DNA of 64,000 bases from Isoetes taiwanensis (lineage: Eukaryota; Streptophyta; Lycopodiopsida; Isoetales; Isoetaceae), in NCBI GenBank assembly GCA_021234155.1, contig JAJEKV010000113.1, positions 2,214,325-2,278,324 of the forward strand, given 5' to 3'. The notes under the pieces are model-generated. The model searched no databases and was not told the origin of the DNA. It saw only the letters and a list, made by a program, of their open reading frames with translations. Below, in pieces: positions 1 to 64,000 of this stretch. The position numbers were made by a program, and so were the translations under genes. Within the stretch, counting starts at the first letter, position 1, and the number at the start of each line of letters is the position of its first letter.

Positions 1-513
1 CCAAAGATTCTCCATTGGGTACAAAGGTCTCTTGCCGATTCAACTTCGGGCCTTAAAATATATCACTCTTTGTGTTGGACCGGCCAGGGTGGGAGAGGAG
101 ATATGGGCATGAACGTAGGACTACAAGAGCTTCTTTACCAGGCTAGATAGGATTGACAACCGAGAGGTCCTTCACTATTGTCATCGTTTGTCCTTGGTGA
201 GTCACATCCGCATGCACTATCTGGCCGCTCATGATCCGGAGTGCCTCAAAGTTATTAGGGAGGGATGCCTAATATATGATGTTAAGGATAATGAGAGTCT
301 TGAACGTAACGGAAGATGGCACATGTGATCTTTATTATGATATCCATGCTGTCAGACGAGGAATATGATATTGCTAAGGCCAAGGGTGACAATAGCAGTG
401 CATGGGAATGTTTTCTTCTAGATGATCCAGACTTAAGAACTATATTCTTTCATACGGATCAGGATCACGTAATCAGGATGAGTCGAAGAGGATGAGGATC
501 GGGACCCCTCTAA
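1..513 (+). pseudogene. Decayed coding-like stretch, function unknown
   Basis: Reading across several frames gives protein-like runs interrupted by stops and frame changes. One frame from about 150 to 328 reads smoothly and contains the residues HIRMHYLAAHDPECLKVIRE before a stop. Another, from about 357 to 495, contains AWECFLLDDPDLRTIFFHT. The runs follow one another on the plus strand and lead into the open frame at 586, so they may be parts of one broken gene. I do not recognise the family. An alternative is that these are exons with introns I could not place; the lack of convincing splice sites favours decay. Confidence 0.35.
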
Positions 514-585
514 GTGGGGAAATCAAGGCACGAGCTACAAACTAAGGAGAAGGGCCCCTTAAATAAAAATGGATTTCCCCCGTCT

Positions 586-1266
586 ATGGCTGCTTACCTC
601 GTCGAGGCATTTGCTCCAATTGATACAACCTGCTTGGAGCTTCATGTTGGAGGTTATATTGCCCGAGAGGCTCTTATGGGTGCAAGAAGATGTCACTGCT
701 TTGTGAGTGATGAGCATGCCAAAGACTTTCTTGAACCATTCCTCATGCATGTGCTTGCCAAGTCTCCTAAAGGCCCTTATGGCAACCTGAAATCATCAGC
801 AATCAAAAGTCTCGTAGACTTGTCCAATTCGAAAGTGGACGTTGCTCCTGGAGAGGGAACTAGTAATCTGCAGCCTGATAAGGAAAGCAGTAATGAACAA
901 ATAGCTGCTAAACTGGTTGCTCAAAGTACTGTGATGGCGGCGAACTTAGGGAATATCCTTGCCCACATTGCGGGTGATGCAAGCAACAATAGAGTAGATT
1001 CACAGGTTAACAATGAAATAATTGACAGGGAAACCGAAAATGAAGGCAACGAAGGCGGCTCTAGTGATTCACAGGTTTGCCAAATCAATAGTAAAATAAT
1101 GTCAGTTGTGAAGGACGCAGCGGAACTAATAGAAAATAACAATTCTAACAGTCAGAAGAAGACGAAGATTAAGGGTGGCGGAGGGGAGAATGACGCCGAT
1201 GACGGCAGCGAAACTGAAGATGATAGGTATGGCCTTGCCCACGAAATAGCGCCACGCGTGATTTAA
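586..1266 (+). CDS. Hypothetical protein, 226 residues, possibly the 3' part of a broken gene
   Basis: This is an open frame from the first ATG at 586. The frame is open upstream to about 514 but has no ATG there. The N-terminal 60 residues look folded and contain LELHVGGYIAREALMGARRC followed by an acidic HAKDFLEPFL segment. That pattern of glycine, Arg-Glu-Ala-Leu and Gly/Ala-Arg-Arg is loosely like a nucleotide-binding or methyltransferase-like strand-helix unit, but it is not enough to name a function. From residue 90 on the protein is polar and low-complexity, rich in Asn, Ser, Glu and Asp, with a basic KKTKIKGGGGENDADD run near the end. The stop lies inside the left arm of the inverted repeat at 1250. 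It may be a gene fragment. Confidence 0.4.
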   Translation: MAAYLVEAFAPIDTTCLELHVGGYIAREALMGARRCHCFVSDEHAKDFLEPFLMHVLAKSPKGPYGNLKSSAIKSLVDLSNSKVDVAPGEGTSNLQPDKESSNEQIAAKLVAQSTVMAANLGNILAHIAGDASNNRVDSQVNNEIIDRETENEGNEGGSSDSQVCQINSKIMSVVKDAAELIENNNSNSQKKTKIKGGGGENDADDGSETEDDRYGLAHEIAPRVI

Positions 1267-1377
1267 TTTGTATTACCTTTGAATTAAATCGCCCAAGCCG
1301 TGCTTTGATTATTTTTCGTTGTCAAACTAAATCACGAAAGCCGATTTGGTTATGACTATTTCAAATCACGCTTGGCG
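1250..1377. repeat. Short inverted repeat, possible small MITE
   Basis: The left arm CGCCACGCGTGATTT (1250-1264) matches the reverse complement of 1363-1377 at 14 of 15 positions. The arms enclose about 100 bp. The right arm lies upstream of the phosphatase frame, and the left arm contains the stop of the preceding frame. No clear target duplication is visible. Confidence 0.45.
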
Positions 1378-1428
1378 GCGTTTGTATTGTTTGTGTTATC
1401 GTATCTTCTTGACCGGGATACATGTTTG

Positions 1429-2073
1429 ATGTTTCACTTCCATTGCGTTTCTAAGAAGGTTGTGGTGTTCGACCTAAACGGAGTCCTTTGCAAGACTTTT
1501 CCGAAAAATAAAGTGGCTAGAGAACAGTTTCATCAGACACCAGTAGAATCAAACACCAAGTGGATCTATCCGCGGCCGCACTTGAAGGAGATGCTAGACG
1601 AGGCATTCAGGTTATTTCGAGTTGGTATTTGGTCATCCATGGAACTAAGGAACATCAAGGATACTTTGGAGGCATTGGGGGAAATGCGTAGAAATTGGTT
1701 GACCCTTTGGGATCAGAACAAATGTGTGAAGTTCACTAATCCCAAGGATCCAACAGGCAAGCCTATCTTCATCAAACACTTGAGTAACATGATGGACGAA
1801 CTTGGTATCGAGAATAAGGATGATATAATCATAGTGGATGATGATGCTCTCAAATGCTTCTACAATCAAACACAGGCCCTGAATCCACCATCTTACGATC
1901 CAAAAAACGTTGGGACAGATGATTTTCTGGTGAAGTTTGTGTCTATTATGCATAATTTGGCTATGGGGATGACGGTGGGTGAAGTGTTAGATTCGTACCC
2001 AGAACTGGATAGAACGGCTGACATGGAACCACACCTTGTTAAATACGTGGAAAAACATGGATTGATCCCTTAA
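1429..2073 (+). CDS. FCP1-like (NLI-interacting factor) HAD-family phosphatase domain protein
   Basis: The frame encodes 214 residues from the ATG at 1429. It is open further upstream but only with non-ATG codons. HAD motif I reads VVVFDLNGVLCKTF near residues 11-24. The usual FCP1 motif is DxDx(T/V), so the nucleophile Asp is kept but the second, acid/base Asp is Asn. Next come VGIWSSMELRNIKDTLEAL (motif II region), a basic KFTNPKDPTGKPIFIKHLSN segment with the conserved lysine, and DDIIIVDDDALKCF (motif III/IV). The C-terminus has DLNG-family features including PPSYDP. Length fits a single FCP1 homology domain. Known members dephosphorylate phosphoserine, for example on the RNA polymerase II tail. 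The Asn substitution suggests weak or no activity, which is inference. Upstream exons cannot be excluded. Confidence 0.75.
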   Translation: MFHFHCVSKKVVVFDLNGVLCKTFPKNKVAREQFHQTPVESNTKWIYPRPHLKEMLDEAFRLFRVGIWSSMELRNIKDTLEALGEMRRNWLTLWDQNKCVKFTNPKDPTGKPIFIKHLSNMMDELGIENKDDIIIVDDDALKCFYNQTQALNPPSYDPKNVGTDDFLVKFVSIMHNLAMGMTVGEVLDSYPELDRTADMEPHLVKYVEKHGLIP

Positions 2074-2404
2074 TGTTTTATTGGAATATATGATATTTTT
2101 GTATGATATTTGTGCCATGTATCGATAATTTCGAGTCTGGAATTGCCTCGCAAATAATGCAATTTGTTATTATCAAACCTAATATTATCATCTATTGAGC
2201 AAGCAATATTTGTCTCATCTATGTTAGCAACTTGCTCTTCATTTCTGCATATTTCAATTCGCATATGAAAAGTCACACGTGAATCGCAACCTTATGTTAT
2301 TTTTGAAGTCCAAAAAAAAAGATTAAAAAAACAAAAACCCCCTAGAAGACAATAGCAGGTTGGCGTGATTTTGGAGTTGACATAATCCCAATTTAATTGG
2401 ATGA
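2074..2404. other. Intergenic stretch without recognised feature
   Basis: AT-rich sequence between the phosphatase stop and the first tandem unit. A poly-A-like run near 2311-2335 is the only visible structure. Confidence 0.5.
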
Positions 2405-2787
2405 TGGTTAAGTTTGAGGGCACAACTTCTTCATTCTTGTTGGTAAAAAAGAGGAAGTTGACGTGAACTTCACTCAAGTTTGTCCAACAGACATGCCATG
2501 CGAAATGGTATGCATCTACAGAAATAGTTTGCATGCTTGCGATAAACAAAATAACAGTTTAGAAGGGTAGTTTAGCATACATCCCAAAGCTATTGTACCT
2601 ATATTGAGGGAAGATTTTCTACATGATGTTTTAGTCACGATGTTTCAGTTATTTGCTATGTATTATGCAATTTGTTTCTAGCTTTTAAACCTAGCAATCA
2701 CTCACTTCATGGGCCCTTTAATTTAATTATGGTGTGACCATATATGAAAACCTCTTCTAGACTCGATAATTGTTGTATAATAGAGCA

Positions 2788-4009
2788 CCCTTTCATTGCT
2801 CATTTTTCCCTTATCGCTCATTTTCAGCCCTTGATTTCCCTGACATTCCCTTACATATTCCCTCTCCTCCATCCGCCAAATCTCTGATGGGGTCAAACGG
2901 CGTTTTCCACTTCACCCTAAGATTCTTTAACCATTGCAATTAAGTAAAAACAAACTCCTCTCAAAGAACAGTTTCCAAGGAGATTTGAATTCCCTGCCAG
3001 ACTAGGCAGCGCCATAAGTTTTGAGATCAAACCTTGAAGAGAAGCCCTCCTTCCCATTCCGGCAAACGTGTTGTGCATGCCATCCTCCTAAACCTGCTGT
3101 CCAGAAGACCTGTTGCCCATCCGACTGCATCTGCTTGGTCTCTGCAAATAAATTAACATGAACAACTATGCAACTAAGAAAAATAGGTACAATAACATAA
3201 AGCAATGCCAAGTACACAGACGTGAGGCTCCCAAATGCCACTGCCTAAATTTTTAGATCATGAAAACCTTGTGCATCAGTAGGATTCTGACCAAATGCCA
3301 TTGATGGAACCAACTGGCGAGAAGCTCTTTCCACCATCACTGACATGGTTTGAAATATCCAAAGTTATGCTACAAAAGCACTGTGTCACTGTTACCTGCC
3401 AATAAAAATCGTACCTGTCTTGAAAAATATGCATGATTACTTCTATCTAGTCAGTCTATAATTATTTAATTCCTTTATGCCCAAAAAAAACCAAGAATTG
3501 ATATAAACTGAAAGTGCCTTTAGTTAAAAACCCCAATAAACATTTCAAACATCATAGTCATATAACCCAATTATGGTACAACGAACTTCAGTCATATACA
3601 CCTCATTGCACAATTTTTTGGGGCTGCAGTTTCTACAAATAACTCACAGGTACATACTTCACAAAGCATAATTTTGGAAATGGCAGTCCGTGCGAACTTG
3701 ATGCTATAGATAATAAAATTGCCATGAAGGACAAATGCTTGGTGGAGTCGTTAAACATGAATGCTAATATATGAAGCAGGCAATGTAGCAAAGACAAGCA
3801 GATGGGATATGAAGCTTGTCTTCTGTTCGCTAGCTGTTGCCAAAACCTAACATCCCGACGAAGAAAGTGCACAAGAAAAGGACAAAAACCTTCGATGCTG
3901 TGAAACCCTATTTCCACCGTCTGCATTCTACGCCAAGGCATACGAATACCTATACTAAACCTTATAAAATCATATGGTACGCTTGTCTCTTTTCACAATT
4001 CCAGAACTT
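2788..4009. mobile_element. 1222-bp insertion in the tandem array with a 10-bp target duplication
   Basis: The array unit breaks after TAATAGAGCA (2778-2787) and resumes with the same ten bases at 4010-4019. This shows an insertion of 2788-4009. The ends do not form visible terminal inverted repeats and there is no poly-A tail at either end. A 9-11 bp duplication is typical of Mutator-like elements, so a non-TIR MULE carrying host sequence (Pack-MULE-like) is possible. The insert contains exon-like pieces on the minus strand, listed separately, and otherwise unrecognised AT-rich sequence. Confidence 0.55.
3002..3141 (-). pseudogene. Exon-like fragment inside the 1.2-kb insertion
   Basis: On the minus strand a TTTGCAG acceptor precedes an open 46-codon segment reading TKQMQSDGQQVFWTAGLGGW and then HAQHVCRNGKEGFSSRFDLK before a TAG stop. 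A second protein-like piece, SVMVERASRQLVPSMAFGQN, lies at about 3255-3350. Both look like exons of one captured host gene. I do not recognise the family. Confidence 0.3.
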
Positions 4010-5496
4010 TAATAGAGCAAATATCTACTGCTGCAATATGACAGCTAAAAGGTAAGCTGATTGCAAGGGGCCTGAGGTAGATAACAAACCTCTTTGAGAT
4101 ATGACTCGAGACGATGACAATGAATGCTTTATTAAAAAAATGTTGAATCTGCTCTCAACAGAATTTATAATATTTGGGCTAGAGGCTAGATATTGCAATT
4201 GTTAATAAATGCATGCATGGACGTCGGGCAGGATTGACCCGATGATCAGAGAGCTCCAGGAGCTGAGACGGAGAAGCCACAATGTGGTGGTACGTGGCCT
4301 GGCAGAAGAGGTAGGGGAGGGCCTCATTAACCAGTTCCAGATGTTGATACTCGCTCGAATGACATTCCACACGCTGGTACACATTATTAGGGCAAGCTGC
4401 CATAGTATCCAGCGCCCAGACCGCCCCCGGGTACTAGTCACATTCACAGTAGGAGACACGCAAGTGAAAGCAGCCATTCTGCGTTAGGGTAGGCAGCTGA
4501 AGGGGACTGCCCTGTATGTTGACCGAGACCTGAGCCCGGCATAACAAGAAGACCGCAGGAACGAGTTGGCCGAAGTTAAAAGCATCCACAGATAGGGAAG
4601 AGCTGCAGGACTGATCCGGAGCAAGATGCAAATCTTCAGGGTCTCTTGGAATGCCGCGGCGAATGCTCACGAACCCTCCAACAGCCCCGACCATGCCCCC
4701 TTTTGCACCTGGATCTGATTGCCTCACCTTCTGTTGTTCGCACATCTCATGCTGCTTCCACTTCTACCATCTCCCCTTCTGTTGCTGCCACTGAATCTCC
4801 AGCTGCAGCACCTGCTAATAAATATGAATTATGCCTCGGCATGGTCTCTTGGAATTGTTGGGGTGTCCTATGGCAGAAGGGATATAGTTCCAACTGAGTT
4901 GTCACAGACATGGATCTCATCTTCCTGATGGACTTGCTAGGGCACAGTGCCCCTCCTCCTGTAAGAGCACTTGCAGGCAGGAAAACCAGTGTGGTGGACT
5001 ATGTACTGGTGCCTGAGCAGGATATGCATGTCGTCAAGCACTTCCAGGTGGGAACAGCTAATAGGGATGAAGAGATCGACTCAAACCACCTACCACTTTA
5101 CTTGCAGCTGGTTTGGCAGGTTGTGCGAACCCCCTATGCGATAACTCCTCAGATGCCTTAACTGCAATTGGATTATGAACATGCAGGAGCTTATGCCCAA
5201 ATGCTTGTAGATGATCTAGCAGAAATTTTGCAGTACCCTACACTAGAGCAACAGACAGACTAGCTGATTAACGTGCTTAGGACTGCTGCAGAAAGATGCT
5301 TTGGGATACGCCACCCTCGACGAACCTCCAGGACCACAACCTTCCTACGTAATCATTGGTTTGATGCGGAGTGCAAGGAACACAAACGCTGGCTCCGCCA
5401 AGTCACAGACCCTGCTTTACACACACACGCAGTCAGACAGTGCCAGATCTTCCTTAAAGCTAAAAAAGCCAGGTACATTGCACGTATCAAAGGGGA

Positions 5497-6594
5497 ATGT
5501 TCTACCTCCTGGAACGGCACCCCGGGACCTTCTGGCGAAGGGTTCTCAGAAAGGCAGTACAGCCCAAAGGGAACATCACTCTTGAGCAGTGGAGGCAATA
5601 TTTGCAACAGCTATACGACCCTCCAAGTGCACAAGCAGCATTACCCCTGCAAGAAGGCCCAGTGCTGGAAATCACAGAGTCGGACATGGACTACGGCTTA
5701 CAGCGTCTTGCCAATGGGAAAGCGCCAGACCTAGATGGTATGCAGGTAGAATTGCTCAAGTGGGCAGTGCTGTCCATAGTACCGGTGCCGACCGCCTTGT
5801 TCAACAAGGCGTTACAGGAAGGCTTCCTACTGCAGTGGACTAATAGCAAAGTTGTTTCCATCTATAAGGCAGGTGACCCGCACTACCCAACCAATTACGA
5901 ACAATCATGGTCAGTTCGGTATTTGCAAAACTGCCCGCTGCAATTCTCGAACAGCAGTTGACAAGCTAGGCAGAGGCAACATAGGTGCGGGCCCTCACCC
6001 AGGCAGGATTTAGACCCCGGCACTCAACCATTGATCACATCTTCACGTTGCAGATTCTGGTTGAAGATAACAGGAACCACCGGCAAGACCTATATTGTTG
6101 CTTCGTGGATTTTGCAAAGGCATTTGACATTGTGCCTCGAGAATCGAGAAAAGCTATGGGCAAGATTGTGACAGTTGGGGGTTCCTGTAGATTTGTAGAA
6201 TGCAGTGTACAGGTTATATGAGAGATGCTCGAATCGGTTGCAGCCGACAAGCCAACCATTTGCGGGGTTCATCGTGGGTGCCCTCTCTCCCCAACATTGT
6301 TTGGGCATTACATTGGTTAGTTGGAGAGCTGACTTGCTGATAATGGAGGCGACAGAGCTTCATCTTCTGCACTGGATCATCAGGCAGTTAATATATGCTG
6401 ATGATGTGGACCTCCTAGCTTACACTCTAGCAGACATGCAGCGCCATCTCGATGCCTTGGACACATTCTGCCAAGCGACTGATATGCGCATCAATCTAGC
6501 CAAGGCTAAGGTGGCCCTCATATCATCCTCACGTCAGCCAAGGATCCCTCCTTCGCGATTCTGGGCAGAATGTGGAAGTGGCACCCACATATAA
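5497..6594 (+). pseudogene. LINE reverse transcriptase remnant
   Basis: Pieces in different frames spell the order of a LINE reverse transcriptase: GLQRLANGKAPDLDGMQVEL and KVVSIYKAGDPHYPTNYEQS (fingers/palm), TQAGFRPRHSTIDHIF, CCFVDFAKAFDIV (motif A, with the catalytic Asp) and QLIYADDVDLLAYT (motif C, YADD). Stops and frame changes separate them. It would act as target-primed reverse transcriptase if intact. Confidence 0.85.
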
Positions 6595-7544
6595 ATATTT
6601 GGGAGTGGAGTTTCCTTCTACTATACATTGAGACACATCCATACGGCTATGCGTGGACGGCAGGCGAAAGCACTATATGCCAATGCGTAAACAATAGCCA
6701 TAGAGCGGAGCTGTATGATTGGGCCCATCAGTCGCACCTGTTTAAGGTCTTAGTGGAGCCTGTCCTTTTATATGGGGCTCAGTAGTGTCCCTCGCTACCT
6801 GGAGCAGGTGCAGAAAGCCTTCTTGGTACGAGCACTAGGGGTGAAGTCCACAGTCCCATATCAAATTCTATTGCAGGAGACGGGTTTCTTGCCTTTTCAG
6901 AGGGCGGCCCTTGATCGCCACATTGTCTATTTTCAGAAGGTGGTCAATATGGATGATGATCATCTCGCTAACCTAGTTTATATCATGGAAATGGTGCCGT
7001 AGCGCCTCAAGGCCTGCTGGAAGGAAAAGGGAACTCAACGGTTGGCTAGATGGAATGTGCAGAAGCACAGGTGTATACATTTGCAAACAGAGGCAGATTG
7101 CCATAGCTTGAGGCAATATCTTGACACTTGCTTCCTCAGCAAGCTCTGGGATGCCAGTGCCCTTGAACAGGTCAAGACAGCACACTACCAGTGCCACATA
7201 AATCGCACATTGGAACGGGGCCTGTAATGCTACATGCATACCCACTTGCCTATGAAAAGGCGCAGACTCATTGCCACGCAAAAGGCACACAGGGGCATAC
7301 CATCTTCGAATTGAGATGGGCAGATGGATTGGTGAGCCACGCTAGAACAAGCTTTGTCAATGCTGCGAAATGGGAATCATTGAGGATGAATCTGATACCC
7401 TTCAAAGCTGCCCAGCATATGATCGAATCCGGATGCGCTATGCTGAGTTGGTCAGGCCTGGCTAGCCGGTACATGTGACATTGAGCACGGATTCTATACG
7501 GATGTTGGGATCATGCCTTCATGGATATGCGAGATCAGCTATTT

Positions 7545-9113
7545 GGGTGCAAATATGGTAATGCTACCCAAAAAGCACTATCCGGACAAGTGCTTTAAGT
7601 GCTTTAGGTGCTTTACCCTCGAGTGCTTTTTCGTTCAATGACCTCGGGGGGTTGTTACTCCAGAAATAGGATGGATCATCCCGTGGAGGTAAGGATCGAT
7701 GACATGGATGATCCCGCGGTGGGAGATCTCCGAAATGGTAAGGATCGCTGATGAGGATCTTCAAGGGCGGGAACTCCATTGGCGGGACAAGATTGATGGA
7801 GTTTCTCTTTTTCAATGCAGTATAAGAACACAAATTAGAGTTCAAATCGGCATAGAAATGATAGGTGAATTAACAATGTTTTATTGCAATTTGATTTAGA
7901 TTGATAATTCAATCTTTGTTGCATTGGAGATTGAATTGTGGGCAGCTCTCTTGAAAGCATCCATTTAACCAGAAGAAGCTTTTTGGGATTCAAATCAAGT
8001 GAGAAGAGACAATCTGATTACTCTTTGTTTTTCTTAAGAGTATTTTTGTTCCATTCTTTCAATGTATTATGCATCTCTAATGCTGTATCCTAGATCTACG
8101 TTATTTTTTTTTCCCCAAATCACTCAGACATTGATATCTTGAGTTCTACCAATCTATTTGGAGCGATTTTATTTTGATCTAGAAGTATACTTCGGTCTCT
8201 TTCTTTTGCAATCAAAATCACACAAATCCGATCTCTGAGGAGTGAGAAATAGCCTCTCAAACTTGGCTGATTTTCTGTTACAGTGGGTGCAGAAATTGAT
8301 GTCACAAGAATATACAAAATTCAGACTTTAATATCTTGAGTTGTGCTGATCGGTTTTGAGTGATCTCACATGAATTTGAAACTAGACACTTAGCACTTTC
8401 TCTTGCAATTTAAATCACTCAAATCTGAGCTATGAGGAGTGAGAAACAGTCTCTCAAAGTTCTGATTTTTTGTTACAGGTTCTAATTTTTTGTTACAGGT
8501 TCTGATTTTTTGTCACAGAAATATACCAAAACTCAGAATTTGATATCTTGAGTTTTAATGAATAGTTTTTGATGATTTTACCTGCATCTAAAAGTAGACA
8601 CTATGGCCTTTCTCTTACAGTCTAAATCAATTAAATCTGAGCTTGGATGCGGGAGAAATGACCTCTCAAAGTTGGCCAAGTTTCACTAATAGTGGGTTAA
8701 CATTGTCTTTTAATTTCGTCTCTGTATTAAAACAATCTTAATACTATTCATGCAATTCCATTGCTTCTTAGTTTTATCCTTGCAATTACATTACTTCTTT
8801 TTGAACAGACAACCAGTCTTCTTTGTTTGTTATTTTCTCTCTAACTTTCTCCATACTCTATTGAAACCAATCCAACATCGAAACTGCCATGTAATGTATC
8901 TCAACAAATTTTTTTTTTGACATTACACGGCATCAAAATGCAAAGATTGGAGAGTATCAGAGGTGATAATTATTAATCTAACTTAGCCGAGAACAAAGTA
9001 CAAGCAGGAAGCATTTACGACATGACTTTTGGCCGTGCGCAGCCAAGTGCTTTAAGTGCTTAAGTGCTAAGTGCTTTCGCGTTTTTTTGGGTAGCATTAC
9101 CATATTTACACCC
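7545..9113. mobile_element. Non-autonomous DNA transposon, 1569 bp, 30-bp terminal inverted repeats, 4-bp target duplication
   Basis: The left end GGGTGCAAATATGGTAATGC matches the reverse complement of the right end over about 30 bp with one mismatch. ATTT precedes (7541-7544) and follows (9114-9117) the element, giving a 4-bp target duplication. Subterminal regions carry many copies of AAGTGCTT or its complement AAGCACTT. The interior has three imperfect tandem units of about 190 bp (about 8120-8310, 8317-8515, 8520-8700), each with GATATCTTGAGTT and a GAGGAGTGAGAAA-like motif, plus a 20-bp triplication TTCTGATTTTTTGTTACAGG (about 8460-8518). No transposase frame is present. It lies within the LINE, so it is younger than it. 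Confidence 0.75.
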
Positions 9114-10612
9114 ATTTCCTCGTGCACACACTTGAAGTGTATATACATATATTTCATGATGATGTATACATGTACAGTTTGACAACATTCTTATTACTAT
9201 CACGGTTTTTCCCTCGAAAACCCTTCGCGACGGGGGTTTTTTAACCCGGACAGTAAAAGTTTGTTGCGCTCCTTCATTGGGTCCCATAGGGCGATTGGTC
9301 TCAGTGGACGATAAAAATCATTCTTTTTTTGTTTCTTCTTTAAGCCCCAACACACATCATAAATATTGACAAGCTAATACACTTTAGAATCTAATTGCAT
9401 GGTGAATCTAGCATTTGGTTTCTATTGTTTATCCATGATGTTAATATCCTTTTGTTCTCTCCATGGTGCACGCAACCAAGTTTAGGGGCACAACTTCTTC
9501 GTTCCTGTTGGTCAAAAAGAGGAAGTTGATGTGAACTTCACTCAAGTTTGTCCAACAGACATGCGAAGTGATATGCATCTATAGAAATAGATTGCATGCT
9601 TGCAAGAGACAAAATAACACTTTAGAAGGACCATTTAGCATACATCCCAAAGCTATTGTAGCATATATTTAGGGAAAATTTTCTACATGATGTTTCAGTT
9701 ATTTGCCATGTACTATGTACTTTGGCATCTCTTTCTAATCTTTAGCCTAGCAATCACTTCATGGGCCCTTAAATGTAATTATGGTGTCACCATATACGAA
9801 AACCTCTTCTAGACCTATTATTGTTGTATAACAGAGCAAATACTGTAATATGACAACTAAGTGCAAATATCTATAGAGCAAATATATAGTAATGTAATAT
9901 GACAACTAAGTGCAAATATCTATTACTATAATATGACAACTAAAAGGTAAGCTGGTTGTAAGAAGCCTAAGGTAGAAGTAATAACAGACCTCTTTGAGAT
10001 ATGGCTCGAGATGGTAATAATGAATGTTTTACTAAAAAAATGTTGGATCTTCTCTCAACAAAATTTATAATGTTTGGGCTAAAGACAGGGATATTGTAAT
10101 TGTTAATAAATGCGTGCTTGAACGTCCTTTAAGATTTCAACCCCCACACACATTATAGATATTTACAAGCTAATTTATTGTCGCTTTTTCATTGCCATAT
10201 TTTGCAATTTAATTGCATAGCGAATCTAGCATCTCATTTTTATTGTCTATCCATGATGTTAACATTCTTTTTGTTCTCTCCATGGTGTTAACACGTAGCC
10301 AAGTTTGAGGGCACAACTTCTTTGTTCTTGTTGGTAGAAAAACGAGGAAGTTAATGTGAACTTCACTTCAGTTCGTCCAACAGACATGCTAAGTTGTACG
10401 CATTGATGGAAATAGATTGCATGCTTGATATATATAAAATAACAGTCTAGCAAGGTCGTTTAGCATACATCCCGAAGCTATTTTAGTGTATATTTAGAGA
10501 AGATTTTCTACATGATGTTTTAGTTTTTTTTTTTTTTTTTTTTTTTTTTTTGAAGAATATAAGAGTATATTAAACCACTAGAATGCGATCAAGTACAATG
10601 ATAAGTGTGGTG

Positions 10613-11515
10613 CTAAGAAATGAAGCGCCCATCATGATCCACAATCTGTAGGAATGTCGACCAAATTTCCCGCTTAACTGTGCCAGACAAGCTTGAGACT
10701 TGGTAAGCCTGCCACAACTTATGCCTCAAGATCGGAACCAGCCGAAAAGGGCTAAGCACTGCATTCTGAAAAACCTTCGCTCTCTGTCTTTTCCAAATCA
10801 GCCACAAAAGCCAAGCTCTGCATAAATGAAACGCCTGCCGCTTGGCCACTGCCCACTTGCTAAGAAGGACTCCCAAGAGAATCTTCTGACTGCATAGTGA
10901 AGTCCCAAAGAGGGCTCTCACCCAGGACCAAGCTGCCCCTACCTCTGTGCATAGGACAAAGCAGTGCTCAATGGTCTCACGTCGCCTCCCACATAATGGG
11001 CATGTTTCCGCTACCTGAGACTTGAACCTGTGGACTCGGACATTCACCCTGAGGCTACGGTGCAAGATCTGCCACAAAAGGGTACAGATTTTAGGAGGAG
11101 GCAATGTATTCCACGCCCACTTCCACATGGCGGGCCACTTACTCCCTGGAAGCTTAAGCGACCACTTATCCGAAGGCGGCAACGTGTCCTGAAGCACTAG
11201 GAGCCCATAAGCCGATGCTACAAACTGAGATGCATCAAGTCCACTATGCGACTTCCAAACGCGATTGACTTGAGAAGACAACTGCAATGGAATAGCATTG
11301 GCAATTCTGGCCCAAGTCCGTATGTCCCACCGCCGAAGGCCAAATCTCTCCCTAAAAAACTCCCACGGCGCCAGATGACCCTGCCAATACCAGTCACGGA
11401 TGAATGTTACCCCTGCACAATCCATCGGCGCTGAGTACCTGGGTGTAGGGAAGAGGCCAAGGGAGATGCAGAGTCCAAGGGTACCCAAATAAAGGGCGAT
11501 GAGGCTACCATACAC
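10613..11515 (-). pseudogene. LINE C-terminal zf-RVT domain
   Basis: A continuous 300-codon frame contains WKWAWNTLPPPKICTLLWQI, then HRSLRVNVRVHRFKS and CPLCGRRRETIEHCFVLC, which is the Cys-Cys-His-Cys zf-RVT signature, and the downstream AWLLWLIWKRQRAKVFQNA helix. This domain sits at the C-terminus of many plant L1-type polyproteins and probably binds the element RNA. The frame is intact here but cut off from its polymerase by frameshifts. Confidence 0.85.
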
Positions 11516-12077
11516 CTGCTAGGGTCCAATGAAAAGAGAACCTTGACCACCTTCCAGGCCTTCAGGAGACCCTTAAGAAAAGGCGAAGCATGAGGGAATG
11601 GCCGCAAATCCTCAAACAGAGCCAACGGCAACTGAGCCGGAATAGCTGGCCTCCTAAACACAATAGAGTGACGAAGCGACTGTGCCAACAAAGCCAAACC
11701 TGGGGATTGTTGCTCCTACAACAACTGCCAGATGAATTTCGACACCAGAACCTTCGTGTGCAACGACACATCAATCATGCATGTCTGGGACGCACACACT
11801 TCCACCATGCGACCTTCAATGTAGCCCCCTCCTCATTCCCTCCCCAAACAAAATTGCGAATGGTGTCATCCAACTCCTTAACCACACTTTTCTCGCAGGC
11901 AGAGTATGCGGGAGGTCACAGAAAACATGAGTGCTACTGAGCATCGACTTGGCTACCGTAATCCTACCAGCCATGGTGAGTTTACTTCCCCTCCACCAAT
12001 TCAAATGTTTGCTTAAGATTCTCGTAATGTCTCCTACCAAATTGCCCTAGCATTAATGTCCAAGCCAAATGGTATGC

Positions 12078-12499
12078 CTAACAGCTTTGGTCACTGCGGT
12101 GTGGCGTTGTTAGAGCCCAGGGAAACTGACTCAACCACGCAGGAGGAGGTTCCTCCAGTACCCACATGGCCGAGCACTTCGACCAATTAAGCAAGCATCC
12201 CGAAGCTAAAGAAAAGACATCCAAAATATTCTTGGCTACCTGGAGATTGGACTCATCTGCATGAAGAAAGAGGAATGTATCATCCGCAAATTGACTGCAA
12301 ACCTGTTGCGACCCATCATCCATGCGGAGACCTTGCACCACATTGTCAGCAATTGCCACCTGAAAAAGCTGCGAGAGAGCTTCTGCCACTATAGTGAACA
12401 GGAAGGGGGCCAACGGACATCCCTGCCTAATGCCTCGGCCCACAGAGAAGATTGAAGAGGTCTCACCCTGACACCACACTGTCGCCCTAGCAGACACGT
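12078..12499 (-). pseudogene. LINE reverse transcriptase fragment (motifs B-D)
   Basis: The minus-strand frame contains GRGIRQGCPLAPFLFTIVAE (motif B) and QVCSQFADDTFLFLHADESN (motif C with the FADD catalytic pair), then SGCLLNWSKCSAMWV (motif D region). The polymerase upstream of motif B is missing because of 5' truncation, and the frame continues into flanking repeat DNA beyond 12499. Confidence 0.85.
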
Positions 12500-13733
12500 A
12501 TTTGATATGTACTATGTATTTGGCATCTCTTTCCAACTTTTACCTAGCAATCACTTCATGGGCTCTTTAATGTAATTATGCTATTACAAAACCTATCTTT
12601 CTTGTATAACAGAGCAAGTATAACCGAATATTGTTGTATAGCAGAGCAAGTATTTGCTAGGCAACTGACTGCAAGGGGCCTAAGGTAGACGTAACAAAAA
12701 ACCTCTTTGCATATTTCACGAGGTGGTGAGAATGAGTTTTTTAATCCAAAAACTGTTGAATCTACTCTCAACGGAATTTATAATGTTTGGGCTAAAGACT
12801 AGATATTGCATTAGCTAATAAATGCATGCTTAAGGTTTCAACCCCAACACACAGTATAGATATTGACAAGCAAATTTATTCTCGCTTTTGCATTGCCATG
12901 TTTTGGAATATAATTGCATAGCAAATCTAGCATTTACTTTCTATTGTCTATCTATGATGTTAACGTTCTTTTGTTCTCTCCATGGTGTTAACATGCAGCC
13001 AAATTTGAGGGCACATCTTGTTGGGCAAAAGGAGGAAGTTCACGTGAACTTCACTCAAGTTTGTCCAGCAGACATGCAAAGTGCTATGCATCTATAGAAG
13101 TAGATTGCATGTTTGCTACAGACAAAATAACAGTCTAGAAAGGTCATTTAACATACATCCCAAAGCTAATGTAGCGTATGTTTAGGGAAGATTTTCTACA
13201 TGATGTTTCAGTTATTTGCTATGTACTATGTGCTTTTGCATCTCTTCCTAATCTTTAACCTAACAGTCACTTCATGGGCCCTTTGAAGTAATTATGAGGT
13301 GACCGTATATGGAAACCTCTTCTAGACCTAGTTATTGTTGTATAACAGAGCAAATATCTACTACTGTAATATGACAACTAAGAACAAGGTAAGCTAATTG
13401 CAAGGAACCTAAGGTAGAAGTAACAACAGACCACTTTGAGATATGGCTCAAGATGGTGAAATGAATGGTTTACTAAAAAAATGTTGGATATGCTCTCAAC
13501 AAAATATTTGGGCTAAAGGCTAGATATTGCAATTGTTAATAAATGCATGCTTGGACGTCCTTTAAGGTTTCAACCCAACACACATCATACATTGACAAGC
13601 TAATTTATTCTCGCTTTTGCATTGCCATATTATGGAATCTAATTGCATAGCAAATCTAGCGTTTGATTTTTATTGTCTATACATGATGTTAACATTCTTT
13701 TTGTTCTGTCCATGGTGTTAACATGCATTTGAG

Positions 13734-13965
13734 TCAAAGCTTTTTGGTGTTCCCGGGATTAGTAGAGCGGAAGTTTTCCATTTGGCGGGACTTCTTGGGT
13801 GTGGTAGATGGTGATGGCCAGTTTGTACAGCAGTAGAGTTGCAGTTGTTGTGGAGTGTCGAGGTATCACTGTCTCTTTGGGGCAGTTCTCCTTCCTCCTC
13901 ACTTGCTTTGTAACATTACCATTCTTTTAATATATTGCTGACACAGTTCTTCAAAAAAAAAAAAA
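13734..13965 (+). mobile_element. Short retroposed 3' end with poly-A and target duplication
   Basis: AACATGCATTTGAG occurs at 13720-13733 and again at 13966-13979. It flanks 232 bp that end in about 15 A residues preceded by GACACAGTTCTTC. This is a 5'-truncated retroposition event inside a tandem unit. The ending differs from the zf-RVT LINE at 10526, so it is a third retroposon family. Confidence 0.8.
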
Positions 13966-15979
13966 AACATGCATTTGAGGGCACAACTTCTTTATTCTTT
14001 TTCGTAAAAAAGAGGAAGTTGACGTGAACTTCACTCAAGTTTGTCCAACAGGCATGCACAATAGTATGCATCGATAGAAATAGATTGCAGGGTTGCCACA
14101 GATAAAATAACAATCTAGAATGATGGTTTAGCAGACATCCCAAAGCTATTTTAGCATATATTTAGGGAAGATTTTTTACATGATGATTTAATTATTTGAT
14201 ATGTATTATGTATTTTGGCATTTTTTTTCTAACTATTAACCTAGCGCTTTAATGTAACTATGGAGTTACTATTTACAAAGGCCTCTTCTAGACCAGAGTA
14301 TTGTTGTATAACAGAGCCAATATCTACTACTTGCAAGGGGCCTAAGGTAAAAGTAACAACAAACCTCTTTGGATATGCTCGAGATGGCGGCAATGATTTT
14401 TTTAATTCAAAAACTATCGAATATGCTCTCAACAAAATTTATAATGTTTGGGCCAAAGACTAGATACTGCATTAGTTAATAAATGCATGCTTGGACATCC
14501 TTTAGTTTCAACCCCAACACACATCATAGATATTGACAAGCTAATTATTTCTCGCATTTGCATTGCCACATTTTTCGATCTAATTGCATAGCAAATCTAG
14601 CATTAGTTTCTATTGTCTATCCATGATGTTAACATTTTGTTCTCTCCATGATGTTAACAAGTAGCCAAGTTTGAGGGTGCAACTTCTTCGTTCTTGTTGG
14701 TAAAAAAGAGGAAGTTCACATGAAGTTCCCTCAAGTTTGTCCAACATGCGAAGTGGTATGCATCTATAGAAATAGATTGCATGCTTGCTACAGATAAAAT
14801 AACAGTCTAGAAAGATCGTTTAGCATACATCCCAAAGCTAACGTATATTTATGGAAGATTTTCTACATGATGTGTCAGTTATTTGCTATGTGCTTTGGCA
14901 TCTCTTTCTAATCTTTAACCTAGCAGTCACTTCATGGACCCTTTAATGTAATTATGGTGTGACCATATACAAAACCTCTTCTAGACTCGATTATTATTGT
15001 ATAACAGAGCAAATATCTACTACTGTAATATGACAACTAAGAGCAGATATCTACTACTGTAATGTGACAAATAAAAGGTAAGTTGATTGCAAGGGGACTA
15101 AGGCAGAAGGAACAACAGACCTCTTTGAGATATGGCTCGAGATGGTGACAATAATTGTTCTACTAAAAAAATGTTGTCTGAACAAAATTTATAATGTTTG
15201 GGTTAAAGACTAGATATTGCAATTGTTAATAAATGTATTGTCCTTTAAGGTTTCAACCCCAAAACACATCATAGGTATTGACAAGCTATTTTATTCTCGC
15301 TTTTTCATTGCCACATTTTCTAATCCAATTGCATAGCAAATCTAGCGTTTGATTTTTATTGTCTATCCATGACGTTAACATTCTTTGTGTTCTCTCCATG
15401 GTGTTAACACGCAACCAAGTTTGAGGGCATACGTTCTTCATTCTTGTTGGTAAAAAAGAGGAAGTTGACGTCAACTTCACTCACGTTTGTCCAACAGGCA
15501 TGCACAGTGGTATGCATCGATAGAAATAGATTACAGGCTTGCTACAGATAAAATAACAATCTAGAAAGATCGTTTAGCATACATCCCAAAGCTATTTTAG
15601 CATATATTTAAGGAAGATTTTCTACATGATGTTTTAATTATTTGATATGTATTAGGTATTTTGGCATCTCTTTCTAATTGTTAACCTAGCAGTCACTTCA
15701 TGGGCCCTTTAATGTAACTATGAGGTTACTATTTACAAAGACCTCTTTTAGACCCGAGCATTATTGTATAACAGAGCAAATATCTACTACTATCGTATGA
15801 CAACTGATTGCAAGGGGCCTAAGGTAAAAGTAACAACAAACCTCTTTGGATATGGCTCGAGATGGCGACAATGAGTTTTTTAATTCAAAAAACTATTGGA
15901 TCTGCTCTCGACAGAATTTATAGTGTTTGGGCTAAAGACTAGATATTGCATTAGTTAATAAATGCATGCTTGGACGTCC

Positions 15980-17909
15980 AGAGCTCCTCTATTGTTGGGC
16001 GCCAAAGTACCTCGGCCTGCCCAGCTATCCTTTCTTGTTACTTGAGACTCGCCCTTTGTTTTTTGTGCCTAATGGCTCTTATTTGCCTTTAGAGGAGGGC
16101 CACAACCATGGGCCAATTGTGGACCATGCAAAAAATAGATCAAATTTACCAATAGTGGATCAACACAAATTTATTATCAAAATCCCAACCATTGAACGAA
16201 ATGAATCAAAAAATTAGGTTCAATAATAATCATTCAATGTGATCCACGATAGAGGCATTTTATAATTCTTTTTATTTTTAGATAAACACATTTCATGGGC
16301 CATATCATGGTCGATTATCCCAAAAAAAAAAATAAAAAAAAATCCATAATAGCTTACACAAAAATCATTTTAGGCATGAAATTTAAATAAAAAAATTAAT
16401 TTTATTTGCAACATTTCCTTGGGCCTTATTCTTACCTGGTCGACTATAGCCCTCCCACCCTCCTCGCACCCACCTATGGAAGCGGATTATCTCCAAGGAA
16501 GGAATAAATTATGAAGTAAGAAGGATGCAGCTTTGAAAGATAAACCCTCGGACCTCAGACCTCTCAGCCATATGAACTTAGTTATGCATTTTCTCATACC
16601 TGTCTGTCGAGAATGGCATAGTTTTTTGCTCTTCGCATATCATATTTTGTAAATTATGTCATGTTTTTTTGGGCAAAACAACTGTTGCCATTGCCTAGTC
16701 TTTCATCATGCAAATTCAGTTATTGCTGGGTGTGCTAAATGAATGCGCCAAATGCAAATGATGTGCATTATTTAAACGTCTTCTCATTTGCCTAGAATGA
16801 AAGCCTATTCTGGAGAAAAATAAGAGATTTTACAAAGGCATTTGGATCGAGAACCTAATTATCTGTTTCATCTTATGTGCATTTTTTTAACTTTTATGGT
16901 GGAGCTTTTGTCCAAACATTTTTTCCATAACTAACCCTTGGGCAATTATTAGAAGTAAGGGTAGGCTTTTGCAACATAAAAAATATTATAGTTATGAAGA
17001 TTTTTTTAAGCCAGGTAGCAGAAGGTGTAGACTAATATCATCTAAACTGCCAAACGTGTCGCTTTTCAGCTGTTAACAAAGTTGCAACTTAGATTATAGA
17101 GATACAACTGCTGCTCGATATGTTGTTCAATTAAATCCCTATATTTAGCCAAGCTATACAGATTGCTTCCCTTCTTTTCCTTAGAAGCAATTTTTACTGC
17201 CGCATTGACATCATTTGATTGGAAATATGACGCAAACACCACACCAACCTTGCTTTGTTGGGTCATACCCTCAACCACCTTACATTGAATGCAACCCTGA
17301 GTGGCCTCGAATTCGAGACATATTTATTCGAAGACTAGTGTGTTCAGGCACATTGATTTAATTTCCACTAGTTTTAAGATTAAAATTGGAACAGGTGTTT
17401 TAACTAAGAAATCTTTGCCTCAGATTTAATACCTATTGAAAGGTTAGCGCCCATGCATCTACCTTTCTGAACTGGTTGAGGAATTTCATTTTACATTAAA
17501 GCCTACATGTTGCTTCTTAGTTGGAATACTGTTCTCGGTTAATATATGCATTTAAAAATACTTAATATTACATCTAGACATACCAATTAGATTAAGCCCT
17601 AGAAGAAGCATCTACACTTTTATAAGCTTCTCACAGAAGTGGATTGAAATTCTTTAAAGTTATGGAGTAACTGGACAGTCTACTATAGCTTTCATGGCAA
17701 CAATATATGCAATGCTACACCACCTTGATTAGCTGATACACCGATTGTACAAGGTGGACAAGTTTCGTATCTCATGGACAAGTTTCATATCTAGCTGCTC
17801 CATTGTTGATTTCATGTGTGCCTACATACAGGTTATTATCAGCTGCCATTTATTCAAGAATGGTGAGAGCATGCTCTCTTTTGGTGTAAAAAATACAGTG
17901 ATAACCTAT
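15980..17909. other. AT-rich intergenic DNA; one possible minus-strand exon
   Basis: No recognisable gene is present. A 70-codon minus-strand frame at 17066-17278 reads KVGVVFASYFQSNDVNAAVK and looks protein-like, but matches no family I know and has no clear splice sites. The segment 16440-16600 is less AT-rich and may be the edge of an old element. Confidence 0.35.
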
Positions 17910-18054
17910 TGTAACAGACCCTTGGGAGACCGCTCGAGTGGATCTTGGTGTCACATTCTCGAGATACTGGCATAAATAGGTAGAAGCGACTACTCTTAAA
18001 CGTCTAGATAGTTTTACCCAGTTGGTTAAGGGCATGTCGGTTAGGAATGTTACA
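17910..18054 (+). repeat. TRIM 5' LTR
   Basis: 145 bp, TG...CA ends with a TGTAAC/GTTACA inverted pair. It is clearly similar to the 3' copy but carries several substitutions and small indels, indicating an old insertion. Confidence 0.85.
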
Positions 18055-18056
18055 TT

Positions 18057-18068
18057 TGGTATCAGAGC
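18057..18068 (+). promoter_or_regulatory. Primer binding site of the TRIM element
   Basis: TGGTATCAGAGC is the standard plant initiator tRNA-Met primer site, placed two bases after the 5' LTR. Confidence 0.85.
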
Positions 18069-18213
18069 AGGACTCGGGTTCAAGTCTCCATGGGGGCAAG
18101 TATGACCCGGAATACCATTGGATGGTAGGTCATGATTTGGTCTTAGACACCATGGAATGGTGTGGTCTATGTTATGATGCTCGAGGACGAGCATATTTCT
18201 AGTGGGAGAGATT

Positions 18214-18356
18214 GTAACAGACCCATGGAGACCGCTCGAGTGGATTTAGGTGTCGCATTCCCGAGACACCAGCATAAATGGGTAGAAGCGACTACTCATA
18301 AACGTCTAGATAAATTTGCCCAGTTGGTTAAGCGCATGTCGGTTGAGAACGTTACA
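18214..18356 (+). repeat. TRIM 3' LTR
   Basis: 143 bp, same ends as the 5' LTR, directly preceded by the purine tract AGTGGGAGAGAT (18202-18213) that would prime plus-strand synthesis. Confidence 0.85.
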
Positions 18357-18761
18357 CCTTCATTTACAATTTCTTAATTGCATGCAAAATGAATGGAGGC
18401 AAATCTAACTTTGCTCGGATCGATGTCCGACCATCATGTGGTCGAAAAGTTCTATTGCTTTCACTCTGTAGACTATGCTAGATTTCCTCATATTGCATGC
18501 ATCTCCATCTTGTTGAATATAGTATTCATCTTTTAGTGCATGTGTATTTGTTTATCTTATGAGAGAGTTGTCCGGCTTTCACATTAATGATGTTGAGATA
18601 GGAACTCTTGTCGACCCTCAGATCCTTTATGTGCATTTGTTGAACAACATAAGACCTTTCTTTAGAAGATGCTTCTCATTGTAATCCTTACTTATTGTAT
18701 TCCAAGTTACAAGATCATTCTGAGGCACGTCAACCTAAAAGTTGATATAGTAATATGCGAT

Positions 18762-18929
18762 GTTGTCTACCAACTGAGATGGATAGGAAATGTCCAATCT
18801 CTAGAGGGAGGCTTGAATGTTGTCTACCAATTGAGATGGATAGGAAATGTTCAGTCTCTAGAGGGAGGCTTGAATGTTGTCTACCAACTGAGATGGATAG
18901 GAAATGTCCAATCTCTAGAGGGAGGCTTA
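18762..18929 (+). repeat. Tandem repeat, three 57-bp units
   Basis: Units start at 18762, 18819 and 18876 with GTTGTCTACCAACTGAGATG. The 57-bp length equals 19 codons, so the repeat stays in frame within a 176-codon open frame (18669-19199, plus). That frame has no recognised domain. Downstream NPLAHRTYKSYGI is faintly like a copia RNase H end, too weak to call. Confidence 0.85.
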
Positions 18930-20251
18930 GAGTTGATATTCGACAGTGGTTTCCTAATAGCATCAACTCCGTGGTCAACCATTGCGAAAGAGGTGAGTAT
19001 GAGCTCGATGCCACTTATGGTAGATGCGACTATTCTCAGTGGAGTCAAAAAGTTAATCCGCTTATCTAATCTATCTAGAGAACCTTCATATCACCTGGAC
19101 AGGGGCAATCCTCTAGCTCATCGAACGTACAAAAGTTATGGAATCTTAGGAGTGGCCTTCATCTCTATAAGGTTGCAGTTGATAATGTATGCTGCATAAG
19201 GGACAAATGAGGAACACATGCCACTTACGCAAATGAGGAACTCATGCCATTGTCCATGCCAATAGCCAATTTGAGAACCATAACCAATTCGTCAACCTCC
19301 AGTTGGAAATGTAATGTGGTCATTCCCATTTTAAACTAGTGTGATTTAAAGGTCATGGAACTATAAGATATATGCTTCCAAAATCTTACATCACCAAGCA
19401 AACCATTGTAATAATTGCCACAACGATGCGAAGACTAGTAATTGCTTGTAGAACGATCTAGACAAACGTGTTGCTGCTACAAAGGTTGTTACACCTAACT
19501 ATAAGCGGGCAACTTGGCCATTTTGAGTTGGAAGATGTAAATAATACTACGGAGTTTTCCAAACATGGTAGAACAAATACCAAATGAGTTATTAATGGAG
19601 ATTCTAAAGTTGATATGCAATTGTTGGTAGGGATTCTAAAGTTGATATGCAATTGTTAAAAAAAAATTGTTGGCATAATGGCAGGAAAGTTCAAGATCTA
19701 TTGCGCATCAAACCTTGACCCAAGCCAAAGGGCAAGCCTTCTCATACCTATTTGAAAACAAAGACGAATGCTTGGAATCTATTGCCCTTCAAACAATGAC
19801 CCAAGTTAAAGGCAAGCTTTCTCATACCTATTTTGAAAACAAAGACGACCAAACCAATGCTTAATATTCGACAAAAAATCATTTGTCTCGTTTCTCATTT
19901 GGACAAGAATAATTTTACCCTGGATTACCATTAACATATTGACATTTCTCAAACCTCGAAAAGTAATCTTGGCAATCTACCAATATGATCTCGAAAAGAT
20001 ATACCATATCCAACATTTCAAAAGCCAAAATCCCCATGGTCTTTTCTACAAGGGTAAATTAGCCAGCTCTTTCCTCACTCCTCACACCCTGCTCATTTCC
20101 TCTCCAAAGTTGTTACTTCAATACAGATTACTAAAAGACAACTTAAAAGAACTTGAATGTCCAACAAGTGACGAACCAACTTGTTCCAAGTAAGATTGTC
20201 CTTACGTTGTATGTACATAATAAAAGAATCATACTTACAACGAAGTTGATG
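18930..20251. other. Intergenic DNA with two short tandem duplications
   Basis: GATTCTAAAGTTGATATGCA is duplicated at about 19600 and 19632. A unit of about 90 bp containing CTTCTCATACCTATTT and AAACAAAGACGA is repeated twice in 19690-19860. No gene is recognised. Confidence 0.5.
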
Positions 20252-21293
20252 TCAAGAGTGGCTTGTGCTTGCACCAATTTCTCCATGCAACACATCAGAA
20301 GTTCTTAGCGGAGTATATTCATCACTCTCTTTCTTCTTCATGAGTCTTAGCGGCCAAAATGAGAACAGTGTGTCGGAGCGTAGACACAATATCAAAGCAT
20401 AACACAAAAATGCAATGACACAAGCAATAAGAAGAATTGCTAATGCCATCAAAAACTTTGAACCAAAGCCCCCTCCCCAACTGTTGGCACCTTCTGCAAA
20501 TGAGTTAAAAAAAGGGACAATAAAATCATGAGATAAAATTTTATAAACTCCCATAAAACATTTCAATCGGACAATATAAATGAAGAAACAAGGATCTACA
20601 TTTGATGTAGAGTGAGACATAATTCATAGATAATGTAACAATGACGAAGAAATGTTCTTAAACACAAGGACAGGACTGGGTAAAGGTCATGGTAGTCTCA
20701 ATATTACTTTATGGAAACAATTAGAAGAAGAAGAATTCAAACCAATACAACATACCTTGGGATATTAGACAAAGATGATAAACCGAAGATTGATATCCTG
20801 CCACAGCTACAAGAACATTGTACACTGACATATTTCCATTTCCCAACATTCGAAGCGGCGGGCTCTCAAATCCATTCTTCAAAGGAATTGAGCCAACATA
20901 GATCTCATGCTTTGCATTTGCCTGTAATTGTTTATCATGAGACCAGGCAAACATACAGGAGACTGAAAAGAAATTCAAAGGCAAACATACATGAATTTTA
21001 CTTTTAGAAATCTGAGAAAACAAAAGAATTAATACCTGCGTTTGTGGCAAAACAGTGTTAACACGTATTTCTGACACACCATGGTCCACATGAACTTCAT
21101 AGCTGAAGACTTCAGGGCGAAAGGAAGGTACGAGTTTTGCGCCGGATGAAAGCGTTAGATTCGCTAGGGTTGCAAGAGGCGGGGGCTCTGAAGAAAAGCT
21201 TCCATCTTCGAGTTTAGAAATGGCGATGCGCTGCTCCGAAGACACGAAAAAGGAGAAGAGCATCGACGCCGGAAAGAGCCACAGGGGCGCCAT
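20252..21293 (-). CDS. Membrane protein with a cadherin-like beta-sandwich domain (three exons)
   Basis: Exons are 21036-21293, 20756-20921 and 20252-20493, joined at canonical GT-AG sites with matching phases (0 and 1). Together they encode 221 residues. Residues 1-25 from MAPLWLFPASMLFSFFV form a signal peptide; ATGs further upstream in the same frame are less likely. Residues 41-140 match the cadherin-like beta-sandwich pattern: LANLTLSSGAKLVPSF, then EVFSYEVHVDHGVSEIRVNT, and a closing YNVLVAVAGYQSSVYHLCLI strand pair. A single transmembrane helix follows (FLMALAILLIACVIAFLCYA), then a short basic and Ser-rich tail. The family is often found on extracytoplasmic surfaces; the role here is unknown. 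Topology should be type I. Three clean splice pairs and no interruption make this the best host gene in the window. Confidence 0.85.
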
Positions 21294-21633
21294 CGTCGAC
21301 CTTCTAAGGAATGGACGCATTGATTTAGGGCAAAAATGAAAACGCGACACCTGCATCACACTCCATGCATGTGTTTTGTAGCACTTGAAATTTGACATAT
21401 GTTATTGGACGGCCCGGATTTCACTACGGTCCTTGCTCTAGATTAGATGAAGCTTTCTATCGCCATTCCTGAGCCTACACCACGCTGGCGGATGGCAGCA
21501 TCTCATTCACATATGTGTCATGAGATGCGTAAAGAACAGTTAGCTGCTGTTCTGCCCTCTCATCCAACCCTATGCCGCCACGTGGCAATTTTTAGCAGAC
21601 ATTCATTTCCAGGGAAGTACAGCAACAAAATAT

Positions 21634-21749
21634 GCATTGTTTTCTTTTTAGCGATTCTTTGCTCCAACCATCGGATGGCTGACACGTGGTGCACCACGTG
21701 TCAGCCATCCGATGGTTGGAGCAAAGAATCGCTAAAAAGAAAACAATGC
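21634..21749. repeat. 116-bp perfect palindrome with two G-boxes
   Basis: Positions 21634-21691 are the exact reverse complement of 21692-21749, with no spacer. The centre is GGTGCACC, flanked on both sides by CACGTG inside ACACGTGG/CCACGTGT, a G-box/ABRE-like motif. The identical peptide is therefore read from both strands, which explains matching spurious reading frames. It lies about 340-455 bp upstream of the start of the membrane protein gene. A spacer-free foldback MITE or a replication-derived palindrome are the likely origins. Confidence 0.95.
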
Positions 21750-22100
21750 GGCGAGCCCGTTTATCTGCTGTAAGGGGCAAGCAGGGGTGTTTATCCCCTT
21801 TAATCGGCAGGCAAGATTCCTCACCCATTCCTGCACCCACAGCTCGATTATCATCTCCATAGCATGATTATCAGCTCCCACAGCTAGATTATCATAGGTT
21901 CGGCACCTTCCAAAGCTAAGTTATCAGCTCGAGGCTGAATCCAATGCTAAAAGCTGCAAACAAAGATTGATGCTGCCTGTTTCCGCGTTCTAAGCTGCCT
22001 CTTCATCGCTGTTATGGCCTATCACAGGGCTGCAATCAACAGTGGGCAACGGTTGGATCCGAAAGCCTGCCGGTTAAGAGCACCTAACTGTCCTCCACAT

Positions 22101-22157
22101 TATAGGGAAGCCCATTTATAGGGAAGCCCATTTATAGGGAAGCCCACTAAATGGGCT
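22101..22157. repeat. 17-bp direct triplet followed by an inverted copy
   Basis: TATAGGGAAGCCCATTT occurs at 22101 and 22118, with a partial third copy at 22135. It is followed by an inverted, slightly changed copy AAATGGGCTTTCCTATA, so the last repeat can form a stem-loop. Confidence 0.85.
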
Positions 22158-22318
22158 TTCCTATATACGTAAACGACATTTACGTGTCATCCTGCCCTAG
22201 CTTCCATTGTGGCGTTGACACGTAACATTTTTCAATTCCAATAATGTGCAGTAAATTTAGTTGCATTCTGTTTCTACTTGCATTTTCACTTGCAAACCCT
22301 TGTTTATGTGGGTTTATG

Positions 22319-22358
22319 GCATATCCTAGGTATATGCTAGAATATACCTAGGATATGC
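22319..22358. repeat. Perfect 17-bp stem with 6-nt loop
   Basis: GCATATCCTAGGTATAT (22319-22335) and its exact complement (22342-22358) flank GCTAGA. The stem is AT-rich and followed by no T-run, so it is not a terminator-like site. It may be a MITE remnant. Confidence 0.9.
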
Positions 22359-22539
22359 TGATGACTGCTCCAAACCTACTCTTCGCTGTAAACTCTCGGT
22401 CACCTGTTTCGGGATCCGGATGCTCCAACCGAAAATAACCGGCGTAATCAAGATGCCCAAAAATGCCATTGCCCAAGCCCAATCCTTGGTCGCCTCTCTT
22501 TTTTGAGCTGATTCTACCCGGTTTCTCGTCAATGGCTCC

Positions 22540-24060
22540 ACTGTGGCATTCGGCGGCCATTATGGCAACATGCTCTCCTCAGGGACTATCTCATTCTCCC
22601 TAGAAATTGTCACATTTCTGCCGTTTTCGCTATGGTTCTATCTCGGGGCAATTCCTCGTGTATTTGCATCCTATTTACTGACGAAATCACGGGCATTGCT
22701 CATGGCGTCCACCCTCGGTGTTGAAGACGCTATATGGAGATTCGAAAGCATAAATCCGGCAAAATAGGTGCGGTTCTTGTTGTTTCTCCTACTTATTTTG
22801 GTGTCTCAGTAGTCGCCCGGATGAGATAGCATTGGTGTGTAAGAGACATGGCGTGCCTCCTCCATTGTTGATGAGGCACATGGAGGCCATTTCCATTTTC
22901 ATCTTTGAAATGCCCAAGACAAAGATTAGAGCGAAGTCGACATTGCCGCTCAATCCACACATAAGGTTATGAGTTCCTTGACTCGATTCGCTATCTTTGC
23001 ATTTGAAGGGATGCAATGTGGCATCCGAGAAAATTGCTAAGTGCCTCGGGCTTTGCAAACCTCCAGCCCCAAGCTATTTATTATTGGGCTCATTGGATGC
23101 AACAAAGGGATCGGATGAGTAACCTACATATATTTGATGATGCTCTTCATTTCGCAAACATGGCACGCCATTCTTTGAAGCTGGTCCCCGGAATTAGGGT
23201 TTTAGGTGGCGGCGGTTTACATGCTCTTAAGATAAAAACCGGGGTTCTATCGGTTTGGATCCCCTACGCCCCGATTTGTTGGTGTATGGGAATTGGGTAT
23301 GACAGGCTTTGAAGCCGATGATATCCCGTGGTACGAGTATAAGGTAGTAGCCGAGCTTCCTTCAAGTTATTCACTAACATTTGTTATAGGCATTGGAACA
23401 CGCTTTAGATGATATTAAACTTTTAGTTGAGGGTTTCCGGGTATCTCAATCCAAAGCAAAGAAAGAGCTGGTGAAAGCATTACTCATCCATGGATTCCCA
23501 CTTCTAACATCCTAAATATCATGTTGAGTCCAAGAGATGCATTTTTTGCAGACGTGGAGATATGAGAATTGAAAATTCTGTGGGTTACGTTTGTGCAGAG
23601 CTAATATGCCCATATCCTCCTCGGGATTCCCCGTAATATTCCCGGAGAGGTTATTACCCGAGAGAGCCACCTTGGATCACTTAGAAGTTCGGTTGCCAAA
23701 GGTGCCTTCATTAGTGGAGCATCGATCCATCTTTATCGACGTTGTTGGTTTGTAAATTGTAGGGTTCCAAAGAGCTAAGTTGGTTCATGTAGATAGTTGA
23801 CATTTGGATCTTGCTTGAATGTTGTTTTGGGGAATGGTCAATGCAGATGTGTGCAAGACCTGCTTTTTTGGGCTTTCGAAGGATACATATCGAGAATGTT
23901 TTATTAGTGGCCATCCTCGTGGACAATGGGCTGCAAAATATGTCTTTGCTTTAGGCCTAATGCTTCACCACGCCAGAGTTCTCGTTCAATTATGTCTGCA
24001 AATGTTTACAACTGCAGTAAAGCAGTGCATAAAGAAGGGTGTTAGATTGAAGCAACATTG
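22540..24060. pseudogene. Unresolved coding-like remnants
   Basis: Several fragments look protein-coding but do not join. On the plus strand, after a TTATAG acceptor at about 23391, ALEHALDDIKLLVEGFRVSQ and then SKAKKELVKALLIHGFPLLT run to a stop. On the minus strand near 23620-23700 KVALSGNNLSGNITGN looks like one leucine-rich repeat of a receptor kinase, and NLQTNNVDKDGSM near 23720-23760 could be another. No kinase or further repeats are visible. I treat this as decayed gene sequence of uncertain identity, possibly on both strands. Confidence 0.3.
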
Positions 24061-24174
24061 CTATGGGAGACTCAGAAAGATTTAGGACTAGGAAGAGTTA
24101 AAAGTTGGGTCTCAATATCATGAGCTTTAGTAAGGGCAACAGATACATGTTCCATGTTTGATCTTCATTTCTTG

Positions 24175-24468
24175 TTATGAAAACCAGGAGCTCATTAACA
24201 CCATATAATGTTGCACATAGAGATTTAATGATTTTGCATTAAACGCTTGATACATGTTAGTTTTCCACCAAGTGCCTATTAACTTGTCGAGGCTAGACAC
24301 CATGGCGGCTGCAGCTCCAACAAAATACTGCCTCATGGCCAGTGCATCTGCAGAATCTGGATCAAACAGGAAGCTAGCAAGCAATTCTCTCAGTTTCTCA
24401 TCGAACTTCTTCATTATATGCCATCCCTGCCTAATTTCTCTTCTCAAGTCCTCTTCATTCTTCACCAT
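24175..24468 (-). CDS. Hypothetical 97-residue protein or gene fragment
   Basis: The frame opens with ATG at 24468 and reads KNEEDLRREIRQGWHIMKKF, DEKLRELLASFLFDPDSADA and then AMRQYFVGAAAAMVSSLDKL. It is helical and charged, with composition typical of real protein rather than chance AT-rich frames. The last 25 residues, ending in SSWFS, look less convincing and may be read-through into an intron or flanking DNA. I do not recognise the family. Confidence 0.4.
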   Translation of the reverse strand: MVKNEEDLRREIRQGWHIMKKFDEKLRELLASFLFDPDSADALAMRQYFVGAAAAMVSSLDKLIGTWWKTNMYQAFNAKSLNLYVQHYMVLMSSWFS

Positions 24469-25960
24469 TTAATGTTCTTTACGCATCTTTGGACCTTCGG
24501 TTTCTCTTGTGTCCGACAACGATGAATCTGGGGATGTGCGTAAGCAAGATAATTTGATAAGGTTTCAGATTAGAGAAACTAGGCCACGAAATGGCCTGCA
24601 AACTTCCATGTTTCCCAATGTCTGAATGTTACATGTTTTCCACCTTATAGAGCCATTAGTAGGCGTGCTTATTTTAGATTCATTGGGACTGTTTTGCCAA
24701 TATGATTTGGCCTGCAACAAATACGAGGGGGTCCATCTGCTTTGCCATCAAGCGAGGGAGCCCAACAAACTTACCTGAAGGTACAAATTTCTTTTAACAG
24801 TGTTCCTTCCTGTTGTCTAATTCATTGATGTTCTATTCCAATCTCTCTTTGGGCTTCGCATACTTGATGGGACAAGGCAATTGCCAAGTATTTTTTCTTT
24901 AAGATAGGTTGCTAAGAGCAAAGGTAATGGGCATGTATTGGGTTTCCAAGACTGACATCCTTAAAATAAATAAAAGTTAGATGTATTTAACCATTTATGC
25001 TATTTTGACCTTATCTAGTACGATATTTATTTGTGAGCTAGCATCTAGACAAAAACTGGTTTTCTCTAGTTTAGGCATACTATCATTTCACCACAACGTA
25101 AAATTTGGGTAAGCAATTTTGCCACCACCACTATGCCGAACCAAAATTAACTGACACCAACCAAGTTAAACGTGCATATTAGAAAATGGATTACTACATC
25201 ATCAAGGCACTTAAACACACATATTCGAAATGGGATTGTTATATTACCAAAGCACGAATTGGTTCTTTTGTACCATTGGGTACTCTATTCTTAATATTTG
25301 TATGCATTCACTAAGAAAATGTAAGCATGTATTCATACAGGCCCTGTACAATTTCCATTACTAATATAACTACAAAAAGCATTCTTCATAAATGGCTAAT
25401 ATGTTTTAGACAAAGATCATAATCACGTCAATAGGTACTGAGATTTGCAAGCCTCTTCTTGGTCCATGTACAATTCATAAACAAAACAAAACAACACAAA
25501 ACAAAACTCCACGTTCAAACCATTAATAAGCCCCGACACATAAAATGACCCAACAAGAACCATGAAAACGAAACGACAAGAAGAAACATGAAAACACATT
25601 CTCGGGCCACCGTAGGGCAACCCTCCGTGCGCAGCACCTTGTTTTAGTTGCATTCTGGATTTCTGCTTGTATTCCAAATCTACTTGCATTCTCCTACACC
25701 ATCCAAAATTTAAAGTTCAGATCTAACTCGTGAATTCAATTAGCAATTCAATAAATTTAAACTACGACATAAATTTAAATCATGAACAATCAGAAATATA
25801 TTACCAATGCAAAAGTCTCATTATATTCATCAAAAGTATCAGAAGAGATCATAGTGTATCAAGTTGACTTTGCACTTCACTTGAAATTGAAAATACAGTT
25901 ATGAAAAGTTTTTCCTATAATACTAAATTGTTGTGCTGCCACCTGCTTCTCTAGATCATC
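24469..25960. other. AT-rich intergenic DNA, no gene seen
   Basis: No supported coding region. A minus-strand frame at 25423-25689 is hydrophobic and Phe-rich, consistent with chance translation of an A-rich plus strand. Confidence 0.5.
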
Positions 25961-25974
25961 CCAATGATCGTTTA

Positions 25975-26330
25975 AAAAAGCATCATCTTCAATTTCTTTG
26001 TCCTGCAGACCTGCATGTGATAGTATAGCACCTGGACTGGACCATCGACACTAACTGGCTGAACTTCCTTGACAACATCTAGCACTGTCGCTGACACTGG
26101 AGCAGACAATATCGAAGCAGATGTAGAAGATAAAGAATTACCACGTGGAGCATCCGTCTTACTGTCAAATTGCCCTTTATCATACTTTTCCAACTCTTCT
26201 TTCGGTGGTGCTAGTCACACGTTTTCACTCATAACAGGAGATCCAGAAGTCCGTTTCAGCTGAAATTTGTTGCGTTGGAAAGCTCTCTTAGCAACCTTTC
26301 GATGGTGTATGATATAACCCTGATTGACTA
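25975..26330 (-). pseudogene. Exon-like region with an in-frame TGA, family unknown
   Basis: On the minus strand one frame reads NNLVNQGYIIHHRKVAKRAF, QRNKFQLKRTSGSPVMSENV, then TGA, then LAPPKEELEKYDKGQFDSKT and a Ser/Val-rich stretch ending VSVDGPVQ. Sense on both sides of the TGA suggests a recent nonsense change or a missed intron. The LINE at 26455 begins just upstream of it, and another exon-like piece (31705-31800, same strand) lies beyond that LINE. The LINE may therefore have inserted within this gene. Confidence 0.35.
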
Positions 26331-26534
26331 AGTTATTTCTGTGATAACAGCAATTTTCCGGCCGGTTTGCTCTTCTGGATTCTGGATTAGGGCTTCACAT
26401 ATTCCCTTGACTTGCCCTAATTTGTTGGTCCGTTTGATTCAAGATCTGTCTAGGTACCCATGGACACTCTCAGGACATCCCCAACCCAACTCGAGAACCA
26501 GACCCGCACCTGACACTCGACCACGGTACTCGAC

Positions 26535-27930
26535 ATGCCCACTTGGGAGGAGCATACAGGCGGCCCACCGCGCAAGAGACCTAGACCTAGCAGTCAGGCC
26601 AAGGGAGAAGCCTCTTCCATGAAGAAGGACTCGTGCAAAGGCTCAGGCGGCAAGCTCACTCAACCCGGCGGACACGGTCGGCACCCAAATTTTGCACCTC
26701 GGGACGCCCGATTCCACAAGGATGGCACACCAGTCATGCCATGAGAGGTGGAGACAAACACAGGCGATGGTTGAGGATCACACCACTCAGATCTCACACC
26801 CAAGTGCTTAAGAAGCAACTGGCTATAGTAAAGCAACAGTTTGCAGGCATTGAGACCCAAGTGCAACAATTGCTTGACAGTATTCGCTTGTTGCAGTTTG
26901 AAAGGGAGCAGGATAGCCGGACTCTTGCCGGCCTCCCGGGCACAAATAGACACCATGTCTACCGTGAGATGAAGTTATAATGAAGGACAAGGAGAGAATT
27001 GAGCAGGAGATGGTCACTGATATCTCCCGTCTTCGATCAGACATTGTAGATGTCATTGCCACTCAGGGGGCATTTCAGATAGCAACTAACGAAAGTCAGT
27101 TGCTACAGCAGGCCCTTCATAACAGGATCAGCACAATGGAGATCACCTTCACATCGACAGATGATGTAATTGCCTCTAGGATACAGAAGTTGGAACAGCG
27201 TTCCCTTGTTCAAGAGCAAGAGGCACACGACCTACGAGAAGCTACAATCCAACAGGGGAAAGGACTCCATGCCAATGCACACGAGGCCTTGCAAAATTGT
27301 GTATCCGAGTTGGAGCGGCAGAAACAATTCCAGCAGGAGCTGAGCTCTCGGCTTCAGAAGGCGGAGGCAATCTCAGGCACCTCAGCTGCCACCCATGCTC
27401 AAGCACCCATGCGAAGTCAGTCTAGGCAGGCACCACGACGCCCTACTTCACCATTCCGCCCACGCCAACAGACCCTCCCTGCTCATGGACATCTGGACAA
27501 ATTTTCAACTCACAGACAAAGCCCCGGTACATGCTGTCCCAAAGAACGCTGATCCACGTGAGCTTAGTCAACGCAGACGGAGAGGTCATAATTTGGTGAT
27601 CCGTGGCTGCACCTAAGAAGAGAGAGAGAATCTCATTCACCGACTCCGTCTGCGGATCATCAATCGTATGACATTGCCGGGCTCACACATTGCTCGAGCC
27701 ACCGTCATGGTGCTCGACGTTCTGCCTACAACCGTATTGTCATATTCATAGTAGCAGATATGCAAGTACGGGATGCCATACTTCGCCAGGGCAAGCAATT
27801 GAAGGGAACATCCTTGTATGTGGACCGAGACCTCACCCTAGCGCAACAAGAGTCCCGCAGGCGTGAGCTCACCAAGGTTCGAGGCATCCGCCAAAGGAGG
27901 AGCATGGGACTAGTTCGAGGCAAGATGCAC
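26535..27930 (+). pseudogene. LINE ORF1p remnant (coiled coil plus RNA-binding domains)
   Basis: The start is basic and rich in Pro, Gly and Lys. A coiled-coil segment follows at 26980-27370 (KDKERIEQEMVTDISRLRSD, then KLEQRSLVQEQEAHDLREAT). Next is RRRGHNLVIRGCT, the start of the RRM-like domain, and RQGKQLKGTSLYVDRDLTLA with QQESRRRELTKVRGIRQRR, the C-terminal nucleic-acid-binding domain. This order is that of L1 ORF1p, the RNA chaperone that trimerises through the coiled coil. Confidence 0.75.
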
Positions 27931-28229
27931 ATTTTCCGCTCACACCAGAATGTTGCTTTCGAGACCCTCCGGGCCATTCAACAGCCCCCCCTCCTCCTCG
28001 ATCATGCTCCTCCACCGTCTGCTCCAGCCCCATGCCCCGGCTGCCCACTTGCCACTACTCCCTCAGTCATATGCCACCCCAACTCCTCTCGCTTCTCACT
28101 CGCCCCCAACCCCTCTGCTTCTCACTCTGTCCACATGACTCGATCACTCACGCTTCCCACTCTTCCCCACAACTCAATCTGCGCGCATGCCTCTGCTGCT
28201 AACAAATAGGGAATGTGCCTTGGGTGGTC

Positions 28230-29090
28230 TCCTCGGAATTGTCGAGGTTTTCGCATGGCGTAAGGGGGATAGTCTCAACTCTGTTGCTGCAGGTATGGAT
28301 CTCATCTTCCTCATGGAGACATGGGAGCACGCAGGACACATGCTACCTGATCTTTTAGGCTATCAACATTTCTCAGTCTTCAATAGCTGCACAGGCAAGA
28401 GGGGACATGGAGGGGTTGCCCTGTTATTACCGGAGTCTTTGGCACACATCGGTCTTCCCGCACAAGATTGACAGACACAACCGGTACTTGTGGGTGCAGT
28501 CAGTGAAATTGTAGTGGCAACCCTCTCTTCTTGGCTGCTTGCTACTTTCCACATGTAGAAAGCAACTTTTACCATGCCCACTCAGATGTGGACAGGCTAG
28601 CTCCATATGTCGATCTATATGATGACATACAAAGAACATAGACAGATTGGGTAGTGTGGTACTCCTTGGGGACTTCAATGCACCTGACGGGAGTAGAGCA
28701 GCCCATGAGACTTGATCCTTTGGCTCGGATGTGTTACACCGCTACCGGAGGCGGCTTGGCCAATTAACATCGATGATAGTCAGGTCACGCGCTTTGGCAG
28801 GCAGTTGCTTCTACTATGTGGTGTCTTTGACTTGGTAATTTGTAATGGCCTGGCACAGTGGCCTTCCTCCTGTAAGTGCACCTGCAGACAAGAGAATCAG
28901 GGTGGAGGATCTAGTGTGGTGGACTATCTATTAGTCGCTGAGCAGGATGTACATTTGATCAACCACTTTCGGGTAGGCACAGACAGTAGAGATGAGGAGA
29001 CAGACTCAGATCACCTTCCACTCTACCTGCAGTTGGCTTGGCAGGCTGCTAGAACCCCTTCTACGGCAGCTCCTTGTATACCTCGCTTGC
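28230..29090 (+). pseudogene. LINE apurinic-like endonuclease remnant
   Basis: Fragments in several frames give MDLIFLMETWEH, GKRGHGGVALLLPES, VVLLGDFNAPDGSRAAHET (with the GDFNAP motif, near 28660-28710), VFDLVICNG, VVDYLLVAEQD and ETDSDHLPLYLQLAW (SDH motif). These are the conserved blocks of the EEP nuclease of L1 elements. The frame is broken at least twice. Confidence 0.8.
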
Positions 29091-29589
29091 GATTGGATTA
29101 TGAGCAGGCAAAGGATTATGCTGATATGCTCATAGATGACCTTTCAGGAATTTTGCAGGCCCCCACGCTAGAGCAGCAAATGGGTCAGCTGATTAAGCTC
29201 CTTGGTACTATTGCAGAAAGATGTTTTGGGATAGCATGCCCGAGAGGTATCACAGGGACTGCAACATTCCCCCGTAATCGGTGGTTTGATGCTGAGTGTA
29301 AGGAATACAAATGCCGGCTCCGCCAGATCACAGATCCTGCAATGCACCCACATGCCACCACACAGTATCGTGCTTTCTTGAAGGCAAAGAAATCTTAGTA
29401 CATTGCACGTCATCAAAGGGAAATGTTTTCCATGTTGAAAAGCCATCCTAGAATCTTTTGGCGCAAGGTTCTTCGAAAGCCAGCCCAAATTTCACGGGAA
29501 CATCACTAATGAGCAAAGGGGAACAATACCGCAAAGAACTCTATGATCCTCAAGGGACATGAGCACTCATACCCCCACAGAATGGTCCG

Positions 29590-30512
29590 ACATTAGAAAT
29601 CACAGAGGATGATGTTACCCAGGGTCTGCAGCGTTTGGCCAATGGGAAAGAATTGGACCTGGATGGTATGCAGGCAGAGTTGCTCAAGTGGGCAGGGGAG
29701 CCTATGGTACCAGTCCTAACCACTATGTTCAACAGAGCGCCTGGGGAAGGATTCCCCAGCAAAGGGACCACAAGCGAGTTGTCCCCATTTACAAGGCGTG
29801 AGATCCACATAGTCCAACCAATTACCGAACAATCATGGTCGGGTTCGATGTTTGCCAAACCGCTAATGCATTATTGAGCAACAATTGACCAGTGGGCGTA
29901 TAAACAGTGTGTCGCGAAGCTCTCACACAAGCAGGTTCGCACTCCCGCATTCAACCATTGATCATATCTTCACATTGAGGACTTTGGTTGAGGATAGCGT
30001 AAACCGCCGGGCGGGGACCTGTATTGTTGCTTTGTTGACTTTGCGAAGGCTTTTGACACCGCGCCCTCGGAAAAGTTATGGGAAAGATTGCGGCAACTAG
30101 AGGTTCCCTGTGGATATGCAAAATGCAAAGATACAAAGTTGTAATGAGAGTTGTACAGTGCCGATGCGGATGACGGGACAACCATTCACTAGCGTGATTG
30201 GGGTCCGCCAGATGTCCTCTTTCCCCAACATTGTTTGGTCTCGTACATTGACCGGTTGGAACACCGCTCATGGACAATGGGGTGGCAGGGACCCAATCTT
30301 TTGCATCGTGTCATCGACAACTCATCTATGCAGACGATGTTGACCTCTTAGCTCACACTCCGCAGGATATGCGGTCCTCACTTAGATGCTCGATACATTC
30401 CCGCCCACCACGACATGAAGGTCAATCCGCCAAGACCAAGGTGGTCCTAATCTCATCCTCGCCCATCCAAGGCCCCCTTCATTCACTTATCGAGGGCAAC
30501 AAGTGGAGGTGA
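29590..30512 (+). pseudogene. LINE reverse transcriptase remnant
   Basis: Contains GLQRLANGKELDLDGMQAEL, HSTIDHIFTLRTLVEDSVNR, CCFVDFAKAFDT in broken frames near 30025-30060, and QLIYADDVDLLAHTPQDM (YADD) at about 30318. It parallels the copy at 5497 block by block. Confidence 0.8.
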
Positions 30513-31704
30513 CACCCACCTACAAGTATCCGGGAGTGGAGTTTCCTTCTACACTATCTTTGGACACTTCCATAAGATTGCGTGTAGCAAAGCCAGGCCG
30601 AAAGCACTCTATGCAATGCGTAATAATAACCACAGAGCGTAACTATATGATTGGGGCATCGTGCACATCCGCTCGTGGTATTGGTAGAGCCCGCTCTTTG
30701 TAACGAGTTGAAGTTTGGGGCCCGGTGGTGTCCCTTGCTACTTGGGCGACTTAGAACAGTGCGTAAGGCCTTCTTAGCACGGGCACTTTCGGAGTGAAAT
30801 CCACGGTCCCATATCAAATTTTGTTGCGGGAGACAAAGTTTCCCGCCACTTCAAATGAAGCGGCCCTTGATAGACACATCGCCTATTTCCGGAAGGTGGT
30901 AAATATGGATGATGATCGCTCACCGCGACTTGGCTTATGCAAAGGGCAATGGGACCACAACGACTCAAGAATTGTTGGAAGGATAAAAGAGTGCGCAGGC
31001 TAACTAGATGGAATGTCCAGAGCACATGTGCATCCGTAGAAACAGAGGCGATCGTGGATACCCGAGATGTTACCTTGATGCTTGTTTCTCCAAAGAAGCT
31101 TTGGGATTCCGTGGCTCGAGCAAGTCAAAACAAAGACATTACAAGCAAAGACATAAATCCCACATTAGAGAACGAGGCCCACAGCCGCTACCTCGCTCAC
31201 ATCCGCCCATGAAAAGCGCAGCATATCGCCTCCATTCGCCGCAGTGCCCACCATCTCCGGATTGAGACAGTCGATGGATTGGGGAGCCACGCCGGATAGG
31301 GTTTGTCGGTCTTTGCCGGGACGGGAGTCTGTTGAGGATGAGTGTCACACTTTCCGAGCTGCCCAAAGATATGATCGATTCGACACACGCTATGCTCGCT
31401 TGATTAGACCCTCGATGAGCCGCTACACATGATACCGGGCACGACTTTCTGGTGCGCTCACTTTGGATCATACATTCAGAAGTACTGGACTTGAGGGCTC
31501 GATATGCCCCCACCAACCATTTAATTGATGTCGCCAGCCTTATTGTCGCCACGGTTTTTCCCTCAAAACCCTTCCGGAATCGGGGGTTTTAATCCCGGCA
31601 AGAATGTGATCTTTCTTTAGCTTTTTGTATTGGGTCCCATAGGCCGATTGGTCTCCGTGGACGATAAAAACAATTCTATTCTATTCTATTCTATTCTATT
31701 TATA

Positions 31705-31802
31705 AACATGTTCAAACATTCTTCTTGCACCAGTTGCACCAAATGGCTTTCCAGCTATCTCCATTGCAGCCTTCACTTGCAACTCGGAGGTTTTATCATA
31801 CC
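31705..31802 (-). pseudogene. Exon-like piece abutting the LINE tail
   Basis: The minus-strand frame YDKTSELQVKAAMEIAGKPF followed by GATGARRMFEH is protein-like and is preceded by a splice-acceptor-like TGTAG. It touches the TTCTA tail of the LINE. It may belong to the same host gene as the piece at 25975. Family unknown. Confidence 0.3.
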
Positions 31803-33577
31803 TACAGAAATAAAGAAACATTAATGGATAACTAACTATACAACAAAAAGTCGCATTTAATTAAAGTGGGTCTCATTCCATTCCCATTTTTTTTGGAACC
31901 CTGTTATTTTACACGAAAAGGATGAGGGAAACTTTTGAAACCGCATTATTGCTTTAGAAGATGCCTGTTTTCCTGCGTGAAAAAAAATGTTAAGGGAAAT
32001 TACGTGGTCCACTTTTCTCAGTTAGCGAGTCGAGAAGAGAAAGGGCATAACTAAAACCAATCAAAATGCTATCTCTCTGTAAACAGTGTTGATCTGCCCT
32101 GAATTTTTATCCATAAATAATTTCACTACATTGTATTTTATAGTGGTTGAAGATACCATGATGGTCGGGCTGGCACAAATATTACATCATCTTCGCATAC
32201 AGGCCACCTTCTAGGAACAACATGCAGAGCCGGGTCCGAGGTGTTCCAAGCCACGAGTGCAACTTGAAGAGAATAGAAATCTGAACACGCTGGCCTGAAC
32301 AATGCATGTCACCAACCTCTTCTCGTCCTCTTTCTTCAATGAATGGGTCTTTCCATGGCTCCCGATCATGTCCTTTATGTTCGTGATCTGTACTGGGAAA
32401 GGCAAAATCAAGTTAATGCAAGTGATGCTACAGATAATACAAATAAGAAAACAACCAGTTCTAAGGGCCATTTCTGAAGAAAGTAGGTCTGAGGCCCTTT
32501 CTCGACTCGCGAGTCGAGAAAGGCTCTAAGGCCCCTCTGAGGGCCTTTCTCGACTCGCGAGTCGAGAAATGTAGATAAGAGCCAAAAAATAAAAATAAAA
32601 AGAAGAACTTTTTTCCCCCTTTTTTTAAGTAGGAAAAAAAAAAGGTTTTTGAGGGCCTTTCTCGACTCTGAGGGCCTTTCTCGACTCGCGAGTCGAGAAA
32701 CGTAGCTTAGAGCCCAAAAAAAAAAAACGAAACTAGCAAAAAGGCACGCCAGAGGCTTTGTAAGGAAAGGGAAAGATGAGAGTTGTTTTGTAGATTTTAT
32801 TTAGAGATAGGCATTCATCCATGGTCATGCCCATGTGAAGTATGGAAGCTTTAGGTGCTGATATATTGCATTTTCCTTTTTATCATATTGTAATTGTCTT
32901 CGACATTCCTTTTTTTTTTAAAAAAAAAAAATAAAGAATTCTTATTTTATAAGTGAAGTATTCTTTTTCTTAGGCTGTGGTGTTGGCAATGTTATAATAG
33001 CAAGATATTGAGTGTGATCTATAAAGTTGGGATTGTTTCATTTATAGAGCAAAAGCAGTCATGGACTTTTGTAGACCTAAGTGACCAACTTATTTTGAAG
33101 TTTGAGATTGTTATATCTAATTTTTTATTTACTATAACCATGCCTTTTATCCTTGTTTGATATGGTAGGTGGAGTCATGCATGAACCCAAAACAACTAGC
33201 ACTTATCCTTGTTTGAAGTCATAGTTGCTTGATACAAGGATTCCAATAAACGTTACTAGGCCTATTCTCTAGTAGCTAATCTAATTTTTCATATACACAT
33301 CTTGTAAAGTTGTAGAGAACCTTAGATGGCAATTTACACCGGATTTTTAAGTGATTTAACATGCTCTCCAATATGTTTCAATGCTAAAATTATAAATTGC
33401 TAACTAAAATGTGTGGGTCGACAGTGGGGAGATATTGCTTCACCAGTCCACATGCATAGTAAACATGAGAAGTTATGGAAGCCAATTGCCAGGTATTGTT
33501 ATTAGTGAAGAAAAAAATGTTGACATTCAACTCTTTTGTGTAATTCTTAAATAGCTTCGAACTTGTGTTTATTAAAG
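31803..33577. other. AT-rich DNA with a palindrome cluster
   Basis: Apart from the palindromic repeats near 32500-32700, there is a minus-strand protein-like piece at 32260-32400 (HDREPWKDPFIEERGREEV). It has no recognised family and no paired exon. Confidence 0.35.
32496..32700. repeat. Cluster of three palindromes, arm TTCTCGACT around CGCG
   Basis: Perfect palindromes lie at 32496-32523 (28 bp), 32546-32569 and 32677-32700 (24 bp each), with a half copy at 32656-32668. They are separated by A/T homopolymer-rich DNA and preceded by GAGGGCC. A degenerate version is at about 32020-32045. The same module, including a CCTTTTTTTAAGTAG leader, recurs at 41580-41834. Confidence 0.9.
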
Positions 33578-33678
33578 ATGCAGTGATGACAGGACATTGC
33601 CCAATCTGTTCAAAGGCTTTCTTTGGGGACCTGGGTGGAGATGTAGTTAATCAACACATTGACAAGTGCCTCTCGCAG
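33578..33678 (+). pseudogene. Isolated UBZ-type zinc finger exon
   Basis: One 101-bp plus-strand segment follows TTAAAG and ends at CAG|GT. It encodes VMTGHCPICSKAFFGDLGGD then VVNQHIDKCLSQ. CPIC...HIDKC is the C2HC pattern of ubiquitin-binding zinc fingers in DNA-repair proteins such as SLX4, WRNIP1, SNM1 or RAD18 families. The Cys-to-His spacing of 15 is longer than the usual 11. No neighbouring exons of such a gene are recognised, so it may be a fragment. Confidence 0.45.
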
Positions 33679-34998
33679 GTGACTTCGGCATAAACCACAG
33701 TTTTGGTCTATCTTAAGGCAGTGAGCTTTCTGCAGTTACAATGCCCATAAAGCTGCAAGTTTTGGAAATGTAAACAGAACCAACTTTCCCTTTAATATAA
33801 AATCCGGCTTTGCTTCATCTGCTTGTAGAAGCTACTGAGAGGAGAGAAATGCCCTATTGCATAATTATCTAGCTTGCTTTTTTGTGTATCTTCCCGTCAA
33901 CTGGGGCAACGGGAATGTTCCATGGGTTTAATGCTGCGGGAAACTTTGTCCAAGCAAGCATAAGGTATCTAGGGTTTCATTTAAGGCATCATGTTACGCT
34001 TAAATTTATAATAAAACTACCAATAAAAAGGAAAAGAGACATACAACACAATCTAAACGGAATAAAAGGGCTAACCAAAGTCTAGAATTATACGTACGAG
34101 CAACTTGTAGAATACCAACCCACCATTTAAGATGTAGCTCGTTTATTAAATTTTAACGTGTGGTTGGCTACATGATAGAACCTTGCATATTAAGGAAGTG
34201 ATTATTCTGAATTTGGACAACCTGATCTGACACTACAATTTTCCATTGTGCAAGTCAATACTTGGAAATGTATTCCTGCCTAGAAGAAACAAAAAAATAA
34301 AATAAAATCAAAGAAGTAAATTCACCATGTTTTACGTTGCACTTAAAAACACAAGTGACTTCTCAAATTAGTTCAAAACATAAAATTTCATATTAACAGA
34401 CTTCTTAATTAGATTCTATTCTATTCTTAAGTAGATTTGTTTGTTATTTCTGTGGACAATAACATGCCATGCCAAATTTATGGATCATCTTCCTGCCAAT
34501 GCTGTTTCGTTAATCTTCCTTTTGAGAAGAGTAAGTTTAACATGTATATATAAGCATATGCCATGCAGAAGTTGGATCGTTCTCGTGCTGTTGCTCTTAA
34601 CTCTTCTTTATCTCTGATTTTTTTAACACTTTTAACATCTTTCTTAGCAGCTAGTCTTGTCTTGTAAATAAAGGATAAAAGATGTTAATAACGAGCCTTA
34701 GAAGCACCAGATTATCAACAAAACCAATTGCATGCAAAGTTTCTGCTCTTAGACTCAAATAGACCATCATAAACAAAAGTCTGCACGCAAATCCCTGATC
34801 TGTCTTATGCGTACATGAGATTGATCCCAAAGCTACATTCATAATACCACAATGGGGAACAGATAGAACAGAAAAAGTATCATTTTGAATTATTTTTGCT
34901 GCAGGGGACAAATCAGTTTGTCTGTTGAGTCCAAGAATAGAAAAGAATATGGATGACCTAAAACAACTAAGGTCAATTAAAAGTATTAGAACTACCAC
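33679..34998. other. AT-rich intergenic or intronic DNA
   Basis: No supported gene. The region below 34999 continues an open minus-strand frame from the kinase exon for about 110 codons, but it has no kinase similarity beyond the splice donor and is probably intron. Confidence 0.45.
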
Positions 34999-35935
34999 CT
35001 TTTTAAAAATTCCAGATTGAGTCTTGTCATAAAATGGACGCTTCCCGCATAGCAGTATGTATGTTATGACATCAATACTCCATACATCAGATTCAGGCCC
35101 TGATCTCCTTTTCAAAACTTCTAGAGCAACATAATATGCACTGCCAACAATATCACAAAACCGCTTGCCTGCAAATAGTTGAGAAACCATCGTTAGATAC
35201 TTTTCGAGGAATCAAACAAGATTACACAGCTAAGGCTAATTGGACGAGATATGGGGGCCCTTTCTCCACTACTCATAGTGAACAAGATGTACCAGCTTTA
35301 GACATTCAGTTGTTTGCACATTCCTTTGCATACAAAACAGGCTTCTCATAATACAAGTTAATCGTTTTCAAATACTGTCTCAGGTAACAACAAGACCAAG
35401 AATTGTATCTACGAAAAAATATGTTGCCAGACGTGATGGCAACTTACAGTTCGCTGGTGAATCTCATCATAAACATTTGAATTGAATCTCAGAAAGTACC
35501 AGAAATGTTGTTGCCTATTTTGATATCCTCCTGGCTATGCTTTACTTAGTGACAATACAGGGGCAACATCTGCCCTGAAGTTGAGAATTGCCTATGCCAC
35601 TATGCTGCTTATAGGGTAGATCTACCTACCCATGTAAGAGTTTTCCCATTTTACATCAGTCTATACCAAGGAAGAGGAAAAGGAAGGGGCACTACCCTGG
35701 CCTTATAAAATCGGATAGACCAAAGTCAGTTGCTATAAGTCGTGAGTCTGGATCCTGTAACTTGAAAAGGAAGTTCTACAAAAGCATAGCAAAGGGCAAG
35801 GATGCAGCTAAAGTCCACCGACATCAAAATAGGACTTTACATTACCTCTGGCTTTAGATCACGATATACAAGATGGCAGCGAGCAACAACCGTTAACATT
35901 TTCCTGACAATGATTGCACAATGATGGGTCTTCTG
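34999..35935 (-). pseudogene. Calcium-dependent protein kinase (CDPK) fragment, three exons
   Basis: Minus-strand exons encode the middle of a plant CDPK kinase domain. About 35846-35930: IIVRKMLTVVARCHLVYRDL then KPE (catalytic loop). 35696-35775: NFLFKLQDPDSRLIATDFGL then SDFIRPG (DFG motif). 34999-35168: [20 protein letters not shown] then [20 protein letters not shown] (activation and APE region). This wording resembles the CPK16/18/28 group. Expected HRD is YRD, with residues before it missing; APE is ALE; and the invariant Gly in WSIGV is Asp. Exon phases between the second and third pieces are off by one. No N-lobe, no rest of the C-lobe and no EF-hands are seen. It is probably a dead duplicate. 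Confidence 0.75.
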
Positions 35936-37226
35936 CTAGGGCTGCTAGAGCTGGGCATTCTGCCACTTTGGTTGGTTGCAGAAGCTCAAATGTGATTGGA
36001 TGGTAAGAAACGAATGGAGTATTTTAAGCATATTATTCATCACAAAGAAGAAACATGGAATATTAATGGTTGATTGATTCCTACTGTAAATTCAAGATAA
36101 AGACGCATATTCTAATTGCAAGAACATAAAAGGGAATCCAAACATCGCAATGGGTGAAGAATGTACCTGATAAGCAAAAGGACTTTCTCAATGAACTGCA
36201 GCATGTAAGACCACATGAAAAGATGCAAATGTCATCAAAAGAAGTTTTTGTACGCTAGCCTTTTTCTAAACAGTTGTAGACACTTATAAGAGGTAAGTTA
36301 TCTCCTCCACAGAAGATGTCAGATGGCCTTTTTCGAAACAGTTGTAGACACTTATAAGAGATAAGTTATCTCCTCCACAGAAGATGTCAGAGTGCTCGCT
36401 TCTTTACATGTAATAATAAATGGGTCTAACTGGAAACACGGCTAAATTTTCATGAGAGCACAGCCTGAGTAATTACAAATGCTTATAAATAAACAAACTC
36501 TAATCCCATCTCTGTATCAACTACAGCTGATTGAGACCTTTATGGGGAAATGGATTGGAAATCACTTATAGCAGATGAAATTGATAAGCACGCAGTTAAT
36601 GCATTTTGGATGAAGCCACAGGGGAAAGCTATAGTCGTAATGGCCTTTCCATAGGGCCGTTGACCCTAAGGGATAACAATTTCAACGTGAATATGCCAAG
36701 TAAATGGGATGCACAGAACCATAAGTCCAGCATCTTATGTCCATATATAGGTTCACAAGTCATTGTTAATATGCATCGAAGATAAGTCAATATATGAAAA
36801 AAAATTAGGCCTAGACTACACTCAAGAATAGCCTAGCCCCCCTAAACTAAAACATCAATTCACTGGATTTATTGCGGATGTAATGGAAATTCAGCTCACC
36901 ATTCATCGTATAAGAACATTTGTCTATGACACATCAAAATAGCATCCCATTTCCTAAGCTTGCCAGGGAATATTTCATATTGCACCGGTAATCGCCACGA
37001 TGACTTTGTGTAAACAATAAAGGAATAATAAGAATAAATACAAATTTATGTTCCGCAATATGATGTCCCTGATTGCCTTGACGTTGTGGTAGTTGTAAGG
37101 CAGCATAATCAATCAAGAAGTGTAGTGGTGTAAAGTACATTTGAAGTGACATGCACAAAAGGTTGTGGAGAACCTGCAAGGTAGGTCGAAAGTGGAAAAG
37201 GAGAACCGATAGCACCATTGTTAATA
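35936..37226. other. Noncoding DNA with one short tandem duplication
   Basis: No gene recognised. It may hold further decayed introns of the kinase fragment. It includes the 68-bp duplication at 36258. Confidence 0.45.
36258..36393. repeat. 68-bp tandem duplication
   Basis: Two adjacent copies of a unit starting GCCTTTTTC and containing AGTTGTAGACACTTATAAGA differ at only a few bases, so the duplication is fairly young. Confidence 0.85.
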
Positions 37227-37502
37227 GGGTGAAAGCATGTTAGGGCCTACATAAAAAATTACCAAAAAGGTACTTTTCTGTGTACTTCTGTGCAAGTACA
37301 TAATTGTATTTTAAAGTACCTAGACTACAAGATTGACTAAAAGAAATTGTGTTATGTTCAAGAGTAGTAGTACATACATGTTGTAAGGTACTTTGTGATG
37401 TCAAGAAGATGTTAAGAACTCAAAATATATCATCATCTTTGACTACCCAGAGTATTTTCCAGGTAGTTTCCAAAACATGTAGGCCCTAACATGCTCTTAC
37501 CC
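37227..37502. mobile_element. MITE copy 1, 276 bp, 26-bp terminal inverted repeats, 4-bp target duplication
   Basis: The ends GGGTGAAAGCATGTTAGGGC and the reverse complement of the right end agree at 24 of 26 positions. AATA flanks both sides (37223-37226 and 37503-37506). A second copy in opposite orientation lies at 54069-54343; by eye the two differ at about one substitution and one single-base indel. No coding capacity. The 4-bp duplication and GGGT termini are shared with the 1569-bp element at 7545. Confidence 0.9.
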
Positions 37503-38160
37503 AATAGCATAGCCATTGATGTGGCATAAACCTAGCATATAATCAGCCGTGTCAGAAGCATGTATAGAGTTGCAAGTTTTGCCAATACAGGGAATCAGAA
37601 TCCTTCTTTATTAGAAACTCCGTGTAAACTCCTGCTGATGCTGAAAGGCAGGCCGACAATATACCAAACATATACCCCTGTATTGGTGCAGAGAAAAGTT
37701 TGCCACAGTCCGACTTGCCACAACCCTTTATCTGCAGTACAAGGTCAGAGAGATAACTCTATATGCCTTGTCCATACACCAGATTCCTCTTTGCCCATTC
37801 AAACCTAGCTTGTAGTTGTTCCAAGTGCCAATAAAATTATAGCTATCCACTGCAAATTTGAAAGCCTCCTTTTCAGAAAGGCCCTACAAGACAGATGCCC
37901 AAATGTCAGATCAAACTAGGTACTATATTTCGGTATTGGTATCTCACTATAATATTGTCTTACCGAAATAAGATGCCAATTGTGATAATTTTGAGATTTC
38001 CCATAATTTGGTATGTTGATGTGTCCACATATGTGAGAGTTGCAAACTGTACAATATTGTGAATGAGATAAATGATGGATGGAATTGTGTACAGCCGTAT
38101 GCTTTTCCAGTCTACAATCATTTTGATTATTAGAGAACTTTTACATTCTTTCCAAAGCAG
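37503..38160. other. Intergenic DNA with a possible minus-strand exon
   Basis: Around 37790-37890 the minus strand reads EKEAFKFAVDSYNFIGTWNN then YKLGLNGQRGIWCMDKAYRV, ending in stops after about 50 codons. This is protein-like but not a family I recognise. Confidence 0.3.
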
Positions 38161-38194
38161 CAGCTAAACTATCTAGCAGATATGGTTTTGCCCA

Positions 38195-40020
38195 TAATGT
38201 GCATAAGCAGCAATCATGGCATCAGGATATTATATTGGGTTTCAAACCTCCCATCTGCATTTCTTTGAATAAATCAACTGCAATGCTTTTGTTATCAAGC
38301 TGTAGATAAGACACAATCATGATAGTCCAAGAGTACACATTTTTATGGTGACAAAACCTTCTGTGCTTCCATTACAGACCCAGATTTACAATATATCTCA
38401 AGAAGTAAATTACCCATTATTCTCTCTTGCTGAAATCCATTTCTACTAACAGCAGCATGAACGCAGTTACCCAATACGAAAGCCTTTTCTTTGATACACT
38501 GCCTTAGAAGGGATGCATAAGTAGCAGCATCACTCTCCATTGCAGCCCAGAAAGATGTGTCAATTCCTGCTTTAGCGATCCACACTATCCAGAAATAGCA
38601 CCCGTTCTAGTGTTTGAAAAAGGATTATGGATAGACAGAATTTTGCTTGAATTATTGCTGATGCCTGATCCTGAATGTGCTGCTCATTCTTCTGCTAGAA
38701 CGAAATGAATGGACAAATTAGATACGATAATATTGACAAATACTAATAGAAAACAGAGACAAAAACATCCTCAGACTACGGAGATAGAGTGTCTACAGCG
38801 ACAAATGAAGCTCAATTCTCTTCTATTAAAAGCCGACAACTTGAAAAGGCTCCTTCGTGTAATATATAGAACAAACTTTCCTGTTTACACAGCCAAACAG
38901 TGTATTAAACACAGATTCATTTGGCATGACCAGTACATAGCATCCAAAAAGGAAAGTCTTTGCCAAATCATGACAAAGCTTGGGGCCCATCCCTAGTTAA
39001 ATCATAGACAGCTATGCACTCTGCTCCCAGGATACCACTAAAAGACTATAAATGATACAACAGTGAGTGTCATAATCCAAGCTCCAAGTTGTGAATCAAC
39101 AAAGACTCCAGTATTTGCATATTAAAAATAATAATAGCGAAATAAAAATGCGACCCAGGAATGTTGCTGATAACAGATATTATCAAGGCTCTTTCCAGCT
39201 TCAACATTACTTGCTCTTTTGTTGCAGATGCTGATTGTATTTCCTGAACACTGATAAAAAGCAAGGGGCGCATTAATGGTTTTGAAGTTTGAAAGGAATA
39301 CAAGTTCACATGAGGCCTTCTATGGTTCATATATTTAGCATCTGCCACTCACAGTGCTAGAATGCACATCCTAACGCCAGAGATCCCCACCTTGTGCAGT
39401 AGCTAAATTATCTAGCAGATATGGTTAAGATGCCTAACTATATGCCTTGATTCTACCAAAGTTGGAAGATCAGATTATAAATAGAAATAAGATCAAACAC
39501 TTTAGTGCTCTGGTCTATGCTAATCCTTATCAATACCGCTTTGCGCATCAAACAGAGAAATAAAAAGAACCTTAGCTGGCAATGGTCTAATGGGCTCATA
39601 AAGACAATACTACCTCCCAGATCTGGATCCAGAATGCCTTTTAAAACCAGATCTCATAATAACTTCACGGCTAAAACGGGTAAAATCTTTTGAATAGAGC
39701 TGAAACACTAACCTGGGAGATTTGATGAATGTGAGACATGCTATCAAACAAGAAATGGCAACACTGACAAGCCTTGAGTACATGCTACCAGACTTGAAAA
39801 GAAGGTTACCTTGTCTGGCTTAAAGTCATGCCATTGCATTTGTCCAAATAGTTCCATGGCCTCTTCCCAACAACATGATGAGCATATCCAGACACCATGG
39901 CATTCCATGAAAGAATATCTCGAGCTTGCATTTCGTCAAAGACCTGGCAGGCATTTACAATGCTGCCACATTTAAAGTATGTGCCTATGAAAGAGTGGCC
40001 AATGCAGATACCTACAATAA
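38195..40020 (-). pseudogene. Pentatricopeptide repeat (PPR) protein remnants, PLS type
   Basis: Minus-strand pieces in gene order: 39832-40020 encodes HSFIGTYFKCGSIVNACQVF and DEMQARDILSWNAMVSGYAH, then after a frameshift WEEAMELFGQMQWHDFKPDK. 38343-38585 encodes DAATYASLLRQCIKEKAFVL and MGNLLLEIYCKSGSVMEAQK. 38200-38315 encodes VDLFKEMQMGGLKPNII followed by a stop. These are unmistakable PLS-type PPR motifs, which bind organellar RNA in editing factors. The frameshift, stops and wide spacing show a broken gene. It overlaps a local duplication. Confidence 0.75.
39048..39237. repeat. Direct repeat copy 1 (about 190 bp)
   Basis: Matches 40362-40557 closely, from AAATGATACA to TTTTGTTGCAGATG. 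On the minus strand the second copy keeps an open hydrophobic frame (HSWVAFLFLYYYFKYTDTGV) that is broken here. A shorter shared tag CTAGCAGATATGGTT is at 38180 and 39415, so this area has had local duplications. Confidence 0.85.
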
Positions 40021-40219
40021 GTCCAACATTTATATGTTGAATATCTTCATCTTTTCGAAGACACTTATAGCTTCACTACTTTTGCCTCGCAGAGCAATGC
40101 CTTGAAATGATTATGGTCCATAAATTCAAATCATAAAATGACATTATTTCAAATACTCGATACTCTGCATTTAGCATACATGCCAACAAGCATACTTCAA
40201 TTAGCAAAGAAATTATATT

Positions 40220-40576
40220 TTAAAAATTGCATGGAAGGTAGACATTTAAAACCTGGTAAATGAAATAGCAAAACAGCCCAATAATGCAACCACACAACCT
40301 GCAAATTGCATAAAACCGTGCAAATTGAGCCAGCCTAAGAGCATCTGCAATCTGTGCAATTATAAATGATACAGTAGTGAGTGTCATAATCCAAGCTCCA
40401 AGTTCATATTGTGAATCAACAAAAACTCCAGTATCTGTATATTTAAAATAATAATAAAGAAATAAAAATGCGACCCAGGAATGTTGCTGATAGCAGATAT
40501 CATTAAGGCTCTTTTCAGCTTCAACATTACTTGTCCTTTTGTTGTAGATGTTGATTTGATTAAGGTTCGAATGCAA
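40220..40576 (-). pseudogene. Hydrophobic membrane-protein-like exon, direct repeat copy 2
   Basis: Includes the second copy of the direct repeat (40362-40557). The minus-strand frame has two likely membrane segments, WVAFLFLYYYF and AWIMTLTTVSFIIAQIADAL, then CRLCGCIIGLFCYFIYQ followed by a splice-donor-like GTTTTA. I do not recognise the family. It may be an exon of a multi-span transporter or chance hydrophobic sequence preserved by duplication. Confidence 0.3.
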
Positions 40577-40859
40577 GCAGATTGTAGATTAGAGAAACAT
40601 GGTAAACTTAGAGGATTGGCCGGAATAATCCTACTGAACCCTAAAAACTTGAACTGGGATTTGAAACCATGGGAAAATCTGGCCTAGCTTCTTACAGGAA
40701 CAGAGATCAATAAGAATTGCATAAAAAACCTATTTATATAGATGCTCACATGCATATGGATGTGTTTGACACATCCTAAAGAACCAACATTAATATGGCA
40801 TTTAAGATGCTGATATATGGATAGACCTCCAGATGTAGAATATCGTCATCTTTTTGTAG

Positions 40860-41315
40860 AATGGTAAGCAAAGCAGCCGTAAGAAGACCTTGCACGGTGA
40901 GTGGATGATAGTTAGCCATTGCATCCACAGTGTTCTCAAATGTTGCAAATTTCATTATAGTGTAGGGAACCTGCCGAGCCCAAAGAGGGCCGATCCCTCG
41001 ATAAAGCCCTTTCAATCCATCTTCAATAAAAGATCTATTCAATTCAATTCCCGGTTGAATTTGGATCTTCACCTTCACCACCTCGAACGGGCATAACGCA
41101 ACGTCTGCAATTAATTCAGCCGATGCAGAGGCTGCCAGGTAAATTGGAGTCTTGTAATCTGACGAAATGTTTGGGCCTGCTATGCTTGAGTAGAGATTTT
41201 TGAAATATTTGTAGAAGCCATGTTTGCAAAAGCCTTGTGCGCTGTAGCCGATTAGAGTGGGAGACCAGCGCCGAAGAGGGACTGAAATTCCATGCTCTTT
41301 GAGTATGACGCACAA
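40860..41315 (-). pseudogene. Mitochondrial phosphate carrier fragment
   Basis: The minus-strand frame reads VILKEHGISVPLRRWSPTLI, GYSAQGFCKHGFYKYFKNLY, then YLAASASAELIADVALCPFE, VVKVKIQIQPGIELNR and GLYRGIGPLWARQVPYTIMK. This is the middle of the mitochondrial phosphate carrier of the SLC25 family, an inner-membrane phosphate/proton symporter with signature PFExxKVK. The first repeat and the third repeat are missing, and the frame shifts at the N-terminal edge near 41290. It is intronless over this stretch. I read it as a truncated duplicate. Confidence 0.8.
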
Positions 41316-41399
41316 ATGGAGCAGAAGCTAGAAGATAAAAAACCAAACGAACTTTCTGCACCAGCACCAAAAGAATGGATCGACGCAAAGAGATATTCT

Positions 41400-42745
41400 A
41401 TCGTGCCGATTTTTGGCCAATTTTTAAATTTCGGTAGCCGTAGATCTTAGAAAAATAAGATCTTACGGTAAAGTTTAATGCCATGTCAATTTTTGATGAG
41501 ATGGACATGCTACGTGGATAGGCTAGAATTGCAAGAAAGGCTGCAAGCTTGGTTAGGCTGGCGTGCAAAAAAAAAAAAAAAAATCCTTTTTTTAAGTAGA
41601 AAAAATTTTTTTTTTGAGGGCCGTTCTCGACTCGCAAGTCGAGAAAGACCCTCAAGGCCCCTCTGATGGCCTTTCTCGACTCGCGAGTCGAGAAAGACCG
41701 GCCTTTCTCGACTCGCAAGTCGAGAAAGACCGCTCAGAGTGATAAATGCAGTTTTCAAGGCCAGAGGTTGAAGTGGGCCCTTCAAAGTGAAAAACGCAGG
41801 TTTGAGGCCCTTTCTCGACTCGTGAGTCGAGAAAGGCAGTTCAAAGTGAAAAATGTCATGTTGGGGCCCTTCAAACTGAAAAAATGCAGGTTGAGAAAGG
41901 CAATTCAGCCAAAAAAAAAAAAAAAAAAAGCCAGAGGTTATTTTTGTCAAAGCACCATTTTAAAATGGTTCACAAAATCTATTAAACTTATGCACTAAAT
42001 CTATGAAATCTATGAATTAAAGCATGCGTTAAACCTATGAAATGATTAAACTTTTGGAAACCTATACATTAATCCTATGAAAGCCAGTTCGAACATTACT
42101 TTTTTTAAGTATTATTTTTATTTATCACTGTACCCTGCCTTTTTTTTTTTCCGCCCGTGTTTAGAAATTTGAAATTTGATACATACCTTTTGGGCCTTTT
42201 CGATTTGGGCATGGCTCTATGCTTCTGCTGGAACACCTCCATCTCTTTAATTCTCCACATCCATCACTGTAATCGGGATTCAAATCTTCCCTATGTTAGT
42301 GCAAATCCAAAGCTCTGAAGCTCTCTGCATCGATTTGTTCGTGGGCCAGTTTAAGGCAGCCAATAACTTCGGCAGCCAATAACTTTGGGCCCAAAGATCG
42401 GGTATGGCATCGAATCTGCGAGGACGCCATAGCCATTCTTCTTCTTGTTCCGGTAGAAGCTTCAGAAAAGGCTGGGCTCGAATAAGTACCTTTCTTCGCT
42501 TTCTTGGATTCTTTCGACGGGCAGCTGCGAGGGAACAATAAATACGGCGAAGCTACTTTCCGCCATGGCCATAGATAATCATACACATCATTAATATGCC
42601 AGAAGAACGCAAGGCTTCGGCTCGGATATGGCGACTCTGCTTGATCTCCTCTTTGCATTGCAATGGGCAAAAGGGCAGGATCTTTCCGACGGATTAAGGC
42701 TGGAACTCATACACAAGGATTCAATCCTTACAGTCTCAGCCTTCT
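41400..42745. other. Repeat-rich DNA and short unassigned frames
   Basis: Contains the second palindrome cluster (41624-41834), A/T homopolymer runs near 41567, 41605 and 41912, and an AT-rich stretch to 42200. A 45-codon frame at 42404-42538 (MASNLRGRHSHSSSCSGRSF) could be an upstream exon of the alpha/beta hydrolase remnant but cannot be confirmed. Confidence 0.4.
41624..41834. repeat. Second cluster of TTCTCGACT palindromes, four copies
   Basis: Copies at 41624-41645 (centre CGCA), 41672-41695 (perfect), 41704-41727 (centre CGCA) and 41811-41834 (centre CGTG). The leader CCTTTTTTTAAGTAGAAAAA and GAGGGCC are shared with 32600-32660, so the two clusters derive from one family. Frames through them give repetitive SRLASRERP-like peptides, which are not genes. 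Confidence 0.9.
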
Positions 42746-43339
42746 TTGTCAGATCGGTTGATCCAGGCAAGGGAGAGAAGCCATGCCCGCGCAAAACTTC
42801 TCCAGTCGGGTATGGCGTCCAAGCTAAACAGTTTGTGCCAAGAACTCGAGCTTTCCCTCAGAACTCCGCCCCAAAAATTTCTCAGACGGATGCAGTCTGT
42901 ACCTTGGCCGCCATCTTTGCTTCCGATACTCTGGCATGCGCTTAAAAGGTACCATAAAGCAACATATACGGCAAGGTGAGTTGTGGCTATGGCGGTGCCG
43001 GAGCAGCTGATGGATTCTTCTACAAGCAAATGCGCCATTTTGGTCCTTCATGGCTTTGGCTCATCTCGCCTTGCTGTTATGCCAGGTACATCATATATTT
43101 GCTTATCATATGCCAGGATTGGGGCTAGAAGCAGGGGGGAAACAGATTTATTCTTCTTTAGGTAGCTGTGCGAAGAAGAATCCTACGCCAGAAGAAGAAA
43201 TCGGCCCAAATCAACTTTTAGAAATCTTGAAATTACAGGGGTATCCCATGATCTTCTCATAGAATTTGGGGTCCGGCTTGTATCTATAGATCAGCCTGGC
43301 TATGGCAGAAGTGACTGCATAAGAAACATGTTATTATAA
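42746..43339 (+). pseudogene. Plant alpha/beta-hydrolase fragment with an in-frame stop
   Basis: Exon 1 (to 43085) reads SKLNSLCQELELSLRTPPQK and FLRRMQSVPWPPSLLPILWH, then TGA at 42977-42979, then, still in frame, TSKCAILVLHGFGSSRLAVM. After an intron (GT at 43086, AG ending 43238), exon 2 reads VSHDLLIEFGVRLVSIDQPG then YGRSDCIRNM. HGFGSSR is the oxyanion-hole region and SIDQPGYGRSD the following strand of this hydrolase family. The catalytic Ser, Asp and His come later and are not present. A CGA-to-TGA change would explain the stop. It is a 5' gene fragment; the substrate is unknown. Confidence 0.65.
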
Positions 43340-43431
43340 TAGAAGGGCTTTTTGTGCTTCGATAATACATTGCTACAAATAAAGCGTCTATGCAAGGATT
43401 TTTCTGATTCGTTATGAATCCTGTTTTGCAG

Positions 43432-43621
43432 GATACAGGAGCAAGCAAGAAAGAACTAGAGGATGCATTTAAGAGCTCAAATGGAACTCAGATAGAAGCA
43501 CATATTCCCATTGAAGTGCAAACTAGATTTGTAAGCCAAAACAGAAGGAAGCTTGGCTTATTTAGAGAATGCGCTCCTTGCCATGTCAGACAAATTCTGG
43601 AGTCTGTTGCAAAGGAAGTAG
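43432..43621 (+). pseudogene. Exon-like segment, family unknown
   Basis: A TTTTGCAG acceptor and a TAG|GT donor bracket an open frame reading DTGASKKELEDAFKSSNGTQ, IEAHIPIEVQTRFVSQNRRK and LGLFRECAPCHVRQILESVA. Composition is convincingly protein-like. It is downstream of and on the same strand as the hydrolase fragment but is not part of that fold. Confidence 0.4.
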
Positions 43622-43828
43622 GTTTCCCAACTTTCGTGACTTATTTTTAAGAGCTTGGTCGGAAGGAGCAGTCCGGTAGTTCTTGCCCTCCTGCTCTCGC
43701 TTTTCTTGTTGTGTTGCCTTTAAAAATTCGTTTAGGATGCGCTTGCTACCGGTTGATCCAGGCAAGGGAAAGAATCCATGCCGGCGCAAGGGAAACAAGG
43801 GAAAGAAGCACACGAGGAATTGTGCCCA

Positions 43829-43850
43829 TTCTCGCCTGGCGAGGCGAGAA
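43829..43850. repeat. Variant palindrome with compensatory change
   Basis: TTCTCGCCT, GGCG, AGGCGAGAA has the same length and layout as the palindromes at 32496 and 41672, but one stem pair is C-G where those have A-T. Confidence 0.8.
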
Positions 43851-43857
43851 AAAACCT

Positions 43858-44015
43858 TTCTAATTATGCATTGTTTGAATTGTTTAATTATTTATTGTCT
43901 AATTAATTAATTATATTATTTAAACTAATTGTCTAATTATTATTATTGTCTAATCAAATGTAATTATATTATTAATTAATTAATTATTGTCTAATTAATT
44001 AATTATATTCTTTTG
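43858..44015. repeat. AT-rich low-complexity run
   Basis: Repeats of TGTCTAATTAATTAATTATA and related words; no coding potential. Confidence 0.9.
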
Positions 44016-44025
44016 TCATGTTTTC

Positions 44026-44315
44026 CTTTTGCTCCTCCTCATATCCCACCCCTTTTGCCCCTTTGCCCCTACCCATACACCCCAGCCCCTACCCATACAC
44101 CCATGCCCCTTTCCCTAACCCACCCTCTTTGCCCCTACCCATACACCCCAGCCCTTTTGTCCCATATCCCCCTTTGCCCCTTTGCTCTCCCTTTTTGCCT
44201 CTTCTCTTCCCCATGCCCCTCCCTTTTGCCCTTCCCCCTCCTCCCCTTCCTCTCCCCTCTCTATTTCCTTTGCCCTTTCCCCTTCCTCCTGTCTCCCCTT
44301 CCTTCCTACTCTTCT
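44026..44315. repeat. Pyrimidine-rich tract with a CCCCTACCCATACACC minisatellite
   Basis: About 290 bp almost without G on the plus strand. CCCCTACCCATACACC recurs several times in its first half. Strand asymmetry gives long spurious frames on both strands. The copia element inserted at its right edge within CTTCT. Confidence 0.9.
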
Positions 44316-44894
44316 TGTTAGTTAATGCTAAGACTTTCAAAGATAGAGAACTTGAATCCTTTATGAATTGACACAAGCTATATGCATAAGCAATATGAAT
44401 ATTTAATCAAACCTTAGTCTTTAGCTTAACACATATAATATCTGCAATGGTCGGGCATTCACTGATAGTCTTAATGACTTCAAACATACAGGAACTAAGA
44501 ACGATTGCTATAACAGATGTGTTTTCACAATACAACTCCGCCTTATTTTATCATTCCGGCCAACTACAAATGCAATCTAACAACACGATATATGTAGCGG
44601 TTCTTCGACGGTTATGCCGTCTCAAGTGGCCGACACACCTTCTTGCTATTTCAAATATGGAATGGGCTCCAAAATCTTCTTATCCCCTAACACTTAAAAT
44701 AGCATATGATATCGGAAATATGACTATGCCTTTTCCCTTTCATAATAAACAATCTTCACCATGATATGGTATAGGGAATTTCAATTTTCCTTGGTAACCC
44801 TGTAATTACAGACAAAGATATTTACAATTTCTTATACTTGCATGTTCCTTATGCCCATGCTTAGAATCATGTGATGAATCATTCATTTCCAACA
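44316..44894 (-). repeat. Copia 3' LTR
   Basis: 579 bp, preceded on the element strand by the polypurine tract. Differs from the 5' LTR mainly around 44575-44605 and 44811-44845. Confidence 0.95.
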
Positions 44895-44909
44895 CTCCTC
44901 CTTCAGCAC
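44895..44909 (-). promoter_or_regulatory. Copia polypurine tract
   Basis: On the element strand GCTGAAGGAGGAG directly precedes the 3' LTR, the position of the plus-strand primer. Confidence 0.8.
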
Positions 44910-45110
44910 ATGATTCAATAACTTTCAATGCTGATTTAAACTGATAGAATTTTCCTTCAGGTAATGCCTTTGTGAAGATGTCTGCAACTTGTAGTGCTGT
45001 GTTCACATATATCATCTGCACATAATTCTTAGATGCCAAATCTCTAATAAAGTGTATATTCAATTCAATGTGCTTCGCTTAACCATGGTCTCTTGGATTT
45101 TTGACAATTG
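44895..45110 (-). pseudogene. Copia RNase H C-terminal part, cut off by a stop
   Basis: After the long pol frame ends at 45126, the expected continuation appears in another frame: IAIVKNPRDHG, a TAA, then AKHIELNIHFIRDLASKNYV and ALQVADIFTKALPEGKFYQF. One frameshift and one stop codon therefore disrupt the RNase H end. Confidence 0.8.
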
Positions 45111-45125
45111 CTATACAGACTTTGG

Positions 45126-47982
45126 CTATCGGGCTAAGATCTTTGTTGGCCCTGCTTTTGCTTGCAGTTCAACTCCTCTAAAAGCCGCCTTTAACCATGA
45201 TATTTCCTTAGCTGCTAAAGAGGATGCTGCATATTCCGCCTCAGCTGAGCTCATTGCTATAGCACTCTGTTTCTTGCTCCTCCATGAGATTACTCCTCCA
45301 CCTAAGAATACAGCATAGCCTGATGTTGATTTTCTGGAAGCCAAGTCCCCTCCCCAATCTGCATCACTGTATGCATATAATTGTAAATCACTTGAATCAT
45401 AATTGATTCCATGATGTTTTGTCCCTTTCAGATATTTTAAGATCCTCTTTCCTGCCATCCAGTGATTTTTAGTCGGATTGTGACATCTCCTGCTTAATAC
45501 ATTGACTACATATGAAATATCTGGTCTGGTATTATTAGCCAGATACAACAAACACCCTATTAATGCACGGTATGGTATGTTTTCCATCTCTTTGATGTCC
45601 TTATCTGTGAGAGATGTTTCTGCAGTAAGTCTATGCCCTGGCACTATAGGTGTTCTAGCTGGATGTGCTTCATGTAAATTAAACCTTTTAAGCATATTAT
45701 CAATATGCAAACTCTGCTGTAACTTTAGAGTCCTTTTCTCCCTATTTCTGTCCACCTCTATTCCCAGAAAATATTTTAATTCCCCTAGATCTGACATTTT
45801 GAACCTTGAATTCAATATTTCTTTGCACTTATTCAAAACTTCAATTGCATTTGCTGCCATGATGCAGTCGTCCACATAAAGAGCAATGATGCAAAACAAA
45901 TTTCCAGTTTGATATCTATACAAATTTCCATCATTCTTTAACTTCTCAAATCCTTGGTCTCTGAGAAAGTTGTCTATGCACAAGTACCATTCTCTGGGAG
46001 ATTGTTTGAGTCCATAAACTGCCCTATTGAGTTTCCAAACCATGCCTGTACCTTGCTCATAACCTGGGGCTTGTTTCATGAAAACTTTCCCTTCAAGTTT
46101 TGCATTTAGGAAGGCCGTTTTAACATCCATGTGGTGCAGTTCCAAGTCTAATGCATTTGCAATGGATAGCAGAATTCTCAAAGTGGTAAGTTTCACGATT
46201 GGGGAATACGTTTCATCATAGTCCCTTCCTTTTTCTTGGGTGTATCCCTGTGCCACAAGACGTGCCTTATACCTTTTACTCCCATCAGAATTTGCCTTGA
46301 TTCTATATATCCATTTACTTCCTATTACATTATGTTCAGCTGGGAGTTTAACCACATCATATGTTCCAGTTTCTCTAAAAGATTCCAGCTCATCATTCAT
46401 GGCAGTCAGCCATTTATCCTTTTCATCACTTGCTATTGCCTCATCAAATGTTTTTGGGATTATAACATCATCTAGAATAGCCATTATCTGGTCTGTGTCA
46501 AAGCCAAGCTTTTCAAGTCTTCTGCTCTTGCCATAATTATTTCTGCCATACAATTCTGGTTCAAGTTTGGCCTCCTCCATCAATTTTTGTGCTTGAGTCT
46601 TTCTTTTAGCAACTACCTCTTGACCCTTTTGTTGATCATCAAGGTGATTGTCTTTATATTCTTCATTTTCTATTGCTGGTCTGCTGCCCTGGTCACTTAC
46701 ATCAATTTCAGAATCTGAATCAATATCTCTTTGCTGGTCTGATATATCAGATTTAGCATGGTCAAGTTTGGCAAGGTCATTTACCCTTTTACCTTTCTTA
46801 TATCTATCCTTATACAATGTATCTTCGTCAAATAACACATCCCTGCTGATTATTATTTTCTTGCTTTCAGGGACATAAATTCTATATCCCTTAGATTCCT
46901 CGTCATAACCGACAAGGAATCCTATCTCTGCCTTATTGTCTAACTTCTTCCTCACTTCATTTGGGACATGAGCATACACAAGACATCCATAAGTCTTGAA
47001 CATTTCATAATTCATATGTTGATTTTCCTTTGACCATAGAAGTTCGGGCACATTACCTTTAGTACTGGAGGATGGGAGCTTGTTCTGTACTAATATAGCT
47101 GTCTTTAATGCCTCCTCCCACAAGTAGTTGGGCAGACCACTATTTTTTATCATGGATCTTACCGCATCCATGATAGTTCTATTCTTGCGTTCTGCTACTC
47201 CATTTTGCTGAGGACTGTACCTGCAGGTTAATTGTCGCTTGATTCCTTTTGCCACACAAAAAAGTCTGAATTTAGCTGATAAATACTCTCCTCCTCGATC
47301 AGATCTGACACATTTTACTTTTCTTCCTGTTTCTCTCTCCACTTCTGCCACGTACTGTTTGAATGCAGTTAGGGCTTGAGATTTTCGTTCCAGACAATAA
47401 CATTTGCATTTCCTGCTGTGATCATCAATAAAAGTAATAAAATACCTCTTATTTGTTCTCCCTTTCACGTTCAAAGGGCCACACAAATCAGTGTGAACCA
47501 ATTCTAGTACCTCTTTGGCTCTCGTTTTTGCTTTCACGAATGGTAATCTGTTTAATTTCCCAAGTATACACCCTTCACATAAGAACTTGTCAGCTTTTAT
47601 ATCATTGCATTTAATCCAACCCTTATTAGCAAGATATTTTAGATTATTACAGTGTGTATGTGCCAACCGGTTGTGCCAAAGTTCGAACTCAGCTGAACTA
47701 ATAGTATTCACACTGCTACATATCATGCTATTCATTTGAAACAAGTTTCCACAACGTTTTGCACGAAACTTTATATCATTTCCAAGGTAGATATTACATT
47801 CATTTGATTCAAAGATAACCCTGTAGCCCAAATCAACTAACTGACTGACAGAAATTAAATTCTTAATTATGGTGGGAACACACAAAACATTCTCTATGTC
47901 AACAATATTTCCATCTAAATCCATAAGCTGCAGCAGCCCCCTCCCTTGTATTTCTTGAAGACTCCCATTTCCTACTTGAATT
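45126..47982 (-). CDS. pol: Copia pol: integrase, reverse transcriptase, RNase H
   Basis: About 950 codons are open on the minus strand; the first ATG is at 47924, but homology begins upstream at HSRRIQVGNGSLQEIQG. The integrase zinc finger has HNRLAHTHCNNLKYL and CEGCILGKL. Its catalytic core has DLCGPL, FITFIDDHSRK, RSDRGGEYLS and QQNGVAERKNRTIMD, giving the D,D,E residues. Reverse transcriptase shows HHMDVKTAFLNAKLEGKVFM and IIALYVDDCIMAAN (YVDD). RNase H shows YAYSDADWGGDLASRKSTSG and IAMSSAEAEYAASSLAAKEI. This frame is +1 relative to gag-protease, and no in-frame join exists. Confidence 0.95.
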
Positions 47983-47985
47983 CGT

Positions 47986-49100
47986 CTAGAATGAGTGGCT
48001 GCTATTCTTGAGTAGATCAGTAGATTGGACTACTGATCTTTCAGCTCCACTATCAACTACAAGAGGATCACATTTGTTAGAAATATTATTCTTGTCAATA
48101 ATTGCACAAGCATGAATTACCTCTTCATCATCCTCATTTTCAGATTTTTCTTCCTCCTTTTCCTTTGTAACATAAGTTTCAGATGGTTTCTTCCCTCGTC
48201 CTCTGCCTGAATTTCCTCTACCTCTTCTGAATCCATTGTCTTTATATTTTTCACGTCCATAGTCTTTAGGAGTAGGGCACTTTGCTGCCACGTGGCCTTT
48301 TCCTCCACATGTGTAGCAGTTGATCTGCTTTTGCAGTTTAGGGCAGTCCCTTTTGAAATGTCCATTTTCATGACAATTATAACACATGATCTTATCTCGT
48401 TTACCAGCAAATAAGATTTCAGTTGTTTCTTCCCCTTCCCTCATTATTTTTTTCTGCTCAAATTCTGTCCTGAGAATGTTCTCTGCTTCTTCCCTTGATT
48501 TGCTCATATTTCGGATGAATAAGGCAAGATTCTCACTGTCACTTACAGCTCTAGAAATTTGAAGCACTTGGCTTCGTTCTGATACATTTACACCAGCTCC
48601 AGATAAATCAGCAATGATGTTATCGAACTTGTTAAAAAATTCTGTCACATCTCCATCTTCCCTTAGTTTTAGACCCCTTAATTCATTTTCAAGCAAGTCT
48701 ATCTGTGATGAGGTCTTTTCTTCATAATGTTTCAGTAAGAAACACCACATTTGCCTAGGACTTAAATTCCTTAACTTAAGTCTGATTGTGGGACTGACCT
48801 TACAGCAGATAATTCCTTGTGCTTCTTTAGCCTTTGCATGCAATGATCTACCAGCTCCCTGACTAGTCCCTCAAAGATTTATTCTGGGGCTCAGATAACA
48901 TTTGACCTCATGTTCACAGAACCTTCAGAAACTGACCTCGTTATGGTGTTTGCATTGATGTCACCATCAGGATCAACAAGACTCCAGAGATCCTCCACCT
49001 CCAATACATGCTTCACAGCATCTTTCCACACTTGGAATCCTGGTCCACCATTGTAGACCTCCACAGTGCTCAGCAATGTTGCTCCAAAACGACTAGACAT
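47986..49100 (-). pseudogene. gag: Copia gag and protease, interrupted
   Basis: The ATG at 49100 starts SSRFGATLLSTVEVYNGGPG then FQVWKDAVKHVLEVEDLWSL, the copia gag N-terminus. Stops near 48891 and 48860 and a frame change separate it from the main gag frame, which reads HAKAKEAQGIICCKVSPTIR and YEEKTSSQIDLLENELRGLK. Two CCHC zinc knuckles follow (CYNCHENGHFKRDC and CYTCGGKGHVAAKC), then an RG-rich basic stretch and the aspartic protease LVVDSGAERSVV. The frame ends at 47986 just as pol begins in another frame. Gag would form particles and bind element RNA. Confidence 0.9.
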
Positions 49101-49128
49101 GATAATAAATTGCTCCTGGTCTGATGAG

Positions 49129-49146
49129 CCTGCTCTTCGATACCAC
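49129..49146 (-). promoter_or_regulatory. Copia primer binding site
   Basis: Directly inside the 5' LTR the element strand reads TGGTATCGAAGAGC. The first eight bases match the initiator tRNA-Met site TGGTATCAGAGC; the rest fits with a two-base insertion. Confidence 0.7.
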
Positions 49147-49722
49147 TGTTAGTTAATGCTAAGACTTTCAAAGATAGAGAACTTGAATCCTTTATGAATT
49201 GACACAAGCTATATGCATAAGCAATATGAATATTTAATCAAACCTTAGTCTTTAGCTTAACACATATAATATCTGCAATGGTCGGGCATTCACTGATAGT
49301 CTTAATGACTTCAAACATACAGGAACTAAGAACGATTGCTATAACAGATGTGTTTTCACAATACAACTCCACCTTATTTTATCATTCCGGCCAACTACAA
49401 ATGCAATCGGCCAACACAGATATGTAGCCGGTTCTTCGACGGTTATGCCGTCTCAAGTGGCCGACACACCTTCTTGCTATTTCAAATATGGAATGGGCTC
49501 CAAAATCTTCTTATCCCCTAACACTTAAAATAGCATATGATATCGGAAATATGACTATGCCTTTTCCCTTTCATAATAAACAATCTTCACCATGATATGG
49601 TATAGGGAATTTCAATTTTCCTTGGTAACCCTGTAATTCTGTACAGTATATTTACAGTACTTATACTGCATGTTCCTTATGCCCATGCTTAGAATCATGT
49701 GATGAATCATTCATTTCCAACA
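49147..49722 (-). repeat. Copia 5' LTR
   Basis: 576 bp with the same TG...CA ends as the other LTR. It should carry the element promoter on the minus strand. Confidence 0.95.
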
Positions 49723-49994
49723 CTTCTTTCTCCACCACCCCCCTTTATTTTCTCGGATTGTCATGTGTAAATGTTATTCTTATTTTATCAAGGAAAAATT
49801 TAATAATGATTCAATGGCAACTTACCTTTTTTTTGCATGAGTCCCATTTTCTGTCTGAGTCTCAAACTTCGAGATTTGGCCCACTTTAATTAAATGCGAC
49901 TTCAAATTAAATGACTAGATAAAAAATAAATTACCTCTACATGAACAATTATCTATAAAACAAATTAAATGACTACAAATTAAATAAAGAATAC

Positions 49995-51370
49995 CTTTGA
50001 AATGCCTCTGTACTGCGATGCCCTATAACTTTCATGCCAATATTAATAGGTACACCAGCTCGCGACAGCCTAGAAACTAGTGTCGTTCGTCCACTCTTTC
50101 CACTGAAAGCACCATCGACTCCTATAAGTGGACATCTTACGTCCACTGACCCTATGCTTTACATTATACCATGCCATCCAGAAATAGTTTCAGAAATTAC
50201 AATTCAGAAATCAGAAATTCAGAAATTCAGAATTACAAAAGGAAAGTACTTACCATCTTACGTGGCGAAACTATTGCTTATTTGAACAACCAGTCCTCAT
50301 CAGCGCTTGTGCATGGATAGTGGCGAAAGAATTGTTTGAAGGTCACAATCACGTCATCTTCATAAACACGAAGAGGCATCCAAAAGGACTCTTCTTGGTA
50401 CCTATCCATGCTCACGTCATATTGCTTTGAAAGTCTCTCATTATATTCCACAAACTCCTTTCCGTTTTCAGCTCCTATCTGAAAATCTCCCACCTTCAGA
50501 CCTTCCAACTCTTCCTGGCCCCTAATAGCGAATCTGGATACACAGTAAAAGAGCAGCCTCTTTTGCAGACCAATGGAATGATGTATTCCATGGTCGACAT
50601 TAGATAAAAGGGCTTCCTCATTTGCAAAAGAGATTTCATCTACTTTCTTTCTTTTCTTACAAACCCCTGGTGTCATCCTTGACCTTCTCATTGCAGCAAC
50701 ATATGCAAGCCTTGCTCTCGTGGACACAACACTATATTTAATATTAAACGAAAATTCTTCCACACCAGTTTCTGCCTGTGCTCCTGCTGACGTCAAATCA
50801 TGACTCCAAATCTTCTAAACAAATATTGAAGCCTAAAAAAAAAGGAATGTCAGAATTATATAAAAAGGAAATTCAATTAAATGTTTTTACTTACGTTTCA
50901 GATGGGAACATCGATCCATCTAGCTTCACAACTTGAAGCATGAACAACTCCAACATGTCTGCGAACTCCTTTAAAAGCAATTCTTCAACTTTCTTATCAA
51001 TAGCAATCTTTGAATGGACTCTCCAACTGTCAAAGTGCCTCCTTGCCCACTGAATTTTTGCCTCAGACTTGCTAATCCCTCCGCTACGAACTTCTTGCAA
51101 CAAATCATTATCTAATTCCAAAAAAGGAACTGCTAGTTGTTTCCCAGAATTCTCCTTCTCATTTTCACATGGAACAAGCACACTTAGATGGCCATTAGAT
51201 TCCGCTTCTTCGAGATATTTGGTAATTGCCTCCTTACAAAACTCATCTTCAAAGCTAGCATCTTCATCCTGCAGGTTAGTTATATCACATAAAGTGGAAA
51301 TTTCTGAACTAACATCAGCTTGGGATATATGCAGATCAAAGCTTGGCTTAGAACTTTGACTCGAATCCAT
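49995..51370 (-). pseudogene. Crypton-type (DUF3504-like) tyrosine recombinase, three exons, interrupted
   Basis: Exon 1 (50895-51370, ATG at 51370) has an acidic Ser-rich N-terminus, then KIQWARRHFDSWRVHSKIAI and ELFMLQVVKLDGSMFPSET, the core-binding domain. Exon 2 (about 50254-50832) continues LQYLFRRFGVMI, then after a TGA and frameshift ARLAYVAAMRRSRMTPGVCK, KRLLFYCVSRFAIRGQEELE (first catalytic Arg) and GKEFVEYNERLSK. A stop follows DEDWLFK. Exon 3 (49995-50121) has DGAFSGKSGRTTLVSRLSRA and GVPINIGMKVIGHRSTEAFQ then RY. This gives the second Arg (in KSGR, where HxxR is usual), the GH and the nucleophile Tyr. Such enzymes cut and rejoin DNA in Cryptons and occur domesticated in animal ZMYM/QRICH1-like genes. 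The disruptions suggest loss of activity. Confidence 0.7.
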
Positions 51371-51635
51371 GCCTGCAAGCCTCCAGGCAGCATGCTCAGA
51401 ACCTCCAAATAACAGATAAAAGACTAGTAGATGAAATTCCATGATCCAACCTCCAAAATCTTCCAGTACCATCTTTTTCCTGTATAAGAAAAAAAAACAT
51501 GCATAAGAACCCTAAGATCACATATAAGAATGAAAACTAACATGCAGTAATCTAAAATCTACTAAATCTACTAAAAGACCAGCATGCAGACACTAAAATC
51601 TACAATAAGTGAAGCTTTATACCTTCTATGTGGTC

Positions 51636-53260
51636 ATTGTTATGAAGAAGCTGGGCTTTCCGTATGCTCTCGACAATGCTAATGAGTTTGCAACTTGCAC
51701 TGAATACCATCTCTTACATCTCAGGAAAGACGCTGGAAGTGTTCCTCGGCGTGCGTCTTTGTCTTCGTCATCAATGAAACCTTCTTCATGTTGCGTTAGG
51801 TTTCAGCGATATCCTTCTGTTGCGATGTAGTTGAGGCACTCTTCCTCAACTCTCGAGTATATATCCACTAGGTACTCATTGCATAGCCTATCGAGTTGTA
51901 GAAAATGGGGCTCATGCAGCAATCTCGTTCGGTACCAATCTAACTGTAACATTTTTTGTTGGTTTCTTTTTTTTTGAAGGACGTGAGACTCTTTTTATTG
52001 ACAAGAATAAAGGCGCAATACACAATGCACAGACAGGAATAAAACCCTAGTGGTTTCTTTTTTGTTGGTTTCTTGGATGCTATCCAAGAGTGTCGTGTGG
52101 AAAGAATAATGGATATTGAAGTAGTTCATATATGTGGGATGGAGAATACTTATGAATACTAGCTTTTGCTACACTACAGCTGATCTCGGCTCTATTGTGA
52201 TGCTATTGTTTGCGTGGACAATTGCGGCAAACTCATTCGATGCAGGTGCATCGGCAAGTGTTAGTTTTGCTGGACATGGATGTAACTCTTTCATTATCTT
52301 CAACTCTTTAAGATATGGGCTTGTAATATCTAATACTGAAGTGACTTTCATGATTTAGTTTGCCGGCACTTTCATTTCGTCACGGAGCTCAAACCGCCTT
52401 GTTTCATCGTATATGTACCAATGGGGAGTGCTATTTGGTTCACTTACATACAAAAGACGGTAATATGTTCGTCCCATGATGGCAACACATGTTGAAAGCT
52501 TTAGATCTACGAAGTTTTCCTTGACACCGAGCGCTGTGAAACAAAAGAGATTATTGATGATACGTGAATTTGAGCCAAATTCAGGTAGTGAGTAAAGATG
52601 TTTCAGCTTGCTAGGAAGCCCTCAAGTGGCGGGAGCAATCGATGGCCATTGTTGCAGCAGAATATAGGATTATCGGAGTCAAGCATTTCAATCTGACATG
52701 TTTCGCATCTTCTGTTCCATTTCAAAAGCTCATAACCCACAGGTTTAATGTTTTGTTCCATGAGATTGATTTGACGTCGCCAATGGCGTGCTGCGGAACT
52801 AGTGTCCAGGCAATCTGTAAGTAAAGCGGGCATGATGTAGGTTTCTTGTTCCACAGGGACTTCACTGATTAGTGGAATCTCTGTGGAACTATTATGACCG
52901 GTTGACGTTGCATCTGCATTAGAAATGGTATCCGCTACTATCTGCAGGATGCATCAACTTTTTGGACCTCTTCATCTCTATCACACAACTCTAGTCTAGA
53001 TTGCCAATCATGCCTATGAAAGTGAATTTAATCAAAAATAGTTTAAGACGAGACAAAAAATCTATTACTGATAGACTATTAAAAAAACTAAAGCATCAAT
53101 GAAAACGTGCCTGGGCCTTTTAGCTTGCTTGAACCTTCTCTTTCTCTGGCATTCTCTTTGATATTGTCTTTGATAAACTCGACGGTCTAATTGGCTACTT
53201 GATTCTTTTTCTTCTACAGTTTGTTCACTTTCTTGACTTACATTCTTGTTGGAACATAAA
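51636..53260 (-). pseudogene. Helitron RepHel N-terminal remnant
   Basis: Minus-strand pieces follow the order of a Helitron helicase-like N-terminus. 53110-53250 is basic (LDRRVYQRQYQRECQRKRRF). 52603-52854 has the CxxC zinc-finger CETCQIEMLDSDNPIFCCNN followed by GHRLLPPLEG. 52360-52600 has INNLFCFTALGVKENFVDLK, CVAIMGRTYYRLLY and HWYIYDETRRFELRDEM. 52169-52351 continues with ASNEFAAIVHANN. 51636-51960 has LLHEPHFLQLDRLCNEYLVD, GTLPASFLRCKRWYSVQVAN and LALSRAYGKPSFFITMTT, the start of the Rep domain. Stops, a frameshift and a retroposed insertion break it. The HUH nickase and helicase are absent. Confidence 0.75.
51975..52057 (-). mobile_element. Tiny retroposed 3' end with target duplication
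   Basis: TTTTTTGTTGGTTTCTT occurs at about 51952 and again ending at 52074. Between them, a poly-T run then GAAGGACGTGAGACTC on the plus strand is a short poly-A-tailed minus-strand retroposon of about 80 bp. It splits the Helitron remnant, so it is younger. Confidence 0.7.
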
Positions 53261-54068
53261 TTACATTGTTAAGGCTTCATCTTCACTGGACAATTCTTAT
53301 CTAAGTTGCATATTATACTTACGAAAGTAGATTTGATGATAAACAATGTAAAACGAGAGAGATCTCTTGATGTGATGTAAAAACAGGAAATGGCAAAATT
53401 AAAATGTACCTAGGCCACCCTCTTTTTTTTATTCATTCCTAGGGGTATCTAGCTCAGGCATTTTCCTGAATTGCATAAATAGATCTTGCATTACATTTAA
53501 GAGGTTTAGCGCATACATCGGTATGAATAAAGCACATTTTTGTCTTCAGCTCGTCTACTTGTAGACGAGCCGTGATGATGTTATATCCATGTCACAAAAA
53601 GTTTTTGACTAGGAGAAACTTTGTTTGCTAATTTTCTTGTCACATTGCCATGTTATCTTTTGCTTGCCAAATCATCACTTTTGTTGCCAAATCATCCATC
53701 CCTAGCCTTTCTTGCCATAAAAATAAAAAATCCTTATAATCCAAATTTTCTTATTCCAAAATGCAATGGGCTTTGAAAAAATTGAATTTGGCCAAATTTA
53801 GACAGCCAAAATCAATTTCTTGGGATGCATGCAAAAATAGAAAATGACAAAATTAGCATATCTACTCCAGACCTACCTACACCTAGTTTCCTCTTATCCC
53901 TCTCCGCCACAACTCATATTAGAAAAAACATTCAAGAAACATCATTAAAAAAATCAAAAATCTTAAGTTCTAAGTCATTGTTGCAAAGTGACTTTAGGAT
54001 CAATGCCGAGATGTCTGTTACCATTATGTTTCAAAGATACAAGAGTATCTGAAGGGCTATGTCTTCTC
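53261..54068. other. AT-rich intergenic DNA
   Basis: No gene recognised. 53265-53420 weakly repeats the adjacent 52960-53110 segment (both contain an ACGAGA word and a TGCATC or TGATGT context). A short stem GTCTACTTGTAGAC lies at about 53553. Confidence 0.45.
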
Positions 54069-54343
54069 GGGTAAGAGCATGTTAGGGCCTACATGTTTTG
54101 GAAACTACCTGGAAAATACTCTGGGTAGTCAAAGATGATGATATATTTGAGTTCTTAACATCTTCTTGACATCACAAAGTACCTTACAACATGTATGTAC
54201 TACTACTCTTGAACATAACACAATTTCTTTTAGTCAATCTTGTAGTCTAGGTACTTTAAAATACAATTATGTACTTGCACAGAAGTACACAGAAAAATAC
54301 CTTTTTGGTAATTTTTTATGTAGGCCCTAACATGCTTTCACCC
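54069..54343. mobile_element. MITE copy 2, 275 bp, inverted relative to copy 1
   Basis: Starts GGGTAAGAGCATGTTAGGGC and ends with the complement of GGGTGAAAGCATG. TCTC precedes (54065-54068) and follows (54344-54347), a 4-bp target duplication different from that of copy 1. The interior is almost identical to 37227-37502 read on the other strand. Confidence 0.9.
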
Positions 54344-55099
54344 TCTCACGTAAAAATAGGGTGAGCCAGTTTCTGCCCTATCCGCTAATCTATGTCTACC
54401 AGGTGGCATACATTCTTTCCAGGAATTACTAATTCTTAAACTTAAATTTTCAGGAATCATCTATTCTTTTTAATCGTGTGTTTTTCCAGTTCAAATTTCT
54501 TGATTAGACAGAAATCAATAAATCCATTCCAGATATTCATCAGATTCGTAGATAGATTCACACAGATAAGATTAAGAAAATCATCACACTATATTCATAA
54601 AATTATCAAGGAATTACATAGAATCACAAGGTGGAGATAGAGACAATCCTTCTATCTAAGGCCCACCTCTTACTGGTAACTGTATTTCTTCATCCCAGTG
54701 CCCCTTTTGTATTATTTGAGCTTTGGAAGTCCAAAAGCCCTCTCATTGTTGCTTGCTTTCTTGTAATATTCTGCATAAATCCTTTTTTGGTCTCAAATCT
54801 GAGCCAATCTATCCACTCTTCAAGCTCCAGATCTCTTGTATTAGCAGATCCCAGTAAATTCTCAGGCCACAGTAAATGCTGTAGTGGTAGATCTAGTTAC
54901 GACCGTGACGCAGATCCCTCATGCTCTATTTTTAACCTCCATAGCCATAAGCTTGCTTTGCTCCAAGAAACTCGTCCACATCATTAAGTAGCTCCAAGAA
55001 CTTGTCCACAGGGCCAAGAAACTCGTCCTAGCACTCTAGAAACCCAGATATATAAAAAATCGAAGCAATAAAAGCAAGAATAGCAAGAAAAGAAGAAAA

Positions 55100-55175
55100 T
55101 TTAGCATCACACTTATCATTGTACTTGATCGCATTCTAGTGGTTTAATATATTCTTATATTCTTCAAAAAAAAAG
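55100..55175 (+). mobile_element. 75-bp 3' end of the zf-RVT LINE family
   Basis: TTAGCATCACACTTATCATT then GATCGCATTCTAGTGGTTTA and ATATTCTTC plus an A tail match the reverse complement of 10552-10617 almost exactly. TAGCAAGAAAA at 55081 and 55178 may be the target duplication. Confidence 0.8.
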
Positions 55176-55485
55176 AGTAGCAAGAAAACATGAAAAATCA
55201 ACTACTTACCGAAAATTATGGAAAAACAGAGGCACTGCACCTAAAGCTTCAAGAAACTCGAGAAACAGTAGCCATCAACTTAAAATGCTCTAAGAATGGC
55301 AAAAAAGAGTGGCGCTCCACTTGAAAACCGAATAGCCAGGATTCCATAGCCAAGCCGCTCCAAATGACGAAAGAAACAAGCCGATCTTGGCGTCAAAGCG
55401 ATGCCATAGCTGAAGCCAGCAAGAAGAGAGAGAGAAAGAATAAACAGTAACTTTTTTCTGGCCCACCCTATTTTCACGTTACACC

Positions 55486-55585
55486 AATGTTCATGTGTAG
55501 CGAATTCTGGCCAGAAAATTGGCCTCCATGCATCGTACGCGCGTCAGCCAATTTTCTAGACCAGAATTCCCTCCACACGAACATT
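55486..55585. repeat. Imperfect inverted repeat, 38-bp arms
   Basis: Left arm 55486-55523 and right arm 55547-55585 pair through GAATTCTGG/CCAGAATTC and AAAATTGGC/GCCAATTTT with a few mismatches. The GC-rich loop contains GTACGCGCGT. It could be a small foldback element. Confidence 0.8.
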
Positions 55586-56581
55586 CCTGTATACTTAAAT
55601 ATGACATGACATAATGTTTGCCCTGTGTTTGTTGGAATGTGTCAAAGGGAAATGCGGCTGACAACTTATATGAGGCACCTGATGCATCATTATTGATCTA
55701 CCATTCTGGATATTTTTTGATCTACCTTTTGCATGCCCTTGCCCACCCTACACCACAACACAAGTGGGGAAGACAACCCAAAAGCCAGGTATGGTTCTGT
55801 CTAGGTCATATTTACCCCAGTTGGCTGTAATTTTAAAGATCCTCACCTCTGGTAAAGCAATCCAGAGGGGGATATTCATAGTTTCTGCAGACATTGAATC
55901 AGAAAATATTAATCTGCCACCTAATTTTGAGAGTTTTGGCTCTTGCAGAACCAGAATAGACTAGTTCAAGTTTAGAATCTGCAGAATTCAATGTGGGAAA
56001 GAATTATTGCCCTTCCCTGGCCTTCTCTGACGGCTTCAAAATCAGACAAGGCTATGTCGATGCAAGTCCAGCCCGGCCAGGGCATCAAGAAGCTCCACGA
56101 TTATGCTAAAACACGTGCGAATTGGGGTTGGATTGGACTAGGAGACTCATCCAGATTGCACCCATAAATCCACCAATTGGGCTGGGAGATTTGACCAACT
56201 AGGTTGACAGGCACATGACTTTGCCCCAGGCAATCTAAAATTTGCTAAAACATTTATGGATTTGGTAATAAAAATCCAACAATTTTCTTATAGAATCAAT
56301 GGATTTGCATGGGACATCTTTAAATTAGATTAAGAATCTACAAATTCGAATGGCGATGTATCTGGTTACTTTGTTTTGAAGACCACATCTCCATTGAGAA
56401 TATAATAGCTTTACGAGCAATAAAGCATTGGGGTATTTGCTAAAACTAAATATAATATCCTATTGTTTAAATTTGGTTTTTCCGGGTTCCGAAAACTTTT
56501 TAGAATTTTCTCTTAATTTCATTTCCTAAGGTTTCGATGGTTTTGGCGGCCGGGAAACAATTCCGACTTGCCAAAAATCAG

Positions 56582-56609
56582 AAAGATTTCCTCGGCCGAG
56601 GAAATCTTT
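56582..56609. repeat. 28-bp perfect palindrome before a poly-T run
   Basis: AAAGATTTCCTCGG and its exact complement meet at the centre, followed by a T-run of about 17. It precedes a GC-rich island (56630-56930) in which both strands have long open frames by composition alone. Confidence 0.9.
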
Positions 56610-56629
56610 TTTTTTTTTTTTTTTGCTTT

Positions 56630-57039
56630 CCGCTTTGGCGCTGGCGCCGCTGGAGGCGCCGCTCGAGGCCCCGCCGAAGCGGATGCAATGATGGATGGCG
56701 TTGGAGCAGCGCCAGTGAAGGATGGCGCCCAGTGTGCCTCGAGTGGATGTCCGCTGCGATACACGGGCGCCGGCGCCTTGGCGCGGGGCTGGTGGATGGG
56801 TGAGGAGGCACCTCCGATGGGCGATTTCCGAAGGTTTTTTTCTCGAAAGCCGCCTTCCCCGCGTGTGCACGGGCGATTGGCGTTAGGGGCGTCATTTTTT
56901 CCAAAGACCCGCCAGTGAAGAGGTTACGGTTCGGAGTTGCTTGGTGAAGCTTTGCCTCGCTGGAGGTATGAAGGTATGCTTGTTGCTTGTGCAGGCAAAG
57001 ATGGGATTTTGGATCGGTGAGCAGCCATAGTCATCCTGG
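56630..57039. other. GC-rich island, no supported gene
   Basis: GC content is sharply higher than in the surroundings. GGCGCC and CGCCGG words and GCAGCGCCAGTGAAGGATGG are repeated or inverted. Frames exist on both strands without recognisable domains. It runs into the LINE 3' end, so it may be the body of a retroposed sequence using that tail. Confidence 0.4.
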
Positions 57040-57235
57040 CAACGGTTTTTTCCCAGGTGGTTTTTAATCCGGGTCATGATGGTTGTGTTCTAGCTCACGT
57101 TGTGCTTTGGTTTAAGGGCTTCGGCCCATGTTCTTGTTTGGACTTCGGTCCAGGACTTCGGTCCCTTATGTACTTGGTCCCATAACCCGATTGGGTTCCG
57201 TGGACGTTAAAAATTTTTCCTTCCTTCCTTCCTTC
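57040..57235 (+). mobile_element. LINE 3' end, same tail family as 4226 and 26455
   Basis: GGTTTTTTCCCAGGTGG then TTTTTAATCCGGGTCATG, followed by TTGGTCCCATAACCCGATTG and GGTTCCGTGGACGTTAAAAA, corresponds to the LINE tails at 9200-9320 and 31553-31680. It ends in four TTCC units. No polymerase sequence remains here, so it is 5' truncated or a SINE sharing the tail. Confidence 0.75.
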
Positions 57236-57615
57236 TCATTTCGCCCCTTCTAATCCGGCATGCAAATCCGGCATGCATATGCCACGACCGCTACCGTATA
57301 TTCAAGGTAGTGGCTTGCCCAGCCAGCCAAGTCCAAGACCACATCCGTTGGGTGATTCGGAGATGCGAGCCTCAACTGCCCAAAAGCGAGATAAAGACTG
57401 GGCAAGAACACTTGGTTGTCTTCATGATTCATCCGTTCATCCGTCTTTGTATGCCTTGGAATTCTTATTTTAGACTTCAGGTATATGCATCAGAACGATC
57501 TGAGTAAGTTTATTTCGAATTGGGGATGAGTTAGTGTTCCCGTGCTGTGATAAACTATCAAAATTGAAGATGTATTTCTTATTCATCATGCTTGATTCAT
57601 CTATCAGTATTGCAG

Positions 57616-57782
57616 GCTTTCGATATTGAAAGAGGGGTTTTTGCTCTGTTGTATAGAGCTTTGTGGACTTGCAAAGCCAGCCTGTCCAATGTTTCTAATT
57701 GCCATGTTTCTACTCTTACGCAGTTGGAAGCCACTATAGAAGTGGGGCCTCATCTAATAAAAGCAATTTCAGACTATCTGAG
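57616..57782 (+). pseudogene. Exon-like segment, family unknown
   Basis: A TTGCAG acceptor and a GAG|GTATTT donor bracket AFDIERGVFALLYRALWTCK, ASLSNVSNCHVSTLTQLEAT and IEVGPHLIKAISDYLR. The composition is protein-like and helical. No partner exons are recognised on either side. Confidence 0.4.
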
Positions 57783-60700
57783 GTATTTGAGATTTCTTCA
57801 TCTCTCTTTGTCATTCTTAGAATTGCAAAAATGCAGCAAAAGCTGCATCTTCTCCCTTCGTTGGAGTAGTTTGCATTTTTTTTTCTCTTTATGTAGATAA
57901 GTACTCTCTTTGATAGTGTTCGATGGTAACCTGGGGCATTTTTATTGCTTGAATCGTGATTTTCTCATCATCAAATTGGTTACACCCATGATTTTTAATG
58001 ATTCTGTAGCAGAAGGAAGTAGGACAAGTTCAATATCCATTCATCTAGAGTCTTTCAGCAATCTGAAGTCAAAAGTCTTTCTGCAATCTAAAGCCTTAGT
58101 CTTTAATTTGTTCTGTTGCGAACCCACTCTTTGATAATCTAAATACTTTATTTGTTATTTATTGTCATGTGTCTACTGCTTAATCACGTTTGAAGCTAGA
58201 AAATATTGTTGTCTTATTAGGTTCAACTTCAGATCAACATGTACTTTTTGTTTTTTGTTTTTGATGCATATACATCTTTGCTTAGAGCTAGCTTTTCCTT
58301 TTAGATGGAGTTCTGATGGAGACAAGGCATGTAGAAGTTATGATGGAGGTGAGGCGCGTAAGTGTCAATGGAAAGGAGGTAAAAAAAAATTCAAATATTT
58401 TGCATTCTGATCTGTTGCATGGTCAATTTTGTGGTATTGCAGTTTATTATATGGATGTTCATTTGATCCATGTTAATTGAGGACAAGCTGCAAAGGCAAG
58501 CAATTTAGCATGTATGAATGCCTTTTTTTGAATAGTCATTTATGTTTGTGTATAGGATTTTCTTATCCTCATCATACAATTAAGTTCAGATTTTTATCTA
58601 GGCATAGAAATTTTCAGTTGCAGCATGATAGAACAGCAAGGTACAACACTGTTGATAGCACTCTTTCTAAATGTTCTAGGTTTCTACTTATCTGGGTAGA
58701 CCTAGAATGCACCCGATTGTTAGTTTTATCAGCATGTGATCTCTGCTAATGTTCAGCTTTCATGGTTCTCCTCAATATGAACATTTTCCCTGATGCTTGG
58801 CTTCATGCTATCAAGGATATAGCTAGGAGTATATGATATAGCTATGAATACACATTTGCATGGTCCACATGATCTAAAGTTTTCTGGCGTTAGACATGGG
58901 TTTATGCCAGTGTCACTCTAGGTAGATGAGTGAATTAACAAAATTTCTGCACCAATGGGTCTCCTGAATCGAAGCTTTTGTCACATGAAGACTTAAAGGG
59001 TTTTAAGCATGTTCGCATCCATCATAGAGTTGCCATAATCTATATCTGGCATGGTGATTTTGAGCTACCTCAGTTTTAAGTGCTGGATGCAGACAAGAGG
59101 GTTGGCAAGGAATCATCCATTTGTTTACTTTTCTATCATGGCATCTCTAAACTTTTGTTTCTGTACCAAAACTAGAGATGTGCATGGTCATGCTATCAGT
59201 TGTCCAATCATGCAATATCCTCAATACAGATTATGCGTATTGCCAAGACCTATTATGATGGCCCATTATTATGCCGCATACCCATCTCACTCATCTACAG
59301 AGAAAGCCAAGTCCACAATGAAGCAAGCTCCACCTGCAGTATGGGACCTTTTTTTATATTGCAGACCAACTTATTTGATGAGCCGTAAGAGAACATATTA
59401 GAGGAGCACTATGAGTACATATGTATCTGTTACCAGGAAGGCCTAGCATTCAGCCACTACTATAACTGGGTAACATCATATATTCGGACTTTGCAACATA
59501 AGGGCATAGATAAATAAATAGAGAAGAGAATCTGCAATAGGTCAAGCTGCTAAAGGTAGACTGTCCATTTTGTTATGGACGTTAATACAAATTATAAATC
59601 CAAATGCTATCTTGCATTAGCTATAGAAATAAAAGGACAAGCGTCTTAAAATGATTGAGGATTATCAAAAAAAATATCTGCAAAATTTGAGGTAAAGTAT
59701 ATATCTAAACAATATATACTCTGGTATATGTTTTTGCAGCTTACAGCTCTTCCATCATGGAAAACATCATTGTGTAGGTAATTTATACAAATATTTTGCT
59801 AGCATGTATTCTGCCCCAAAAATTTAGTGAATCTTTGTTAATAAAATGTAGCTGCAGATTTGTGCAAGTCGATAAGGAGATTTGTGCAATGAATAGAATT
59901 TAATATCTATTCACGAGGCTATCGAGGATGGCAGGATGGAATAGGACTTGATAGAACATGCAGAATATAATATTTATCCACGGGGTTATCGTTGATGCCA
60001 AGATGGAATAGGACATGATATAACTAACATTCCTATGCTGATAAGTTCCATTTCTTGATGTTATTTTTTAAGCTTTGTAGATCTTATGATTCTCTTTTTT
60101 TCTGCCATGTACTACACATTGAAGAAACTTGGACAGCTATGTGTACAGAGCACTGTAAAATTTGTACTGTTCCCAAATTTTTTTGGAAAAAACATGATTC
60201 AGGTGGTGTTGTAGTGACACACATTTTGCTGTGTAGTTATGTACCTTTATATCTTCACTTTGTGGCATCAGAACTTGGTGTATGATTTCCACTTTTTACA
60301 GGACCATGGTTCCAGCTATCTATTTCAAAAAGACCATTGTTGTGATGCCAATTAAATGTTCGCATGAGAAGGCCATGGTGCTAGCTATTCATTTTAGAAT
60401 ATTGTTGTGATGTCAACTAAATATTTTCTTTCTTATATGTGCAGAATTCTATATAGCATTAGCCATCTAAATATATGTAGCAGACCATCAATATAAACAT
60501 TCAATAGATGCATTTGGAGGTTTTAGCAAGTTGTCTGTAGCTATTCTTGACTCATTCTCTTCGCTCTCTCATCAGGAGTAATTATGGCCCACTGTACTGT
60601 TGAAAATGTTTAGATGAAAAATCATAGATTATAGGGTATACATGTGGGTTATTTCTTTAAAATGCAGGGACTTGCTTTCTTAAAATGCCTAAAATGTGAA

Positions 60701-61500
60701 ACCTAGAATAACATTTTCTACGTCAGGGGACATTCAAATTCTATTTCATAATTTCTAACTAATTCGTTCTCTCTCTGCTTTTGAATGTTAATCTCAATTG
60801 TCAATATTCTTAGAAATTTTATAAAGCATTCTTGGTTCTTTAAGGCCACAAATGATCTGGGGAACCTAGGAATTCTACAATGAAAAGCCTCAGAAGTTGC
60901 AGATGACTTTGAATAATTTTTTTAAAGCGTTCAGAAATTCTAAGCTACAATTCCACCACTTGCATAATTGTTCTTACAATGATGTCTCTTATAGAATTAA
61001 AATGCTAATATAAGATGTAGATCATTGTTTTATTCCTAAAGCATTTCAGTTCTAAATAGAATGCCTATCATAGTGTCTTTATTTCCTAGACCAAATACAA
61101 ACATCAAGTAGTGAATTTGACCCACACCACAATTGCTAGGAAGTGATTGATACCCATGGTAGATCCTAATCCACAACATGTGCTATCCATTGTATATCCT
61201 AACCCACGTTGTCTTGATATAACTTAAAAGATAGCTACATTTGCATGCCATTTCACACCATAGAGAAAATCATGCCACCTTTTAAATAATTATAAACCAC
61301 ATCACCCATAAGAGTTACCTGTCAAACAAGGTGCAATTGGGTTCAACGCAACTTAATAACCTACATAACAATTACTTTACATGCCAAAAAAGTTGCAATT
61401 CTCCTATATAAGGACATTAGAATAATATATTACCCATTGAAATAATTTTCTCAATGCATATCTTAAATGATGAGAACATGTATAATACAAAGTCATATGA
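57783..61500. other. Long AT-rich stretch without recognised genes
   Basis: Frames on the plus strand are short and Phe/Cys-rich, as expected by chance. Two local duplications are visible: GGATGGAATAGGACTTGATA versus AAGATGGAATAGGACATGAT (59935-60020), and an ATTGTTGTGATG unit (about 60335 and 60400). It may include introns of a gene whose exons I could not find. Confidence 0.5.
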
Positions 61501-61751
61501 CCATTGAATGGTGAAAATATTTAAATGCTACTTTTGTAGATGCCATTGTTACTTGAAACCGTATGCAGTGTTTTTTTTTTTTTTTTTTTTTTCTGTATAC
61601 CTAACTGCCACCAAAGTAGTTGCCATGTATAACTTAAATAGAATACCATTATTGTCCTATTGGGACAATTCAATACATCAAATTTTTGTTTGCTATATGT
61701 ATAGTTATGTATGTCAACAGCTTCATTGTTGTATAGTAGAACAGTACTTAT

Positions 61752-61780
61752 GCCCGGCAACGCCGGGCACCCATTACTAG
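61752..61780 (+). mobile_element. Helitron 3' terminus
   Basis: The stem GCCCGGC/GCCGGGC with loop AAC (61752-61768) is followed after eight bases by CTAG at 61777-61780 and then T. This is the Helitron end signature: a GC-rich hairpin 8-12 nt before CTRR, inserted before T. The body would extend upstream; the 5' TC end is not identified. Confidence 0.75.
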
Positions 61781-61928
61781 TAATACTTATAGACAATTTA
61801 CCTTTCAATATCTACAAATTGTGGCAAATTGGTCTTTGCTGTAGTGCTTTATGGATAATGCACTCAATGGCTTGTTTTTCAATAGCTCATCACAAAGAAC
61901 TGCATCTCACTTCCCACTATAGCCGTGT

Positions 61929-62171
61929 TCAGAAGCTCCTTACATCATGAGGGTCCATGCAAATGCCAGAGCATGCAATAACAACCGTGTTCACTGCTTC
62001 AGGAAATATATGAACCATCCTGAATGCCACAAATCCTTCATAGCTCGTCCCTCCCACACCAAACTTGGATATCCCAATTTCTTTTAATAACATACTGATG
62101 CATTTCGCTCTGTCTTCTCTAGCCTTGTTGATTCGACTTTCCCAAAGTATGTATAGATCAAAATGCACCAA
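61929..62171 (-). pseudogene. Alpha/beta-hydrolase fragment around the nucleophile elbow
   Basis: The minus frame reads FDLYILWESRINKAREDRAK, MLLKEIGISKFGVGGTSYEG and FVAFRMVHIFPEAVNTVVIA then CSGICMDPHD. This is the plant hydrolase block with the elbow GTSYGG, here GTSYEG: the Ser is kept but a conserved Gly is Glu. Upstream and downstream parts of the fold are missing. It differs from the fragment at 42746, which covers an earlier part of a related fold. Confidence 0.65.
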
Positions 62172-62385
62172 CTAATCATGTACAACTTAATCTTGGAGAA
62201 GAACCTAATCTTGTAAACCAAGTTTGGTTCCAAGAAGAACTTTGTTAGACAATCTGCATCTATGGTAGCTTTTTTTCTTATTTGGCTTTACAGCCCCGCA
62301 AACAAAAATTGACTTGCTGATGTTGTGGCTTTGAAGTTGGGCATCTTGTATTTTTGTCTTGGAGTTTTGGTTGCTGATATGGAAT

Positions 62386-62575
62386 GAAGAAGAAGAAGAA
62401 GAAGAAGAAGAAGAAGAAGAAGAAGAAGAAGAAGAAGAAGAAGAAGAAGAAGAAGAAGAAGAAGAAGAAGAAGAAGAAGAAGAAGAAGAAGAAGAAGAAG
62501 AAGAAGAAGAAGAAGAAGAAGAAGAAGAAGAAGAAGAAGAAGAAGAAGAAGAAGAAGAAGAAGAAGAAGAAGAAG
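62386..62575 (+). repeat. GAA trinucleotide microsatellite, about 63 units
   Basis: An essentially uninterrupted GAA run ends in GAGGAG. It yields poly-Glu, poly-Lys or poly-Ser frames on both strands that are not genes. Confidence 0.98.
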
Positions 62576-62579
62576 AGGA

Positions 62580-64000
62580 GGAGATAAGCATTATGTGGGA
62601 CTGTATACTACAGCCTTTGGTTGATCCAAAAACCATGTTGAACGGAAAAGGCGTGGCTAAGATAACCAAGTATAATCATGAAGTTGAAGATAAATGGTGT
62701 TTAAAAGGACCTGCACTCAGTATGTGCCTAAATAGAATTATATTGATGGTTGTGTGATCATGATCCTGAGTTCCCATAGCATTAGAGCATATGGTTGGTT
62801 GGAAGAACTTTGGAGTTAAATGCTAAGTTGGTACCCAATAGGGATAAGTGGGAAATACCATACTAAAACATTGGATGGTGCCAATAATATTTATAATTGT
62901 AACGTATGGGGCTGCTTGTGTTGGCTTTTAACATGAAGAATGGGAATGATGGTGCCCATTAAAGGTTACAAAGGTGACTAAGCATGGGTTTGGTATCAAT
63001 AGAACCACCTAAGATTTGGTAGATTTGCTGGCCAGGCTTTTAATGTTATAGGCTAGGTCAGAGAGCGCGGCTTACTAGACAAAATTTTGGGGCTCAAAAT
63101 CTTTTGGAGAATTTCGGTGCCAGTGATATTAATGCTGCTACCAGGAGTTAAGAGATATGATTTGGCGTGCAAATGCCCTGGTAATAGTTACCAGAATGGC
63201 TTTTGCAAGCTAGGTGTTCAATTTTTTCTGTATACTTGGTGTGGCGCTTGCAAGATTGAGCATTCTGTCTGTGACCTTTATTGGAAGTTGTGTGATGCCT
63301 AAGGGTGTTTACGAAAGGGGGCCCGGCAAAAAGAATAAAGGCCCTAATAACAACAATGGGGTTCCCTCAAAGAAGATCGACAAAGCAAGTTTTAGCAGAA
63401 AGCCTGCTAATGGTGGAACGTTTCAAAATACGGTGAAGCGTGGAGCTCCAAATCAGGTGCGTGGCTGTGTCACGATAGAGCTGATGGAGTTAAAACCAAA
63501 GGAACATGTTGATTTAATTGTGTACAGATAAAAGTCCTAGTTAATCATATAGAAAGTCGTTCTGGAAGATTTATAGATGGGTATGATGGGGCTTTGGCTG
63601 GTTTAACTGGTTAAGGTATGAATATGAGAGCAAAATAGGCTCGTGGGCTCTATGGTTATCTGTTACACCAGGAAATAGTAGTGGCCGGGCTGTCAAACAG
63701 AGTTCATAACTATTAAAATAAGCTAACGCTTATGGGGCGGTATAAGTATTATGTATTGGTATAACAGTTTTGGTATGCAATGTAATAGATAATAGTATTC
63801 TAATGGAAGAGCATACCGTCAGGCTGTCTATTGGGTAAAAATGATGTGTTACTGCAAGATTAAAAGAAGAACCTCCCTGTTTGCCTGAACCAGGGGCTTG
63901 TTGCGTGGCCTGTTCTATGCAGTGGCCGGATTTATGAGCTTCTAGATGATAAACCTATAGAAAACATGGTTTATGTAGGCCCCAATGGTGTGAAAAAAGC
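62580..64000. other. Unassigned end of window
   Basis: A 78-codon plus frame at 63295-63531 (MPKGVYERGPGKKNKGPNNN, then RGAPNQVRGCVTIELMELKP) is basic, Gly/Asn-rich and ends at a stop. It could be part of a retroelement gag or a host exon continuing beyond the window. Nothing else is supported. Confidence 0.3.

Follow-up and report, generated by a model that had tools for sequence, protein, structure and literature searches.

Background

Cryptons, as set out in the account of Kojima and Jurka (2011; PMC3212892), possess neither terminal inverted repeats (TIRs) nor long direct repeats, and the catalytic tetrad of their tyrosine recombinase (YR) reads R-H-R-Y. The classification of land-plant transposons in a 2022 review comprises six orders, none of which is made up of YR DNA transposons (PMC9033089). 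The table of a 2015 survey places Crypton among the superfamilies in all groups studied, including land plants, with none described there (PMC4438587).

Here we describe a YR gene in a 64,000-nucleotide stretch of the Isoetes taiwanensis genome (contig JAJEKV010000113.1, positions 2,214,325 to 2,278,324; hereafter the window). This gene is one member of a repeated family of host DNA transposons, designated F1, moved, it seems, by a phage-integrase-like enzyme and unusual in its DNA ends. The adjacent Helitron piece appears to be there by accident.

Structure of the interrupted copy

Three insertions have stretched the YR copy in the window, a single element collinear with its relatives, across 29 kb. 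Its 5' portion (49903-51629, minus strand) comprises an upstream intron or untranslated part, exons 1 to 3 and part of intron 3. This portion is 88% identical to the relative L018 over 1.79 kb; homology to L004, L019, L039 and L043 begins at window position 51629, and in C1108 the element goes on for approximately another 540 bp, up to its left inverted repeat. Exons 1 to 3, all on the minus strand and with edges set by eye, were located by tblastn with L033, the only element that was read throughout. Exon 1 (50895-51370; MDSSQSSKPSF..) has 54% identity to its L033 counterpart (E 3e-45) and a GTAAGT donor. Exon 2 (50254-50832; ORF 50278-50814; 77% identity, E 3e-55) carries the Arg in IRGQEEL and the Lys in RLSKQ, contains one frame break and one in-frame stop and, unlike L033, has no internal intron. 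Exon 3 (49995-50174; 76% identity, E 8e-20) carries the KSGR and GH boxes and has an internal frame break.

Insertion I (31848-49902, no strand assigned) is approximately 18 kb in length, lies in intron 3, has 23-bp inverted ends (AAGTCGCATTTAATTAAAGTGGG) and contains a nested Copia (44316-49724) as well as host-gene fragments. Beyond it are the end of intron 3 and the initial, Tyr-bearing portion of exon 4 (RYDKTSELQVKAAMEIAGKPF; 31699-31847, minus strand), identified by tblastn and collinear with L018 2161-2312 at 90%. Exon 4 is itself split by insertion II (26203-31698, no strand assigned), which is LINE-like by eye with (TAGAA)n at one edge; a 229-aa frame inside it has no match in Pfam. 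The second part of exon 4 (..NDHWDDLEKQVAAQQ..GKTFHNCIFNF) and the 3' part follow at 25642-26202 on the minus strand. Insertion III (22295-25641, no strand assigned) interrupts the 3' part and is flanked on both sides by the direct repeat AAACAAGG (by eye). The right terminal region (22158-22294, minus strand) includes an inverted-repeat site at 22173-22192, with the core TTTACG at its outer edge.

This layout revises the three-exon recombinase of the earlier note: window-type copies have four coding exons. Nor does one four-exon model hold for all copies, as L033-type copies have five, with an extra intron of approximately 80-90 bases. The KSGR and GH motifs reported previously do lie in exon 3, but the Tyr assigned to FQRY does not stand, because the reading FQRY/S runs into intron 3. 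The true Tyr is that of YDKT in exon 4, displaced to approximately 31.8 kb by the 18-kb insertion.

The recombinase and its relatives

At least 208 matches to the YR were found in the host genome, far above chance (150 of 1704 first-look candidates scored). Conserved across copies are R, K, K-x-x-R, GH and Y, and the tetrad reads R-K-R-Y. Among distinct copies, 29 of 30 have the K and 28 of 31 the R, so that KSGR looks like a lineage feature, one of the two readings offered previously; the other, decay, is rejected on this conservation.

L033 encodes a YR of approximately 569 aa. Between its ends, frames of at least 90 aa are the YR exons, their overlaps and a single frame of 109 aa that matches nothing in Pfam; no frame of this size other than the YR matches Pfam, no frame for a reverse transcriptase or RNase H was seen in this element, and GCR1_C has no match in its protein. 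The F1 family retains at least one uninterrupted YR frame. Eight hand-picked YR pairs had an estimable dN/dS: five gave 0.03-0.13, the lowest value (0.03) resting on saturated synonymous change, and the remaining three gave 0.25, 0.39 and 0.53.

The Crypton/DUF3504-type reading of the recombinase was right in kind. When the YR core profile is compared with a host DUF3504-family protein, itself over the Pfam cut-off, hhalign gives a probability of 97.1 (E 6.5e-11, 172 columns; the A1 profile includes mosaic rows). The DUF3504 Pfam model itself has two matches only in this genome (L001 and L002). Scored directly, the YR reaches E 0.0034 and 17.6 bits with Phage_integrase, under the 27.1 cut-off, and E 0.03 with DUF3504, also under cut-off. 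In viral contigs, 185 stretches fit a pattern and none was confirmed as a relative.

Termini of F1 and F2

A 20-bp near-palindrome (ACGACACTTASGTGTCATCC) occurs near each end of F1 elements, the two copies being inverted relative to each other, with a foldback outside the left copy and a TTTACG core at the right end. At one mismatch or fewer, 78 such ends were found, versus 0 for a reversed-pattern control. Neighbouring ends less than 10 kb apart face inward in 19 pairs, outward in 2 and lie on the same strand in 0. The inward pairs are spaced 3.1-3.7 kb apart in 12 cases and 1.2-1.35 kb in 4, with 3 longer; the 1.2-1.35-kb relatives have the same ends as F1. In 30 right-end contexts, the successive positions of TTACG are conserved in 30, 30, 30, 29 and 27, and the flanks beyond are unrelated except for one four-member duplication. 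For long left foldbacks, the folding energies were -57.6 and -60.6 kcal/mol (z -15.7 and -15.4).

In a second family, F2, the ends are laid out in the same manner and the arms are different: GCAAC..GTTGC in place of the GACAC..GTGTC of F1, around a core common to both. At least 63 paired copies were found, with a median length of 251 bp; the F2 foldback stretch tested gave a z of only -2.8. One 2943-bp pair of F2 ends, on C1027 (11901175-11904117), brackets a YR exon. C177:56243 was dropped as an F2 end of a YR gene; since it is a 306-bp copy next to that gene, only C1027 counts as F2 with a YR.

Target sites

Empty sites were found for two of five F1 elements tested; for the other three, none was present among the best 40 of 816 candidates. 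Both empty sites indicate insertion at TTTACG-like hexamers with no clear target duplication. Left hexamers from nine sites agree with TTTACG in 40 of their 54 positions, a figure reached in 0 of 20000 random draws; left cores vary, and an outer boundary was chosen for just 10 of 16 left ends, by eye wherever several candidates existed. The two left bases adjoining the element are CG in six and TG in four of the 10 picked sites, and on the right C is kept in 29 and G in 27 of 30 contexts. The two empty sites are explained about equally well by a 2-bp CG target duplication. A TT constraint further out on the left (8 of 9 at two positions) argues against such a duplication, from few sites. A 4-bp CGTA duplication was set aside: TA follows the left core in all 10 picked sites, which had been chosen by such a pattern, and the matching right bases vary.

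The Helitron junction

Hallmarks of Helitrons are a RepHel protein with an HUH Rep and a helicase, a 5' TC and a 3' CTRR hairpin. The window piece (51630-53260, minus strand) does not show this full set, being cut inside Helitron_like_N at 51629, before the HUH motif. Its identification as a Rep N-terminal remnant on the minus strand, from approximately 53260 to 51630, was borne out by 71-89% identity to at least 31 genomic rows; the additional zinc-finger label comes from the earlier note. The remnant is decayed, with many stops in translation, and alone it scores poorly: a 50-aa stretch matches Helitron_like_N at E 0.084, and the frame at 52603-52953 has no match in Pfam. One of the 31 rows, L069, extends into Helitron_like_N (E 2.8e-30).

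The gap of approximately 270 bp previously placed between Helitron and recombinase does not exist, as the two homologies meet at 51629/51630. Scoring of 40 of 369 candidates from the host genome, all non-self, returned 31 rows with the Helitron only, nine (from eight places) with the YR only and none crossing the junction. Helitron-only rows end at query base 372, which is window position 51629, in 27 cases, at 371 in three and at 367 in one; YR-only rows begin at 372 in six cases, at 371 in one and further in for two. Among copies inspected, Helitrons L066, L067, L069, L071 and L074 run past the junction point, and YR copies L004, L011, L018, L019, L068, L070, L072 and L073 extend into their own 5' sequence. 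Because copies of each kind elsewhere continue in their own way, the window contains two truncated elements joined at a chimeric junction (51629-51630, no strand assigned). Both pieces are broken in the window.

Origin of the arrangement

The earlier note offered three explanations: a composite element, capture of the recombinase by the Helitron, and two remnants adjoining by chance. The last is the best fit of the three, given the junction rows and the differing continuations. A composite, in which both enzymes share one transcription unit and move together, would account for two immediately adjacent pieces on one strand; this order was sought elsewhere and did not recur in the 40 rows. With recombinase copies lacking the Helitron and Helitron copies lacking the recombinase, both breaking at or near 51629, different continuations past that point and both pieces broken, the composite is unsupported, largely refuted within the I. 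taiwanensis genome and now scarcely credible. Capture of gene fragments is known from Helitrons, and the window YR piece is without its left end, as a captured fragment carried here by the Helitron might be. Such capture is not required, because a right terminus of its own (22173-22192) is still present in the YR copy, and three insertions within the copy explain its gaps; the Helitron is moreover cut inside Rep at the junction, and no second copy of the arrangement appears among the 40 of 369 candidates scored. We therefore regard capture as unlikely.

Two further readings concern F1 itself. Its ends might be those of a cut-and-paste (DDE) transposon that acquired a YR gene and makes a short CG target duplication. 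The inverted repeats near the ends and the small non-autonomous copies resemble those of TIR transposons, the left CG or TG and the right C and G noted above would suit this reading, and MarCry of Fusarium is described as a precedent (PMC3212892). It is nevertheless improbable, if a shade less so than capture: the L033 frames leave only the 109-aa frame besides the YR, the left-flank constraint extends outward to TT, and F1 and F2 share a core and differ in their arms, as expected of YR sites. That the YR represents a family of host genes, domesticated and then multiplied through duplication, with no transposon involved, is as hard to credit as the composite. The low dN/dS in five of the eight pairs is in its favour, as are the domesticated DUF3504 genes described in animals (PMC3212892); the defined ends, deleted copies and mostly unrelated flanks speak against it, and the empty sites of two elements contradict it.

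The window YR is thus very probably a dead, multiply interrupted copy of the F1 DNA transposon, a family that would move by circle excision and reinsertion at a hexamer, and the Helitron remnant would have been joined to it later, by deletion or an illegitimate join. The YR would bind the palindromes and excise the element as a circle whose joint abuts GTCGTTTACG and TATATAGG; the circle may then reinsert through strand exchange with a genomic NTTMYG hexamer, so that the hexamer of the target ends up on the left and that of the element on the right. Element ends could double as targets, from which nested or tandem arrays would grow.

More tentatively, and just short of an even chance in our estimation, lycophytes may harbour YR DNA transposons that form an undescribed lineage of order rank. 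Such a lineage would combine a modular end code, made up of a shared crossover core (TTTACG / ACGTGG) and palindromic arms that differ between families and co-vary with the subfamily of the recombinase, with a left foldback that may be a folded single-strand site and with element ends as favoured targets, arrays growing like gene cassettes. With at least one uninterrupted frame, numerous small relatives, defined ends and empty sites for some elements, YR transposition would become testable in a plant; F1 and F2 would also provide pairs of recombinase and site that evolution has already separated into two or more arm specificities.

Comparison with known systems

F1 appears to work like a Crypton and differs in its termini and active-site motif. 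As described for CryptonF, S, A and I, these are DNA elements whose recognised enzyme is a tyrosine recombinase related to DUF3504; they have non-autonomous derivatives and a short direct-repeat core at their ends, and a circular intermediate has been proposed (PMC3212892). In F1, the conserved residues and the homology to a DUF3504 protein point to the YR as the transposition enzyme, and L033, the only element considered in this respect, is without reverse transcriptase. With regard to the 4-6-bp direct end repeat that serves Cryptons as recombination core, F1 has TTACG on the right (27-30 of 30 contexts), similar hexamers at nine left sites and empty sites for two of five elements, which a 2-bp CG duplication fits too. 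Unlike Cryptons, F1 has inverted 20-bp near-palindromes (19 inward pairs), a left foldback, and R-K-R-Y in place of R-H-R-Y, with box II reading K-x-x-R. The YR retrotransposons DIRS, Ngaro, PAT and VIPER are described as also combining a YR with end repeats, either split (SDR) or inverted (PMC6681497); they carry RT/RNase H besides the YR, for which L033, the element examined, has no frame. The YR aligns weakly (E 0.52) to the bacterial integrase of PDB entry 3nkh, over the box II, GH and Tyr region; in contrast to 3nkh, the F1 gene is spliced and eukaryotic, with KSGR rather than HILR in box II. The DUF3504 proteins of the host, L001 and L002, resemble F1 in that K replaces H in box II (KTLR).

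Junction of the Helitron and recombinase sequences

The tyrosine recombinase (YR) gene, on the minus strand, adjoins a Helitron Rep N-terminal remnant (51630-53260, minus strand) at 51629/51630, and the earlier note raised the possibility of a composite Helitron-YR element in one transcription unit. A junction query (window 51350-52000, minus strand; query base 372 is window 51629) was searched against the genome (1,658,258,908 bases, 1110 contigs) and gave 41 rows, including the window itself. The 40 others (the best 40 of 369 candidates) comprise 31 Helitron rows, ending at query base 372 (27), 371 (three) or 367 (one), and nine YR rows at eight places, starting at 372 (six), 371 (one), or 435 and 476 (two). 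None of these 40 rows crosses the junction, and the expectation that Helitron and YR recur together elsewhere is not borne out among them. All five Helitron copies inspected past the break run on, with the Helitron frame at locus L069 entering Helitron_like_N there (E 2.8e-30); past the break in YR copies their own 5' sequence follows, and the YR element on C1108 reaches approximately 540 bp further, to the left inverted repeat. Because copies of each kind continue separately past the break and no row crosses it, the window junction is best read as a join between two truncated elements: a Helitron broken off inside Rep, and a YR element broken off close to its 5' end. The missing 5' part of the YR element does not turn up elsewhere within the 64-kb window. 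The Helitron remnant holds a short insert (51965-52080; SINE-like by eye) with AGAAACCAACAAAAAA repeated on both sides; a 92-base match to this insert (93%) sits in locus L018, inside its YR element.

Four groups of blocks are collinear between the window copy and L018, at window 51620-49903, 31847-31699, 26202-25642 and 22294-22158. The gaps between them are insertions: the first (31848-49902, approximately 18 kb) has 23-bp inverted ends AAGTCGCATTTAATTAAAGTGGG, TTTG repeated at its edges and Copia inside; the second, between 31699 and 26202, looks LINE-like by eye, has (TAGAA)n at one edge and contains a 229-aa frame without a Pfam match; the third, between 25642 and 22294, is flanked by AAACAAGG. 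These insertions place the Tyr at approximately 31.8 kb, and the element's right end at 22173-22192. The 18-kb insert contains a mitochondrial-carrier fragment (40779-41327, E 7.2e-20), a protein-kinase fragment (34654-35211, E 1.5e-9) and a nested Copia LTR retrotransposon (44316-49724; LTRs approximately 580 bp, 97% alike). It is possibly a TIR transposon carrying gene fragments.

Ends of the F1 and F2 families

In F1, the family of the window copy, loci L033 and L034 end abruptly and are 95-96% alike across 3.4 kb. Allowing at most one mismatch, the 20-bp site ACGACACTTASGTGTCATCC has 78 occurrences (reversed-pattern control, 0). Among neighbouring sites, 19 pairs within 10 kb point inward, two pairs point outward and none have the same direction. 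Four F1 pairs are short, their ends just 1.2-1.35 kb apart. The three short elements read have the terminal and subterminal sequence common to full-length elements, and two of them (L039 and L043) match the window element in its 5' and 3' parts, but not in exons 1-3.

Read along the element, the right end keeps T, T, A, C and G in 30, 30, 30, 29 and 27 of 30 contexts, and the flanks beyond are unrelated, except for one four-member duplication. C1033:11640976-11671972, with three YR elements, and the end at C996:15594911 have a common right flank, which is a duplication that took YR elements along. On the left side, homology takes in a foldback and reaches as far as a boundary at TATATAGG or a like sequence; this boundary was chosen in 10 of the 16 left ends, by eye where there were several candidates. 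Two long left foldbacks have energies of -57.6 and -60.6 kcal/mol (z -15.7 and -15.4) and a short one a z of -8.8; a folded F2 stretch gives only -2.8.

The second family, F2, has the end plan of F1 with other arms: a 251-bp element at L087 has ATGCAACTTAGGTTGCAT arms, CGTGG on the left and TTTACG on the right. Left ends number 139 at one mismatch or fewer and right ends 133 as exact matches (controls 0 for both), with at least 63 pairs of ends (median 251 bp) among the places listed. One pair, on C1027, is 2943 bp apart and brackets a YR exon without internal stop. The F2 right part (approximately 100 bases) is found at 25 other places at 94-99% among the best-scoring matches listed, which shows that alike F2 copies exist, rather than how typical they are.

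Empty sites

Joined flanks of five elements (C179, C1028, C907a, C907b and C1020) were searched. Among the best 40 of 816 candidates, empty paralogues were found for two of the five: one for C179 (C135, 88%) and four for C1028 (C930, C1058, C978 and C1053, 81-89%); four of these five paralogues were aligned. The empty sequence AATTCCG-TACGTTG compares with the filled AATTCCG-TATATAGG...GTCGTTTACG-TACGTTG. Where the filled sequence reads TTTATG, the C1028 paralogues have TTTACA or TTTACT, an inexact match. C907a and C907b returned their own flanks only, with no empty site among the best 40 of 816 candidates, which were crowded by matches to the C1020 flank, itself the right end of an F2 repeat. 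Nine left hexamers (the F2-derived one left out) agree with TTTACG in 40 of their 54 positions; none of 20000 random draws from the window went above 27.

Recombinase gene and protein

The recombinase had been described as three-exon; window-type copies instead show four coding exons, and in L033-type copies exon 2 is split by one more intron, of approximately 80-90 bases. The joined L033 protein has 569 residues without a stop. Counted over the distinct copies among tblastn matches that reach each position, the box I Arg is kept in 27/28, Lys in 26/29, the K and R of KxxR in 29/30 and 28/31, the His of GH in 25/26 and Tyr in 25/25. Over 143-174 codons of exons 2-3, eleven hand-picked YR pairs gave dN/dS values of 0.03 (synonymous change 3.4, saturated), 0.05, 0.06, 0.10, 0.13, 0.25, 0.39 and 0.53, and three pairs gave no estimate.

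Direct scores are weak: L033 against Phage_integrase (E 0.0034) and window exon 2 against DUF3504 (E 0.03) are below the Pfam cut-offs, and the top PDB match, an integrase, has E 0.52. A separate family in the same genome exceeds the DUF3504 cut-off, and the YR profile aligns to it at E 6.5e-11. L001 and L002, the only two Pfam-model matches genome-wide, make up this second DUF3504-type recombinase family, with box II KTLR (again K for H) and seven stops and one, respectively, inside the match. At L031, a LINE reverse-transcriptase-like frame (1777-3342, by eye) begins inside a YR exon, where an 870-aa open frame is recorded.

Proposed mechanism and comparison with Cryptons

The element would leave as a circle, strand exchange by the YR would move it, and arrays would grow. 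By eye, four of 30 F1 right ends (L008, L017, L043 and L055), and the window's own, abut a TATA-foldback as at an element start, which suggests that element ends serve as targets. The data show the ends themselves, conservation, deleted relatives and empty sites in two sets, and we regard the whole account (ends, circle, strand exchange and array growth) as very probable. That the same ends are instead of DDE origin seems to us improbable.

In the titles and abstract openings of the papers listed we saw no Crypton or YR element described in land plants; preprints, subscription papers and Repbase were outside this scope. The word Crypton occurs in the plant papers PMC8245426 and PMC11764880. 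In a land-plant review (PMC9033089), DIRS is left out of land plants and the word Crypton is absent, and a term search of an Isoetes sinensis paper (PMC10541799) returned neither Crypton nor Helitron. Table 2 of PMC4438587 enters Crypton for all groups studied, land plants among them, which weakens any claim to a first record. Cryptons are described as lacking TIRs and having an R-H-R-Y tetrad (PMC3212892). F1 works like a Crypton, but it neither lacks TIRs nor has that tetrad, and for both reasons we do not class it as one.
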